From NCBI GenBank assembly GCA_022822545.1, contig JAJEBE010000043.1:1-64000 (forward strand): DNA of 64,000 bases, written 5' to 3'. The notes below the pieces were generated by a model that did no database searches, had not been told where the DNA came from, and worked only from the letters and a program-made list of their open reading frames with translations. The translations under genes were made by a program, and so were the position numbers. The stretch comes from Anaerolineae bacterium. GTDB lineage: Bacteria; Chloroflexota; Anaerolineae; Aggregatilineales; Phototrophicaceae. Below, piece by piece: positions 1 to 64,000 of this stretch; within the stretch, counting starts at the first letter, position 1; the number at the start of each line of letters is the position of its first letter.

Positions 1-7
1 CCACTCT

Positions 8-79
8 GCGGGCATAGTTCAGCGGTAGAACATTTCCTTGCCAAGGAAAAGGTCACGGGTTCGAATCCCGTTGCCCGCT
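8..79 (+). tRNA. tRNA-Gly (anticodon GCC)
   Basis: Acceptor stem GCGGGCA(8-14)/TGCCCGC(72-78); anticodon stem TTTCC/GGAAA with loop TTGCCAA; T-arm GGGTTCGAATCCC. No encoded CCA. Confidence 0.95.
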
Positions 80-84
80 ATGTG

Positions 85-112
85 AAACCAATCGTCTGCA
101 TTGGTTTTTTGT
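85..112 (+). terminator. Rho-independent terminator downstream of tRNA-Gly
   Basis: AAACCAAT (85-92) / ATTGGTTT (100-107) stem followed by a T-rich tract. Confidence 0.7.
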
Positions 113-170
113 TTGAATCAGACTGGATAGCAATCAGGTAAGAATCGCGCTTGTCGCGCTGTCCGCAAGG

Positions 171-617
171 ATGCGCGCCTTCAAAATTGGCCGGGCGCGG
201 ATAGAAAGATCAGGAGTGTGTCGCGTGGAAAGCACTGCCAAAACCGCCGAGATAAGAGATGACGCGCAGCTGGTGATTGAGGTTATCAGCGAGAAGGAAG
301 ACATCCAGTTGGATTATACGGCAGCGTCGATTTCCTGGCTGGATACCTATATCGATGAACACCGCGCCGAACTGGACACGCGGGAAAAAGCACTTTTGCA
401 GGAGAAATTTGGCGCCTATCTGGGTGAATCAATCCGGCGCAATTTCGGCGGCGAGTGGGTGCGCGAGGACGAAGATCGCTGGTTGATCGCGTTCGGCGAA
501 ACCGCCCGGACGTCGCCATATGAAATCATCGGCGAACATCTCGATCATCACATTCCGCTGTCAAGCATATTCGAGCATATCCCCGATCAGTTCAATCGCC
601 GCGCCGCGCAGAACTAG
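171..617 (+). CDS. Hypothetical protein (148 aa)
   Basis: Uninterrupted ORF; acidic soluble protein; true start uncertain (could be internal). Confidence 0.6.
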   Translation: MRAFKIGRARIERSGVCRVESTAKTAEIRDDAQLVIEVISEKEDIQLDYTAASISWLDTYIDEHRAELDTREKALLQEKFGAYLGESIRRNFGGEWVREDEDRWLIAFGETARTSPYEIIGEHLDHHIPLSSIFEHIPDQFNRRAAQN

Positions 618-715
618 ACGGCGCGCGGTCAGCAATCGCGAGCGAAGAGTGTCACAAATGTGGCGCCCCTTTTTTGTCCTAATGCAATTGGAATTGTGAC
701 TGGGAAAGCATCGCG

Positions 716-3445
716 TCAATTGTAGTTATAGGCGTTGGCGGCGTATTCCTTGGCAGTGCCCGCCACCACCGCCAGCGTCATGCCCCGTTCAGCCGCCTGC
801 TTCTTGGCGGAATCCACCTCGCTCTTGAGCCGGAGCAATTCACGGTCATCGGCATCGTAGGTTAACCCGTCATTGACCAGCAATTCAGCGATTGAAGACA
901 AGAGCGTGTTGCGCATCATCAGGCCGACCAAATCGCTGATGACGGCGACGATATCTTTTGCATGCTCTGCTTCATAGGCAACGTGCAACGCTTGCCGATA
1001 GCGGGTCAACGCTTCCGGCAGGCGATTGGCTGCGGTCAAGACCTGGCCCAGCAGGCGCAATTGCTGCGCTTCGGCCGCTCGGTCATGGATTTCCCGCGCA
1101 ATATACAGCGCCGATGTATGAAAGTTGACCGCTTCGCTCCAGCGCTCCATTTGCACATGGACGGCGCCGAGGCCGCGCAATACCTGGCCTTCCATCGCCC
1201 GATTGGATTGCCGCTTGAAGTGATCGTTGGCGCTTTCCAGCATGGTAATCGCCTGCCGCGGGTCGCCGATATCGAGCTGCGCCAAGCCCAGCTTGAAGAG
1301 TATTTGCGCTTCGTTCTGCTGATCATCGCGGTTGCGCGCAATCGTCAACGCCATTTCCAGCGCCTCGACGGCAGTGACGGATTCGCCCAATTCAAGGTGG
1401 GCATCGCCGCGATTGATTTGCAGGAACATTGCCGCTTCCTGATCGCCCAGGTCGGCCGCCAGATGCAAGCCCCGCTGAATGTGGTTGAGCGCGGTCACCG
1501 CGGCGCCTGTCCGCACCAGCAACCCCGCCAGCATATCGAGGCTGGAGAGAATGCCGGCTTTGTCGTCGGTGTCTTCGTGGATTTGCAGGACTTCATTGAA
1601 TGTCGCTACGGCTTCGTCTTCGCGATCGCGATCAATCTGGATTTTGCCGATCGCCTCCAGGATTTCCAGCACGCGCGGCGTATCGTCATGCTGTCGCGCC
1701 AAACTGAGCGCCGTTCGCAATTCGACGCCTTCGATGGCGTTGGGCGGGCTCTCGCTGCTGATGAACAAGCCGGCGAGCAAATCCAGCGTTTCCAGCACGC
1801 CATCTTTGTCGGCTTCGCTTTCGTAGATGTCCAGGACTTCGCCATAAGTGGCGATGGCGTCACCTTCGCGGCCTTGCTTGATCTGCAGCTTGGCGATCGC
1901 TTTGAGGATCTGTAACTGGCGCGCGATTTCGTTGTTTTCGCTCGCTACGTTCAGAGCCGTGCGCAACTGGTCGATGCTGACGGACTGCAATTCGTCATCG
2001 TCGACGGGCATGAAGGTCGCGTCGTCAATTGCGGTGTCCACCGGCTGCGCGATTTCAGTTTCTTGGTCCTCTTCGTCCAGACGGTCAGCCACTGCGACAG
2101 CTTCCGCCTCGGGATCTTCGCCGCCGGCGTCGGGAATGGCTTCCTCGTCGGCTGCGCTTGGCGTCTCGTCGGTTGAGTCTTCAACCTCGTCGAATTCGAG
2201 TGTATCTCCCGCGGCCAGCGCTTGCAGCAGCGCCAGTTCGTAGGCATAGCCGGTTTCAATGACCAGCGCGTCATTTGACGACAAGACCGCTGCGATATCG
2301 ACGGCCAGGGTTGCATCGCCACCCTCCGCTGCCGCAGCGGCGGTCGCCACGATATCGTCCATCTCGATGACCAAGCGCTCCTCGGCGTTGGGTCCGTCGA
2401 GCAAGTCGTTCAAGTGCGCCAGCGTCGCGCTTCCGATCTTTTCTCTCAGCGCATCCAGCTGCTCATTCTCTCGCGCATACGCTTGCAAGTAGTCTTGCAC
2501 GATCGGATGCAGGCGATAGACATCGTGGTCAGCGCGCTGAAAGCCATCGACCAGAAACAAACGCGACAGCACAGTCATGGACTTGTTGACTGCCGCCATG
2601 GGCAGATCTGTGAGTTGGCTCAGAAACGCGCCGGACGCTTCCCCGCGCGCGGTGGCGCCCAGCGTGACCAGCAAGTCTTGCAAGCGGGGATTGAGCGCGC
2701 GGAATCCCGCGTTCAAGGCGGCCGCGCTTCCGTTGCCATCCGCTTCGTCGAACAGCTCCTCCAAGGCGGCGTCGAATTCAGCCGGGGATTGCTGGGCGAC
2801 AATCATGCTGCGAGCCGCCACCACCAGCGGCAAGGCTTCGCCCTCGAAGCGGCCGACGATCGCGTCTATAGCGTCATCGGTCTCGTCGTCCGCTAGGCCC
2901 GCCTTCTGTTTGAAGAGCAGGAGCGCATCTTCAGCCGACAAATTGCCGATGCCTTGATTGCGCCAATCGCCTCCGCCCAAAGCGCGGTCACTGGTCACCA
3001 CCAGCGAGATACCCTGGCAGCAGCGCTCATAGAGTTGGGTCAATACGGATTCCTCGATCGCGCCATCGAGTATGAGCAGCGGATTGCGCCGGCGCAGCAA
3101 TTCGGCGACCGCCGCTGCCTTGCTTAATGGGTTGGCGGCGTTGCAGATATCCTTGTCGCCGTAGGCTCGCCCGATGCGCGCCAGCAGCTCGACCAGCGTG
3201 GGCTGCCGCGCCCCCAGCCACAAGACCGATTGCTCGCCGCGCTGCAGGATGACGTTGGCGATGGTGGCGGCGATGGTGGTCTTGCCGATGCCCGAGACGC
3301 CGTGCAGCACCAGGGGCTGGCTTTGCCGCAAACGAAGCAGCAGCGCCCGCAGGGTGTCGTCCCGCCCGACCGGCCGCCCGAAGCGGCGCAAGGGCAAATC
3401 AGACATCGCGGTGACGGCAGCTTCGAGGGGTTTACGCTCTGCCAT
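716..3445 (-). CDS. STAND-type (NB-ARC-like) NTPase with C-terminal TPR repeats
   Basis: P-loop GVSGIGKTT, hydrophobic strand ending in D (NPLLILDGA), acidic linker, then TPR-like repeats (AEAQQLRLLGQVLTAANRLPEALTRYRQAL). Confidence 0.8.
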   Translation of the reverse strand: MAERKPLEAAVTAMSDLPLRRFGRPVGRDDTLRALLLRLRQSQPLVLHGVSGIGKTTIAATIANVILQRGEQSVLWLGARQPTLVELLARIGRAYGDKDICNAANPLSKAAAVAELLRRRNPLLILDGAIEESVLTQLYERCCQGISLVVTSDRALGGGDWRNQGIGNLSAEDALLLFKQKAGLADDETDDAIDAIVGRFEGEALPLVVAARSMIVAQQSPAEFDAALEELFDEADGNGSAAALNAGFRALNPRLQDLLVTLGATARGEASGAFLSQLTDLPMAAVNKSMTVLSRLFLVDGFQRADHDVYRLHPIVQDYLQAYARENEQLDALREKIGSATLAHLNDLLDGPNAEERLVIEMDDIVATAAAAAEGGDATLAVDIAAVLSSNDALVIETGYAYELALLQALAAGDTLEFDEVEDSTDETPSAADEEAIPDAGGEDPEAEAVAVADRLDEEDQETEIAQPVDTAIDDATFMPVDDDELQSVSIDQLRTALNVASENNEIARQLQILKAIAKLQIKQGREGDAIATYGEVLDIYESEADKDGVLETLDLLAGLFISSESPPNAIEGVELRTALSLARQHDDTPRVLEILEAIGKIQIDRDREDEAVATFNEVLQIHEDTDDKAGILSSLDMLAGLLVRTGAAVTALNHIQRGLHLAADLGDQEAAMFLQINRGDAHLELGESVTAVEALEMALTIARNRDDQQNEAQILFKLGLAQLDIGDPRQAITMLESANDHFKRQSNRAMEGQVLRGLGAVHVQMERWSEAVNFHTSALYIAREIHDRAAEAQQLRLLGQVLTAANRLPEALTRYRQALHVAYEAEHAKDIVAVISDLVGLMMRNTLLSSIAELLVNDGLTYDADDRELLRLKSEVDSAKKQAAERGMTLAVVAGTAKEYAANAYNYN

Positions 3446-3622
3446 GTCTCCCCCAGGGTGTGGAATATCGCGTCAACGAGCAAGTTCAGCAATAGTATAG
3501 CATTGACGTCAAAATTAGGACAATTGAGCGGGGGCGGTATATTCGCCGCTAACAGCCGTCGCCAATCCCGGTAGCGCGCTTGATTGGGCGCAACGATTCT
3601 GGGCGCGCGAGCCAGCTTTGGC

Positions 3623-3651
3623 TTGAAGAATCGCGCTCCCTTGACTATACT
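3623..3651 (+). promoter_or_regulatory. Sigma70-like promoter of tRNA-Lys
   Basis: TTGAAG (3623-3628), 17-nt spacer, TATACT (3646-3651), 12 nt before the tRNA. Confidence 0.6.
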
Positions 3652-3663
3652 GCGTGGCTGTTT

Positions 3664-3735
3664 GGGCGCGTGGCGCAATGGCAGCGCAGTTGACTTTTAA
3701 TCAATTGGTTGCAGGTTCGAATCCTGCCGCGCTCA
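3664..3735 (+). tRNA. tRNA-Lys (anticodon TTT)
   Basis: Acceptor GGGCGCG/CGCGCTC; anticodon loop CTTTTAA; T-arm GCAGGTTCGAATCCTGC. No encoded CCA. Confidence 0.93.
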
Positions 3736-3808
3736 CTGCCAGATCTGTTCCGTCTCTCGCAATAGCCAGCCTCAGTGCAGCAGGCGTGCGCCGCGTTATA
3801 TAATGGCG

Positions 3809-5488
3809 CTACAGCATGTCCGGGATCCAAGCCAACGGCGCGATGCCCGCGACATCGGTCTTCACATCGATTACGGCCGGACGACCGGCGGCGAAAGCCT
3901 GCTCCAGCGCGGACCCGATCTCGCTCGACTTGCGCACGGTGACGCCGAGGCAGCCCATCGACTCCGCAATCGGCGCGAAGTCCGTATCCTCAAATAGCCA
4001 TAGCTCATCCGAACCAGTTGTCCTTCCGCCATAAACCGCTTCCACACCCGCCTGCTCTTGATTGAGCGAGTGGTTGTTATTGACTACAGTTACCGTATTG
4101 ATGCCACAGCGAAGGGCCGTCTCTAGTTCCGCCAGGTGGTACCAAATGCCGCCATCGCCGGTGAAACAAAGCACAGGGCGGTCCGGCCCCGCGCACTTGG
4201 CGCCAATCGCAGCCGGCAGTCCCCAGCCGAGCGAGCCGGAGCAGCGGATGAATGACTGCTCAGGATGCCGCAAATCAAGCATGGCGCCGGTCCAAATACC
4301 GGAGTGCCCGGTATCGGATACGAGGATCGCGTCCGCTGGCAAATGCTCGCTCAAGGCCTTGCAGAGGCGCTCGGGGCGGATAGGCTCTGCCTCCGAGTTG
4401 TAATGCCTGCCGACATCTTCCCGCCAGGCGCCTATCCGCTCGCCTACCCGCTCAATCCAATCCGTTCGGGCAGGCGCAGTTTTCGCGCTATCCAGCATCT
4501 GCCGCAGCGTGGCGCGCGCGTCCCCCTGCAAACCGACTTCGACCGGATAGTTGCGGCCGATTTCTGCCGGATTGATATCGAGTTGAATGGCGCGGACGCC
4601 CGGCGGCGGAATGGTGTAATTGTTGGTGAGCTGCCCACCAGTATGACTGCCGATATAGAAAACCAAATCCGCTTCACAAAGGATCTGATTGGCGCAAGCG
4701 CGCGAGTAGGAGCCGGGCAAGCCTACGGCCAGCGGATGATCCGCCGGAAACATGGCTTTGGCATTGAGCGCGGTCGCCACCGGAATCGATAATTTTTCCG
4801 CCAGCGCGATAAGCTCGTCGCGGGCATCAGACGTGGTTACGCCGCCGCCGGCGATGATCACCGGGCGCTGCGCTGATTCCAATAGACAAAGTGCAGCAAC
4901 GACTGATTCTTGATCGGCAACCGGACGGAAGGGCGGCAAATTGGCAAATTGGCCTTCGACGATGACCTCCAGGTCCGCCTCGACATCCACCACACGCCCG
5001 CCATCGATGCCCTCCAAGTCCAGGTGCGTCGGCTGTGGCGTGCCGGTGGTGGCGGCGCGAAACGCCTGCCGCAGGTGATGCGACAACTCTTCCGCTTTGG
5101 CGACGTAAGCGCTGTATTTTGTGACCGCGGAGAAGGGAGCATGATGATCCACTTCCTGGTAAGCATGGCGCAATTGACGCGGCTGCTGCTCTCGGCCGGT
5201 GATCGCGACCACCGGCGAGCAAGACAGCCAAGCGTCTTGCAAACCGGCCGCGAGATTGACTGCGCCGACCGACTGCGCCATACACAAACTCGGAGCGCGC
5301 TTGACGCGAGCGTAGGCATCGGCCATGTAAGCGGCGGCTTTCTCGCCGTGCGTCTGCACCCGTTTGATGCCGAGCTTCTCCATCTCCATCAGCGCGCGCG
5401 GAGCAATGTAGGGCATGAAGAATACATGCGATATGCCATAGCCATATACAGTTTCGGCCAGCAGCCTGGCGCCTGTCATCCTGGGCAT
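3809..5488 (-). CDS. Thiamine-pyrophosphate-dependent enzyme, acetolactate-synthase-like
   Basis: TPP-enzyme N-terminal 'HGEKAAAYMADAYAR', C-terminal 'CFTGDGGIWYHLAELETALRCGINTVTVVNNN' (GDG...NN). Start set to MPRMTGARLL. Confidence 0.85.
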   Translation of the reverse strand: MPRMTGARLLAETVYGYGISHVFFMPYIAPRALMEMEKLGIKRVQTHGEKAAAYMADAYARVKRAPSLCMAQSVGAVNLAAGLQDAWLSCSPVVAITGREQQPRQLRHAYQEVDHHAPFSAVTKYSAYVAKAEELSHHLRQAFRAATTGTPQPTHLDLEGIDGGRVVDVEADLEVIVEGQFANLPPFRPVADQESVVAALCLLESAQRPVIIAGGGVTTSDARDELIALAEKLSIPVATALNAKAMFPADHPLAVGLPGSYSRACANQILCEADLVFYIGSHTGGQLTNNYTIPPPGVRAIQLDINPAEIGRNYPVEVGLQGDARATLRQMLDSAKTAPARTDWIERVGERIGAWREDVGRHYNSEAEPIRPERLCKALSEHLPADAILVSDTGHSGIWTGAMLDLRHPEQSFIRCSGSLGWGLPAAIGAKCAGPDRPVLCFTGDGGIWYHLAELETALRCGINTVTVVNNNHSLNQEQAGVEAVYGGRTTGSDELWLFEDTDFAPIAESMGCLGVTVRKSSEIGSALEQAFAAGRPAVIDVKTDVAGIAPLAWIPDML

Positions 5489-5615
5489 ATTGTCTTCCTC
5501 CGCCTGAAACAGAACCGCGCAGAGCATAACGCCTGTAGTAGGCAATTGCCAGGTATCGAATCGGGCGCGCTTTGCGGAAATCATGACCGCTATGCTACAA
5601 TGCTAATCAAATTGC

Positions 5616-5644
5616 TTGACAAATTCGTCCTGCTGCGGTAAAGT
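5616..5644 (+). promoter_or_regulatory. Sigma70-like promoter of the ABC-transporter/chaperonin-like operon
   Basis: TTGACA (5616-5621), 17-nt spacer, TAAAGT (5639-5644). Confidence 0.65.
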
Positions 5645-5670
5645 TGCGCAAATCGGGTTAATCGGTTAAC
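5643..5670 (+). promoter_or_regulatory. Putative LacI-family operator region
   Basis: GTTGCGCAA followed by near-palindrome GTTAATC|GGTTAAC (5657-5670) with central CG, just downstream of the -10. Confidence 0.55.
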
Positions 5671-5796
5671 AGAGTACGCCAATTGTGCTTGATTTAGACG
5701 GCGTTTTCGGTGCTGGCGCAGGCAATTGAGGAGGTGCGCGCGACAAGAGAGAAGTGCTGCATTCGAGTAATTAGTTCATGTCTTGAGGAGAAAACA

Positions 5797-7176
5797 ATGT
5801 CTGAAAAAGAAAAACTTGGAAGAGAACAGATCAGCCGGCGCGACCTGCTGAAGATGCTCGGTAGCAGCGCTGCTGGCGTGAGCCTCGCCAAAGTTGCCGG
5901 ACTCAGCGGCGCGGCGACTGCCTTGTTGCAAGGCATGCCGGCTGGCGCGCAGAGCAAAGTCGAAATCTGGACCGGTTTCGGCCAGGGACGTATGGCTGAC
6001 GCTATGACGAGCGCCATCGAACAATTCGCTGCCGAAAATCCCGGCTTTGCGCCCGAGCATATCATCGTACCCTGGGGCGAGATCACCGATCGCGTGCTCG
6101 CCGCCACCGCCGCTGGCTCCCCGCCCGATGTGCACCGCGGTTGGTCCGGGACCGTTGGCAATGCCGCTATCGGCGCGCTGACCAATTTGCAGCCTTATGT
6201 TGATGCCCAGAATGTCGATCTAGATGATTTCTGGCCCGCTACTCTCAGCCAAATGAAGCACAATGGCGATGTGCACGCGATGAGTATTTCGACGATTGTG
6301 CAGTTCTTGTACTACAACAAAGATCGCATGAGAGAAGCCGGCTTGGATCCCGATAGCCCGCCGAGCACCATTGCCGAATTGGATGAACAAGGCGCGGCGC
6401 TTAACGATGTGGCTGATGACGGAACAATCAATCGGCTTGGGTTCTCCCCGACGGTGCCGGGTCTGCAAATCTGGGACTGGGGCGCTGCTTTCGGCAGCCA
6501 ATACTGGGATGAGTCCGAGGGCAATATCGCCATCGATGAAGAAGCCATGATCGCCTTGTTTGAGTGGTACAAGTCCTACTCCGATGAGTTTGGCGCCGAG
6601 AATTTGCAGGCTTACGCCAGCACCTACGGCGGCAACAACTTCGGTCGCAATACCCCTCAAGGCATCTATTACACCGGCTTGATCACTTTCTGGGTTCTGG
6701 GCAGTTGGTCCTATAACGATATGGGCGAATATGGTCCGGATGTAGATTTCGATGTCGTTCCGATCCCGCAGTTGGAGAGCGCTGATGACTCGACGCCGGG
6801 CACGTCCAACGGCAACATGTACCTGGTGCCGGCCAATTGCGCCAATCCTGATGGCGGCTTTGCCTTCGCCAACTTCATGAGTTCGTCGCCCTTCGTGGCG
6901 ATCAACAAGGCGCTGCCCGACAGTGTCATGCCTTCAAGACGCTCCCTGGCGAACCTGCCGGAAGTGGACGAAAAAGAAGGCGGTTGGACGATCCTGGCGC
7001 GCGACGAAATCCTGCCGAATACCCTGCAACGCCCCAGCTTCGGCGGCAATGGCTTCTTCGGCCGCGCGCTGAGCGAAGGGGCAGAAAATGTCATGTTCCA
7101 CGGCGCTGACCCAGCCACTGTGCTGGCAGACGCTGTCGACCGCTCCCGCCGCGAGGTGGAACGCTTGAGGGGTTAA
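5797..7176 (+). CDS. Carbohydrate ABC transporter, extracellular substrate-binding protein (Tat signal)
   Basis: Twin-arginine leader SRRDLLKMLGSSAAGVSLA; family-1 solute-binding protein features; followed by two permease genes. Confidence 0.88.
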   Translation: MSEKEKLGREQISRRDLLKMLGSSAAGVSLAKVAGLSGAATALLQGMPAGAQSKVEIWTGFGQGRMADAMTSAIEQFAAENPGFAPEHIIVPWGEITDRVLAATAAGSPPDVHRGWSGTVGNAAIGALTNLQPYVDAQNVDLDDFWPATLSQMKHNGDVHAMSISTIVQFLYYNKDRMREAGLDPDSPPSTIAELDEQGAALNDVADDGTINRLGFSPTVPGLQIWDWGAAFGSQYWDESEGNIAIDEEAMIALFEWYKSYSDEFGAENLQAYASTYGGNNFGRNTPQGIYYTGLITFWVLGSWSYNDMGEYGPDVDFDVVPIPQLESADDSTPGTSNGNMYLVPANCANPDGGFAFANFMSSSPFVAINKALPDSVMPSRRSLANLPEVDEKEGGWTILARDEILPNTLQRPSFGGNGFFGRALSEGAENVMFHGADPATVLADAVDRSRREVERLRG

Positions 7177-7193
7177 TCCCCGGAATTGTATGT

Positions 7194-7222
7194 GTAGGGG
7201 CGACTCTGTGAGTCGCCCCTAC
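7194..7222. repeat. Perfect palindromic hairpin repeat
   Basis: GTAGGGGCGACTC-TGT-GAGTCGCCCCTAC, 13-bp perfect stem. Confidence 0.9.
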
Positions 7223-7243
7223 TTCAATGTTTCGTCATGACCA

Positions 7244-7269
7244 ACGGGCGAGACAAGTCTCGCCCCTAC
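7244..7269. repeat. Second, related palindromic element
   Basis: ACGGGCGAGACAAGTCTCGCCCCTAC; GGGCGAGAC/GTCTCGCCC inverted repeat. Confidence 0.8.
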
Positions 7270-7349
7270 AAGCGTCTACTGCGGTCAGATTGGACAGGCG
7301 CATTGTTGAGCCGGCCGACGCCAAGAACGTTTCGCGTTGAGATGAATCC

Positions 7350-8270
7350 ATGTTCAAACTGAAACGAAATCCTGCCAGCCAACCTAACAGTTGGCGCACC
7401 GACAACCTCCCGGCCTGGGGTCTGTTCTTCGTCATGCCCTGGATCATCGGCTTTCTCGCCTTCACGGTTTATCCCTTCTTCGCCTCCTTATATTTCAGCT
7501 TCACCAACTTCAATATCATCAATTTCAGCCCACGCTGGGTGGGCTTGGACAATTATGTCGAGCTTTTCACCTACGATCCGCTCTTTTGGATTTCCATCGG
7601 CAATTCCATCAAATACGCGGCGCTGCTGCTGGTCTTTGCCACCGTATTCGATATTTTTATCGCCTACCTGCTCAGCTTGAATGTTAAGTTTCTATCGATC
7701 TATCGCACCGTTTTCTTCTTTCCCGTATTGGTGCCAGTGGTGGCGGCCAGCCTGACCTGGATTTGGATCCTCAATCCGCGCTTTGGATTGATCAACGGCT
7801 TGCTGGATTTGATTGGCGTCAAAGGCCCGAATTGGTTGGCATCGCCGGACACCGCGATGTTATCCCTTATTTTCATTGCCGTTTGGGGTAGCGGCCGTCA
7901 GGTGATCGTCTATCTCTCCGGCTTCAATGACATTCCGCGATCCCTGTATGAAGCGGCCGATATTGATGGCGCGTCGGGCTTACAGAAGTTTCGCCGCATC
8001 ACCCTGCCGCTGCTGACCCCGCAGATCTTTTTTAATGTGGTCACGCTCATCATCTTCTCGCTGCAGTCGTTCAGCGAAGTCTACATCATGACAGGCGGCG
8101 GACCCGCCAACTCCACCCTGCTCTACGCCGTAAATCTCTACAACCGCGCCTTTCACGATTTCGCCATGGGCTACGCCTCGGCGCTGGCTTGGATCATGTT
8201 TCTGCTGATTTTGGGTCTGACACTTATCATCTTCAAATTCCTCAGCGGCAAAGTCATCTATGAACGTTAG
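7350..8270 (+). CDS. Carbohydrate ABC transporter permease (MalF-type)
   Basis: Multiple TM segments and EAA loop 'YEAADIDGASGLQKFRRITLPLLTP'. Confidence 0.92.
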   Translation: MFKLKRNPASQPNSWRTDNLPAWGLFFVMPWIIGFLAFTVYPFFASLYFSFTNFNIINFSPRWVGLDNYVELFTYDPLFWISIGNSIKYAALLLVFATVFDIFIAYLLSLNVKFLSIYRTVFFFPVLVPVVAASLTWIWILNPRFGLINGLLDLIGVKGPNWLASPDTAMLSLIFIAVWGSGRQVIVYLSGFNDIPRSLYEAADIDGASGLQKFRRITLPLLTPQIFFNVVTLIIFSLQSFSEVYIMTGGGPANSTLLYAVNLYNRAFHDFAMGYASALAWIMFLLILGLTLIIFKFLSGKVIYER

Positions 8271-8284
8271 GACGAGACAATAAT

Positions 8285-9175
8285 ATGGCAGTTTTACGAC
8301 CTGCTCTCGCCAACGGACGTACCCTCAGCGATGAAGAGCGAAAGTACTTTCTCGTTCGGCGAGCGAAAACCATCCTCACTCACTCGGTTCTGATCATATT
8401 CGGCATCACCTTCATGCTGCCCTTCGTATGGATGGTCAGCAGTTCGCTCAAGCCCAATGTCGATATCTTCGAGTTGCCGGTGCGCTTGATACCCAAAACC
8501 TATCGCCTCGAGAATTACGTTGACGCCACCAACGCCATCCCCTTCTGGCAATATCTTTGGAATTCCACCTATTACACCGTATTCGCCACCATCGGCTCGG
8601 TGCTTTCCAATACCTTTATCGCCTACGGTTTTTCGCGCGTTCGCTGGCGCGGGCGGAACGTGCTCTTCATTATCGTGATCGCGACGATGATGCTGCCCTT
8701 CCAGGTGCGCATGATCCCGCTCTACGTGCTCTTCGCCAAGCTGGGCTGGCTGAATTCATTCCTGCCGCTGATCGTGCCGAACTTCTTCGGCAACGCCTTC
8801 TATATTTTCCTCATGCGACAGTTCATGATGACCCTTCCGCGAGAGCTTGACGATGCCGCTCGCATTGACGGCGCAAGCGAATGGGGCATCTTCTGGCGCA
8901 TCGCCGTGCCGCTCTCCAAACCCGCAATCCTGACCGTCGCCATCTTCGAGATCATCCACACCTGGCACGACTTCGTCGGTCCGCTGGTCTACTTGCGCCA
9001 CCCGACCAAGTACACCCTGTCCATCGGTTTGCGGCTCTACTTCACGCAGTACGGCGCCGAATGGGGCCTGCTGATGGCGGCGGCAGCCATGTTCACGATA
9101 CCGATGGTGATCTTCTTCTTCTTTGCTCAGCGCTCTTTCATCGAAGGCATTACCCTGACAGGCCTCAAAGGTTAG
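8285..9175 (+). CDS. Carbohydrate ABC transporter permease (MalG-type)
   Basis: TM segments and EAA loop 'DDAARIDGASEWGIFWRIAVPLSKPA'. Confidence 0.92.
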   Translation: MAVLRPALANGRTLSDEERKYFLVRRAKTILTHSVLIIFGITFMLPFVWMVSSSLKPNVDIFELPVRLIPKTYRLENYVDATNAIPFWQYLWNSTYYTVFATIGSVLSNTFIAYGFSRVRWRGRNVLFIIVIATMMLPFQVRMIPLYVLFAKLGWLNSFLPLIVPNFFGNAFYIFLMRQFMMTLPRELDDAARIDGASEWGIFWRIAVPLSKPAILTVAIFEIIHTWHDFVGPLVYLRHPTKYTLSIGLRLYFTQYGAEWGLLMAAAAMFTIPMVIFFFFAQRSFIEGITLTGLKG

Positions 9176-9179
9176 CTGC

Positions 9180-10835
9180 ATGAGTCGCATCCTGCTGCAG
9201 CCGCATACGCGAGAAGCGCTCAAATCCGGTATCGACACGTTGGCCGCGGCGATAACGCCGACCCTGGGACCGCTGACCGGGCCGGTGGCGCTGGATGATG
9301 CCATGCGAAAAGGCTCTCCCGAACTGCTTGATGACGGCGGCGCGATCGCTCGGCGAGTTCTCCAGTTGGAAGACCGGGACGCCGATGTCGGCGCGATGCT
9401 GTTGCGCGAAACGCTCTGGCAGCAGCGAGAGCGCCATGGCGATGCGACGGCGACCGCCGCCGTCTTGTATCAGACCGTATTCGCCGAGGGACATAGATTC
9501 ATCAGCGCGGGCGGCGATGCCATGTCGCTGCGGCGTCACCTGGATACCGGGATGAAGTTAATCCTGCGCTCGCTGCAGGAGCAGGTCCATCAAATCCTGG
9601 GCACTGAAGCGATTGAGCAGTTGGCGCTGTCAATCAGCGGCGACGGCGATGTGGCGGCAGCCCTGGCGGACATTTTTGATGTGCTCAGCCCGCACAGTCC
9701 GGTTGAAGTGCGTGACGGCGGGCGTGACCTGCAGCATGAATTTTTCCTCGGCTCGTTTTGGGAGAGCAAAGTCCCCTCCAACATCGTCTTTGAGGGAATC
9801 GTCGGCAATCGGCTCGAGCTGATTAATACAGCTTGGCTGATTAGTGATTTTGAATTGAACGATGTGCAAGCCTTGGTCGCCTTGGTGACCGATGTCTACG
9901 AGGCCGGGTACGACTCGCTGGCGATCGTGGCGAAGTCGTTTTCCGAACAAGTTGTCGCGGCTCAAGGCGCCAACGGGCGCATGGAAGATTTCACCCTGGT
10001 CTACTTGGAGCCGACCGGGCTGGTCGATGAGCAGGAAGCGGCGCTTGAAGATTTGGCCCTGCTCACCGGTGGCCAAGTCCTGCGCGCGATCGCCGGTCAC
10101 AAGCTTGAAGACTTAGATCGCGGGTCCCTCGGCAAGTCCGAACTGGCGTGGCTGGACCGCAATCGCTTTGGGATCATCTCGGGAGGCGCCGGCGACGCTG
10201 ATGCCATAGGGCGTGAAATAACTGCGCTGGAGAGGCGCTTTGAAATCACCGACGATGAACGGCGGCAAGATCTGCTGGGGGCTCGTATCGGACGGCTGCG
10301 CGGTGGCTCGGCTGTGATCTATTGCGGCGGCAGCAGCGAAAGCGAGATGCGCTATCGGCAAGAACGGGTCAATCGGGCGATCACCACCTTGCGCGCTGCT
10401 CTGCTTAAGGGCATATTGCCGGGCGGCGGAACCGCGTTAATACGCTGTATCAAGTCACTGCAGGCTGCTCACGATATGAGCGACGACTTTCACGAACGCG
10501 CAGCCTACAAGATTCTGATGACCGTCGCACAGGCGCCTTGCCGCCGACTGCTGGAAAACGCGGGCCACGAATATCCCGGTGTCGTCATCAATGATATTGT
10601 GCGCAGCGGCAATGGCTACGGCCTTGCTTTGAGCGCAGACGGCGCGGCAGAAATTCATCAGAGCGGCATCGTGGATTCGGCGGCGGCCTTGATGGCGGCG
10701 GTGCGAAACGGTATCGGCGGCGCGGCGCTGGCGCTGACGGTCGATACAATTGTGCATCGGGTGAATCCACCGTTGGCGATTGAGCCCGGTGGACTGCCCG
10801 CCTCAGCCAAAATGGGAAATATTGAATTGAAATAG
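9180..10835 (+). CDS. Divergent GroEL/Cpn60-like chaperonin-family protein
   Basis: Colinear with GroEL by eye: TLGP; LEDRDADVGAMLLRE; HGDATATAAVL (vs GDGTTTATVL); ALEDLALLTGGQVL (vs MLQDIATLTGGTVI); GILPGGGTALIR (vs GVVAGGGVALIR). No GGM tail. Confidence 0.85.
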   Translation: MSRILLQPHTREALKSGIDTLAAAITPTLGPLTGPVALDDAMRKGSPELLDDGGAIARRVLQLEDRDADVGAMLLRETLWQQRERHGDATATAAVLYQTVFAEGHRFISAGGDAMSLRRHLDTGMKLILRSLQEQVHQILGTEAIEQLALSISGDGDVAAALADIFDVLSPHSPVEVRDGGRDLQHEFFLGSFWESKVPSNIVFEGIVGNRLELINTAWLISDFELNDVQALVALVTDVYEAGYDSLAIVAKSFSEQVVAAQGANGRMEDFTLVYLEPTGLVDEQEAALEDLALLTGGQVLRAIAGHKLEDLDRGSLGKSELAWLDRNRFGIISGGAGDADAIGREITALERRFEITDDERRQDLLGARIGRLRGGSAVIYCGGSSESEMRYRQERVNRAITTLRAALLKGILPGGGTALIRCIKSLQAAHDMSDDFHERAAYKILMTVAQAPCRRLLENAGHEYPGVVINDIVRSGNGYGLALSADGAAEIHQSGIVDSAAALMAAVRNGIGGAALALTVDTIVHRVNPPLAIEPGGLPASAKMGNIELK

Positions 10836-10865
10836 TGGACAACTGCTGAAGAAAGGCAATGCGAA

Positions 10866-11720
10866 ATGGCTTGGCAACCAACTACGGAACAAAAGCGAAA
10901 TTACGAAGAGCGCGGCTATTTCACCGTCGAGAATGTGATTCCTCGGCAGACAGCGACCGAGATGCTCGGCGTGATTAAGAACGCGATTCTGACGCCGGAG
11001 ACGGGTGACATCCGCGCCGATGCCGATCCGATGGATCCAATGAACGATGACACACCCGAGGCGCGTTCCGTACGTTTCCGCAAGCTCAGCAAATTCAATC
11101 AAAGAAACCCGCTGATCTGGCATAACGCCCACTGCGGCAAGCCCGTCCTCGATATCGCCCGCTACTTCCTCGGCGATGACATCCTGCTCAAATATGACAG
11201 TTGCTTCCTCAAACCTGCGCGTTCCGGCAGCGCCACGCCCTGGCATCAGGACAACGGCTTATGGCGCGATGGCGATACAGAACCGTTCAACTTTTGGATG
11301 GCGCTTGATCCGGCGACAATCGAGAACGGCTGCCTGCAGATGATCCCCGGCAGCTACAAGACCGAGATTGTGCCGCATGTCCTGTATGAAGACAGCGTTC
11401 ACGGCGAACTGCCGCGGGAACGCGTCGAAGAGATGATCGATACCTACGGCGTCGAGCATATCGAGTTGGAGCCGGGCAGCGTCGTCGTTTGGCATAGCAA
11501 CGCCTGGCATTACAGCCCGCCAAACACGAGCGACATGGGCCGTATTGCGATTGCCGGTGTATTCAGCAGCCCGGAAATCGTAGAGACCGGCAGAAGCGGC
11601 GATGTCGGTTACAAGTGGCTGATGAGAAACGGCGAGGTCATGACCGACTTCCCGGCGCCAGAATACCAGATGCAGCGGCAGAGGTTCTATAAGGCCGAGC
11701 CTTGGAAGAAAGTCAGTTAG
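10866..11720 (+). CDS. Phytanoyl-CoA dioxygenase (PhyH) family protein
   Basis: Fe(II)/2OG motif TPWHQDNGLW and distal His region SNAWHYSPPNTS. Confidence 0.85.
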   Translation: MAWQPTTEQKRNYEERGYFTVENVIPRQTATEMLGVIKNAILTPETGDIRADADPMDPMNDDTPEARSVRFRKLSKFNQRNPLIWHNAHCGKPVLDIARYFLGDDILLKYDSCFLKPARSGSATPWHQDNGLWRDGDTEPFNFWMALDPATIENGCLQMIPGSYKTEIVPHVLYEDSVHGELPRERVEEMIDTYGVEHIELEPGSVVVWHSNAWHYSPPNTSDMGRIAIAGVFSSPEIVETGRSGDVGYKWLMRNGEVMTDFPAPEYQMQRQRFYKAEPWKKVS

Positions 11721-12762
11721 GCGCCGCGCTGACCAGCGTTGCGCTTGAGTCCCGTATAATCAGTTGCGACGGCATGATGACACGTTGAACCGGCATATCC
11801 GGTTCGGCGATGCGTTGGAGCATTAGCTTGGCCGCCTGCGCGCCGAGCGCCGTCGGATCGGTCGCGACAGTCGTCAGGCTGGGCTGCCAGAGCGAGGCTT
11901 CAACGACATTGTCAAAGCCGACTACGGCGAAGTCCTTGCCCGCTTCAATGCCGGCGGCGCGCAAGCCCAGCATGACTCCAAAGGCATTCACATCACAATA
12001 GCAAAAGGCGGCCGTGGGCGGCTCCGCCGTGTTTATAATCTGTGACACGGCGTTGAAGCCACCTCGGCGCGTGACGCTGGTCTCCCTACAAATCGCAGGG
12101 TCAAAAGCAATGCCATACTTTTCCAGCACCCGGCGATAACCGCGCAATCGACTTTGACGCGAGGGGCTTTCCACTGGGCCGCCGACGAAAGCGATCCGTT
12201 TGTGCCCCTGCTGCACTAGGTGTTCGACAGCGCGCGCCGTCCCGTTCTCGTTGTCCATGTCCACGCTGTCGAGTTCTAAGTCGCGGTAATGTTGCGTGGT
12301 CAGAACAAGCGGACAAAAATCGGCGATTTTCTGCAGCGTGTTCGGCTCCGTGCCGGTGACCGGCGATAAAATCAAGCCGTCCACGTCACGCTCCAGCATG
12401 GTCTTGACCACGCGCAACTGCTTATCGTAGTCATGAGTCGCGGTGCCCAAGAGCAGGCCGAAGTCCTCCAACGCCAACTGCGCTTCGGCGCCGGCAGTTA
12501 GTTCAGCGTTAAAGGGATTTGCCAGATCATTGATGATGAAAGCGACCGTATAGGAGCGCTGCGTGCGCAGGCTGGCAGCACGTCGGTTGTAGACGTAACC
12601 GAGTAACTCGACGGTAGCCAGAACGCGCCGGCGGGTGGGTTCCGAAATGCGCGGATTGCCCTGCAAGGCCAATGAGGCAGTGGCAATGGAAACAGATGCG
12701 GCGTCAGCGACATCTTGCAATGTGACTTTGCTGCGTCGTCTCTTATTCTCCTTCCGCGCCAT
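11713..12762 (-). CDS. LacI-family transcriptional regulator
   Basis: N-terminal HTH 'VTLQDVADAASVSIATASLALQGNPRISEPTRRRV'; periplasmic-binding-like effector domain. Confidence 0.93.
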   Translation of the reverse strand: MARKENKRRRSKVTLQDVADAASVSIATASLALQGNPRISEPTRRRVLATVELLGYVYNRRAASLRTQRSYTVAFIINDLANPFNAELTAGAEAQLALEDFGLLLGTATHDYDKQLRVVKTMLERDVDGLILSPVTGTEPNTLQKIADFCPLVLTTQHYRDLELDSVDMDNENGTARAVEHLVQQGHKRIAFVGGPVESPSRQSRLRGYRRVLEKYGIAFDPAICRETSVTRRGGFNAVSQIINTAEPPTAAFCYCDVNAFGVMLGLRAAGIEAGKDFAVVGFDNVVEASLWQPSLTTVATDPTALGAQAAKLMLQRIAEPDMPVQRVIMPSQLIIRDSSATLVSAAPN

Positions 12763-12970
12763 GATTCGCTTCGACTTTCATTTGGCGCCCGTCAAGATAT
12801 CATGTCATGGCGGGTATATCGAATGAAAACTTGTAACGAGAGTTTATCATAAAGACGCGCAAACAAACATGATGACCGGCGCGAGGCGTCTGCGGCTGGA
12901 AGCTCCAACCTGTCAAAGCGCGACCCTGCTGCTAAAATTGTCCCCGCGACAACACTGGAGGGATGCAAAC

Positions 12971-14425
12971 ATGGAGAATCTAGCGGATATCGGTCTGGTT
13001 GGCTTGGCAGTGATGGGGCAGAACCTCGCCTTGAACATCAACGACCATGGCTATCGCGTCGCCGTCTTCAACCGCACGACATCAAAGGTCGGACGCTTTC
13101 TCAAGAACGAAGCGGCAGGCACAAACATCATCGGAACTTATTCGCCGGAAGAATTCGTCAAGAGCATCAAGCGGCCGCGCAAGCTGATCCTGATGATTCA
13201 GGCGGGCGAAGCGGTCGACAAATCCATCGCCCAGCTAACGCCTTTGCTGGACGATGGCGATATCATCATCGACGGCGGCAATTCCAACTTCAACGACAGC
13301 ATTCGCCGCACGCGCGAAGTCGAGGCGCTGGGTAAATACTTCATCGGCGCCGGCATCAGCGGCGGCGAAGAAGGCGCGCGTCACGGACCGTCAATCATGC
13401 CCGGCGGATCAGTTGTGGCTTGGGAAGCGGTCAAGCCGATCCTGCAGGCGGTGGCGGCCAAAGTCCCTGACGGGACGCCTTGCTGCGATTGGGTCGGCGA
13501 AGATGGCGCCGGTCATTTCGTCAAGATGGTGCACAACGGCATCGAATACGCCGATATGCAACTCATCTGCGAAGCCTATCATCTGATGTCCGCCGCGCTG
13601 GGCATGAATGAAGCGGAGATCAGCGCGGTCTTCGCCGGCTGGAACGCGGGCAAGCTGGAATCCTTCCTGATTGAGATCACCGGCGAAATCCTGGCCTACC
13701 AAGACGAGGACGGGCAGCCGCTGCTGCGCAAAATCCTCGATGTCGCCAGCCAGAAAGGCACGGGCAAATGGACTGCGATCACCGCGCTGGAAGAAGGCAC
13801 GCCGCTAACCCTGATCGGCGAGGCGGTATTCGCGCGCTTTTTGTCCGCGATCAAAGACCAGCGCCTGGCCGCGTCAAAAGTGTTGCCTGGTCCCTCAGCC
13901 GAGTTCACGGGCGACAAGGCGCAATTCATTCGCGATCTTGAGGGGGCAGTCTACGCGGCGAAAATCATCAGCTATACGCAGGGTTATATGCTCATGCAGG
14001 ACGCCGCCCGCAGTTATAACTGGAATCTCAACTACGGTGGCGTGGCGCTGATGTGGCGCGAGGGCTGCATCATCCGCTCGGCTTTCCTGGGCGAGATCCA
14101 GAAGGCCTACGCCAAGAATTCAGCATTGGCGAATCTGCTGCTGGACGACTACTTCAGCGCGGCCGTGATTGAGGCGCAGCGGTCCTGGCGCGAGGTTGTG
14201 GCGACCGGCATCAAGCACGGCATACCATTGCCGATCATGAGCGGGGCGCTAGCCTTTTATGACGGCTATCGTTCGGCAACCCTGCCGGCCAATCTCTTGC
14301 AGGCGCAGCGGGATTACTTCGGCGCGCATACCTACGAGCGGGTCGACCGTCCGCGCGGCGAGCATTTCCACACCAATTGGACGGGCACGGGCGGGGATGT
14401 GACGGCTGGGAGTTATGATGCTTGA
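12971..14425 (+). CDS. gnd: 6-phosphogluconate dehydrogenase, decarboxylating
   Basis: GLVGLAVMGQNLALNINDHGY Rossmann motif; 'GAGISGGEEGARHGPSIMPGG'; 'KMVHNGIEYADMQLI'. Start moved to MENLADIG. Confidence 0.95.
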   Translation: MENLADIGLVGLAVMGQNLALNINDHGYRVAVFNRTTSKVGRFLKNEAAGTNIIGTYSPEEFVKSIKRPRKLILMIQAGEAVDKSIAQLTPLLDDGDIIIDGGNSNFNDSIRRTREVEALGKYFIGAGISGGEEGARHGPSIMPGGSVVAWEAVKPILQAVAAKVPDGTPCCDWVGEDGAGHFVKMVHNGIEYADMQLICEAYHLMSAALGMNEAEISAVFAGWNAGKLESFLIEITGEILAYQDEDGQPLLRKILDVASQKGTGKWTAITALEEGTPLTLIGEAVFARFLSAIKDQRLAASKVLPGPSAEFTGDKAQFIRDLEGAVYAAKIISYTQGYMLMQDAARSYNWNLNYGGVALMWREGCIIRSAFLGEIQKAYAKNSALANLLLDDYFSAAVIEAQRSWREVVATGIKHGIPLPIMSGALAFYDGYRSATLPANLLQAQRDYFGAHTYERVDRPRGEHFHTNWTGTGGDVTAGSYDA

Positions 14426-14433
14426 GGCCAGGC

Positions 14434-15549
14434 CTAGGGGCTGGCGTCACCTTCAGCATCCAGGGATGCCGCGTTGACCAGCATAACATAACCATCGTGT
14501 TCACTAATGCTGACGTTGCCGTCGCCGTCATAGGCTTCCCACTCGGCGAAAGTTGGCAGACACATTGACTTCAATTCCTGCTCGAAGCCTTCCAGCCGCT
14601 GGTAGTTCTCGATTAGGATTTCCGCCCTAGGGAGAGCAGTTTCGTAAAAGGGCGACTCATCAAGACGAGAACCTATGCCCCCAGTATGTAGGCGTTTGAT
14701 GGCTTCGCCATCCCAAAAGCTGTGACGATAGGCTTGAACAATTTCGGGTAAAACGACGCGCTTGCCGCGCAACCATCGTTCAACATTGAGGTAGCGCTCG
14801 AAATATTCATCGCTTACGGACTCGTGAAAAAAGAGCGCCCGAAGGTTTCCCAACTGTGCGCGCACATAGAGCCGCACACGCTCGCGATGTCCGCGTAGGA
14901 TACCGCCTAGCCACTTAAGCGCTAAGTCCTTTTCGCCGATTTCAAGCCAAGAACGAACAATTAAGATTGCGGCTTGCATCGATAGAATTTGAAAACGCAG
15001 CGCCTGTTCAGCATTTTCATCGTTCATCTCGCCATTCAGCAATTCGAGGGACTCTTCGCGCAAATGCTCTCGCGCTTCGAGCAGACGGTCGGTTACTTGC
15101 CCTGCCATGAGTCGCTTATACGACACGTCTTTTACGGCTGAAAGATTGCGTCCGATCTTTAGCGCCGTGACAAGATTCGCCAGCCTGTCCTGCCAGAATT
15201 CTTCTTCCAGGCGATCGTAGATTAGCTCCATGTCCTGTCGATGCTTGTCGATTTGACCTATGATCTCTAACAGTAGGTAGCCGGCCAACGCTATGTCCAG
15301 TATAGGAAATACGGAGCCGAGGATTGCGCCAACTCCTTTCGCTGTGATCCCGCCTGCACGGAGAACATCATCCAGCAAGCCCGGCTTAAGCAAGAGATCA
15401 TCTGCAAGTTGGCCGCCCTCGCGCAGCCACGCAACAATTTGCTTATTGTCGCTATGCCGAATCACTCCGCCGACGCGCTCCATTGAGCCGTCTACCAGCC
15501 CCGCTTCGATAAATTGCGGCACTTCCAGATGAACTTGTATAACTGACAT
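14434..15549 (-). CDS. Hypothetical protein (371 aa) with a hydrophobic segment
   Basis: Long clean ORF; hydrophobic stretch GITAKGVGAILGSVFPILDIALAGYLLLEIIG; no family recognised. Confidence 0.7.
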   Translation of the reverse strand: MSVIQVHLEVPQFIEAGLVDGSMERVGGVIRHSDNKQIVAWLREGGQLADDLLLKPGLLDDVLRAGGITAKGVGAILGSVFPILDIALAGYLLLEIIGQIDKHRQDMELIYDRLEEEFWQDRLANLVTALKIGRNLSAVKDVSYKRLMAGQVTDRLLEAREHLREESLELLNGEMNDENAEQALRFQILSMQAAILIVRSWLEIGEKDLALKWLGGILRGHRERVRLYVRAQLGNLRALFFHESVSDEYFERYLNVERWLRGKRVVLPEIVQAYRHSFWDGEAIKRLHTGGIGSRLDESPFYETALPRAEILIENYQRLEGFEQELKSMCLPTFAEWEAYDGDGNVSISEHDGYVMLVNAASLDAEGDASP

Positions 15550-15678
15550 GAATTGATCCTTCGCAGCAGAAAGAATATAGACAGCGCATCACCGATAGCC
15601 AATTCTGTCAGCCTCGATGTTATGCCGTTACCAGAGTACAGTATATTCGCTGCGAAATAAATTACAGTGCAAAAACCT

Positions 15679-16677
15679 TCAAGGCAAGTCAGGCACGAAC
15701 ATATACCCCGGCTCGCCACGCTGACGCCGCAGAATCGGAATAATCTGCCGCCAGGTCCCGACCACCCCGCGCGTCGGCTCGGGCGTATTTCCCTTCACCA
15801 AGTCATGCAATTCCGCCAGATGATAGAAGGGCACAGCCGCGTACATGTGGTGCTCGATGTGATAATTCATCTGCCAATAGAGAAAGCCCAAAACCGGATT
15901 CAACAAGATCGTGCGCGTGTTCAGCCGATAATCACTCACTTCATCCGACAAGCCGATGTGCTGCGCCTCGTTGAGCAGAAACTGAAAACCGCCGCCGTAG
16001 AAGGGCGCCAGTGTCACGAGCACGGGCAGCATCCACCAGCCCAGATACAGCGAGACGGCAACGATGAATCCGTGCCCGACGAGCAGCAGGCGCGCCCAGT
16101 TGAAGAGCGCGCGGCGTCCCGCGGTCGCTTCCGGCGGGAAGAGCGCCCGCTCCCACTCGTTATCGATGTGACCGAAGCTGAGGCGAATCACCGACTTAAG
16201 CCGCAGCAGCAATCCGCGCGGATTGACGATGGCAAAGCCGAGGTAGGAGCGCAGCGTCAACTCCCGCGGCAAGACCACCTCCAGGTCATCGGGCGGGTGC
16301 AGCGTATAACGATGATGCGCTTGATGGCTCGCCCAAAACGAGATGTGGTTGTACCAACCCAGAAAGCTGTAGAGGTTGCGAAACAGGATGTTCATCGCCT
16401 GTGTCTTGAAGACCGTCTTGTGACAGAGTTCGTGGAAGCCGTTGACCAGGAAGGCATACAGCGCGCCATGCAAATAGATCAAGGCGAGCGCGATGAGCGG
16501 GTGGGCCCGACCGACGGCGACCCAGGCGATGCCGCCGCTGCACAATAGCACAGCGAGAAAACCCAGCGTCTGCAGCATGCCTTTCCGGTCGCTGCGCTGG
16601 TTCAGCCGCGCCAAGTCTTCCGCGGGGATCGGACTACGATACCATTTGATTCGCGGTTTGGCTGGCGCGTGGCTCAT
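15679..16677 (-). CDS. Membrane fatty acid desaturase family protein
   Basis: Histidine boxes HELCHK, HQAHH and HIEHH with TM segments. Start set at MSHAPAKPRIKW. Confidence 0.88.
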   Translation of the reverse strand: MSHAPAKPRIKWYRSPIPAEDLARLNQRSDRKGMLQTLGFLAVLLCSGGIAWVAVGRAHPLIALALIYLHGALYAFLVNGFHELCHKTVFKTQAMNILFRNLYSFLGWYNHISFWASHQAHHRYTLHPPDDLEVVLPRELTLRSYLGFAIVNPRGLLLRLKSVIRLSFGHIDNEWERALFPPEATAGRRALFNWARLLLVGHGFIVAVSLYLGWWMLPVLVTLAPFYGGGFQFLLNEAQHIGLSDEVSDYRLNTRTILLNPVLGFLYWQMNYHIEHHMYAAVPFYHLAELHDLVKGNTPEPTRGVVGTWRQIIPILRRQRGEPGYMFVPDLP

Positions 16678-16693
16678 TGACTCAAGTCCTCGT

Positions 16694-17719
16694 CTAGTCG
16701 AAGCTGAGCATGGCTTTGATGACGCCATTGGCCGGGTCAAGCCAAGTCGGGAAATCAGACACGATGGTCTCCGGCGCCGCCCGATGGGTAATCCAGGGCG
16801 CCAAGTTTATGCCGCCGGCGCGCAGACTCTCGATGACCCAATGAAAGTCGGCCGGAGTGGCGTTGCGGCTGGCAATCAGCGTCAGCTCATGCGAATGGAA
16901 ATGGGGATCGCTGAACCTGAGATCGCCTTTGATATGCCCCACGAGTACTAGCGAGCCGCCATGCGCGACAAAATCGAAGGCGGCATGCATTGACCTCGCG
17001 CTGCCAGTGCAGTCGAAGACCAGCGTGGGCAGCTCTCCGCCGAGCAGTTGCTTGATCTGCCCGATCGCGTCATGGCGCCCGTCGATCAGACGGTCGACGC
17101 CAAGAACGTCGGCGCAGAAATCCAGCCGCCCCTGGTTGACTTCCATCACCATCACCTCAGCACCGACGACCTGGGCAAATTGCGCCGTGGCTAAGCCGAT
17201 CGGTCCGGCGCCGATGACAAGCGCGTTCTCGCCGGCTGCTACCCGAGCCCGCTTGGCCGCATGAGCGCCGATACAGAGCATCTCCACCAGCGCCAGTTCT
17301 TCAACCGCGATGCCTTCCGCCAGCAGCAGCTTGTCGACCGGTAGCGTGAAATGCTCGCGCATCCCGCCGTCGATATGCACGCCCAGGACCTGCATCTGCA
17401 CACAGCAATTGCTCTTGCCCCGCCGACAGGCGATGCAATTTCCGCAATTCAAATAGGGGACGACGCAGCATTGATCGCCGGCGCGGTAAGGCAGATCCTG
17501 CTCGGACGGTCCGATATCAAGAACCTCAACCGCCAGTTCATGTCCTATGATGCGCGGGTAGCTGAAGAAATTCTGGTTGCCGCCATAGGCATGCAGGTCC
17601 GTGCCGCAGATGCCGACCCGCCGGACGCGCACAAGCGCTTCGTCTCGGCCGACCTGCGTCGGCGCTGCCATATCCCGCAGTTTTAGCTGACCCGGTTGCT
17701 CCAGCACGATAGCTTTCAC
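16694..17719 (-). CDS. Zinc-binding alcohol dehydrogenase (MDR superfamily, sugar-alcohol-DH-like)
   Basis: GICGTDLHAYGG, GHELAVEV, structural Zn cysteines CGNCIACRRGKSNCC; probable GTG start (VKAIVLEQPGQL). Confidence 0.88.
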   Translation of the reverse strand: MKAIVLEQPGQLKLRDMAAPTQVGRDEALVRVRRVGICGTDLHAYGGNQNFFSYPRIIGHELAVEVLDIGPSEQDLPYRAGDQCCVVPYLNCGNCIACRRGKSNCCVQMQVLGVHIDGGMREHFTLPVDKLLLAEGIAVEELALVEMLCIGAHAAKRARVAAGENALVIGAGPIGLATAQFAQVVGAEVMVMEVNQGRLDFCADVLGVDRLIDGRHDAIGQIKQLLGGELPTLVFDCTGSARSMHAAFDFVAHGGSLVLVGHIKGDLRFSDPHFHSHELTLIASRNATPADFHWVIESLRAGGINLAPWITHRAAPETIVSDFPTWLDPANGVIKAMLSFD

Positions 17720-17945
17720 AGATGCTGCTCCTATACCGTTCAGATATCTAAGACGGGCGCGGACGTTGTCGCCTTTGATCGCCAAACGTCAAATCGCGGA
17801 AGCCGCGGCGTCGCTACAGGCCGGCACAGCCGCACGCACACATTCATTGTAAATGGCGTCGTCGCCGAGACGAATCGCCAACTTCGAGCGACAGCCGCGC
17901 CAGAGTCTGTCTGTCTTGCCCTAACCTGCCAGGTTGACCGCTCTA

Positions 17946-18917
17946 CTAATGGCTCTGGAGCCAGGCCAGGCTATACGCCAACGCTTCGTCTATCACCGCA
18001 GTGACATCTCCAACCAAGACATCGAAGACATGGTCGCCATCTAGCACCACCAGCGCTTCCTCGCCCTCATGATAATCGAGGAAGACCTGACCGGCCTGCG
18101 GCTGCGGCGTAACGGTGTCATCCCGTGAGCCGGTGATGGCCAGCAGTGGCCCGCCGAAACTGGCGATTTCGGCCACCGGGTCCACTAGGAAGATATCCTC
18201 GAAGAATGGACCTTTGAGCGAGGTCTCGGCGCCCCAGGGCAAGGTGATGGTCAGCGCCTCATCGCCGGCCGACGCGCCGCTCAACAAGGTGTCATAACCC
18301 AGCAGAATGCCGTAGCTCATGACCGGGTTCGACACCGCCGACCAGAGCACGAGGTTGCTGACGCGCGCATCGCGCCCGGCTGTCCCCGCGCCAACCAGAC
18401 CGCCCTGGCTCAAGCCGATGATGCTGATGCTGCCGCTATCGACGCCCTCCAGCATTTCCAGATAATCCAGCGCCGCCATGGCATCCGAGATCTGACCGTT
18501 GAAGGTGGTGTCCTCCCAGGCGCCTTCGCTCTCGCCGGAGCCGCGGAAGTCGATGCGCAGCGTGGCAAGGCCGCGTTCCCCCAGCCAGCGAGCCGCACGG
18601 CTGAACATCGTGTCTTCAGTGCCAATAACCGGCAATTCGTGCCGCATGCCGGTGAAGCCATGCAGCAGCAAGACTGCCGGGAATGGGCCGTCGCCGTCCG
18701 GCATGGCTAGCGTGCCAATGATCGTCTGGCCCTCGTTGCTGAAACTGATATCGCTCTCGCTGACACTGTACTCAGCCATAGAGTCAGCGGCCGCGGCGGC
18801 CGCTTCAGCCAGTTCGTCATGCGCCATCACTGGCGCCGCAACAAGCGCCAGGCACAATAGCAACGCGACGAAGCACAGGGTTACGGTGACGCTTTTGGAA
18901 TTCTTTTTGGGAAACAT
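17946..18917 (-). CDS. Secreted alpha/beta hydrolase
   Basis: Signal peptide (VTLCFVALLLCLALVAAPVMAHD); nucleophile elbow GLSQGG; LLLHGFTG. Confidence 0.85.
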   Translation of the reverse strand: MFPKKNSKSVTVTLCFVALLLCLALVAAPVMAHDELAEAAAAAADSMAEYSVSESDISFSNEGQTIIGTLAMPDGDGPFPAVLLLHGFTGMRHELPVIGTEDTMFSRAARWLGERGLATLRIDFRGSGESEGAWEDTTFNGQISDAMAALDYLEMLEGVDSGSISIIGLSQGGLVGAGTAGRDARVSNLVLWSAVSNPVMSYGILLGYDTLLSGASAGDEALTITLPWGAETSLKGPFFEDIFLVDPVAEIASFGGPLLAITGSRDDTVTPQPQAGQVFLDYHEGEEALVVLDGDHVFDVLVGDVTAVIDEALAYSLAWLQSH

Positions 18918-19001
18918 AAGGTGCTCCAGTCAATGCCTTATTTGAGCCGGTGATTCTGGCACAGCCTGCGCTCCCCCGCAACCTTTGCCGATTGTCCGCG
19001 C

Positions 19002-19838
19002 TCAAGGAAGCTGATAAAAGCTGACGGCGTTGCCGCCCATCACCGCCGCCTGCTCATCAGCGGAAAGCGCGGCGATATACGTTTCCACGATGCCGACTAC
19101 CTCGCTGTAATTGCCGGCAAGCGTGCAGACCGGCCAATCGCTGCCGAACATAATCCGCTCGGCGCCGAAGCAATCAAAGACCACATCAAGGTAAGGCCTG
19201 TAATCATCCTGACGCCAGGCCTTCCAGGCCGCTTCGGTCACCATACCGGAAACCTTGCACCAGACATTGTCAAAAGCCGCCAGCCGCCTGATCTCGCTCG
19301 CCCAGGGTTCCAGTATGCCATCTTTGATGAAAGGCTTGGCAATATGATCCAGGACAAAGCGCTGCCCCGGAAATCGCCTGACCACATCAATGGCGATAGG
19401 CAGATGCCGTGGAAAGAGCAGCAGATCATAACTGAGATCGAAAGCTTTAAGCTTCGTCAATCCACGCAAGAAATTACCGCCTAGCATGAAGCGATCATCG
19501 GCTTCGTCATGCACAATGTGGCGTATCCCCACCATGCGCGGCTGCGCGGCATATCGCTCCAGTTGCGCCTCTACATCGTCCGCGCGCATATCCACCCAGC
19601 CAACGACGCCGCGAATGAAATCAAACTGATCGGCAAGCTCAAGCAGGTAATCGGTCTCGATCTGAATTTGCCGCGCTTGCACCGCCACCGTGCCATCCAT
19701 GCCGGATGCCGTCATCAGCGGCTGCAAGTCAGGCGGTAGGTAATCGACCTTCAGCGCCCCGCGCGACTCATCCATCCAGGGATAGTCGTCGCGGTTGTAA
19801 TGCCAAAAGTGCTGATGTGAATCGATACGCGCGCTCAT
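19002..19838 (-). CDS. Amidohydrolase, L-fuconolactonase-like
   Basis: IDSHQHFWHY, VGIRHIVHDE, FVLDHIAKP, MFGSDWPVC motifs. Confidence 0.85.
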   Translation of the reverse strand: MSARIDSHQHFWHYNRDDYPWMDESRGALKVDYLPPDLQPLMTASGMDGTVAVQARQIQIETDYLLELADQFDFIRGVVGWVDMRADDVEAQLERYAAQPRMVGIRHIVHDEADDRFMLGGNFLRGLTKLKAFDLSYDLLLFPRHLPIAIDVVRRFPGQRFVLDHIAKPFIKDGILEPWASEIRRLAAFDNVWCKVSGMVTEAAWKAWRQDDYRPYLDVVFDCFGAERIMFGSDWPVCTLAGNYSEVVGIVETYIAALSADEQAAVMGGNAVSFYQLP

Positions 19839-19893
19839 ACGACTTTCCCCCTTGTTCTATTGGCGCGGCGACCTAATCCCGAACCGCCGCCGA

Positions 19894-21348
19894 TTACAGG
19901 CTGGTATTGCGTGTGATCTTGAAGACGCAGGCGTGTTCGCAGGGCTTGTGATCGGGGCGTTCGATTTTGATGCCGTCAGCCGTCATCTGCCAGGGCAGCT
20001 CGCCTTCGACACCCAGCATCTCCACCGAGCGCACTTCGCCGGGATAGAGGACATGCGTCGACTCGATCACGAATTCCTTTTGGGGCCAGCCGAGCGTGAT
20101 GGCGTAGAGCACATTCCCGCGCACGGTGAAGCGAATGTCGCGCGCGGTGAAATTCAGCTTCTCTTTGAGTTCGCTGAAACCGCCGACATGGGTCATTTGC
20201 GTCGGTCCCTCGCCGTAGGTATTCCAGGGCACGGTATCGTAGATCGCCTCGCCATTCAGCCGGAGCCACGCGCCCATGCCCTCGAGGGTCGCCTTTGCTT
20301 CGTCCGGAATCGTGCCATCCGGTTTCGGTCCTACATTGAGCAGCATGAAGCCGTTCTTGCTGACGTTATCCGCCAGGTAATGCACCATCTCGGTGACGGT
20401 CTTGTACTCCGCCTCCTTGACATAGCCCCAGCCTTTTCCATCATCGACGGTGGTATCAGTGATCCATTCATAATGCGTCAACTCCGCCGTCTTGCCCAAT
20501 TCAAAGTCGAGCAAGGCGGCGCCAGGCGGGATATCGTGCCACTTGTAAGTGGCGACAACTTCCCGTCCCCATTCGGCTTCTTTGTTGTAATAGTAAGCTA
20601 GGAAATCTTGCTTGTACTGATCGTGGATGAAGCGCAGGCCTAAATCGAACCAGATATAATCCGGCTGGTAGCGTTCGACGACTTCGATCAATCGATTCTT
20701 CCAGCGATCAAGAAAGGCGAGGCTGGGCTTGTCTTGAGCGCGCCATTCCGCGAAATCAAGCCCCGGCTCGTAGGCATCAAAATCAAAATCGAGATTGTGC
20801 GGCTCGCCATAAAGCCCGGCGTAACGCGGATCGGATGTGTCGTACTCCGGCTTCCAATGCGGGAAGAACCACCAATGCTCCGCGTGGTGCATGGCGACCA
20901 TGAAGCGCATGTCTTGGGCGCGGATCGCTTTCTCGAGCTCGCCAACGACATCGCGCTTCGGTCCCATCTTGCCAGCGCACCAATCAGTATCGCTCGCGTC
21001 CCACATCGGGAAGCCATCGTGATGCTCACCGACTGGACCGGCGAACTTGGCGCCCGCGCGCTTGAACAGCTCCGCCCATTCATCAGCGTCAAAACGCTCG
21101 GCGGTGAACATCGGGATGAAGTCCTTGTAACCGAAGACAGAGGGATGCCCGTAGGTCTTGCAGTGATATTCGTACTGCGGATTACCCTCGCGGTACATGT
21201 TGTAGGGATACCAAGTGGCATTCGGTCCCTTCGCCGGCACGCAATAGATGCCCCAATGCGTATAGATGCCGAACTTCGCCTTGCGCATCCATTCGGCGGT
21301 CGGATGCGTCTTCAGCGACGCCCAGGTCGCCTCGTAGCGCTTTGTCAT
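19894..21348 (-). CDS. Alpha-L-fucosidase (GH29), copy 1
   Basis: WMRKAKFGIYTHWGIYCVP, EHHDGFPMWDS-like, PDYIWFDLGLRF (nucleophile region), NVSKNGFMLLNVGPKPDGTIP. Confidence 0.92.
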   Translation of the reverse strand: MTKRYEATWASLKTHPTAEWMRKAKFGIYTHWGIYCVPAKGPNATWYPYNMYREGNPQYEYHCKTYGHPSVFGYKDFIPMFTAERFDADEWAELFKRAGAKFAGPVGEHHDGFPMWDASDTDWCAGKMGPKRDVVGELEKAIRAQDMRFMVAMHHAEHWWFFPHWKPEYDTSDPRYAGLYGEPHNLDFDFDAYEPGLDFAEWRAQDKPSLAFLDRWKNRLIEVVERYQPDYIWFDLGLRFIHDQYKQDFLAYYYNKEAEWGREVVATYKWHDIPPGAALLDFELGKTAELTHYEWITDTTVDDGKGWGYVKEAEYKTVTEMVHYLADNVSKNGFMLLNVGPKPDGTIPDEAKATLEGMGAWLRLNGEAIYDTVPWNTYGEGPTQMTHVGGFSELKEKLNFTARDIRFTVRGNVLYAITLGWPQKEFVIESTHVLYPGEVRSVEMLGVEGELPWQMTADGIKIERPDHKPCEHACVFKITRNTSL

Positions 21349-21422
21349 GTCGATTCGCCTCCAGAAGCTTGGTCAAAAGACATTGAAAACGATTCCGTTA
21401 AGGGCGAGGCAACAGGTCACTC

Positions 21423-22877
21423 CTACATGCTCGTATTCCGCGTGATCTTGAAGACACAGGCGTGTTCGCAGGGCTTGCGATCGGGGCGTTGGATTTTGAG
21501 GCCGTCAGCCGTCATCTGCCAGGGCAGCTCGCCATCGACGCCGAGCAACTCCACCGAGCGCACCTCGCCGGGATACAGCGCGTGCGTCGATTCGATGACG
21601 AATTCCTTCTCGGGCCATCCAAGCGTGATGGCATAAAGCACATTGCCACGGACAGTGAAGCGAATGTCTTTAGCCGTAAATTGCAGCTTCTCCTTTGTAT
21701 CGCTGAAGGCGCCGACATGGGTCATTTGCGTCGGACCCTCGCCGTAGGTATTCCAGGGCACGGTATCATAGATCGCCTCGCCGTTTAGACGCAGCCACTC
21801 GCCCATGCCCTCGAGGATGGCCTTCGACTCGTCCGGAATGGTCCCGTCCGGCTTGGGACCGACATTGAGCAGCATGAAGCCGTTCTTACTGACGTTATCG
21901 GCCAGGTAATGCACCATCTCCGTGACAGTCTTGTACTCCGTTTCCTTGATATAGCCCCAACCCTGACCGTCATCCACGGTCGTATCGGTGATCCACTCAT
22001 AGTGAGTAAGCTCGGCGGTCTTGCCCAACTCGAAATCGAGCAGGGCGGCGCCGGGCGGGATATCATGCCACTTGTAGGTGGCGACCACCTCGCGTCCCCA
22101 CTCGGCTTCCTTGTTGTAGTAATAGGCGAGGAAGTCTTGCTTGTACTGATCGTGCACGAATCGCAGGCCAAAATCGAACCAGATGTAGTCTGGTTCATAG
22201 CGCTCAACCACTTCCACCAACCGGTTCTTCCAGCGCTCAAGAAAGGCTTTGCTCGGTTTGTCTTGCGCCCGCCATTCGGCGTGATCGTGCCCGCGGCCGT
22301 AGCCATCAAATGCAAAATCGAGATTATGCGGCTCGCCATAAAGCCCGGCGTAGCGCGGATCGGAAGTGTCGTACTCCGACTTCCAATGCGGGAAGAACCA
22401 CCAATTCTCCGCGTGGTGCATCGCCACCATGAAGCGCATGTCCTGGGCGCGGATCGCTTTCTCCAATTCGCCGACGACATCGCGCTTCGGTCCCATCTTG
22501 CCGGCGCACCAATCGGTATCGCTGGCATCCCACATCGGGAAGCCATCGTGATGCTCGGCGACCGGACCGGCAAAGCGCGCGCCCGCTCGCTTGAAAAGCT
22601 CCGCCCATTCATCCGCGTCAAAATGCTCGGCGCTGAACATCGGGATGAAGTCCTTGTATCCAAACTTGGAAGGATGCCCATAGGTCCTGCAATGGTATTC
22701 ATATTGCGGTGTGCCTTCGCGATACATATTGTAGGGATACCAGGTGACGTTTGGTCCGGTAGCCGGCACACAGTAGATGCCCCAATGCGTGTAAATGCCG
22801 AACTTTGCCCGGCGCATCCATTCGGCGGTGGGGTGGGTCTTCAGCGAGGCCCAACTCGCTTCGTATGTTTTTGGCAT
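21423..22877 (-). CDS. Alpha-L-fucosidase (GH29), copy 2
   Basis: Colinear 484-aa paralog of the adjacent GH29; 53 of the first 60 residues identical by direct count. Confidence 0.92.
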   Translation of the reverse strand: MPKTYEASWASLKTHPTAEWMRRAKFGIYTHWGIYCVPATGPNVTWYPYNMYREGTPQYEYHCRTYGHPSKFGYKDFIPMFSAEHFDADEWAELFKRAGARFAGPVAEHHDGFPMWDASDTDWCAGKMGPKRDVVGELEKAIRAQDMRFMVAMHHAENWWFFPHWKSEYDTSDPRYAGLYGEPHNLDFAFDGYGRGHDHAEWRAQDKPSKAFLERWKNRLVEVVERYEPDYIWFDFGLRFVHDQYKQDFLAYYYNKEAEWGREVVATYKWHDIPPGAALLDFELGKTAELTHYEWITDTTVDDGQGWGYIKETEYKTVTEMVHYLADNVSKNGFMLLNVGPKPDGTIPDESKAILEGMGEWLRLNGEAIYDTVPWNTYGEGPTQMTHVGAFSDTKEKLQFTAKDIRFTVRGNVLYAITLGWPEKEFVIESTHALYPGEVRSVELLGVDGELPWQMTADGLKIQRPDRKPCEHACVFKITRNTSM

Positions 22878-22921
22878 GTTGTTCTCTCAAGTCTCGGTGA
22901 ATTCGATTTGGTCACATAATC

Positions 22922-22972
22922 GGGCGACTCACAGAAACATGTGGACACCCACTAGGCCGTCAGTCCCCCTAC
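22922..22972. repeat. Degenerate member of the GGGCGA...CCCCTAC palindromic family
   Basis: GGGCGACTCACAG is the exact reverse complement of CTGTGAGTCGCCC (7206-7218); right end CCCCCTACA. Confidence 0.5.
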
Positions 22973-23019
22973 AGATTCTCACAGTTGAGTCTGAGTTAGT
23001 CGCAAGCGGTCCCGCGCCT

Positions 23020-24015
23020 TCAGGTCGAATGCCGCGCGACAAGTTGGCAACTAAAGAGCGCCGACGGAATCTCGCTATCGCCGTCGTTGAGCGCCTTCAG
23101 CACTTTGTGGGCCGCCGTCTCCCCGATGGCGAAGGTCGGCTGCCGCAAAACTGTCAGCGGCGGATTCGAGACCTGCGCCCAGGGATGGTCGTCAAAGCCA
23201 ACAATGGCGACATCATCGGGGCAATTCAGGCCCATCTCCTGTAAACCCATCAGCGCGCCCAGGCTGAGCAGATTGTTGCAGATGAAGACCGCCCGCGGCC
23301 GCTCCGCCTGCCCCATCAACCGCTGCATGGCGTGTTTGCCATCTTCGATAGTCAAGGGGCTGCTGACGCTCCATTCAGGGCGTATCGGCAAGTTCGCCTC
23401 CCGCAACACCTCTTCATAACCCGCCAGACGCTCGCGCATGGTCGAAAGGCGCTGAAAGCCCGACAGTATGCCGATCTCAAGATAGCCGCGCTCCACCAGG
23501 TGCCGCGTCCCGAGCGCGGCGCTGTCGTGATTATTGACGCCGACGTAAGGCGACTTGGCATCGTCGAAGGTGCGGTCAAGCATGACGATGGGGATATTGA
23601 GTTTCGCCGCTTCGTTGAGAACATCCCAATTCTGGCTGGTGGCGGCGGCGATGATCCCGTCCACCCCCTGGCGCAATAGGATATCTATATAATACTCTTC
23701 GCGCTCCAGCACCTCATTGGTATTGCAAAGCATCAAGCTGTAGTTGTTGGCGATCAAGACATCTTCAATCCCGCGCATGATCTCGCCGAAGAAGGTGTTG
23801 GTAACATCGGAAACGATCAGCCCGATAATGCGCGTGCGCTGAGTCGTGAGGCTGCGCGCCGCCACATTGGGGCGGTAGCCGAGGGCGCGGATGGCATCGC
23901 GGACACGCGCCTTGGTGGCCTCCTCAACGAAGCGCGTCTCATTGATGACATGCGAGACCGTGGCTTTGGAGACGCCCGCTTGCTCTGCGACATCGCGCAT
24001 GGTGATTCGTTTCAT
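23020..24015 (-). CDS. LacI-family transcriptional regulator
   Basis: MKRITMRDVAEQAGVSKATVSHVINETRFV HTH; LacI/PBP-like core. Confidence 0.94.
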   Translation of the reverse strand: MKRITMRDVAEQAGVSKATVSHVINETRFVEEATKARVRDAIRALGYRPNVAARSLTTQRTRIIGLIVSDVTNTFFGEIMRGIEDVLIANNYSLMLCNTNEVLEREEYYIDILLRQGVDGIIAAATSQNWDVLNEAAKLNIPIVMLDRTFDDAKSPYVGVNNHDSAALGTRHLVERGYLEIGILSGFQRLSTMRERLAGYEEVLREANLPIRPEWSVSSPLTIEDGKHAMQRLMGQAERPRAVFICNNLLSLGALMGLQEMGLNCPDDVAIVGFDDHPWAQVSNPPLTVLRQPTFAIGETAAHKVLKALNDGDSEIPSALFSCQLVARHST

Positions 24016-24032
24016 TGATGCCTGTCTCCGAT

Positions 24033-24054
24033 CATGTAACCTGTTACGCAACCG
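24033..24054 (-). promoter_or_regulatory. Putative LacI-family operator (autoregulatory)
   Basis: Minus-strand CGGTTGCGTAACAGGTTACATG; 18/22 identical to the element at 32471-32492; 9 nt after the -10. Confidence 0.65.
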
Positions 24055-24063
24055 ATTCATCAA

Positions 24064-24092
24064 AGTGTAGTCCATCGGCCGACATTCGTCAA
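24064..24092 (-). promoter_or_regulatory. Sigma70-like promoter of the LacI gene
   Basis: Minus strand TTGACG, 17-nt spacer, TACACT. Confidence 0.65.
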
Positions 24093-24202
24093 ATCAAGGC
24101 GGCTCAGCCTCCTTTTTCAAGCCGCCGATTGGGTAGCCGAACTGCTTCAATATTTTGCCCGAGCGCGGCAGCTATTATCGCCGGTTACGCGCCCTACGGC
24201 TG

Positions 24203-24231
24203 TTGCGGCGTATTTTAGGCTGTGTTATAGT
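24203..24231 (+). promoter_or_regulatory. Sigma70-like promoter of the catabolic operon
   Basis: TTGCGG (24203-24208), 17-nt spacer, TATAGT (24226-24231). Confidence 0.55.
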
Positions 24232-24246
24232 CCCTCGTCATGTCAG

Positions 24247-24266
24247 AAAACCGATTGCTTGACCGG
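24247..24266 (+). promoter_or_regulatory. Putative third copy of the operator
   Basis: AAAACCGATTGCTTGACCGG; 15/20 identical to ATAACCGATTGCGCAACCGA at 32471-32490, sharing ACCGATTGC. Confidence 0.45.
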
Positions 24267-24289
24267 GGCATTTGTCCGCTGGAGCGTCC

Positions 24290-25324
24290 ATGAAACAAGT
24301 TTCAGTCACTGGCAAAAGGCGGGCGGGCATTGAAACTACCCCACGGCCGAGCGCTCGCGACAACTGGGTTGTCGTCAAGGTGCAAGTCGCGCCGATGTGC
24401 ACCGAATATAAAGCCTTCGCCGAAGGTGTTAACCACCCCGTTTTCGGGCATGAAGCGGCCGGCGAAGTCGTCGAAGTCGCCCAGCCCGGCCGTGTGAAAG
24501 CCGGCGACCGCGTGGTGGTGATGCCCTTGAACACCTGCGGGAAATGCGCCCTCTGCCTCCGAGGCGACTATATTCATTGCCAAGACGGCCTCGATTACAT
24601 CGCTTTGCACGGCAGCCAGACGGGGCGCGGCACGATGGCCCAATACCTGCTCAAGCAAGACTGGATGCTGCTGCCCATTCCGGCGGGCATGAGTTACGAA
24701 CATGCCTCAATGGCTTGCTGCGGCTTGGGGCCCGCCTTCGGCGCCTTTCAGACGCTGGGCGTCGATGCACACGATACCGTGCTCATCACCGGCTTGGGAC
24801 CGGTCGGCTTGGGCGGTGTCATCAACGCGCGCTATCGGGGGGCGCGCGTGATCGGCGTCGATTCCAATGCCTACCGGGCTAACTTGGCGCGTGAGTTGGG
24901 GGCGGAAGCGGTGATCGATCCTTCCTCCGATGACGCCTTGGGCCGGATTATCCGGCTGACAGCCGGCGAACGCGGCGTCGACAAGGCGGTCGATTGCTCG
25001 GGCGTGGTCGCGGCGCATCGCCTCTGCATTGACGCGACGCGGCGTAAAGGGCAAATCGCCTTCGTCGGCGAATGCAACGATGATACCCCGCTGCGCATCA
25101 GTCCGGATATGATCCGCAAAGGGCTGACCCTGACGGGCAGTTGGCATTACAATCTGGCGGATTCACCGCGCATGCTGAAAATGATCGCCGACACCGGCGG
25201 GCAATTGGACAAGCTAATCACGCACCGATTTTCGATTGCTGATATTCAGAGCGCCTGGGAGACTCAGCTATCCGGGCAATGTGGCAAAGTGATTTTACAG
25301 CCTTGGGAGGGAAGCGATGTATAA
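24290..25324 (+). CDS. Zinc-binding dehydrogenase (MDR superfamily)
   Basis: GHEAAGEVVEVAQPG, CGKCALCLRGDYIHC, GLGPVGLGGV; start MKQVSVTGKRR. Confidence 0.9.
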   Translation: MKQVSVTGKRRAGIETTPRPSARDNWVVVKVQVAPMCTEYKAFAEGVNHPVFGHEAAGEVVEVAQPGRVKAGDRVVVMPLNTCGKCALCLRGDYIHCQDGLDYIALHGSQTGRGTMAQYLLKQDWMLLPIPAGMSYEHASMACCGLGPAFGAFQTLGVDAHDTVLITGLGPVGLGGVINARYRGARVIGVDSNAYRANLARELGAEAVIDPSSDDALGRIIRLTAGERGVDKAVDCSGVVAAHRLCIDATRRKGQIAFVGECNDDTPLRISPDMIRKGLTLTGSWHYNLADSPRMLKMIADTGGQLDKLITHRFSIADIQSAWETQLSGQCGKVILQPWEGSDV

Positions 25325-26339
25325 ATCGGTCATCATCGGCGTCGGCGGCGGGCGGGCGCATGGGCACGCGGATGCCTACCAGCATGTCAAACGCGGCCGC
25401 GTGGTGGCGGTCTGCGATATACGGCAAGAACCGCTGGACGAGTTCGGCGACAAGTTTGATGTGAGCGCGCGCTATACCGATTACCGCGAGATGTTCGAGA
25501 AAGAAAAGCCCGATCTGGTTCAAGTGAGCACACCGCCGGATACCCGCCTCGAAATCATTCTGGCGGCGGAAGAAGCCGGCGTGCCCGCTATCATCGTCGA
25601 GAAACCGCTAGCGATTCAAGGCGAGGATTATCAAGCGATCCGTGACTTCGCCGCGGGGAAGCCTCGCATCAAAGTCGCTATCAATCATCAACTGCAATTT
25701 CATCCGCGGCGACGGCAGTTGCAACAATTGGCGCTGGATGGCGCTATCGGAGATATCCGCTTCATTGAGGCAAGTTCCGGCATGAATTTGGCCTACCAAG
25801 GCACCCATTCGCTGCAAGCCATCGGCGCATTTAACCCAGCGAGACCGACGACCGTCTTCGGGCAAGTCGCCGGCGCGGACGGATTGCAGCCCAATATACG
25901 CGAGCATTACGCGCCCGACCAAAGCCTGGCGGCGGTTGAATACGAAAATGGCGTGCAAGCGACCTTGCGCTGCGGCGAAAACGCGCCACGCGTGCCACGC
26001 GGCGACGCCATCTATCAACACAAACGCATCGCCGTTTATGGCATGAGCGGATACCTGCACTGGACCATGTGGGGCTGGGAGACATTCATCAAAGGCGTGT
26101 ACGAGAGCGGCGAGCATGAGTATCCCGCGGAGGATGTCCTGGGGCAGGCCGCGATGTGCGAGGCGATGTTCGACTGGCTGGAAGATGACAGCGCTGTGCA
26201 TCCGCTGAATCTGGATCGCGCCCTGGTCGACTTCAATGTGATACTGGCGCTTTACGCCAGCGCACTGAACCATCAGGTCATTGAGCTGCCCTACGAGCCA
26301 GAAGCGAAATTGGTGAAGAAATTGCGGGACGCTCTCTAA
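25317..26339 (+). CDS. Gfo/Idh/MocA-family oxidoreductase
   Basis: N-terminal Rossmann (IIGVGGGRAHGHADA), VEKPLAI motif typical of the family. Confidence 0.9.
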   Translation: MYKSVIIGVGGGRAHGHADAYQHVKRGRVVAVCDIRQEPLDEFGDKFDVSARYTDYREMFEKEKPDLVQVSTPPDTRLEIILAAEEAGVPAIIVEKPLAIQGEDYQAIRDFAAGKPRIKVAINHQLQFHPRRRQLQQLALDGAIGDIRFIEASSGMNLAYQGTHSLQAIGAFNPARPTTVFGQVAGADGLQPNIREHYAPDQSLAAVEYENGVQATLRCGENAPRVPRGDAIYQHKRIAVYGMSGYLHWTMWGWETFIKGVYESGEHEYPAEDVLGQAAMCEAMFDWLEDDSAVHPLNLDRALVDFNVILALYASALNHQVIELPYEPEAKLVKKLRDAL

Positions 26340-26342
26340 ACC

Positions 26343-27359
26343 ATGGAAACAGAGAGTCGAACGACACGCATTCTGGTCGCGATTCGTCCGAGCTTGTACA
26401 GAGTCCTTTTCAACGCTGAAGCGGAAAATCAACTGGCATCGCTGGGCAAAATAACCTGCCAAAGCAGTGACGACATTCTCACATCAAGCGATCTGGCGAA
26501 CCTGGTCCCCGGGCAGGACATCGTCATCACCGGCTGGGGCACACCCGTCTTCAACGCGGAGGTGCTGGCAGCCGCCGATCGCCTCCGGCTAATCGCCCAT
26601 ACGGCCGGCACGATAAAGCGAATGCTGCCGCCTCCTGTCTTCACCGACAGCCGACGCGTCACACATGCCGCCGCCGCTATGGCTACGACCGTCGCCGAGA
26701 CAACCCTGCTCCTCATCATGCTCGTTCTGCGGCAATTTCACAAGATCGACCGTGTTTTCCATGAACATGGCTGGGCAGCAGCCAAGTCGATAGCCATCGG
26801 CAATGAAATAGCGGCAAAACGCATCGGGGTCATCGGCGCCGGTCATACCGGGCGGGCAGTCATAAAGCGACTGAAGGCCGTGGAAGCCGAGATCTGGCTG
26901 TACGATCCATATATGAGCGAGGCGGCCGCGACCCAACTCGGCACGCGAAAAGTGGCGCTAGAGCCATTAATGCGGGGCTGCTCAATCATTACATTGCAAG
27001 CGCCATCGACGGCTGAAACCTACCGCATGATCGGCGCTGAGCAACTGCGTTGGCTGCAAGACGGCGCGGTTTTCATCAACACGGCGCGGACACATCTCGT
27101 CGATGAGGCAGCGTTGCTGGCGGAATTGCAGTCGGGGCGGATTCAAGCGGCATTGGATGTTTTTGAGCATGAGCCACTGCCGGATGACAGCCTCTTTCGC
27201 GGGTTGGGCAACGTCATCCTCACGCCACATGTCGCCTCACATACGCTGGAGACGCGCCTGCGCCAAGGGCAAATCGTGACCGATGAAGTGGCGGACTTCC
27301 TGCGCGCGGGCAGACTGCGCTACGAAGTCACGCATGATATGCTCGACATGATGGCATGA
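26343..27359 (+). CDS. D-isomer-specific 2-hydroxyacid dehydrogenase
   Basis: IGVIGAGHTGRAVIKRL NAD motif; FINTARTHLVDEAALLAEL; DVFEHEPLPDDS. Confidence 0.88.
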   Translation: METESRTTRILVAIRPSLYRVLFNAEAENQLASLGKITCQSSDDILTSSDLANLVPGQDIVITGWGTPVFNAEVLAAADRLRLIAHTAGTIKRMLPPPVFTDSRRVTHAAAAMATTVAETTLLLIMLVLRQFHKIDRVFHEHGWAAAKSIAIGNEIAAKRIGVIGAGHTGRAVIKRLKAVEAEIWLYDPYMSEAAATQLGTRKVALEPLMRGCSIITLQAPSTAETYRMIGAEQLRWLQDGAVFINTARTHLVDEAALLAELQSGRIQAALDVFEHEPLPDDSLFRGLGNVILTPHVASHTLETRLRQGQIVTDEVADFLRAGRLRYEVTHDMLDMMA

Positions 27360-27377
27360 TAAATTGAGGAGCTAAAA

Positions 27378-28106
27378 ATGGGAGACCTCTCCGGCAAAAC
27401 AATCATCGTGACCGGCGCGAGCAGCGGCTTCGGCGAGGCGATCGCCATTGCCAGCGCTGAAGCAGGCGCGAATGTCAGCCTGGTCGCGCGGCGCAAGGAC
27501 GCGCTGGAGGCAGTGGCGCGAGCGGCGGAAGCGCGGGGCGGCAAGACGCTGGTCTGCCCGGCCGATGTCAGTGATGACGCGCAGATTTACGCCGCCCTGG
27601 AAAAGACGCGCGCGGGCTTCGGTCCTATTGATGTCTTGGTGAACAACGCCGGCACAAATATTACCCAGCGCTCGATAATCGATACCACCGCCGAGCAATG
27701 GCGCGAGCTACTGGAAATCAACTTGTCGAGCGCCTTTGTCTTCACCAAAGCGGTATTGCCGGAGATGAAAGCGCGCGGCGATGGCTTGATCGTCAATATC
27801 GCATCGCGCGCCGGCATGTTCCCGAGCTTGTTGGCCGGCGTCGGTTACAGCACATCGAAGATCGGCATGGAAGCACTCAACACCGTCACCAATGAAGAAG
27901 GCAATCCCTTCGGCGTCCGTGCCTGTCTCTTTAATCCGGGTGCGGGCAACACGCCGATAATAGACCGTCGGCCGGTTAAGTTCAGCCAGGAAGCGAAAAT
28001 GAAAATGATTCAACCTGAGGACATCGCCGCGACTGTCGTCTTCCTCGCCTGCTTGCCGCCGCGCGTCAACATTGATCTCATCTCCATGATGCCCACCAAG
28101 AGCTAA
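27378..28106 (+). CDS. Short-chain dehydrogenase/reductase (SDR)
   Basis: TGASSGFGEAIA; NNAGTN; active site S...YSTSK (GVGYSTSKIGME). Confidence 0.92.
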   Translation: MGDLSGKTIIVTGASSGFGEAIAIASAEAGANVSLVARRKDALEAVARAAEARGGKTLVCPADVSDDAQIYAALEKTRAGFGPIDVLVNNAGTNITQRSIIDTTAEQWRELLEINLSSAFVFTKAVLPEMKARGDGLIVNIASRAGMFPSLLAGVGYSTSKIGMEALNTVTNEEGNPFGVRACLFNPGAGNTPIIDRRPVKFSQEAKMKMIQPEDIAATVVFLACLPPRVNIDLISMMPTKS

Positions 28107-28122
28107 AGAAGTGGAGCCAGCC

Positions 28123-28917
28123 ATGAATAAATTGGCGCTATTCGTCAAACCCTGGAAGACGCTGAGCCTGCCGCAACTGGCGCGGCATGTCAGGTCCCTG
28201 GGCTTTGATCTGATCGAATTGCCCATCCGCCCCGGCTTTCAAGTTGAGCCGGCTGAAATCGAAAGAGCTTTGCCCGCCGCCGTCAAGCTTCTGGCGGACG
28301 AAGGTATCCGCGTCCTCAATGTGACGGCGGATATCGCGCTCGACGATGAACGCTTGTACAGCGCTTGCGCCTCCGCCGGCACGAAAATGAATCGCGTCAT
28401 GTTCTGGCAAGGCCAGGACGACTACTGGACCGCCGAAGCCACTGCCCGTCGCCAATTGGATGCTGCCCTGCCCTTCTGCGAGCGATACGGCATTCAGATC
28501 GGCATACAGAATCACTCGCGCCGCTTCGTGCCCGTGAATGAAATGGGCGCCCATAATCTGCTCAAAGATTATGATCCGCGCCATATCGCCTTGGTCTGGG
28601 ATCCGGCGCATAATTCGCTTGAAGGTATGGATAGCGACGCCGCGCTCGATATCGTAGCGCCTTATCTTTGTGTGGTGAACTTAAAGAATGCCTACTGGCG
28701 GCGGATCAGCGGGCCGGAAGCGAACATCGCCGAGTGGAGCATCTACTGGACATCCGGCGCGCAGGGACGGGCCTCCTGGGCCCGCGTCATCGCCAAACTG
28801 AAAGCGATCAACTACAGCGGTCCGATCTGCTTCTCGGCCGAATATACGGATGAGGAGCGGGTGGATGAGTTGATCGTGAGAGACTTGGCTTTTGCGCGAA
28901 ACTTGTTGGAAGCATGA
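28123..28917 (+). CDS. Sugar phosphate isomerase/epimerase (xylose isomerase-like TIM barrel)
   Basis: GIQIGIQNHSRRFV, HIALVWDPAHNSLEG; ends the + strand operon. Confidence 0.8.
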   Translation: MNKLALFVKPWKTLSLPQLARHVRSLGFDLIELPIRPGFQVEPAEIERALPAAVKLLADEGIRVLNVTADIALDDERLYSACASAGTKMNRVMFWQGQDDYWTAEATARRQLDAALPFCERYGIQIGIQNHSRRFVPVNEMGAHNLLKDYDPRHIALVWDPAHNSLEGMDSDAALDIVAPYLCVVNLKNAYWRRISGPEANIAEWSIYWTSGAQGRASWARVIAKLKAINYSGPICFSAEYTDEERVDELIVRDLAFARNLLEA

Positions 28918-28965
28918 ATCTGCCCAGCGAGACATCGTAGCCCGCAAACTCATTAAATGCGAGAA

Positions 28966-28992
28966 ACGGGCAACCCAAGAGTCCTCCCCTAC
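28966..28992. repeat. Degenerate copy of the palindrome at 7244-7269
   Basis: ACGGGCAACCCAAGAGTCCTCCCCTAC aligns to ACGGGCGAGACAAGTCTCGCCCCTAC with one indel and a few mismatches. Confidence 0.45.
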
Positions 28993-29005
28993 ATTTAACT
29001 GTGGT

Positions 29006-29048
29006 CAAGAAAAAAACATACGGGCAAGCCTGAGACCTGCCCGAATGT
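29006..29048 (-). terminator. Rho-independent terminator of the minus-strand ABC operon
   Basis: ACATaCGGGCA...TGCCCGaATGT hairpin; on the minus strand followed by TTTTTTTCTTGACC. Confidence 0.7.
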
Positions 29049-29079
29049 CAAATCTTACTATGTCGCTAGTGCGCTACAA

Positions 29080-30426
29080 CTAGCCGCCCAGCAGTTCGTT
29101 GGTCTGGTCGTGCGCGCGTTGCACGACGACTGAGGCGTCGCGTTCCTCGCCCGTCCAGAGCAGGTCCATATTGGCCACCCAAACGGAGGACTCCCATTCC
29201 AGGTATTTCGAATGGTAGGGCGGGTGGACGCCATCGCGCGCGCCGATGACCGAGAAGACCTCATGATAGGCATCGGCGTAGGGGGCGTCATCGGGTGCGG
29301 CGCAGTTATGGAACTCGGACTGGCTGACTAGTGCCGCGCCCATGGCGGCGGTGCGGCAGAGGTGATCCGGGTTCGCCAGCGTGAAGCGAATCAACTCATA
29401 AGACAGATCGGGATGCGCCGCCGAAGTCGGGATCGAGAAAGCCGAACCGCCGATGAAGTTGTAACGTCCGGCCGGACCGGTCGGCGTCGGCACGACCGTC
29501 CAATTGAAGCTGTCGCCGGCCAACTCCCACATGCGGGAAGCGGCGTCGTTCAGCGCGTAGTGCATAGCAACGTTGCCGTTGGCGAAGAGGAATTCGGTCG
29601 TGAAACCGGAAGCGGCGATGCTTTCAGCCGTCGGGTGCGCGCCCGAATCCCAGAGCAGGTCGGCCATCCATTGCAGGGCGGCGGTCGTCTCCGGCGAATT
29701 CATCACCGATGAGGTGATCTCTTCGTTGAACAACTCGCCGCCGAAGCTCTTGATGATCCAGTAAGCGCCGCCGGCGCCGCGGCCGACGCTGACCAGATTG
29801 CTGATGCCCCAGATATCGGTATCGCCATCATCGTCGGTATCCTGCGTGAGGGCGATCGCCAACTCGGTGAACTCTTCGAAGCTGGTATGCTCGCCAGGCG
29901 GCTCCAAGCCGGCTTCCTCAAAGAGATCGAGATTGATATAGAGACCACCCGGCGCCAAGTCATAAGGAATGGCGTACTGGCTGCCCTGGTAGTTGAAGGC
30001 GTCGACTTGGGAAGCGACGAACTTATCGGGCCAGCCGGGGATGGGGCAGGATTCCAGGTAACTGTCGAGGTTCAGCGCCCAGCCGTTGGCGGCGAAGGTA
30101 TCGTTGCGGGTGTCATGCATCCAGGCCATATCAATCTCGGCGCCGCCAGCCAACTGCGCCGGCAGGGTCGTCCAATAATCGCCCCAGTTTACGCCCGTGT
30201 TGAGGATCTGTTCCACGTTGGGATAGTATTCGCCGAAGAATTCGTCGAAAGCCAGCAAGAACTTGTCGACCTCGCCGGGACCTTCCCAGCCGGTGATGGT
30301 GATGGCGCCCGCCATGTCACCATCGACGGTGCCGCAGGTCCAGTCGGTCATGTCCTGCGCCGAGGCCGCAAAGCCGAAGCTGAGCAGCGCCAGGATGGTC
30401 ATTAGAAATGCGATTTTGCGAATCAT
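29080..30426 (-). CDS. Carbohydrate ABC transporter, substrate-binding protein
   Basis: Sec signal peptide (MIRKIAFLMTILALLSFGFAASAQ); ITITGWEGPGEVDKFLLAFDEFF; adjacent to two permeases. Confidence 0.88.
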   Translation of the reverse strand: MIRKIAFLMTILALLSFGFAASAQDMTDWTCGTVDGDMAGAITITGWEGPGEVDKFLLAFDEFFGEYYPNVEQILNTGVNWGDYWTTLPAQLAGGAEIDMAWMHDTRNDTFAANGWALNLDSYLESCPIPGWPDKFVASQVDAFNYQGSQYAIPYDLAPGGLYINLDLFEEAGLEPPGEHTSFEEFTELAIALTQDTDDDGDTDIWGISNLVSVGRGAGGAYWIIKSFGGELFNEEITSSVMNSPETTAALQWMADLLWDSGAHPTAESIAASGFTTEFLFANGNVAMHYALNDAASRMWELAGDSFNWTVVPTPTGPAGRYNFIGGSAFSIPTSAAHPDLSYELIRFTLANPDHLCRTAAMGAALVSQSEFHNCAAPDDAPYADAYHEVFSVIGARDGVHPPYHSKYLEWESSVWVANMDLLWTGEERDASVVVQRAHDQTNELLGG

Positions 30427-30482
30427 CTGATTGTCCTTTCACATTTGGCAATTATTTCCGAAGCGAAGCATAAGGTCGGTCG

Positions 30483-31361
30483 CTAGCCACCTCCTTTGAT
30501 GCCGCTGGTGACAATGCCGCGGACATAATACTTTTGCCCCAATACAAAAGCCATGAGCACGGGAATGACAACAAAAGTGGCCGCCGCCATGATGAGGTGC
30601 CATGGCGTCCTCATGCCGGACTGATTCTGCAAGGATGCGAGAATCAGCGGCAAAGTCTTGACCTTGGGCTTGCCCAGAATAATCAGGGGCCACAGGAACA
30701 TATTCCAGGTATTGACGAAGGTGAAGATAGCCAGCGTGGCCAGCGCCGGCTTGGTCAAGGGCAGGATGATGAGCCAATAGGTGCGAAAGAAGCCACAGCC
30801 ATCGATGCGCGCCGCGTCCTCCAACTCGCGCGGAATCGTGACCATGAATTGGCGCATCATGAAGGTGCCCCAAGGCGTGAACAAGAAGGGGATGATTACC
30901 GCCTGCAATGTGCTGACCCAGCCGAAGGCGCGCATCTGCACATAGAGCGGGATCATCAAAACTATGAAGGGCAGCATCATCAGCGAGATGTAGAGCAGGA
31001 AGATCTTGTCCCGTCCGGGGAAACGCAGCCGCGCGAAAGCATAACCAGCCAGGCTGGCGGTGAATAACTGCCCCAACACCACCGCCGCCGCCACAATGGC
31101 GCTGTTGAGGAAGCCGAGATCGAAATAGGTCATCGTCCAGGCTTCGACATAATTCTCCGGCTGCCAAACTTCGGGGATGAATGTGGGCGGGTAGGTGTAT
31201 ATGCCGCGGATATCCTTAAATGAATTGGCGACCATCCAGGCGAAGGGCAGGATGAAGATGATGCCCACGACCGACAAGACCACGTAAAGGACTAGGTCCG
31301 TCAGAATCTTGGTCTGCTTCTGGCCGAAGAGGCTGCCTTTTCTCGCGCTCGCGGTAGCCAT
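30483..31361 (-). CDS. Carbohydrate ABC transporter permease (MalG-type)
   Basis: TM segments; EAA loop 'EDAARIDGCGFFRTYWLIILPLTKPA'. Confidence 0.92.
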   Translation of the reverse strand: MATASARKGSLFGQKQTKILTDLVLYVVLSVVGIIFILPFAWMVANSFKDIRGIYTYPPTFIPEVWQPENYVEAWTMTYFDLGFLNSAIVAAAVVLGQLFTASLAGYAFARLRFPGRDKIFLLYISLMMLPFIVLMIPLYVQMRAFGWVSTLQAVIIPFLFTPWGTFMMRQFMVTIPRELEDAARIDGCGFFRTYWLIILPLTKPALATLAIFTFVNTWNMFLWPLIILGKPKVKTLPLILASLQNQSGMRTPWHLIMAAATFVVIPVLMAFVLGQKYYVRGIVTSGIKGGG

Positions 31362-31385
31362 CGCTTTTATCCTGTTCCGCCGCCC

Positions 31386-32363
31386 TTATTCATCTTCCTC
31401 AAATCCAAACACCCAGCGCCGCGCCAATTGCCATTGAATGATGGTGATGATGAGAATGATCACGAATAACACTGCCGCCAGCGCCGCGCCATAACCCATT
31501 TTGAAAAAGCTAAAGGCATTCTGGAATATGTACAAGGTGAGCGGCGTGGTCGCGTGGGCTGGTCCACCCTCGGTCAACACATAGAATTGATCGAAAGATT
31601 GGAAGGCTCCGATCAGCGAGGTGACGACCACAAAGAAAATCGCTGGCGAGAGCATCGGCAAGGTCACGTAGCGCATGCGTTGCCAGCCGCTGGCGCCATC
31701 AATGGAAGCGGCTTCATAGTACTCTTCCGGGATGCCTTGCAAGCCCGCCAGCAAAATAAGCATGGCGAAGCCGATGCCCTGCCAGTTGCTCATGATGATG
31801 ACGCTCGGCATAGCCCATTTTGTATCGTGAATCCATTTGGGCCCGTCGATGCCGAATATCTCCAGAATGTGGTTGATCATGCCGATTTCCGGCTGGTAGA
31901 TCCAGCGCCAGATAGTCGCCGCCGCCACCGTCAGCGTGATCTGCGGCAAGAAATAGACGGTGCGGAAGAAGATGATCCCGCGCATCTTGCGGTTGAGCGC
32001 CAGCGCCAGCCAGAAGGCGATGAAGATGCCGGTCGGCACGGCGACGAAGGTGTAATAGAAGCTATTGCCCAGCGATTTCCAAAAGAGCCGGTCATTGACC
32101 ATCGTTTCGAAGTTCTTTAAGCCGACGAATTCGGGCGCTTTCGCCAGGCTCCAATCGGTGAGCATGATGTAGAAAGCGAATAATATTGGGAAAAGCATGA
32201 ATACGATGAAGCCGACCAAGTTTGGCAGCAGGAAAAGATAACCCGCGATGGTCTCTTCTCGGCGCAAGCCGGTGAAGGCGTGTCTGAGTTGGGCGATGGC
32301 GCCCGGTTTTTGTGGCGCGCGCTTGGGCGCGACGGCGGACTCAGCAGCCACTCGAGCCTCCAA
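31386..32363 (-). CDS. Carbohydrate ABC transporter permease (MalF-type)
   Basis: TM segments; EAA loop 'YEAASIDGASGWQRMRYVTLPMLSP'. Confidence 0.92.
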   Translation of the reverse strand: MEARVAAESAVAPKRAPQKPGAIAQLRHAFTGLRREETIAGYLFLLPNLVGFIVFMLFPILFAFYIMLTDWSLAKAPEFVGLKNFETMVNDRLFWKSLGNSFYYTFVAVPTGIFIAFWLALALNRKMRGIIFFRTVYFLPQITLTVAAATIWRWIYQPEIGMINHILEIFGIDGPKWIHDTKWAMPSVIIMSNWQGIGFAMLILLAGLQGIPEEYYEAASIDGASGWQRMRYVTLPMLSPAIFFVVVTSLIGAFQSFDQFYVLTEGGPAHATTPLTLYIFQNAFSFFKMGYGAALAAVLFVIILIITIIQWQLARRWVFGFEEDE

Positions 32364-32470
32364 GCCTGGCAGCCAGCGCGCGGCGGCGAGTATATTCGGG
32401 AGAAGGCGCAGGTGTAGTCATAGAAGAATCAGAGACTTGTCTAAGCCACTATATTTGGCTGTCGCAGGTC

Positions 32471-32492
32471 ATATAACCGATTGCGCAACCGA
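32471..32492 (-). promoter_or_regulatory. Putative LacI-family operator of the ABC-transporter operon
   Basis: ATATAACCGATTGCGCAACCGA containing palindrome TTGCGCAA; starts 7 nt after the minus-strand -10. Confidence 0.65.
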
Positions 32493-32498
32493 AACACC

Positions 32499-32527
32499 AC
32501 TCTAGCACGGCGCGCAGAAGTTGTCAA
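32499..32527 (-). promoter_or_regulatory. Sigma70-like promoter of the ABC-transporter operon
   Basis: Minus strand TTGACA, 17-nt spacer, TAGAGT. Confidence 0.7.
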
Positions 32528-32589
32528 ATAATCGGCGCAAAGGCTGTGGATATTTCCGTGGACTTAAAGGCTCCGCCAATAAAACCGCG

Positions 32590-34230
32590 TCAATCGCGCG
32601 AAATGGTGATCAGCGTATTAGGCGCGAGCCCACTCACCTCGCTGTGAGCGCCATCGCCCCAGCGTATGCTCAGGCGCTGCGGCTCTTCGTCGGCGGGAAA
32701 GCCGAAATGAACCCGGCTGCTGTCGCCGGAGAGGTAGCCGCTCAAGGCGGTCACCGCGCGCTGATATATGCCTTCATCAGTCTCCAAGCTTAGCTGCGCG
32801 CCGATGGCTGTGCCCTCGTTCCAACGCAAGTCCACTTCGACCGCAGCGCCGGCGCAGAGCCGATTCTCGAAGACTTTCGCCGGTGTCAGCAGGTTGTTGA
32901 CCACCACATCCAGATCGCCATCGTTGTCCAGGTCCGCGAGAGACATGCCGCGCCCGCTTGCCCGGTCATTCAAGCCCCAGCCCGGCTGCCGCTCGAAGCG
33001 CTCGCCGGCAAAGTTGCGATAAGCCAGGTTCTCTTCAACCAGCTCGTTGTTGGGCAGATGCGAGAATAGCTCAACCGAGATCATGCCGTTGACAACATAG
33101 AGGTCTTGATAGCCATCGTTGTCCAAGTCGCCGAATTTCGCCGACCAACTCCAGCCGGTGCCATCCAGCCGCAGGTCACGCGCGATATTTGCCGCGCCGC
33201 CGCGCCCGCTGTAGAGCACATTTTCCATGATTTGTGGATCGCCATCGACATGGGGCATAGCCATCATCATGTCCATCACCGGCTGCCACTGCGCCATGGT
33301 AGTCGCGTCATCGGCATAAGGTTTCATATCGACAGCGAAGATTTCAGGCAAGCCGTCATTATCCAGGTCGGCGGCATCGTAGCTCATGGTGCTGTGCGGC
33401 ATGACCTCAAGCGGCGCCAATTCTTGCCAGTCGCCATCGACAAAGCGAAAGCTGCGGTCCGGCACGGCGAAGTCGTTACCGATGGTGATCTCCGGCTCGC
33501 CCTCTTGGTTCAGGCGCGTCAGAATCGCCAGCGTATTGGAACGGTCGGCGAGGCGGCGCGCGCGGAAGCTGCCTCCACGATTTTCATAATAAATGACGCC
33601 TGAACGCGGCGCCGTCTGCCCCAGCAATTTTTCGTTCTCAACATCATAAGAGCCCGTCACCAGGTCGAGGTCGCCATCGCCATCGGCATCAAGCCAGTTC
33701 ATGGCGTAGCCAATATAGGTGACGCCGCTGAGCACTTGCGCGGCGAAGGTCTCGTCGCCGCGGTTGCGCCAGTAGATTGGCGCCGCCGCTTGCTGCGTGA
33801 AGACGATATCCAGCCAGCCATCGCCATCGACATCAACCGTTGCGGCTGCGCGCGCCGGAGTACGCGATGGCAGCGCCAAACGCTCAAAGCGCAAATCGCC
33901 GCGATTCCAGAATACATGACTGTCGCCCGCCAGATTGGCCAAGACTATATCCAGCCAGCCGTCCCGGTTGAGGTCGCCAACCGCGAGACCAGCGCCGTTG
34001 CTGTCGTAATAGCCGACCGGCTCCGCGCTTGCAGTCGTGATGTGGTCAAGCTCATGCCCGATGAAGCCTCCGCTGCAGGCGGCGCGGGCGCGCAGGGACT
34101 GAGTGTCCACCGCGACCGGCGCATGCAGGCGGAGCGCGTGAGCGGCCGAGGCGACAAGAAGCAAGCAGAAAATAGCAGTTAGGCGTATAGGTCGGGTACG
34201 GCGCATGGCGTTGCCTCGGTCATTGGCCAC
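32590..34230 (-). CDS. FG-GAP/VCBS repeat protein with ASPIC/UnbV-like C-terminus
   Basis: Repeated DLDNDGxxD/DVDGDGWLDIV calcium-binding-type motifs; C-terminal 'AIGAQLSLETDEGIYQRAVTALSGYLSGDSSRVHFGFP'; signal peptide. Confidence 0.88.
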   Translation of the reverse strand: MANDRGNAMRRTRPIRLTAIFCLLLVASAAHALRLHAPVAVDTQSLRARAACSGGFIGHELDHITTASAEPVGYYDSNGAGLAVGDLNRDGWLDIVLANLAGDSHVFWNRGDLRFERLALPSRTPARAAATVDVDGDGWLDIVFTQQAAAPIYWRNRGDETFAAQVLSGVTYIGYAMNWLDADGDGDLDLVTGSYDVENEKLLGQTAPRSGVIYYENRGGSFRARRLADRSNTLAILTRLNQEGEPEITIGNDFAVPDRSFRFVDGDWQELAPLEVMPHSTMSYDAADLDNDGLPEIFAVDMKPYADDATTMAQWQPVMDMMMAMPHVDGDPQIMENVLYSGRGGAANIARDLRLDGTGWSWSAKFGDLDNDGYQDLYVVNGMISVELFSHLPNNELVEENLAYRNFAGERFERQPGWGLNDRASGRGMSLADLDNDGDLDVVVNNLLTPAKVFENRLCAGAAVEVDLRWNEGTAIGAQLSLETDEGIYQRAVTALSGYLSGDSSRVHFGFPADEEPQRLSIRWGDGAHSEVSGLAPNTLITISRD

Positions 34231-34383
34231 AATGCCAAGACGATACCATCAGTCAGTGGCGTTCGCAATTCGCGCGCCTTTGATCGCGACGCAAAAGAAA
34301 ACGCCCCTTGATGGGACATCTTCTTCGCTTCTTGTTTTGGTCCACAGTGTTGTCTAACCCGCAGTGGAGAGCAAAGACCTCGA

Positions 34384-36075
34384 TTACTCCGACTCGGTTT
34401 CCGACTCGGGCGGATTTTCCAGGTCTGCTAATGTCGGCATTGACGCCTTGCGCGAGTGAACGCCGGTGGCGCCATCCGGACGCGTACCGCGGCTTTCCAG
34501 GCTTTGCAGCTGCCCATCGCCGTCATAAGCGCGGACCTCAAAGGTGTATTCGCCTTCCTGGAAGCGCCAGTCATAACGCCAGATGACCCAGGTCAATTCC
34601 GAGAGCGGCTGCCGCAATTGCGCCTGCTCCCATTCGCCGCTGTTGACGCTGACTTCGACGCGCGAGATTTCTTTGGCGCCGCTATAGGCGATGCCGCCGA
34701 CCGGCACGATGTAGCCGTCATCGTCCTTGAGGATGGCATCAGTGGCGACTGTATCCACCACCGAGGTGGTATTGACAATCGCGTCTCGGCTCCAGCCGCG
34801 CCGCACCCAGTAGCCTTCCGCCCAGGCATCCACAAACTCGATGCTCTTGATCCACTTGGGCTGCTTCATACCGTAGTGGTCCGGCAGGTAGATGCGCAGC
34901 GGGAAGCCATGCTTCTGCTTCAAGGGCTGATCATCCCATTCATAAGCGAACATGATGCGCTCGTCCGAGCGGATGAGATCCAGCATGACATATTCATCGA
35001 AGTTGTCGGCGCCCGTGATCTTCAAGGCGACCGCGTTTTCTTGCGGCTGCACCAGCTCGAGGAAGTCTTTGACCAGGAAGCCAGACCATTTGGTCGTGCT
35101 GATTAGCGTGCCGCCGATGCGGTTGCTGATGCAAGACAAGGTGATGAAGCGATCGACGCGGTCGAACTTGTCATAGAGTTCTTGCAGCGATAGGCTGACC
35201 GGATTATCGACCAGACCGGTGACCTCAAGCCGCCATTCGTTAGAATCGATCACCGGCGGGCGCGAACTAATATCAATGCGATAGTGGTCATCAAGCGGCG
35301 TATACTCCGGGCGCGTCCCCGGCGCCGGCTGCATATTGTCGTTGATGTTCGGCAAGTTGCCCTCCGCCGCGCCCGCGGGCAATTCGTCCACCACTTTGCC
35401 CTCGCCCGGTTTACCGCCGACCAGAGCGCCCAAACCAGCGCCGATGACAGTCAAGACCGCGCTCGCGCCGCCAATGCGCACCATGAATTGCCGCCGGTCC
35501 AGCGCCTCGACCGTGATCGTCTCGCCGGTCTCCTCATCAATCTTGGTCTTGACATCGCTATGCGCCAGGACGTTGTAAATCCAGTTGGCGGCAACGCCCC
35601 AAAGCTGGAAGGCGAGCAGCACCCAAACCAACTGGACATACTCATTAGCGGTAGCGGTCAGGTTGACCTGTGCCGAAACCAGCATCATCACCGCGCCCAG
35701 CGCCAGGCCGAGCATCAGACCGGGATATAAACTGCGGCCCCCCCCTTTGCTGCGATTGAGCGCGCCGAAGAGCAGCGCGATCACCACTATGCCCAGCAGC
35801 AGGAAGGCGCCCAAGCCCATCACCTGCTCGGCGGTTTTTGCCGCAGCGGACGTTTCGCCCAGGTCAAAGGCGATGATCATTTCCACCATCGCGTCTATGC
35901 CGAAAGTGAGCAGCGGTCCTGGCAATTGCCGCGAAACGAAATCGAAGACATCAAAGGGGATAAAGGGCAGACCTGCTAACATGTCGGCCAGAAAGAGCAA
36001 TGACGTCAGCGTCATAGTCAGCAGAGCGCCGACCAGCGCGCCAAGCCAAATGGATGGTTTTCGTATCGTATCCAT
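34384..36075 (-). CDS. Membrane-anchored molybdopterin-dependent oxidoreductase (sulfite oxidase/YedY fold)
   Basis: N-terminal TM helices, then RRQFMVRIGGASAVL and a sulfite-oxidase-like domain with Mo-ligand Cys in RFITLSCISNRIGG; KHGFPLRIYLPDHYG. Confidence 0.85.
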   Translation of the reverse strand: MDTIRKPSIWLGALVGALLTMTLTSLLFLADMLAGLPFIPFDVFDFVSRQLPGPLLTFGIDAMVEMIIAFDLGETSAAAKTAEQVMGLGAFLLLGIVVIALLFGALNRSKGGGRSLYPGLMLGLALGAVMMLVSAQVNLTATANEYVQLVWVLLAFQLWGVAANWIYNVLAHSDVKTKIDEETGETITVEALDRRQFMVRIGGASAVLTVIGAGLGALVGGKPGEGKVVDELPAGAAEGNLPNINDNMQPAPGTRPEYTPLDDHYRIDISSRPPVIDSNEWRLEVTGLVDNPVSLSLQELYDKFDRVDRFITLSCISNRIGGTLISTTKWSGFLVKDFLELVQPQENAVALKITGADNFDEYVMLDLIRSDERIMFAYEWDDQPLKQKHGFPLRIYLPDHYGMKQPKWIKSIEFVDAWAEGYWVRRGWSRDAIVNTTSVVDTVATDAILKDDDGYIVPVGGIAYSGAKEISRVEVSVNSGEWEQAQLRQPLSELTWVIWRYDWRFQEGEYTFEVRAYDGDGQLQSLESRGTRPDGATGVHSRKASMPTLADLENPPESETESE

Positions 36076-36248
36076 GATCTTGTACGTTCTCCGTCAAACT
36101 CCGATGCTGTTATTATAATCGAGCTTCACTTGCATTTCTATTTCGATCAGATTACAGGCGGATTACAGTTGATGTCTCCAGACTGCTTCGACCGGCGCGA
36201 ATGCGTCCCTCCCCGCCTGAAGCTGTCGCTGAGAGGATGATATCAGCA

Positions 36249-37658
36249 ATGACAAAAGAGACCACCCTTTGGAATCGGCTAAGCGCTGAGCAAGACAAAG
36301 ACGCCGCCTATCGCCTTGCGTTGGGCTTCGGCTGCCAATATCTGCAAACTCTGCCTGACCGGCCCGTATTCCCCGCTGCCGAGGCTTTGGCTGCGCTGGC
36401 AGCCTTCGACGAAGCCCTGCCCGAGCGCTCATTGCCGGCGCGGACGGTCCTGTCACAGCTTCACGAGTTGGGCTCGCCAGCGACAACGGCGCAGGGCGGC
36501 GGCCGTTATTTTGGCTTCGTCAACGGCGGCGCGCTGCCGGCCGCGATGGCCGCGCGTCTCCTCGCCGATTTTTGGGATCAAAACGCCGCGCTCGAAGTCA
36601 TGTCGCCCATCGCCGCCAAGCTGGAAGCGGTCTGCGAAGGCTGGCTGGTCGATCTCTTCGCTCTGCCGGCCGGGAGCGCCGCCGGCTTGGTCAGCGGCAC
36701 ATCAACCGCCACACTCTGCGCTTTGCTGGCGGGCCGCAACACGCTGCTGCGCCGCAACGGCTGGGATGTCAACGAGAGAGGAATCTTCGGCGCGCCGAGG
36801 CTGCGCGTAGTGATGAGCGATGCCGCCCATGTCACCGTGCGCAAGGCATTGGCGGTCATCGGCATCGGCGCGGAGCAACTCATAATCGTTCCGGCCGACG
36901 AGCAAGGCCGCTTTGATCCGGGTCAATTGCCCGCCTTGGACGAACGGACCCTGTTGATCTTGCAGGCGGGAAATGTGAACAGCGGCGCATTTGATCCTTT
37001 CGCGCCCCTTTGCGAGGCGGCGCGCTCCGCCGGCGCCTGGGTCCATATCGACGGCGCCTTTGGCTTGTGGGCCCGCGCCTGCCAATCCACAGCGCATCTG
37101 ACCGCCGGCATCGAGGCGGCCGATTCCTGGTCGGTTGACGCCCACAAAACGCTGAACAGCCTCTACGACTGCGGCATCATGCTCTGTCGCGACCGCGGCG
37201 CCTTGGTCAGCGCTCTGCAAGCGAGCGATGCTTATATTCAATTTGGCGACGGGCGCGATGGCATGCTTTACACTTTGGAGATGTCGCGGCGGGCGCGCAG
37301 CGTCGAACTTTGGGCGGCGCTGAAGTCCCTCGGTCGGGCCGGCATTGACGAACTGATCGCGCAACTCTGTCAACGAGCGCGGCAATTCGCGACCGAACTC
37401 CGTGAGCATAACTTTCGCATACTTAACGATGTCACCTTCAATCAAGTACTCGTCGCTTGCGAATCGCCCGAGCAAACCGAAAGCGCGCTTGCCCAGATTC
37501 AAGCCAGCGGCGAGTGCTGGTGCGGCGGCTCGCAGTGGCAAGGCAAGCCGGTCATCCGCATCAGCGTCTGCTCCTGGGCCACCACCGCTGACGACATCAG
37601 TCGATCGGCCGCCACTTTCGTTGCGGCTCGAGATCATGCCCGCGCTTCGCTGGCTTAG
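36249..37658 (+). CDS. PLP-dependent decarboxylase family protein
   Basis: GLVSGTSTATLCALLAGRN; PLP-lysine motif SWSVDAHKTLNSLYDCGI; start MTKETTLWNRLS. Confidence 0.88.
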   Translation: MTKETTLWNRLSAEQDKDAAYRLALGFGCQYLQTLPDRPVFPAAEALAALAAFDEALPERSLPARTVLSQLHELGSPATTAQGGGRYFGFVNGGALPAAMAARLLADFWDQNAALEVMSPIAAKLEAVCEGWLVDLFALPAGSAAGLVSGTSTATLCALLAGRNTLLRRNGWDVNERGIFGAPRLRVVMSDAAHVTVRKALAVIGIGAEQLIIVPADEQGRFDPGQLPALDERTLLILQAGNVNSGAFDPFAPLCEAARSAGAWVHIDGAFGLWARACQSTAHLTAGIEAADSWSVDAHKTLNSLYDCGIMLCRDRGALVSALQASDAYIQFGDGRDGMLYTLEMSRRARSVELWAALKSLGRAGIDELIAQLCQRARQFATELREHNFRILNDVTFNQVLVACESPEQTESALAQIQASGECWCGGSQWQGKPVIRISVCSWATTADDISRSAATFVAARDHARASLA

Positions 37659-38776
37659 GACGCATAGAAGTTCGCGATTCTGCCGCGTAGCCGCGCCGCC
37701 TCGCGCAGATCGGTATTGTCGCTGAACAGATCAATACTGCCGATCAGCGAGCCTTCGGAAATTGCCTTCACTTCAGGGTCGACGATCTTCGCCAAAAGCG
37801 GCTCGATATAGCGCCAGGCATTGCTCACGAGAAAGCCGCGCCCATGGAAATCTTGTGTCGCCGGCTGGATTGGCGGGGTCAAGCGCCCCCCGTTGTGCAG
37901 CCTGTTGAGCGCTTCGTATGCCCGGCCGAGGCTCCGCTCCCGTTCGCGCCAGTTCCGTCCGCGCAGGGCGGCATGCAGCATCGGCGCGAGCTCGGCGGCG
38001 CAATTCAGCTCGGCAAAAGCGCTGCCCAGCCACTTGGGATAGGGCGCATATCGCTTCTCATACAAAAAGCAGAGCAGCATGATGGAACGCGCCAATCGAC
38101 CGGCGATCACAGCCGAGCCGAGTTCATCGCCGCGAGCGCCGGCGCGCGGCGCCAGATGCTCATCCTGCCCGATGCGGCTCCAGCCGCAAGCGAGCAAGTA
38201 CAGCCAGATATCGCGCGGATAATAGCGGAATCGGTCGCGGAGCAACCCCAGCCCAACCTCATCGCGGAAGACACCGCCGCCCGTGAAGCCCAGGAGCTTC
38301 TGCTGCGGCAAGCTCAACCAATCCGCCGCGGTAAGCTCTTGCTCAGCTGAGAGTCCCAGTGTGTCCTGCAAGTAGCCGTCAAGCGTCAGAATTTCGACGC
38401 GATGATTAACCGCCCCGGCGCTGATATCCTGCATGAGTTGTGTGCCCTGGTCGCCGTCGCCGGTCTTCGGCGCGCTGAAGTTGGTCGAGTAGCCCATGAA
38501 ACGATAAGGCAATTCCGTCGCGAGAGCCTCGTGCAGCTCCTTAGCCAGCCGATGGTGATCCGCCGGCGCGAGGAAGAGCATGGCGCGCGGACCCCAGTGA
38601 TGGTCAGCCGACACGGCGTCATCATAACCCAGGACTTCCGAGCCGCTGCCGATTAAAGCGGCGCTATAGGGCAAGCCGGGCCAGCGCCGCGCGATGATGG
38701 GCCGCACCGCCTCGTGAAAGAATGCGCGCGCCAATTCCAAGCCGGTTACATTCTGAGGCGCTTCATACTCCTGCAT
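37655..38776 (-). CDS. DUF4037-type nucleotidyltransferase-like protein
   Basis: ALIGSGSEVLGYDDAVSADHHWGPRAMLFL; start MQEYEAPQNVTG chosen. Confidence 0.75.
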   Translation of the reverse strand: MQEYEAPQNVTGLELARAFFHEAVRPIIARRWPGLPYSAALIGSGSEVLGYDDAVSADHHWGPRAMLFLAPADHHRLAKELHEALATELPYRFMGYSTNFSAPKTGDGDQGTQLMQDISAGAVNHRVEILTLDGYLQDTLGLSAEQELTAADWLSLPQQKLLGFTGGGVFRDEVGLGLLRDRFRYYPRDIWLYLLACGWSRIGQDEHLAPRAGARGDELGSAVIAGRLARSIMLLCFLYEKRYAPYPKWLGSAFAELNCAAELAPMLHAALRGRNWRERERSLGRAYEALNRLHNGGRLTPPIQPATQDFHGRGFLVSNAWRYIEPLLAKIVDPEVKAISEGSLIGSIDLFSDNTDLREAARLRGRIANFYAS

Positions 38777-39035
38777 GGTTCCTCCTGCGCTCGTTGCAGC
38801 GCCAGTGGTCCCGCCATTAGGACGCCCGCCTTCAAGATAGGGGTCGGGCGCGGCGGACGTGGTGAATTTCAAGGATACAGGACATGTTCTTAATTCCATG
38901 CCGGGGGGAATCGCCACTGCCGTCTTTGTTGGCATTGTGGCAGTCTTTGCGGGCGGCTTGGGAGTCTGTCGGCGGTTGCATGGAGGGATCGGAAGTAAGC
39001 GTGAGATTATCTCGTAGTTTATGATTGGTTAGGAT

Positions 39036-39088
39036 TTTGTCCGACATTGTCCGTTTGTCGGACAAAGAAAAATCTTTTTCGGACAAAG
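39036..39088. repeat. Cluster of four TTGTCCG/CGGACAA elements
   Basis: TTGTCCG at 39037 and 39047; CGGACAA at 39059 and 39080; includes 10-bp inverted repeat TTTGTCCGAC/GTCGGACAAA. Confidence 0.85.
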
Positions 39089-39517
39089 TTGCTATTTGCC
39101 GGCCGGGCAGATTTCTGCGCCAGCGGGGAAGGGTATGCCTGCAAGCAGGCGGACGGCGAAACTGTCGTCATGGATATCGACAGGTCCATGGCGTGGCGTT
39201 TTTCACGGTCTGAGAAGTATCTGGTTTTGGGCATGGCGGTTCTCAGTTGGTTAGGATTGAAGCTATTGTAGCACAGGTGTTCTGAAATACAAGGGCTGAA
39301 AGAGGCGATTTTGGAGGCGCCGCGAAAATCGTGGATATGTCGCTCGTTTCCTCCGCCCCCTGCCGCCATCTGCGCCAATTCGCCCCGGCGCCAAGGTCAG
39401 TCGAGCTTCGCAGTTTCGACCGCGGCGCCTGCGCATAAATCTGACCATGCCTTTTGGCAATAGCCGTGTATAATACGTCTCATCAAGATTTTAGTGTCAA
39501 AGGGGAGTATACAGGCC

Positions 39518-40612
39518 GTGTCCGCACCAAGTCGACTAAAAGAATTGCGTGACCAGATAGACCCGATCAACCTGCAAATCCTGGAGCTGCTGAACAAGCG
39601 CGCCACGATTGCGCGGGAAATCGGCCAAGTCTTGCAACAGGTGGGCACGCGATTTTATGACCCGCAGCGGGAAGCGGAAATGCTCACCGCGCTGCAAATG
39701 GCCAACGAAGGTCCCTTCAGCAACGAAGCCATCAACAAAATCTTCAGCGAGATTTTCCACGCCACGCTCAACCTCGAGGAGCGGGACGCGCGGCAGACGA
39801 TCCTTGTCCAGCGGAAACAACCGGACCAGCACACCATCATCGAATTCCGCAATGGCTTGCGCCTGGGCAACGATAGCTTCGAGATCATCGCCGGTCCCTG
39901 CGCGGTGGAAAGCTACGAGCAGATGGACAGGGTCGGCGCAGTCCTGGCCGAGCGCGGCGTCAAGATGATCCGCGGCATGGGCTACAAACCACGCACCTCC
40001 CCTTACGACTTCCAGGGCATGGGCGAAGAGGGTTTGAAAATCGCGCGACAGGTCGCCAACAAATACGGTCTGGCGGTCATCAGTGAAGTGCTTGATATGT
40101 CCCTGATTCCCATGATGGACGAGTATGTCGACGCCTTCTGGGTGGGGGCGCGCAATATGCAGAACAGCTTCTTGCTGCGCGCGCTGGGCAAGCAGAGCAA
40201 ACCCGTCTTGCTCAAGCGCGGCTTCGGCGCCACCCTCAAGGAGTTCATCTACGCCGCCGAATACATCATGGCCAGCGGCAATCAGCAAGTCATCCTGATG
40301 GAGCGCGGCATCCGCACCTTTAGCGAATGGACGCGCAATACGCTCGATATCAGCGCTGTGCCCCTGCTCAAGCAGGAGACGCATCTGCCAATCATTGTTG
40401 ATATCTCCCATTCGGCGGGCCGGCGCGATATCGCCAATCCGCTCGGTCGCGTCGCGCGGGTCAGCGGCGCCGATGGCTTGATGGTCGAGGTCCACCCGAA
40501 TCCGGATGTGGCCATGTCCGATGCCAAACAGCAACTCAACCTGGAGCAGTTCAATCAGTTGATGGACGATATCGAATCCGTCAGCGACCGCTATCAGCAG
40601 CCGGCTGAATGA
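39518..40612 (+). CDS. aroF: Bifunctional chorismate mutase / 3-deoxy-7-phosphoheptulonate synthase
   Basis: N-terminal AroQ-type mutase (LKELRDQIDPINLQILELLNKRATIAREIG); DAHP synthase GPCAVESYEQ, GMGYKPRTSPYDFQG. Probable GTG start. Confidence 0.92.
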   Translation: MSAPSRLKELRDQIDPINLQILELLNKRATIAREIGQVLQQVGTRFYDPQREAEMLTALQMANEGPFSNEAINKIFSEIFHATLNLEERDARQTILVQRKQPDQHTIIEFRNGLRLGNDSFEIIAGPCAVESYEQMDRVGAVLAERGVKMIRGMGYKPRTSPYDFQGMGEEGLKIARQVANKYGLAVISEVLDMSLIPMMDEYVDAFWVGARNMQNSFLLRALGKQSKPVLLKRGFGATLKEFIYAAEYIMASGNQQVILMERGIRTFSEWTRNTLDISAVPLLKQETHLPIIVDISHSAGRRDIANPLGRVARVSGADGLMVEVHPNPDVAMSDAKQQLNLEQFNQLMDDIESVSDRYQQPAE

Positions 40613-40640
40613 GAAACTGACGGACTCAGGTGAAGACCGC

Positions 40641-40680
40641 GGAAGCGCCTCACTCTCCAACGAGATCGGGGCGCTTTCTT
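40641..40680 (+). terminator. Possible rho-independent terminator after aroF
   Basis: AAGCGCC (40643-40649) / GGCGCTT (40670-40676) stem followed by TCTTTA; large loop. Confidence 0.45.
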
Positions 40681-40760
40681 TATGATCGGGCTCTTGTCGG
40701 CGCGAAGCGTATTCCACCGCTAAACTGAGCATTGTCAAGCTATCAATCATATATGGATTT

Positions 40761-42134
40761 ATGAGCAGCTGGGTGAATCAACACAAGTTCGGCCTGGTCG
40801 TCGCCAGCGCAATCCTCGCCCGGCTCATCATCCTCCTCGCCTTCCCCGATATCTTCGCCTTTACCGAACTAGCTGTGGAAACTCACGGCTCGGTCGCCTA
40901 CGACGAATACGCCTTGAACCTGCTGGAGACCGGCGTCTACGGCCGTGAGCCGAGCGTCCCCGACGCCGGTTTGCCGCCGCTGTACAGCACTCTGCTGGCT
41001 CTGACTTATAGCATATTCGGACGCCACTACATCGCGGTCGCCGCGGCGCATATCCTCTTTGATACGCTGTCCGTCGCGCTGCTTTATGACATTTGCCGAC
41101 GCCTGTTTATCGAATCCGGCGACACGATCGGCGCGCTGGCCGGATTGTTCTTCGCCCTCTATCCATACCTGATATTCCAGAATCTGACGCTCAACGATAC
41201 CGCCCTGTGGATTCTGCTGCTGCACCTTTTCGTCTGGCTGTTAATCCGCTTGCGCGAGCGCGAAACTCTCGACCGGCATACCCTGTTGATCGCGCTATCA
41301 GCGGGCGCAGTGCTGGGGCTATCCGCCTTGGCGCGGGCATTGCTGCCGCCACTGGCGCTGCTGGCGGTGGTCTGGTTTCGGCTGCACCTGAACTGGCGCG
41401 AGACCCTGCTGCGTCTGTTGCCTGTCGCGGCCGTGAGCATCCTCGTTCTCCTACCATGGGTCGCGCGGGGGCAGCGCATTTACGGCGGCTTCGTGCCCAT
41501 CGCCCTCAACAGCGGCGAAAATATCTATCAGGGCAACAACCCTTGGACGGTCGCGGTCTTTCGCGCCGGTTACGATGCACAGTGGCTGCCGCCGCCTGAA
41601 GCCGCTCCCCTCGATGATCCGCTGGCGCGCAATGCTGCGCTGGCCCAAACCGGCTGGACCTATCTGCGCGAGCACCCGGAGCGCATAGCCGAACTGCTCT
41701 GGGTCAAGCTGGGCGTGTATTGGAATGTAAACGTCACGCCAATCAACAACCTGCGCCAAGGCGAAAAGCTCGCCATCGATGACAATGGCGCGGTCGTCAT
41801 CGTCAGCGGCGAAGGCTCGCACATCGGCGTGACCGCCGCCAACGCCGCCTACCAGGACAACAGCCTATTTAACGTGGTCGGACGTCGCGTCCACGTCGTA
41901 TACTTCGGCGGCTTGTGGCTTCTCGCAGTCGCGGGCGCCTGGTTGAGCCGGCGGCAGTGGCGCGCCTTGAGCTTGCTGGTCTTCGTGCAACTGAGCCAGA
42001 CGGCGATGTACCTGCTCTTCCACCCGTCGACGCGGTACAGGTCGCCGACCGATCCGTTGCTCTTCGTGTTCTCGGCGGTTGCGGTGCTGTGGTTGTTGAG
42101 GTGGTGGCGGGGGCGGCGAAGTCAAACCCTATGA
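40761..42134 (+). CDS. Glycosyltransferase family 39-like membrane protein
   Basis: Multi-TM; N-terminal acidic motif VAYDEYALNLLETGVYG; PPLYSTLLALTY. Confidence 0.78.
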   Translation: MSSWVNQHKFGLVVASAILARLIILLAFPDIFAFTELAVETHGSVAYDEYALNLLETGVYGREPSVPDAGLPPLYSTLLALTYSIFGRHYIAVAAAHILFDTLSVALLYDICRRLFIESGDTIGALAGLFFALYPYLIFQNLTLNDTALWILLLHLFVWLLIRLRERETLDRHTLLIALSAGAVLGLSALARALLPPLALLAVVWFRLHLNWRETLLRLLPVAAVSILVLLPWVARGQRIYGGFVPIALNSGENIYQGNNPWTVAVFRAGYDAQWLPPPEAAPLDDPLARNAALAQTGWTYLREHPERIAELLWVKLGVYWNVNVTPINNLRQGEKLAIDDNGAVVIVSGEGSHIGVTAANAAYQDNSLFNVVGRRVHVVYFGGLWLLAVAGAWLSRRQWRALSLLVFVQLSQTAMYLLFHPSTRYRSPTDPLLFVFSAVAVLWLLRWWRGRRSQTL

Positions 42135-42202
42135 GCGTCGCTTGTCAGCCATACAGATTCACAATAAACGCAGTTGCATGGATAGCACTTGTGTTCTAAC
42201 AT

Positions 42203-42232
42203 GACATTCAAGTGGACATTAGGATGGACATT
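42203..42232. repeat. Three GACATT elements at 12-bp period
   Basis: GACATT at 42203, 42215 and 42227. Confidence 0.8.
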
Positions 42233-42242
42233 TGCGGCGAAT

Positions 42243-43049
42243 ATGAACAGACAGAAGCCACCCAAAGGAATCGAATGGACGCGAATACGCCGGGCTGACG
42301 GCACTGAATTGCCCGGCTACACCTGGAATCCCACGGGTGGTTGCTTCCACGGCTGCACCTGGCAGATGCCCGACGGATCTGTAACCGAGTGCTACGCCAA
42401 GACAATCGCCGAGCGTTTCACTAGTGGCTACCCGAAGGGTTTCGAGCATCACTATTGGAGGCCGCACAGTCTGGACGCGCCGCGAAAGCTGAAAACACCG
42501 GCCGGCATCTTCGTCGGCAGCATGGCTGATCTTTTTGGTCACTGGGTGCCAGAAGAGCAGATTCAGCAAGTGTTGGATGTGATGGAAGAGGCGCACTGGC
42601 ACATATTTCAGACGCTGAGCAAGTTCCCCATCCGGCTGCCAGAATTTAATCCGTTTCCCGAAAATGTGTGGGTGGGTGTGAGTCTGCCGGCCGGGCATCT
42701 GATGAGCGAGACTGGCGGCGCGCGGGCATTGGGCGCTTACCTGCGTCACATGAGGAATATTGAGGCGGAAATCCGCTTTATGAGTATTGAGCCGCTCTGG
42801 TTTGATGTGGCGCCGGTGTTTGAGCAGTGGTTGGAGACTGAGGGCGAGTTGCCGTTTGAGTGGGCGATTATTGGCGCGGCGTCGAATGGACGGCAGATCT
42901 TTCAACCCAAAACGGAATGGACAATATCTTTGCTTGAACTCCTCGAGACTCACGATGTACCGATTTTCTTCAAAGGAAATATGGATCGCGTGATATGGAC
43001 TAGTTGGCGCGATGATTTCCCTATCGCCTCAAACGGATTTCACAACTAG
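42243..43049 (+). CDS. DUF5131 / phage Gp37/Gp68-like three-Cys-motif protein
   Basis: GIEWTRIRR...TWNPTGGCFHGCTWQMPDGSVTECYAKTIAERF (three-Cys motif); FVGSMADLFGHWVP; FMSIEPL. Confidence 0.85.
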   Translation: MNRQKPPKGIEWTRIRRADGTELPGYTWNPTGGCFHGCTWQMPDGSVTECYAKTIAERFTSGYPKGFEHHYWRPHSLDAPRKLKTPAGIFVGSMADLFGHWVPEEQIQQVLDVMEEAHWHIFQTLSKFPIRLPEFNPFPENVWVGVSLPAGHLMSETGGARALGAYLRHMRNIEAEIRFMSIEPLWFDVAPVFEQWLETEGELPFEWAIIGAASNGRQIFQPKTEWTISLLELLETHDVPIFFKGNMDRVIWTSWRDDFPIASNGFHN

Positions 43050-43906
43050 AGAAGCGGCGGCTGCCGAACCTCTTTAACTGCCCCATTCCAGAACTTTATT
43101 CCCAAGTCATGTTTGCTAGCAAATATCATAGTGTAGACCTGAACATTGCGCTGGTTCCTGAATGGTTTCTCCTGCCTTTCAGTCTGAACGTAACCCATGT
43201 CATTCAAACGACCTAGATAAAAGTCAATCAACTTACGCCTAACCGATGAAGCTCCATCGACGCGAAACCGTTCATACACTGATCGCCACTCGCGAGTGCC
43301 AAAGAATCGGTCAACTACCGTGTCACCTTCATCGCGTGCCGCCATCCCAGCATTGCGTGTGATTCCGCTCGTAGAGAAGTTTACGACAAGATCCATACGG
43401 TTCAGGCTAGCAAGTTTCTCAACCGTCTTCCATTCGACTTCTAAGCCTTCCGGATCTAGAAACGCCAGATTGAGACTAGACCACTTACCAGGCAGGAATT
43501 CTTTGTCCACCTGTTCGATACGCTCAACGATGTTGTCAACGGCAACATTGCAGTCTTTATGAAATAGGTGGGTCCTTGATCCAAGACCACTTTCGAGGGC
43601 TCGTTTCTCAAGCGCGTCAAACTCCGCATCGCCCATCTCAACCAAAAAAACGTTGTGAAACGGAAAGCGCGTAGTCAACGCTAGTAATGGCGACCCTAGC
43701 ATAATATCGCCGCTCGGACTGAACTCATTCTTTCCAGGACCCGCCTGCAAGTCGATATAATTCAGTGTACGCCACTTCTTATCTTTCATTGCTGTTGTGA
43801 ATCGAGCCATGTATCCCTTAAGAATCGTCAACTTGTCCTTCGCATAATCTTGGCTGTCACGCATCGGTAGGCCGTCATGTTCCGGTTTGAGATAACTCGG
43901 CACCAT
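43046..43906 (-). CDS. tcmP: Three-Cys-motif partner protein TcmP-like
   Basis: YAKDKLTILKGYMARFTTAMK...LNYIDLQAGPGKNEF; FLDPEGLEVEWKTVEKLA; adjacent to the three-Cys-motif gene. Confidence 0.8.
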   Translation of the reverse strand: MVPSYLKPEHDGLPMRDSQDYAKDKLTILKGYMARFTTAMKDKKWRTLNYIDLQAGPGKNEFSPSGDIMLGSPLLALTTRFPFHNVFLVEMGDAEFDALEKRALESGLGSRTHLFHKDCNVAVDNIVERIEQVDKEFLPGKWSSLNLAFLDPEGLEVEWKTVEKLASLNRMDLVVNFSTSGITRNAGMAARDEGDTVVDRFFGTREWRSVYERFRVDGASSVRRKLIDFYLGRLNDMGYVQTERQEKPFRNQRNVQVYTMIFASKHDLGIKFWNGAVKEVRQPPLL

Positions 43907-43964
43907 TCAACATCCTTTCGTTTCAGAAGCGAGTATAGCACACTAATTCTATGCCTGCAATCTC

Positions 43965-46421
43965 CTACTCCCGATCCGGCGCGAGCAACTCCCAGAACCG
44001 CGAGAGCAGGTAGCGATACTTCAAGCCATGCGACGTCAACACCAGCGTCAACAAGAACAGCGCCGGAATCGCCGCGATCATCAACGAGCCGCGCCCGCCA
44101 TCCCAAACCGGCGGCTTGAACTCGAAGATCGCCCCCTCAAATACCGGATCCACATACATCACCAGGATCGTCAGCGCCGTCAACAGGCTGCTCAGCAGCA
44201 GAATCCGCCGATGCGCCCAGAAGGTGCGCGGCTGATAAATGTCAATGCCCTGCACATGCCAGGTGATCAGCATCCCGTAGAGCGCGACCATGATCGTCAC
44301 CGACGAGCGCGTCATCATGAGGTCGCCGCCGCTGCCGAACCAGGTGATCAGATAGAGCAGCGTAATGCAGACCGCGCCGATGAAACCCATCGTGAATATG
44401 TAATCGACCACATCGCGCCGGAATCGCGACATGAACTGCGGCCGCAGCCAGCCGAAGGCGATCAGAGTGGCGGGCAGGTTGACCGTGCCGAAGGTCGCCC
44501 AGCTGATCTGCACCGGCGTGATCGGAAAGGGCAGCGCCATGAAGGCGATGAAAATGAAGAAGGCGATGCCATAAAAGTTCCGCACCAGGAACATCTTCAT
44601 CGTGCCGAAGATCGTCTGCGTGGTCTCCTTGCCCTCGCGGAAGGCGCGCGGCAGCGTCGACATAGCATTGTTCAGCAAGACGATATCGGCCACGTCCTTG
44701 CTAATCTGCGTGCCGTCATTCATCACGATCGCCAGGTTCGCCGCCTTCAGCGCGGGCACATCGTTGACGCCATCGCCCACCATCGCCACATACTCGCCTT
44801 GCCGCCGCAGCGAATCGACTATCCGCTGTTTGGTATCCGGCTCAATGCGGGCGAAGACATGGCTGTCGCGCACGGCGCTGTCAAATTCGCCCTCGCCCAT
44901 CGCATCCAACTCGGCGCCGGTGTAAGCGCGGCTGCCGATATCCATGCCAGCGCTCTGCGCGATCGCGCGGACCGTCTCCAGGTTGTCGCCCGAGATGACC
45001 TTGAGCGTCAAGTCTTCTTCGCGGAAGGCATCCAGCGTCTCCTGAATATCTACGCGGATCTCATCGCTCATGACGATAAGCGCCAAAGGCTGCGCATCGT
45101 AGGAGACAACGCCCGCGTCCATATCCGGGTCGCCGCTCATCCGCGCGAAAGCCAGCACCCGCATGCCATCTCGCGCCAGCGTTTCCGCATCGTGATACCA
45201 GGCATGATCCGGCGGCAGCAAGCGCTCGGGCGCGCCCAGCAGCAGCGTCCTATCCGCCAGGCAGACGGCCGACCACTTCCGCCCCGAGGTGAAGGGAATC
45301 TCGCGCAGTTTCTGCGGATAGGTCTCGTCGACCACGATGCGGTCGATATAACGCTCAATGGCCTGTGCCGTGTTGTTCAAATGCGCCAGGTTCTTGAGGT
45401 AAATATGAAGCTCGCTGTGAATCTCATCGCTGCCCGTCTCGGCAATTTCGATGATCTCGCGCACGGCCAGCTTGTTCTGCGTCAGCGTGCCAGTCTTGTC
45501 AAAACAGAGCACGGTCGCATTCGCCAGCGATTCGACCGCATTAACGCGCTGAATGAGCGTCTGCTGCATGCTGATTTTGACCGCGCCGATGGTCAGCGAC
45601 AAGATCGCAACCAGCACCAGCCCCTGCGGCACGAGGCTCGTCGTGAATACCACCGCATTACGCACGATCTCGAGGAAGGCATTGTCCAAAAAGAAGCCGG
45701 TCACGAAGATCATCGGCACGAAGACCAACATGATCAGCACCGTGATTTCAACCGTGATGTCGATCTTGATCTGCGTCGGCGTCTTGACCACCTTGTATTG
45801 CTTGGCGAGGACGGACAGTTGATTGATGTGACTGTCCGCGCCGACGGCGGTGGCGCGCATGATGCCGCTGCCAGCGACGCAGAAGGAACCGGACAAGACC
45901 TTGTCATCGGTCGATTTGCTGACCGCGTCCGATTCGCCCGTCAGGTGTGATTCATCCAGCTCCAGCGAATCCGCGCGCGCGACCAGGCCATCGACCACCA
46001 GCCGATCGCCCGGATTGAGGCGGATAATCTCGTCTTTGACCACCTCGCGCATCGGCACGTCGATCCATTGGCCATCGCGCAGGCAAGTCACCGACTGCTC
46101 GGATAGCGCCGCCAGCCGGTCCAGTTGCCGCTTGGCGTTGAATTCCTGGATCATGCCGAAGAAGGTATTGGACACCACGCTGAAACCGGCGAAGAAGGCG
46201 GTGGCGTAATCGCCCAGGGCGATAACGATAATCAGCATGCTGCCCAGCACGATGTTGAAGAGGTTCAGCACATTTTCGCGGAAGATCTGCCAATAGCTGC
46301 GGCCGACGCGGGCTTCGAAGTCATTGCCCTGGCCGCGGCGCTGCCGATCGAGGACTTCCGCCCGGGTCAGTCCAGCGATACGCTCAGTCTGTTCCTGCTG
46401 TCTTGCGATGGCGCTCTGCAT
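43965..46421 (-). CDS. Cation-translocating P-type ATPase (HAD superfamily)
   Basis: Phosphorylation motif CFDKTGTLTQNK; LTGES; MVGDGVNDVPALKAANLAI. Confidence 0.95.
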   Translation of the reverse strand: MQSAIARQQEQTERIAGLTRAEVLDRQRRGQGNDFEARVGRSYWQIFRENVLNLFNIVLGSMLIIVIALGDYATAFFAGFSVVSNTFFGMIQEFNAKRQLDRLAALSEQSVTCLRDGQWIDVPMREVVKDEIIRLNPGDRLVVDGLVARADSLELDESHLTGESDAVSKSTDDKVLSGSFCVAGSGIMRATAVGADSHINQLSVLAKQYKVVKTPTQIKIDITVEITVLIMLVFVPMIFVTGFFLDNAFLEIVRNAVVFTTSLVPQGLVLVAILSLTIGAVKISMQQTLIQRVNAVESLANATVLCFDKTGTLTQNKLAVREIIEIAETGSDEIHSELHIYLKNLAHLNNTAQAIERYIDRIVVDETYPQKLREIPFTSGRKWSAVCLADRTLLLGAPERLLPPDHAWYHDAETLARDGMRVLAFARMSGDPDMDAGVVSYDAQPLALIVMSDEIRVDIQETLDAFREEDLTLKVISGDNLETVRAIAQSAGMDIGSRAYTGAELDAMGEGEFDSAVRDSHVFARIEPDTKQRIVDSLRRQGEYVAMVGDGVNDVPALKAANLAIVMNDGTQISKDVADIVLLNNAMSTLPRAFREGKETTQTIFGTMKMFLVRNFYGIAFFIFIAFMALPFPITPVQISWATFGTVNLPATLIAFGWLRPQFMSRFRRDVVDYIFTMGFIGAVCITLLYLITWFGSGGDLMMTRSSVTIMVALYGMLITWHVQGIDIYQPRTFWAHRRILLLSSLLTALTILVMYVDPVFEGAIFEFKPPVWDGGRGSLMIAAIPALFLLTLVLTSHGLKYRYLLSRFWELLAPDRE

Positions 46422-46628
46422 GTCCGCTTCGTTCTGTTTATTGGAAAGCGTTTAGCACGTATACGAAACAATCGGTCAAAAGATGTATCTTCGCCGGCAA
46501 AAGCCGCCCGCTATTTTAACAGCGAGCGCGCCTTCGCCAAGCCTTCGCAATCGCCGCGGGTGGGAGCGATGCACGGCAAACTCTGGTATGCTCCCCCCAA
46601 ACACGGATCCCCCAGTTGAGGACGACCC

Positions 46629-47600
46629 ATGATTCAAATTGCAGAAATGCTCCCGCCAGTTTATTCGCCGCTATGGGATCTGGTGGCCCAATGCGGCGTC
46701 AACAAAGTCGTCGGCGCGCTCGATCTGGAACATCGGCTTGGCGACGAAGCGCCTTGGTCCTATGCCTCGCTCCTGCGCGTCAAGAAAGCTTATGAAGCGC
46801 GCGGCTTCGAGCTTGCCGTCATCGAAAGCCGTCCGCCGCTGACCAAAGCCAAGCTCGGCCTGGACGGTCGCGATGAAGAGATCGCTACCGTTTGCGAATT
46901 GCTGGAAAGCATGGGCAAGTTGGGCATCCCCGTCTGGTGTTACGAGTGGATGCCGGTCATGAACTGGCTGCGTACCTCCACAACAATTCCGTCGCGCGGC
47001 GGGGCGCTGGTCACCGGTTACGACCACAGTCAAATGCGGGACGCGCCCATGACCGAATATGGGGAAGTCAGCGAAGCGCAGCTCTGGGACAATCTGCGTT
47101 ACTTCCTGGAGCGCGTGCTGCCTGCCGCCGAGGCGGCGGGGGTTAAGCTAGCGATGCACCCCGATGACCCGCCTCTGTCGCCGATTCGCGGCTTGGGGCG
47201 CATCATGCGCAGCATCGAGAACTTTCAGCGCCTGCTCAATCTTGTCCCGAGCGAGATGAACGGCATCGCTCTCTGCCAAGGCAATTTCGCGCTGATGACG
47301 GACGATCTACCCCAAGTCATTCGGCAATTCGGCGATAAGATATTCTTCGTGCATATGCGCGATGTGGCGGGCACACGGGAGAAATTCGAGGAGACTTTCC
47401 ACGACGCCGGCCAGACCGACATGGTCGCCTGCATGCGCGCCTATCGCGATATCGGCTTCTCCGGCGTGCTGCGCCCCGATCACGTCCCGACGATGGCTGG
47501 CGATGATAACGATCATGCCGGCTACTCTTCTATCGGACGGCTCTTCGCCATCGGTTATATCAAGGGAATCCGAGAAGTTGTATACGGCGCGAACGATTGA
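46629..47600 (+). CDS. Mannonate dehydratase family protein
   Basis: [56 protein letters not shown]. Confidence 0.87.
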
Positions 47601-47606
47601 GGCAGT

Positions 47607-49211
47607 CTAGACGGGAACAGCGACCTCTTCCCGGTCATCATCGTCTTCGACATCCTCGCCTTTCTTCTGTTTCAATTCACTGTCACTGATCACGAACAGG
47701 GCGACCACCGCGCAAATCGCGCAGGCGGCGGCGCCAATCCACATCAGGATGCTGAAAGTCGCGGCAAAGGACTGCTTGATGACCTGACGCACATTTTCCT
47801 GCTCTTCAAGCGTCAGCGATTCGGGAATGCTCGTCTCAACCAGGTCGCCCGCGTCCGCCGCCAATGCCAACTGCGCTTCGGCCGGCAGCGTCTTTATATA
47901 CGGGTCATTTATCAGCAGTTGACCAAACCAGGTGATGGCGAGCCCGCCCAGTATGCCGACGACCAGCACTTGTCCGACGCGAACCATGGTGCTGTTGACG
48001 CCAGAAGCGATACCCGCGTTGTTGGCAGGCGCCGATGCCATTGCCGCCATGGTTAAGGGCGCAAATGTCAGGCCGAAGCCGAAGCCGAAGAGAACAACTG
48101 GCAAAAAGAATGAACTCAGATACTCCGATTCTCCGCCGGTCACACCAACGTTGGCGAAGGCGACGAAGCCGATGGCGACAAAGACCAAGCCTATCGCCAT
48201 CGGCAGGCGCGGTCCGCGGCGATCCAGCAGGGGACCAACAAGCGAAGAACCCAAAGTCGCGACTACGATTAAGGGAATGATCGAGAGCCCGGTGAAAGTG
48301 GCGCTGTAGCCTTGCACCTGAATCATGTTGAGCGGCAAGTACAAGAGCGCCGGCTGGATCACGCCATGAAATACCAGGGAAATCAGGTTGGATGCTGTGA
48401 ACGTACGCGACCTAAACAGCCATAGCGGCAGAATGGAGTATCTGCCTTCTTTTTCGTGAAGCAAGAACACAACGAGCGCAAGCAAGCCGCCAAAAACAGT
48501 TACGATGAATGCCGGACTGCCGAAACCGATTGACGAACTTTCGATGAATCCGTATGTGATTCCGGCCAGGCCAATGATCACAAGTATCGCGCCAATAAAA
48601 CTCATTCGATTTGGCGCGTTTCGATTGAAGCTTTCGGGTACAAAACGGATTATCAGGTATGCGGCGAAAATGCCCAAGGGAATATGAATGAAGAAGACGA
48701 ACCGCCACAAGCCAAGATCCGTGAGAATGCCCGCGAAAAACGGCGCTATCCCCGCGCCAAATACCGTAAAGGCCGACCAGATGCCAATGGCCCAGCCTTG
48801 ACCTTTGCGGCTGAAGTACGCCGACACGATCGCCAGGCTATTCGGCACGATCATTGAACTGCCGACGCCTTGCGCCAGGCGCCCAGCGATAATGATGTTG
48901 GTGGTCGTCGCAAATCCGCAGATTATTGAGGCCAGCCCAAACAGCAGAATCCCCCACAGGCACACCCGATTGCGCCCGTAATGATCGCCCATCGACCCGG
49001 TCACGACAATGAGCGAGGCCTGGACCATCACATAAGCGTTGGGAATCCAGATAAGGTCGGCCCCGCGCGCCCCCAATTCGACCTGGATGGCGGGCAGCGC
49101 GACATTGAGTGACGAACTGGCGACAAAGGCCATACTCGCCGCGCATATCGTTGAGACAAGCACAAAAAAGCCGATTGCTCGGCCGCTGTCTTGCCGCGCA
49201 ACTGCAATCAC
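47607..49211 (-). CDS. MFS transporter, DHA2 family
   Basis: About 14 TM segments; SLNVALPAIQVELG; GDHYGRNRV. Confidence 0.88.
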   Translation of the reverse strand: MIAVARQDSGRAIGFFVLVSTICAASMAFVASSSLNVALPAIQVELGARGADLIWIPNAYVMVQASLIVVTGSMGDHYGRNRVCLWGILLFGLASIICGFATTTNIIIAGRLAQGVGSSMIVPNSLAIVSAYFSRKGQGWAIGIWSAFTVFGAGIAPFFAGILTDLGLWRFVFFIHIPLGIFAAYLIIRFVPESFNRNAPNRMSFIGAILVIIGLAGITYGFIESSSIGFGSPAFIVTVFGGLLALVVFLLHEKEGRYSILPLWLFRSRTFTASNLISLVFHGVIQPALLYLPLNMIQVQGYSATFTGLSIIPLIVVATLGSSLVGPLLDRRGPRLPMAIGLVFVAIGFVAFANVGVTGGESEYLSSFFLPVVLFGFGFGLTFAPLTMAAMASAPANNAGIASGVNSTMVRVGQVLVVGILGGLAITWFGQLLINDPYIKTLPAEAQLALAADAGDLVETSIPESLTLEEQENVRQVIKQSFAATFSILMWIGAAACAICAVVALFVISDSELKQKKGEDVEDDDDREEVAVPV

Positions 49212-49367
49212 TGCCTCATCCTGAACTTCGAGAAATCTATCAACTCATTCCTCCAGCGTATCACACCGAACGCGATTAGATGCTGAAAACAACTAAGATA
49301 CTACGCATTACAAATATTCGCGATAGCCTCTTAAGAGCGCCTAGGCAAGTGACGCGCGCGCCCGGAC

Positions 49368-51017
49368 TTATTCTGGAGGCAGTTCCCTTTCGATGACCAA
49401 AGCCGCCAGTAAACCACAAAAGAACAGCGTCCCGGCCGCGATCCACATAATGACGCTGATCGAATCAGCAAAAGACCTGTTGATCAAGCTCCGCAAGTAA
49501 TTTCTCGTTTGCGGCGCCAGACCGACCGGCAAGCTGGTTTCCGCCAGCTTTACCGATTCCTGGTCCAGCAAGGCGCGCGCCTCAGCGGGCAAGGCGGCTA
49601 CAGTTGGGTCTCTCAAGAGCGCATCTCTGAAGAGCAGAAGCACAATCCCGCCCATGACAGCCAGAGCCAATACTTGCGCCGAACGCGATACGGTATTGTT
49701 CAAGCCGGACGCCATGCCGGCATGATGCTCATCAACCGATGCCATAACCGCTGTCGTCAAAGGCGAAAGCGTGATGCCCATGCCAATTCCAAACAGGCAA
49801 ACCGGCAGAAAGAGCGTCCGCCAATAGGTATCCTGGCCGCTCGATGAATCCAGCATTGCCAACAGGACACAAGCCGCGCCGATTAAGACCGGGCCAATGA
49901 TAAGAGGCGGCCGCGGACCAAAGCGATCGATTATGCGGCTCATAAGCAATGAGAAGCCAACTAAAAATACAGTCATCGGCAGCAGGGCTATGCCTACAGC
50001 CGAGGCGGTATAACCCTGCACTTGAATCAAGCTGAGCGGCAAAAAGAAGAGCACACTGTTCATCGCGCCATACAGCAGGAGCGTCAATGTATTCGCGCCG
50101 GTAAACGTGCGAGAGCGAAACAGATTCAGAGGCATCATCGGATGATCACTGTGCCCTTCGATCCAGATGAAGACAGGCAATATAGCGATAGCGGAAAGAC
50201 CTGCGAGCAAAACTATCGGATCATCAAAACCGCGTCGCGGGCCCTCGATGCAGAAAAAACCGCTGAGCAAAAGCGCCAAGGTGCTCAAAACGGTGCCAGA
50301 TATGTCCAACTCTTTTGGCGCGTCTTCATCGAAACTCTCGGGCACAAATCGGATCAAGATCAAAATCGCCAGCAAGCTCAACGGAATGTTGATCACGAAG
50401 ATCAGCCGCCACAACCCGACCTCGGTGAAAAGCCCGCCCAATACGGGACCGGCGCCCGAGAATAGCAGTGTGAAGGCGGACCAGACCCCGATGGACCAAC
50501 TGCGGCGATGGTGGGCGAAGAAGGCGCCCACAAGCGCCAGACTGCAAGTGATCATCATGCCGCTGCCGGCGCCTTGCAGCGCGCGCGCCAAAATAAGCGC
50601 CTGGGCAGAATCTGTTGTGCCACAAACGAGCGACGCGAAAGCGAATAAAATAATGCCGACAATATAACTCCGCTTGCGTCCATAATGGTCGCCAAATGAG
50701 CCGCTGAGGAAGATAAAAGCCGCTTGCGATAGCGTGTAGGCGTTGACGATCCAGATGAGGTCGGTGCCGCTGGCGTCAAAGTCACGCTGGATCGCCGGCA
50801 GCGCCACGTTCAGCGCCGTGCTGACCATGAATACCATGCTGGGTCCCAGAATGGTAGCGAGCAACACCCAGATGTCCAATCGCCATGTGTCGCTCAATCG
50901 CTCGCCCGCATTCAAGGTGCTTATAAGATTTTCCTCAAGAACTTGACTGGTTGGCGGAAAGGCGAGGCGCAGGCGCAACCGAGGCCACCAACTCAAAGCG
51001 CAAATACGCGCGGGCAT
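49368..51017 (-). CDS. MFS transporter, DHA2 family (neighbouring paralog)
   Basis: ALNVALPAIQRDFDAS; GDHYGRKRS; start uncertain (N-terminus probably over-extended). Confidence 0.87.
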   Translation of the reverse strand: MPARICALSWWPRLRLRLAFPPTSQVLEENLISTLNAGERLSDTWRLDIWVLLATILGPSMVFMVSTALNVALPAIQRDFDASGTDLIWIVNAYTLSQAAFIFLSGSFGDHYGRKRSYIVGIILFAFASLVCGTTDSAQALILARALQGAGSGMMITCSLALVGAFFAHHRRSWSIGVWSAFTLLFSGAGPVLGGLFTEVGLWRLIFVINIPLSLLAILILIRFVPESFDEDAPKELDISGTVLSTLALLLSGFFCIEGPRRGFDDPIVLLAGLSAIAILPVFIWIEGHSDHPMMPLNLFRSRTFTGANTLTLLLYGAMNSVLFFLPLSLIQVQGYTASAVGIALLPMTVFLVGFSLLMSRIIDRFGPRPPLIIGPVLIGAACVLLAMLDSSSGQDTYWRTLFLPVCLFGIGMGITLSPLTTAVMASVDEHHAGMASGLNNTVSRSAQVLALAVMGGIVLLLFRDALLRDPTVAALPAEARALLDQESVKLAETSLPVGLAPQTRNYLRSLINRSFADSISVIMWIAAGTLFFCGLLAALVIERELPPE

Positions 51018-51156
51018 CCGACGGCGCCAAGCTTCCCTTCGTCCCGCTAGATGGAGTTCGGATATTCAGACGCAAATGCTGACGCTGTTCGGGCCTGTCC
51101 CGGTTCCGGCGCATGATTTACGAATGGGACCGCCAAAGGCAAGACAGACTTAGCAA

Positions 51157-51366
51157 TTATAGTTTATTTGAACTCTTTCCCAAATCCGCCAGTTCTTGTT
51201 CCAATTCAGAACGCCGTTCCGCGCTCGCCTTGCGGCCGGCGGCCAGCGCGCGTTCGTAATGTGATCGCCACTCATCGGAAGTCAATGGAGAAAAGAAAGC
51301 GACAAGCAAGGCGCCAATTGCCGCGCCTATGCCCAGACCAAAAAGCATACTCAAGAATTTACGCAC
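51157..51366 (-). CDS. Small YtxH-like membrane protein
   Basis: Single TM FLSMLFGLGIGAAIGALLVAFFSPLTS followed by a charged helix. Confidence 0.5.
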   Translation of the reverse strand: MRKFLSMLFGLGIGAAIGALLVAFFSPLTSDEWRSHYERALAAGRKASAERRSELEQELADLGKSSNKL

Positions 51367-51436
51367 GATAATAGCCTAAATTGTTAGCGCCTCTATTCAT
51401 TGCTATGAATTCCATCCCAATTGCCGTCAGAATGAA

Positions 51437-51760
51437 TCATAGAAAAACTATCAGCGGCGGCGCAGCGACAATTATGCCAAAAGCCCCCATGCCGTAGGGC
51501 AGTTTCAGGAATAGCAGGCAGCCCGTCGCAAAGCATATCAAACCCGCATCGCGACAAAACCGCTCCCATTTCCGCGTGGAGGCACTGCCGAAGGACTTGC
51601 GAAACCAGGGAATCTGATCGACCGTCGCCCAGACCACCGCTTCACGAAAGAGCAAATGAATCCCGATATACCACCAAAACGAAGCGATACAGATTTGGAT
51701 GATCCACATAACTCCATCTCTTTCGCCGTCTTCAGCCACATTGTAACGTGGATTATACAA
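51437..51760 (-). CDS. Small hypothetical membrane protein
   Basis: Hydrophobic segments; plausible ORF between flanking genes. Confidence 0.45.
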   Translation of the reverse strand: MYNPRYNVAEDGERDGVMWIIQICIASFWWYIGIHLLFREAVVWATVDQIPWFRKSFGSASTRKWERFCRDAGLICFATGCLLFLKLPYGMGAFGIIVAAPPLIVFL

Positions 51761-51784
51761 GCGTCAACACAGGCCGCTTGCCCG

Positions 51785-54544
51785 CTAGAGAATATCCAGT
51801 GGATCGACATTGATCTGCCAGCCCGGCTCCGGCTTCAGCGCCCGAATTGCAGCGCGCGGATCGGGCCCGCGCAGGAGCAACTGCCAGCGGTACTGCCGGT
51901 CAATCCGGCTGAAGAAGCAAGGCGCCGGGCCGATGATGCTTGTGCCAGATAGATCTCGCTCCCGCACAATCTCGCGCAGGTTTCCCGCGGCGCTTTCCGC
52001 CTGCTGCCGGGCGCGGTCGGGAGTCGTCGCGCTGAAGACGATGCGCGCCAAGCGACGAAAAGGCGGGTAACCCAGCTCCCGTCGGAAGCTGAGTTCCTGC
52101 TCCGAAAAGCCGACATAATCGTGCTTCACCGCCGCCTGAATGACGTAGTGCTCCGGCTGATATGTCTGCAAGATGACCCGGCCGCCCAATACACCACGAC
52201 CGGCCCGTCCCGCCACCTGCGTCAGGATCTGAAAGACGCGCTCGCCGGCGCGGTAGTCGGGCAAAGCCAGACCAAGGTCCGCGCTAACCACCCCGACCAG
52301 CGTCACCAGCGGCAAGTCCAGCCCTTTGGCGATCATCTGCGTGCCGATAAGCACATCCGCCCGGCGATCGATGAACTGCTCCAGGATATCGAAATGCATC
52401 TTTGGCGATCGGGCGGTATCGATATCCCAACGCAGGGTCTTGGCGGCAGGAAACATCTCTTGCAGCGCCGATTCCACCTGCTGCGTGCCGGCGCCGAAAT
52501 ATCTTATCCGGCTTGACCCGCAATCCGGGCAGGACGTCGGCTGCGGCTGGCTCCCGCCACAGTGATGGCAGCGCAAGCTGCGATCAAAGCGATGATACGT
52601 CAATGGACTGTCGCAGCGTTCGCATTCCAGGACGTAGCCGCAATCTCGGCAGAAGACATAGGTCGCCTGCCCACGGCGATTCAGCAAGAGCATCGCCTGC
52701 TCTCCGCGCGCCAATACCTCCGCGAGCGCCCTTTTTAATTCCAGGCTGAACATGCTGGTATTGCCGCCGCGCAGTTCCGCCCGCATGTCGATAAGGCTGA
52801 CGCTTGGCAACTCGATCGTGAGCGCGTCTTCTGTTTCATTTCGATAAGCCGTCTCCCGGCCCAGCCGGTCGGCCTGCTGCTGAATGCGCTGACGATGCCC
52901 CATAATGCGTTTGGGCAATTGTAACGCCGTAAATTGTCCCTTCTGCGCCCGTTGCCAACTGCCCAAGTCCGGCGTTGCGCTTCCCAATATAAGCGCGGCG
53001 TCATGCCGCTCCGCCAAATACATCGCCGCCTCGCGCGCATGATAATGCGGCTCCGTCATCCACGGCGCCTGCTTGTAGCTGGCGTCATGCTCCTCGTCCA
53101 GGACGATCAGACCGATATCCGGCATCGGCGTAAACAGCGCCGACCGTGTGCCCACTATCACCCTGATGTCGCCGGCCCGCGCTCGCTGCCAACTGTCGTA
53201 ACGCTCGCCCATGGGTAAACTGCCGTGCATGAGCGCCACTTGGCCGGGAAAACGTTCCCACACACGCCGAACCGTCTGAGCGGTCAAGGCTATCTCGGGC
53301 ACCAGGAAGATCGCGCTGCGCCCCTGTGCCAGCGCTTCGCCAATGCCGCGCAAATAGATCTCGGTTTTGCCGCTTCCAGTCACGCCATGCAAGAGAAACT
53401 GCTCACCCTTCTTCCGCTCCAATTGAGGGCGAATCCGCTCCCAGACCGCGCGCTGATCCGGCGTCAGCTTTGGCGCGCTGCTCGGCACGAAGTCAAAATC
53501 TTGCAGCGAATCCCGCCAAACTCGCTCCTCGCGCAGATCGAGCAAACCGGCTCGGGTAAGTTGCTTGATACGATGCTCGGTTGCGCTGGTCTCACGAATA
53601 GCCTCTGGCAAAGTGGGCGGATCGGGCATCTCGGCAATCTGACGCAAGATCTGTTCGGTGAAGGCCTTGCCGCGCCAAATCCCCAACATTTCCTCGACTC
53701 GCTCCGGCGCCGCATCCAGGATGATCAGGTCTTGCTCTCCTCGCTCTGTCGGCTCAATGAAGACAAGCCCCTCGTCAATCAGCCGCCTCAGCGGCGCGCG
53801 CGACTTCGCGCCGACCAGCGCCAGCGCATCACGCACCCCGATAGCATCTTCGTCTCTTTCCGCGATGGCCTGCAGCAAATCGGCATGCCTGACGCGTCTC
53901 GACAAGCGCTCGACCAGCGCCGGTATCTCTTCCAGGCGATAAAGCGGATACAGGCGTTTCACCGTCTTCTTACGCGCTGATGGCGGCGCCAACACCGACT
54001 CCCCAACGACCGCGCCAGCGGCGACCAGCCGCTCCAACTCCGCCTCGACCGGCTGCTTGGGAAACGTTCGCTTCAATTGGCTCAACCGGCGGGGGCCTCG
54101 CTCCCGCAGATGGATCAGCAGTCTGTCCGGCAGGGGCAAGCTGGCTTTGGGGTCAGCGCCGGGCAGGATCATCTGCTTCGGTTCGTCGCTATCCATATCG
54201 CCGAGGTAACGAAAGGATCGGTCGGACTTGCCGGCAAAGCCAGGCGGCAGCATCAACCAGACGCAAGCGCCGATCGGGGAAAGCGTCGTCTCGCTCAGCC
54301 ATTTCGCCAGGTCGAGATATACATCGGACAATACCGGCTCTGGATCCAGCAGTTCCATAATCGGCTTGGTTTGCGGAATGGCAGTCTCGTCGTGCAGGGC
54401 GAGGACCACGGCCGGCTGCATCGCCACGCCGAACTCCACCCGTACCAGGCATGCCGGCTTCAGGCTGCCCGCCAACACATCCGGAATGTGGTAGGTGAAG
54501 GTCTTGCGCACCGGCACATTAAGCGCGACTTCTGCGTAGCGCAT
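51785..54544 (-). CDS. priA: Primosomal protein N' (replication restart helicase PriA)
   Basis: Walker A GVTGSGKTEIYL; DEEH; Zn-binding CRDCGYVLECERCDSPLTYH...CHHCG...CPDCGS. Confidence 0.95.
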   Translation of the reverse strand: MRYAEVALNVPVRKTFTYHIPDVLAGSLKPACLVRVEFGVAMQPAVVLALHDETAIPQTKPIMELLDPEPVLSDVYLDLAKWLSETTLSPIGACVWLMLPPGFAGKSDRSFRYLGDMDSDEPKQMILPGADPKASLPLPDRLLIHLRERGPRRLSQLKRTFPKQPVEAELERLVAAGAVVGESVLAPPSARKKTVKRLYPLYRLEEIPALVERLSRRVRHADLLQAIAERDEDAIGVRDALALVGAKSRAPLRRLIDEGLVFIEPTERGEQDLIILDAAPERVEEMLGIWRGKAFTEQILRQIAEMPDPPTLPEAIRETSATEHRIKQLTRAGLLDLREERVWRDSLQDFDFVPSSAPKLTPDQRAVWERIRPQLERKKGEQFLLHGVTGSGKTEIYLRGIGEALAQGRSAIFLVPEIALTAQTVRRVWERFPGQVALMHGSLPMGERYDSWQRARAGDIRVIVGTRSALFTPMPDIGLIVLDEEHDASYKQAPWMTEPHYHAREAAMYLAERHDAALILGSATPDLGSWQRAQKGQFTALQLPKRIMGHRQRIQQQADRLGRETAYRNETEDALTIELPSVSLIDMRAELRGGNTSMFSLELKRALAEVLARGEQAMLLLNRRGQATYVFCRDCGYVLECERCDSPLTYHRFDRSLRCHHCGGSQPQPTSCPDCGSSRIRYFGAGTQQVESALQEMFPAAKTLRWDIDTARSPKMHFDILEQFIDRRADVLIGTQMIAKGLDLPLVTLVGVVSADLGLALPDYRAGERVFQILTQVAGRAGRGVLGGRVILQTYQPEHYVIQAAVKHDYVGFSEQELSFRRELGYPPFRRLARIVFSATTPDRARQQAESAAGNLREIVRERDLSGTSIIGPAPCFFSRIDRQYRWQLLLRGPDPRAAIRALKPEPGWQINVDPLDIL

Positions 54545-54697
54545 GGGGCGAAATCCTGGAACGTGTCTTTCATTAAAGGTACGAATTTATGGTATATCAT
54601 GGTACACGCCAACAATCGCTTGTGACAGGTGGCGGCGACTGTCATGACGCGGAAGAATCAATTATGATCAGGTAACGGCATACAGAGAGGCTCCTTC

Positions 54698-55528
54698 ATG
54701 AGCGATACTGCGCCAATCTCGAAAGCGCTGTCACAGCGGATTCTGCGGCATTTTGCTTTGCCCGCAAACCCGCCGCCGAATCTTGACACGCTGCGCCAAC
54801 TGGTCGAGCGCTATACGACAACTGTGCCTTGGGAGAGCGCCTCGCGCATCGTTCGCCGCGCAGGTCACGCAAAGTCGGCCGATTGCATCCTTCTGGGCGA
54901 GGCATTCTGGGAGAGTCACTTCGCCCACGGCGCCGGGGGCACCTGCTACGAAAGCAATTATGCCTTCTTCGCGCTATTGCAGCGGCTGGGATACGATGGC
55001 TACCTGACGATCAATGATATGGGCAGTTCAATCGGCTGCCACAGCGCAATTGTTGTGCTGCTGGAAGAATGCAAGTATTTGGTCGATGTTGGCTTTCCGC
55101 TCTATGTCATTGTGCCGGTGCTTAGCAATCGGGAGACGAGCGCAGCCTGCCCAATCATGAACTACAGTCTCATCCCCAATGGCGACAACCAGTTCCAGCT
55201 TCGGCGAGAACTCGGCACGCGCGTTCACAGCTTCCTGCTGCACGACAAGCCTGTCGCTGACACCGACTATCGCGCCATCGGCATCCACGACTACCGACAT
55301 GATGGCGGACAGTTTCTCAATGAAATAGTCATCCACAGGGTCGTCGATAAGCAGTTGTGGCGTTTTCACAGCGATGAGCGTCCCTTTTGCTTGCAGCAAT
55401 TTGTCGATAAAGAGCGACGAGATCACCTACTGGGCGGAGACGTAGCCGGCCATGTTGCGACGAAGTTTGGCATGTCGCGCAATATCTTGGCGGAAGCAAT
55501 GGAAATACTAGATCTAGCCCAAGATTGA
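54698..55528 (+). CDS. Arylamine N-acetyltransferase-like protein
   Basis: Candidate C-H-D triad: GGTCYESNYAFFALLQRLGY, GCHSAIVV, YLVDVGFP. Confidence 0.75.
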   Translation: MSDTAPISKALSQRILRHFALPANPPPNLDTLRQLVERYTTTVPWESASRIVRRAGHAKSADCILLGEAFWESHFAHGAGGTCYESNYAFFALLQRLGYDGYLTINDMGSSIGCHSAIVVLLEECKYLVDVGFPLYVIVPVLSNRETSAACPIMNYSLIPNGDNQFQLRRELGTRVHSFLLHDKPVADTDYRAIGIHDYRHDGGQFLNEIVIHRVVDKQLWRFHSDERPFCLQQFVDKERRDHLLGGDVAGHVATKFGMSRNILAEAMEILDLAQD

Positions 55529-55583
55529 CAAGAGCGAACGCTTCGTGAGGTCGCCCGACGACTGTCTAATCGGATTCCGGCAG

Positions 55584-56675
55584 CTAGGCGATTGTCACGC
55601 TATCATCCAGATAGACATCCTGAATCGCATTCAGCAACCGCGCCCCCTCGTCCATAGGTCGCTGGAAGGCTTTCCGCCCGCTGATCAAGCCCATGCCGCC
55701 GGCGCGCTTGTTGATCACCGCCGTCTTCACCGCTTCAGCGAAATCATTCGCGCCGCTTGCGCCACCCGAGCTGATCAAGCCTACCTTGCCCATATAACCA
55801 TTGGCGACCTGATAACGCGTCAAATCAATCGGATGGTCGCTGGATAGCTCGCTGTAGATCCGTTTGTCCAGCTTGCCGTAGGAGGAGTCGCCGCTGTTCA
55901 GCGCCGTGTAGCCCCCGGTATGCGTCGGCAGCTTCTGCTTGACGATATCAGCGCTCAGCGTCACGCCGAGGTGGTTGGCTTGGCCGGTGAGATCGGCGCT
56001 GGACTCATGATTGACGCCGTTCACCGTGAAGGCCGAATTGCGCATGTAACACCAAAGGATCGTCGCCAGGCCCAATTCGTGAGCGTATTGAAATGCTTCC
56101 GCCACCTCGACCATCTGCCGATTCGAATCCTCCGAGCCGAAATACACCGTCGCGCCGATAGCGACCGCGCCCATATCCCAAGCCTGCTTGATCGTCCCGA
56201 ACATGATCTGCCGGTGCGAATTGGGATAGGTCACCAACTCATTGTGATTCACCTTGACGATGAAAGGTATGCGATGGGCGTAGCGTCTCGCCGTCATGCC
56301 CAGCACGCCAAAGGTCGATGCCACCGCGTTGCAGCCGCCTTCCAGCGCCAACTCGATGATATTGGCGGGGTCGAAGTAGGCCGGGTTCGGCGCGAAGGAG
56401 GCGCCGGCCGAATGCTCAATGCCTTGATCGACCGGCAATATCGAGACATATCCCGTCCCGCCGAGGCGCCCGCCGTCGTAGATCTGCTGTAAGCTGCGGA
56501 TGACCTGCGGGTTGCGGTCACTATCCAGCCAGACGCGCTCGGCGAAGTCCGGTCCCGGCAGCGCAAGCTGCGACTGCGGGATGCTGCGCGAGACGTGATT
56601 CAACAGATAACCCGCTTCGTCGCCGAGATAATCGGCTATTCGGTCATTAGTAATGTCAGGCGTCATTAATGTCAT
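55584..56675 (-). CDS. Class I (DhnA-type) fructose-bisphosphate aldolase
   Basis: [44 protein letters not shown]. Confidence 0.92.
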
Positions 56676-56735
56676 TGTGGTTTCCTTTGGCTGGTCAGGC
56701 TCATCAGAACAGATTATAGCAGGAAGCTACGCATT

Positions 56736-56762
56736 GCTCTGTACCCTCTGCGCCCTCTGTGG
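56736..56762. repeat. 9-bp-period tandem repeat (CTCTGTACC/CTCTGCGCC/CTCTGTGGT)
   Basis: Three adjacent 9-mers each starting CTCTG, in the intergenic gap. Confidence 0.75.
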
Positions 56763-56776
56763 TTAAAATTAAGTTC

Positions 56777-57370
56777 ATGAGCGCGACGAAAGAATCTAAC
56801 ACCGAGACACTGCAACAACTGCGACAAGCCGCCGAAGCGCGCGATCCTGAACGCTGCCAATTCCTGCTCAAGTCGCTATTTATGGAGATGGACTTTTATC
56901 CCGCCCTCGCCGTCGTTATCGAACGGGCGCAGTCCTTCCTTGATACCTTCGAGCTTTATTACCCCGATGGCCCATTCGCCCGGCAGATCCTGATGCAAAT
57001 GGTGAATACCGGCACGGCACCCGCTCGCCTGCCGCCGGAAGCCATACGAGACTTTCAATCTCCCGGCGCGGCAAACTATATGAAAGCGCTGGCGGACCTG
57101 GCGCGCGCGCTGCAGCAAGGTCCCCTGCCGCCGCGCATCGGCTACCTCGTCAGCGCAACCGTCAACGCGATCATGGCCGAACTGGTCGAACACTATTATG
57201 GATGCCGGCCGGAGGCCTGGTCCCGCGTTCGGGAAGCGCCTGAGGACAGCCTGTCGACGCAGATCGCCTATGAATTCTGGACGGACGAGGAAGTCGCCTT
57301 GCTCGATACCGACCACTGGCTGCAAGTCGCCGATAGCATCGAACGGCACTGGCAGCGTCAATACCGCTAG
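56777..57370 (+). CDS. Hypothetical protein
   Basis: Clean ORF, start MSATKESNTETLQQ; precedes the PhyH gene. Confidence 0.65.
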   Translation: MSATKESNTETLQQLRQAAEARDPERCQFLLKSLFMEMDFYPALAVVIERAQSFLDTFELYYPDGPFARQILMQMVNTGTAPARLPPEAIRDFQSPGAANYMKALADLARALQQGPLPPRIGYLVSATVNAIMAELVEHYYGCRPEAWSRVREAPEDSLSTQIAYEFWTDEEVALLDTDHWLQVADSIERHWQRQYR

Positions 57371-57415
57371 CAGGCAGCGCATGTTAAACTATCGCCAACA
57401 AATGGAGCGCGTCAC

Positions 57416-58258
57416 ATGAGCCTGGACAAATACGGCATCGAAGCGCCACCGGCCCACCTCTACCAATTCAGCCAACAGATTACGGCGGGCATAAGCGGCT
57501 TCCCCGCCGTCACCGATGCCGATATCAGCAACTTTGAAGCGCTGGGATTCATGGTCATCCACAACGCCATTGACCGCGCCGCCATTGAATCTGCTCGTGC
57601 CGGCCTCCGCGATCTGATGTTGCGGCGCGATACGGACAATATCATGTTCGAGTCCGCGGTTGGGCAAGCTTATGCCGACTTGCCCGATGAAGAACGCCTC
57701 GACAGCGTCCGCAAGATGATGCCGATCATTCCCTACGACAACCGGTTACAAGCAGCGGCGGAGAACGCCGAGCTGCTCGCCGTCATCGAGCGTATCATGG
57801 GCGAAACGCCCGTCCTCTCCCAAGACATGGCTTTGCTCAAACCCCCGCGAATCGGCCGCGAAAAGCCCTGGCATCAGGACATGGCTTACTTCGACTTTCC
57901 GGCCGACGCCGCCATCGTCGGCGCCTGGATTGCCCTTGATGAGGCGATACCGGAAAACGGCTGCATGATGGTCATACCGGGCAGCCACCACAGCGGTCCA
58001 ACGCTGCATTGGACTCGGCGCGACTGGCAAATCTGCGATACCGAGGTGCAGGTGGGGCGGAGTGTGGCCGTTCCCTTGCCGCCCGGCGGCTGCTTGCTCT
58101 TCCACTGCCTGCTGCATCACGGCACGCCGCCGTCTCGCTCGACCCGACGGCGCTGGGCGTTGCAATTCCACTACCGTCCGGGCAGCGTGACGCCCTTGCC
58201 CAATAGCGATTACCGTATGAGCATCTTCGGCACAGACGGCAAAGACGCTGCCTGCTAG
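57416..58258 (+). CDS. Phytanoyl-CoA dioxygenase (PhyH) family protein
   Basis: KPWHQDMAYFDFP; NGCMMVIPGSHHSGPTLHW; FHCLLHHGTPPS. Confidence 0.88.
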   Translation: MSLDKYGIEAPPAHLYQFSQQITAGISGFPAVTDADISNFEALGFMVIHNAIDRAAIESARAGLRDLMLRRDTDNIMFESAVGQAYADLPDEERLDSVRKMMPIIPYDNRLQAAAENAELLAVIERIMGETPVLSQDMALLKPPRIGREKPWHQDMAYFDFPADAAIVGAWIALDEAIPENGCMMVIPGSHHSGPTLHWTRRDWQICDTEVQVGRSVAVPLPPGGCLLFHCLLHHGTPPSRSTRRRWALQFHYRPGSVTPLPNSDYRMSIFGTDGKDAAC

Positions 58259-58275
58259 CGCCGGCTCGGAGCACT

Positions 58276-58557
58276 ATGACCATCCTCGTTTTCTTCATCT
58301 TTAATCTGCTGTTGATGGGCGCCGTCTTTGTCTACGGCATGTATCAATTTATGCAGGTGGAGGAGAAACGCAAGCGCCGGGATCTGCTGGCTCAGGTAGA
58401 CCTGGACGAGGCCGAGCTATCCGCGCTTTTGCAGGCGCAGCGATACGATGAGGCCCTCTCAAGGCTCATGCAACAGGCGGATGTCGACCGCTTCACTGCC
58501 CAGTCTGCCCTTGAACAATGGACGAACGCCGCTGAAGCCGCTCCCGCTACTGACTAG
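58276..58557 (+). CDS. Small membrane protein
   Basis: N-terminal TM ILVFFIFNLLLMGAVFVYGMYQF then charged region; 17 nt after the PhyH gene. Confidence 0.55.
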   Translation: MTILVFFIFNLLLMGAVFVYGMYQFMQVEEKRKRRDLLAQVDLDEAELSALLQAQRYDEALSRLMQQADVDRFTAQSALEQWTNAAEAAPATD

Positions 58558-58560
58558 ATT

Positions 58561-58583
58561 TAGGGCCGCCCGCGGGTCGCCTA
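58561..58583. repeat. Imperfect GC-rich palindrome between convergent genes
   Basis: TAGGGCCGCCCGCGGGTCGCCTA, resembling the GTAGGGGCGA family; fills most of the 31-bp gap between two gene ends. Confidence 0.5.
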
Positions 58584-58588
58584 ATCTC

Positions 58589-59782
58589 TCAAGCCGAACG
58601 AATATGCCCCAGTATCTTCTTCGCGCGGGCCTCCCAAGTATAATGCGCCAGCGCCCGTTCGCGGGCCCGCTTGCCCAACTGCCCCCGCAAATCCGAATCA
58701 TCACGGAGCCGCTCAATTGCTTTTGCCCAGGCTAGGCTGTCTTCCGGCGGCACGAGCAGCGCCGTTTCGCCATCGCTGACCACATCCGACCAGGCGGGCA
58801 AATCCGAGGCGACGATTGCCCGGCCCGCTGCCATATACTCGAAGAGCTTGAGCGGCGACGTATAGTAGGCGAACTGTGTCGCAGCGGGATGCGGCAGCAG
58901 GCAGACATCCGTCATCAGCAAATGCTCCGGGACAGTCGGCGGCCTCACCTGACCGGCATAAATGAAGCGGTCGGCTGGCAATCCCAATTCCAGCCAGCGG
59001 CTCCGCAGATGCGCCACCATCTCATCCGGTCCCCCAACCAAAAGCAGATGCGCGCCCGAGACCGCCGCCAGCGCCTCGACAACACCGCCAAGGCCTTTGT
59101 CCAGGCCAATCATTTGCAGATGTCCGAGATAACCGACAACAAATGCGTCCTCGGGAGCGGCGCTCTTGCGGCGCGCTTCAGCTTGCGAGGGCAGTTCGTC
59201 AAAGCGCTCGCGGCGGATCCCGTCATGAGCGACGATCGCCCGGGCCGGATCCCCCCCGCGTTCGGCTATCAGATCCTCGCGCAATCGCTCGGTGATGGCG
59301 ATCACGCTGCCGGCTCGCGAGGCGACGTAACGTTGCAGCGCCGCGCCGCGCCCGCTTGGCGGAAACAGATGCGCCTCGTAGACGATCTTACGCTTCGCTT
59401 TCATCCGCGTGAGCAGCGCCAGGATGAATTCGTCGCGGCTGTAGTAGATATCCGCCCGCGTGAAGAGCAGCAGGAAAGCGCTCACAAAAGCATAAGACAG
59501 AAGGAGCAAATAGAATGCCAGGCGCGCGCCAAAGCTATCGGGCGGGAAGAGCGGGAATATGTCGATACAGGGGATGCGGTGAATGGTGAACGTCGGCCGC
59601 AAACCATAATAAGCGAAGGGGTCGCGGACTCTCCGCAACTCAGGCCTATTCCAGCGTCGCGCCACCCAGAGTGTCACCTCGCAGCCGGCCGCGGCGAAAG
59701 CATCACAATTCTCCATGATTTGCAGGCCGTGCGCCTTCTCGGTCGGCAGGCGCATCAGAGAGATGTAGAGCAATTTGGGCAT
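58589..59782 (-). CDS. Glycosyltransferase family 4 (GT-B)
   Basis: YLGHLQMIGLDKGLGGVVEAL; LFEYMAAGRAIVASDLPAWSDV; NGETALLVPPED-like. Confidence 0.9.
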   Translation of the reverse strand: MPKLLYISLMRLPTEKAHGLQIMENCDAFAAAGCEVTLWVARRWNRPELRRVRDPFAYYGLRPTFTIHRIPCIDIFPLFPPDSFGARLAFYLLLLSYAFVSAFLLLFTRADIYYSRDEFILALLTRMKAKRKIVYEAHLFPPSGRGAALQRYVASRAGSVIAITERLREDLIAERGGDPARAIVAHDGIRRERFDELPSQAEARRKSAAPEDAFVVGYLGHLQMIGLDKGLGGVVEALAAVSGAHLLLVGGPDEMVAHLRSRWLELGLPADRFIYAGQVRPPTVPEHLLMTDVCLLPHPAATQFAYYTSPLKLFEYMAAGRAIVASDLPAWSDVVSDGETALLVPPEDSLAWAKAIERLRDDSDLRGQLGKRARERALAHYTWEARAKKILGHIRSA

Positions 59783-59793
59783 GTGGCTTCGCC

Positions 59794-61059
59794 CTAGGCT
59801 TTCGCCTGCCGCGGCAGCAGCAAGCTGAGCAAGCCCGCCGCCGCGATGATCACAGCGACAATCTCAAACGTCGCCCCCAAGCCGATCTGATCCGAAATCG
59901 CGCCGATCGCCAGCGAGCCGATCGCGCCGGTGCCGAAGATAAAACCCAGAATCGCGCCCGAGGCGAAGCCCTTGCGCAGCGGGATCAAATCTTGCGCCAT
60001 GACAACGATGAGGCTGTGCGCGCCGCCAGACAAACCACCGGCCGCCATCGCCAGGAAAAAGGCGAATGCGCCCTCATGCGCCGGCAGCAGGAAGAAAGCC
60101 GGCGCCGAAAGTATCATGCTCAGCATCATCACCTTGCGGCGGTCGAAATGGTCGGCCAGACGCCCGAAGATCAATCCAGATATACCGGAGGCGATCCAGT
60201 ACGAACTGGTGATGATGCCGTAAGCGGCCGGGCTCCAGCCCTTCTGCTGGAAGAGCAGCGGTACAAAAGCCACCGATCCCTGTTGACCCAGGCCGCGCAG
60301 CACCACAATCAAACCGAGGATGACAAAAGCCAGCAGCGGGAAGTGCTGTTTCGCACCGTTTTCGCGCTGGGACTTGCGCTCGTCTTGCGCCGCGTGATGC
60401 TCGTGGTGCCTGGGAATGCTCGTCCACATGAGCGCGATGCCCGGGATCGATATCAGCGATAGCAAGAGTATCGGCGTCACATCGCCTTGGATGCCGAAAT
60501 GCGAGATGCCAACCAACTCGCCCATGCGACCAAGCAGATTGGGATTGGCTTGGTCGAGCAGGATGCCGGCGATGGCGGGTCCCAGCGCCAAACCCGTCTG
60601 CCCCATCAAGAAGAAGATCGCCATGTGAAAGGCCGAGCGGCGCGGCACGGATTCGGCGGCGTGCAGGGCGCCAACCGGATGCAAGGCCGCGCTGCCGATG
60701 GGGGCGATGACCAAGGGGAAGAACATCAGCCAGTATTGGCGTGTCAACGCCGCGAGCGCGACCGCAAGCGTGAACAAGCCGACATGGAGCAGCAGACCGA
60801 ACGAGCCGAGGCGGCGACCGCCGCTGCGATCGGCGCGCAGGCCAAAGAAGGGCTGTGGCAAAGCGTTGAGTAGCTGGGCGATGCCAACTGTCAAGCCGAT
60901 CTGTATATTGCTCATCGGCAAGATGCCGGCCGCGAGGAAGGTCAGCAGGACCGGCGTCATCGATGCGAAGATGTCATTGGTCAGGTGCCCGATGCAGACT
61001 GACCACAAAAGCCGATAGCGGCGCGGCATAAGTTGCCCCTCTCGCGATAATGGCGGCAA
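59794..61059 (-). CDS. MFS transporter (fosmidomycin-resistance-like)
   Basis: GHLTNDIFASMTPVLLTFL; PIGSAALHPVGALHA; 12 TM segments. Confidence 0.87.
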   Translation of the reverse strand: MPPLSREGQLMPRRYRLLWSVCIGHLTNDIFASMTPVLLTFLAAGILPMSNIQIGLTVGIAQLLNALPQPFFGLRADRSGGRRLGSFGLLLHVGLFTLAVALAALTRQYWLMFFPLVIAPIGSAALHPVGALHAAESVPRRSAFHMAIFFLMGQTGLALGPAIAGILLDQANPNLLGRMGELVGISHFGIQGDVTPILLLSLISIPGIALMWTSIPRHHEHHAAQDERKSQRENGAKQHFPLLAFVILGLIVVLRGLGQQGSVAFVPLLFQQKGWSPAAYGIITSSYWIASGISGLIFGRLADHFDRRKVMMLSMILSAPAFFLLPAHEGAFAFFLAMAAGGLSGGAHSLIVVMAQDLIPLRKGFASGAILGFIFGTGAIGSLAIGAISDQIGLGATFEIVAVIIAAAGLLSLLLPRQAKA

Positions 61060-61138
61060 TGATAATGCTTGCGGCGGCGGATGAGAATGTGGATTGCAGG
61101 AAAAAGTGATGACGCTTGGGGCTGCTCAGGCAATCGTC

Positions 61139-61474
61139 CTAAACATTAATATCCCTTAGTATTCTCCTGAGTTCGCTTGGGCTTGTCCCGGCTTTGTCCG
61201 ACTTCGAATAAATGTGAATGAACAACAAGGTATCATCATCTTGGCGCACATATAGGACGCGAAAGCCGCCACTTTTGCCACGCTGTGCAGATCTGCTTCT
61301 TACTCTAACTTTGTACACCTCATAACCGGTATGGGAGACACGGGCGCCACGATAGCCCATTTCCGACATTTCAGCGATTAAGTCGCGCAGGTCTTCGCCG
61401 ATGCGCCTGAATCTCTTATTCAATTGTTTGACTTCTTGATCAAAGTCCGCGGTGGTTTCTACTTTGAGAGGCAT
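61139..61474 (-). CDS. RelE/ParE-like toxin (putative type II TA)
   Basis: VETTADFDQEVKQLNKRFRRIGEDL...GFRVLYVRQDDDTLLFIHIYSKSDK. Confidence 0.68.
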   Translation of the reverse strand: MPLKVETTADFDQEVKQLNKRFRRIGEDLRDLIAEMSEMGYRGARVSHTGYEVYKVRVRSRSAQRGKSGGFRVLYVRQDDDTLLFIHIYSKSDKAGTSPSELRRILRDINV

Positions 61475-61486
61475 CTTAGGAACTGG

Positions 61487-61864
61487 CTAACAGTCACTTA
61501 GTTCGTCAAACAATTCCTCTATGGGTCTGGTTTCCCCAGCCAGAGCTTGCAAATAGCCCTGCTTGATGCCTTGCAGAATCTCCTTCCTGGTAGGCGTTCG
61601 ATAGGGCTTGTCGTCATCATCTTGATCCGAGACGTCTTGACCTGGTTGGTACAAACCGGCATCAAATTCAGCTCGCGCCTCTCTTAGGACCGCCGCTATC
61701 TCTTCGTCGCTCGGCTCGCCAAAGATCGCCTCAAAGACCTCTGGGGCCTGAAGCGCCTCGACTATCTCCTCAGCGGTCTCGCCAAGCTGGCGGATATCAG
61801 TTAGCTCAGGCGTGGTGTTTTTCGTTGTCTCTTTCATGCTTGTCTCCTTATCGGGTGGCTGCAA
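61487..61864 (-). CDS. Putative cognate antitoxin
   Basis: Small acidic protein 12 nt upstream of the toxin gene; C-terminal KEILQGIKQGYLQALAGETRPIEELFDEL. Confidence 0.55.
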   Translation of the reverse strand: MQPPDKETSMKETTKNTTPELTDIRQLGETAEEIVEALQAPEVFEAIFGEPSDEEIAAVLREARAEFDAGLYQPGQDVSDQDDDDKPYRTPTRKEILQGIKQGYLQALAGETRPIEELFDELSDC

Positions 61865-61983
61865 TATCTACCACCCGCGCGCAGCCTATTGTATCATGCG
61901 CCCGACCGTTAAGCACAGTTCCCGCAACCGGGATTATCTGTCCCTTACGACCATATCCGGACTAAAGCTATTGAGGATGCGAT

Positions 61984-62793
61984 ATGCCAGTTGACTACGA
62001 CAAGCTCCAGCCAGCGCCAAAGCGCGACGAGCCCTACCATATCGTGGTGACCGCCGCCCATCATGACGACATCGAATTCGGCGCCGCCGGCAGCGTGGCG
62101 CGTTGGATCCGCGACGAGGGCGCCACCGTCACCTACGTTATCATCACCGATGGCGGCTCGGGCAGCAATGACCCGACGCTGTCTCGCGCCGAGCTCGTGG
62201 CGCTGCGCCGCGAAGAGCAACTGAAAGCGGCGGCCATAGCTGGCGTCCATGATGTGCGCTTCCTCGATTATCCCGATGGCGCCTTGCAAGCCTCGCTTGA
62301 ACTGCGGCGGGACTTGACGCGCATCATCCGCGAGACGAAGCCCTACCGCGTCGTCTGCCAGGACCCGACCACGGTATTCGTGCGCAGCCAGTACATCAAC
62401 CACCCGGATCACCGGGCAGCCGGCGAGGCGACGCTTTATGCCGCCTTCCCCAGCGCCGAGACGCGGCCCATCTTCCCCGAACTGCTGGCGGAAGGCTACG
62501 AGCCGCACAAGATCGGCGAGCTATACATGGACTTGACACAAGAGGCGACGCATTTCGTCGATATCAGCAGCACGGTCGAGCTGAAGATGGCGGCGCTGGG
62601 CGCGCATATCTCGCAGATCGGCGCGGGCGAAGACTTTGAGAACGGCGCGAAGAAATGGATCACCGAAGCCAACCTTGAGGGCGGCAAGCGCGTCGGCGTC
62701 GACTACGCCGAATACTTCCGCGTGATGAAATTCGACGAAGAACGCAAGAGCCTTTTTGACGAGGAGCGGGAGCGTCTGGGCGCGCAGGGCTGA
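61984..62793 (+). CDS. PIG-L (LmbE-like) deacetylase family protein
   Basis: VTAAHHDDIEFGAAGSVARW; YVIITDGGSGSNDP; NHPDHRAAGEAT. Confidence 0.9.
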   Translation: MPVDYDKLQPAPKRDEPYHIVVTAAHHDDIEFGAAGSVARWIRDEGATVTYVIITDGGSGSNDPTLSRAELVALRREEQLKAAAIAGVHDVRFLDYPDGALQASLELRRDLTRIIRETKPYRVVCQDPTTVFVRSQYINHPDHRAAGEATLYAAFPSAETRPIFPELLAEGYEPHKIGELYMDLTQEATHFVDISSTVELKMAALGAHISQIGAGEDFENGAKKWITEANLEGGKRVGVDYAEYFRVMKFDEERKSLFDEERERLGAQG

Positions 62794-63387
62794 TTCATCG
62801 GGTCTTCAATCAAAAGTTATTTGCTCAGATTTGCGTGGAGCGCGCTAAAAGCAAGCCAGCATAATTTCTAGTGAGATAGGCAACTGTATGTTCGCGCGCC
62901 AAGGGCTTGTCCGGCGCTCGGTCAAAGCCATCGTTCGCGTCGCTCGTCGGCTCCCGGCGGGCAGTTTGGCGCTCCTTCAATGTCGGAAACAGCCCGCAGT
63001 CATCTACCCTACAGCGCCGCTAAAATCGCTGAAAACGCGGGGAAATGCAGGGAAATTCGCATCTGTATCGATACCGTATAGATATAGTGAGGTAGTATCG
63101 GGGGGGTATGGTAGCGTAGCGCTTGTACGTGAGCGACATGGCATGCTTGGGGAATAGATGCTCAATGGGCGAAATGGCGTTCATGACAGTCAGTATAGCA
63201 CAAACAGGCATGGCATAGGCGACCAAATGTTCGCATATTGAAGCGAGGCGGGAAAGCGAACTTGACACGGGATTTCCAGTAGCGGACAAGTCATTAAGCA
63301 TCGATTCAGCATTAGACGGCAATTGCCGCGCATCGCCATGAAAGGGTAGAATGAGCGCCGATTCAAATACTGGCGAAAAGGACAATC

Positions 63388-64000
63388 ATGATTCTGACAA
63401 GCTATCATACCGACGCTGGCATCAAGCTGGGTATCAAGACAGGGCGCGGGATTCTGGATGTAGCGGCGGCGGCAGCGGCGACCGGATTGAAATGCCCAGC
63501 GAGCCCGGACGAAGTCTACGCGCAGGGGAACGAAGCTCTCGCGGCGCTCTTAGCACTCGCGGACGCGGCGGACGATGCGGCCCTCTATCTAAATGAAGCG
63601 GATCTGAGCTACGCGCCTGCCGTGCCGAACCCGGGCAAGATCCTCTGCGTCGGCTTGAATTATCAAAAACATGCGGCCGAGTCCGGCATGGCGCCGCCCG
63701 CGGAGCCGGTGCTCTTCAGCAAGTTCAACAACACAATCGCCGCGCCAAACGAAGACATCCCGCTGCAAGCCGATTGGAAGACGGTGGACTACGAATCGGA
63801 ATTGGGCGTGGTCATGGGAGCGCGGGCGCGCAATGTCTCGGTGGACGAGGCGCTGGATGCTGTTTTCGGTTATTGCAACATGAATGACCTCAGCGAGCGC
63901 GATTTGCAGATGCGCAGCGGGCAGTGGTTGCTGGGCAAAACGCTGGACAAATTCCTGCCCTTGGGACCTTACGTGGTCACGGCGGACGAGATCCCCGATC
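63388..64000 (+). CDS. Fumarylacetoacetate hydrolase (FAH) family protein, truncated by the window end
   Basis: Own translation from ATG 63388: MILTSYHTDAGIKLGIKTGRG...KILCVGLNYQKHAAESG...DYESELGVVMGARARNV...GYCNMNDLSERDLQ, open to position 64000. Not in the supplied ORF track. Confidence 0.9.
   Translation, partial: MILTSYHTDAGIKLGIKTGRGILDVAAAAAATGLKCPASPDEVYAQGNEALAALLALADAADDAALYLNEADLSYAPAVPNPGKILCVGLNYQKHAAESGMAPPAEPVLFSKFNNTIAAPNEDIPLQADWKTVDYESELGVVMGARARNVSVDEALDAVFGYCNMNDLSERDLQMRSGQWLLGKTLDKFLPLGPYVVTADEIPD

Follow-up and report, generated by a model that had tools for sequence, protein, structure and literature searches.

A LacI-family protein encoded in the 64,000-nt stretch of DNA analysed here (the window) is, we propose, a local sugar-responsive repressor of three transcription units: its own operon, a divergent catabolic operon and an ABC transporter operon. 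We give this reading, which rests on comparative sequence analysis, a probability of about 0.87. An original prediction made from the window alone had inferred that this LacI controls its own gene as well as the catabolic and transporter operons, and both points find strong support in silico: candidate operator boxes lie at a near-fixed distance from the -10 element in all or nearly all genomes that encode the regulator, are conserved there, and are missing from the operator position in genomes that lack it. In the mechanism that we envisage, a LacI dimer without ligand would sit on GYAAYC/GGTT boxes (the slash marks the centre) just past the -10 element, with cores 4-18 nt after it, and would block its own operon, in which lacI is followed by GH29 and lactonase-like genes, together with the catabolic operon that diverges from it and the operon for the CUT1 transporter. 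The ligand that frees the DNA would be a sugar that the GH29 enzymes release, or a metabolite of that sugar.

The locus and its possible sugar

The locus is strongly syntenic across the genus, running from fucA2 and lacI through the divergent adh-gfo-dhgA-sdr-tim genes to sbp-perm2-perm1, and orthologs of the transporter operon occur in 29 of 34 genus genomes. In the window it comprises:

19002..19838, minus strand: amidohydrolase, L-fucono-1,5-lactonase-like (NF052480 and PDB 4dlf)
19894..22877, minus strand: two GH29 genes behind lacI (19894-21348 and 21423-22877; Pfam Alpha_L_fucos)
23020..24015, minus strand: LacI-family regulator, 331 aa (Pfam LacI and Peripla_BP_3)
24272..28917, plus strand: catabolic operon, with Zn alcohol dehydrogenase, Gfo/Idh/MocA, D-2-hydroxyacid dehydrogenase, SDR and xylose-isomerase-like TIM barrel (Pfam; synteny)
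29080..32363, minus strand: CUT1 ABC transporter operon, two permeases and a solute-binding protein (Pfam SBP_bac_1, BPD_transp_1)

The regulator combines an N-terminal LacI HTH domain (PF00356, 68.9 bits against a Pfam cut-off of 27) with a C-terminal periplasmic-binding-protein-like ligand domain (PF13377, Peripla_BP_3, 118.9 bits against 26.5), and the other genomes of the genus, among the 34 compared, hold 23 orthologs of it at 82-95% identity. Its best NCBIfam and PDB matches are PurR/RbsR, whose NCBIfam equivalog cut-offs it fails (254 against 501 bits and 250 against 531 bits). The recognition helix TVSHVIN and the TRFV that follows are as in PurR, the best PDB match, and this near-PurR helix fits the half-site CGCAAYC found in the boxes, which resembles the PurR half-site.

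A search for boxes upstream of fucA2, fucA1 and the amidohydrolase gene found essentially none, and the GH29 genes have no box of their own in the window genome. We therefore assume cotranscription with lacI, which their adjacency makes probable for the GH29 genes.

The set had originally been called a putative L-fucose regulon, a plausible name given the GH29 genes and the lactonase-like gene; these do not fix the sugar, however, and L-galactose or a fucosylated oligosaccharide would fit equally. A glycan of L-fucose or L-galactose is a plausible source, and this is the limit to which sequence leads. L-galactose or another L-sugar glycan may be the substrate of the regulon instead of L-fucose, with the mechanism otherwise identical; this is a real if lesser possibility. 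The closest PDB structures to the GH29 proteins include both the alpha-L-fucosidase 7snk and the exo-alpha-L-galactosidase 7ljj, matched with equal scores, so that the match cannot separate fucosidase from galactosidase, and an aldo/keto reductase beside a second GH29 operon (C21) weakly matches L-galactose dehydrogenase. Fucose is favoured by the fact that GH29 enzymes are mostly alpha-L-fucosidases and that the amidohydrolase is closest to L-fuconolactonase (NF052480, 287 bits, below the cut-off of 400; PDB 4dlf, 219 bits). The annotated ORFs of the locus (about 15.7-36 kb), searched for L-fuconate dehydratase, include none of the enolase superfamily, and no complete fuconate pathway was seen there.

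Promoters and operator boxes

The promoters and the boxes beside them are:

24064..24092, minus strand: lacI promoter TTGACG-N17-TACACT, read from the sequence and conserved in orthologs
24050..24057, minus strand: lacI operator box 1, core AATCGGTT, with arm AATCGGTTGCG at 24047-24057; in 23/24 genomes with lacI
24038..24045, minus strand: lacI operator box 2, core AACAGGTT, centre 12 bp from that of box 1
24203..24231, plus strand: catabolic operon promoter TTGCGG-N17-TATAGT, read from the sequence, with the same elements in several orthologs
24249..24256, minus strand: adh operon operator core AATCGGTT, which is AACCGATT on the plus strand and so inverted relative to transcription
32499..32527, minus strand: transporter promoter TTGACA-N17-TAGAGT, read from the sequence and conserved
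32487..32494, minus strand: transporter operator box 1, core TTTCGGTT, centre 12 bp from that of box 2
32475..32482, minus strand: transporter operator box 2, core AATCGGTT, the dominant box here; in 21/21 genomes with lacI

The original prediction rested on two 22-mers, at 24033-24054 and 32470-32491, whose places and minus-strand orientation we confirm, as we do their identity at 18/22 positions. They start 9 nt (lacI, TACACT) and 7 nt (ABC operon, TAGAGT) past the -10 elements of good promoters, with TTGACG and TTGACA respectively 17 bp upstream of the -10. The joint pattern of the 22-mers, derived from these two sites, has 2 matches in the window against 0.02 expected. Genome scans with IUPAC patterns found, at up to three mismatches in the 4.27-Mb genome (62 contigs), both known sites, one three-mismatch match and nothing else, so the motif is rare rather than common outside promoters, in favour of the original claim. 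A third site, AAAACCGATTGCTTGACCGG at 24247-24266, does lie downstream of TTGCGG-N17-TATAGT but is not the weaker copy it had been taken for: it carries the same core, 17 nt past that promoter, and AAAACCGATTGC in it is an 11/12 match to the reverse complement of the transporter site, in inverted orientation. Two other candidates were set aside. An exact 14-mer match at 16374-16387 was rejected as an operator because it lies within a desaturase coding sequence and not in a promoter, and a 16-mer with three mismatches proved too loose genome-wide, with 449 matches and still more in the reversed control.

Comparison of upstream regions across the 34 genomes resolves each 22-mer, at lacI and at the transporter, into two overlapping GYAAYC/GGTT units with centres 12 bp apart. 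On this comparison the shared operator unit is the shorter, PurR-type box itself, centred on C/G and with the half-site CGCAAYC on one side. The 22-mer is not the unit, and its centre needs revision. The earlier alignment superimposes both boxes; box 1 dominates at lacI, box 2 at the transporter. The boxes are even palindromes with a central CG near promoters, one half-site being the less conserved. Upstream of lacI, AATCGGTTRCG is kept in 23/24 genomes and AACAGGTT of box 2 in 17/24, the rest having AACGCGTT or similar; upstream of the transporter, GYAATCGGTTT is kept in 21/21, preceded by TCGGTTGCG of box 1 in 8/21 and by degenerate sequence elsewhere; and upstream of adh one inverted box, AAACCGATTGC, is kept.

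Core starts fall 6 and 18 nt after the -10 at lacI and 4 and 15-16 nt after it at the transporter, nearly constant across genomes, and the adh core falls 17-18 nt after the -10 where the promoter scan finds a promoter. These positions cover the expected start site and early leader; a protein bound there would be likely to stop initiation or promoter clearance, and we presume repression rather than activation.

It is unlikely that the operator is instead a single palindrome, CGGTTGC/GCAACNG in the middle of the 22-mer with centre GC/GC, bound by one dimer as the original prediction implied. Among inverted repeats with a central CG it is the best one at lacI, and many genomes have it perfect over GTTGCGCAAC. 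The adh promoter lacks it, however; at the transporter it breaks down in many genomes in which AATCGGTT persists; and the second GH29 promoter carries CGCAACCGGTT alone. With GYAAYC/GGTT as the unit, overlapping boxes might be shared by one or two dimers. We also entertain, tentatively and with some doubt, the idea that the pair works as a double operator, bound in an unusual way, and that in evolution the dominant box shifts by one 12-bp step (about 5 or 17 nt past the -10) between promoters.

Boxes follow the regulator across the genus

We scored each upstream region by its best match to CGYAAYCGRTT, at 10/11 positions or better and within 250 nt of the gene, in 34 genus genomes, 24 of which have lacI and 10 of which have no close ortholog. 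A box stands upstream of lacI itself in 24/24 genomes, upstream of the transporter operon in 21/21 genomes with lacI against 1/5 without, and upstream of the adh (dehydrogenase) operon in 17/18 against 0/3, which bears out the expected conservation at orthologous promoters. Shuffled sequences score a box at 1-3%, and control genes have 0-2 matches each, an FG-GAP gene excepted. In three of the adh counts (G004, G013 and G025) the match is the nearby lacI box, each of these genomes having its own adh box too; in G021 the adh promoter is boxless despite the presence of lacI. The 20-bp double box AATCGGTTGCGYAAYMGGTT, at 0-1 mismatch, occurs in 23/24 genomes with lacI and 0/10 without, and is restricted to the promoters of lacI, the transporter and the C25 transporter described below. 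Fisher values for the contrast between genomes with and without lacI are 0.0003 and 0.003; they ignore kinship and so overstate the support.

The sole transporter match in a genome without lacI, that of G010, overlaps the -35 and lies outside the operator position. A tree of transporter proteins places G010 beside G013 and the window genome (support 0.999), and G010 has neither the regulator nor either operator and retains both promoters, which looks like loss and makes it a neat internal control. The other genomes without lacI that were scored at the transporter form one clade, so that about two independent lineages stand behind the link.

The FG-GAP gene, which adjoins the transporter, has a box-like site in 14/17 relatives with lacI, and in at least G002 the counted match appears to be the transporter box. 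The site before this gene persists in G010 and misfits the simple picture.

A wider candidate regulon

The three operons named originally stand, and further candidate sites elsewhere in the genome enlarge the list. CGYAAYCGRTT has 27 matches in the window genome against 8 for the reversed control, and three further sites are convincing in context:

C25, 83851-83870: perfect double box upstream of a CUT2-type sugar transporter
C21, 4777-4787: box 6 nt after TTGACA-N17-TAGACT of the second GH29 gene, divergent from the aldo/keto reductase
C56, 9620: box upstream of a CUT1 binding protein

Upstream regions of their orthologs were located with tblastn anchors. The C25 double box is common to the window genome and G013 and absent from both genomes without lacI that have the transporter. 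The box at the C21 GH29 gene is present in 9/22 genomes with lacI and 0/8 without, three of the latter retaining the promoter with the box replaced, and the C56 box is present in 10/20 against 0/6. Candidate boxes at the second GH29 operon and the two further transporters occur lineage by lineage, and they may tie unlinked genes to one candidate regulator. We judged a site at the menC start (C57) to be a chance match. Boxes also occur at the C21 CUT1 binding-protein promoter in G001, G004 and G011 only, with none in the window genome, and similar palindromes are found elsewhere in relatives.

The genome encodes 14 LacI-type HTHs, and the boxes might belong to another LacI paralog, or to several with the same half-site, the neighbouring LacI then not being the (sole) regulator of the catabolic and transporter operons. 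CGYAAYCGRTT does exceed its reversed control in several genomes without lacI too, box-like sites stand in other contexts, and similar 11-mers are found elsewhere in the window genome. We nevertheless think this improbable: the boxes at the catabolic and transporter promoters track the presence of the LacI ortholog, lacI itself bears the most conserved box, and G010 lost regulator and operators together and kept its promoters. That the similarity is mere chance, or inherited promoter sequence with no regulatory role, is scarcely credible even though the two 22-mers were chosen post hoc from 64 kb and the compared genomes are related, since the core is common to three different promoters, persists while flanking sequence changes, is near-absent upstream of most control genes and is lost together with the regulator.

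Comparison with known systems

Ravcheev et al. (2014, PMC4052901) reconstructed local autoregulated sugar regulons of the LacI family across hundreds of genomes, and the present locus appears to be a well-supported but ordinary sugar-use switch of this known type. Like those regulons, it has operators that are even palindromes around a central CG, predicted autoregulation, catabolic and ABC transporter operons close by, sites about 30-140 nt from the start codon and, sometimes, tandem sites. What sets it apart is that its regulator forms a new ortholog group, found in an uncultured genus of Chloroflexota, and that one half of each box is far better kept. PurR and RbsR of Escherichia coli are the closest solved and curated relatives of the regulator; here, in contrast, the predicted targets are sugar genes rather than purine genes, and the scores are far below the curated cut-offs. 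As in FucR regulons (PMC5507952, PMC4746261), the regulator adjoins sugar-use genes and ABC transporters, and fucose could here be used oxidatively by way of a lactone, although fuconate dehydratase is not seen at the present locus and the regulator may belong to another orthologous group.

To judge by record names, marine sponges seem to be the source of most of the genus genomes. Sponge Chloroflexota symbionts have been reported to degrade carbohydrates and to be enriched in GH29 (PMC6306507, PMC8163846), and the literature on sponge Chloroflexota yielded nothing direct on a fucosidase with an ABC transporter. The locus offers a concrete candidate for how this uncultured Chloroflexota genus regulates its use of L-sugar glycans.

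Of all the details, the 12-bp overlap of the operators is of most interest; earlier work on the LacI family had noted this geometry and left it unexplained. Overlapping GntR operators, about 13 bp apart, occur at gntKU and about 110 other operons, with a binding mode hard to reconcile with structures (PMC4052901). The present boxes are likewise two overlapping LacI-type boxes with centres about one helical turn apart, at 12 bp rather than about 13 bp, and here promoters differ in which box dominates. With a dominant box and a partner that decays in some lineages, the genus provides a usable series on how LacI-type dimers use overlapping sites, from which occupancy of both boxes does not follow. 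Were the double operator real, the genus would supply a series of naturally occurring mutants for studying the overlapping LacI operators that PMC4052901 leaves unexplained.

Operator-like sequences and neighboring genes

In relatives, a box-like TTGCGCAACCGATT lies in the -35/spacer part of the promoter region of the FG-GAP gene orthologous to the first listed here, and G010, a relative that lacks the LacI-family candidate regulator of the boxes, also carries TTGCGCAACCGATT before this gene.

32590-34230, minus strand: FG-GAP/UnbV_ASPIC repeat protein, adjoining a CUT1 sugar transporter operon
L294:10501-12111 (another locus): FG-GAP/UnbV_ASPIC repeat protein, likewise adjoining a CUT1 operon

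The window genome holds two cases of this neighborhood. In other genomes, full palindromes CGCAAYCGRTTGCG fall inside ORFs or at an ORF edge (L299:5793, L300:5201, L301:2984), and therefore not every such match is an operator.

Other loci contain further regulator, chaperonin and GH29 genes.

11713-12762, minus strand: second LacI-family regulator
9180-10835, plus strand: diverged Cpn60/GroEL-like chaperonin (PF00118, 84 bits)
L296:2936-4543, in a relative: diverged Cpn60/GroEL-like chaperonin (PF00118, 120 bits)
L180 (G000:C21:1-14000) and L294: unlinked GH29-rich cluster

Besides several GH29 genes and a CUT1 transporter, the unlinked cluster holds MFS-like genes, an arylsulfatase-like gene and an aldo/keto reductase. 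It is probably a cluster for a glycan that is sulfated or fucosylated; its contig carries no LacI gene. A 6-phosphogluconate dehydrogenase gene is divergent from the second regulator, and this pairing is syntenic in several relatives. Sugar transporters and a GroEL-like protein are recurrently linked, in the window and one relative: a CUT1 operon lies immediately upstream of the window chaperonin, and the relative's chaperonin is transcribed divergently from another CUT1 binding protein.
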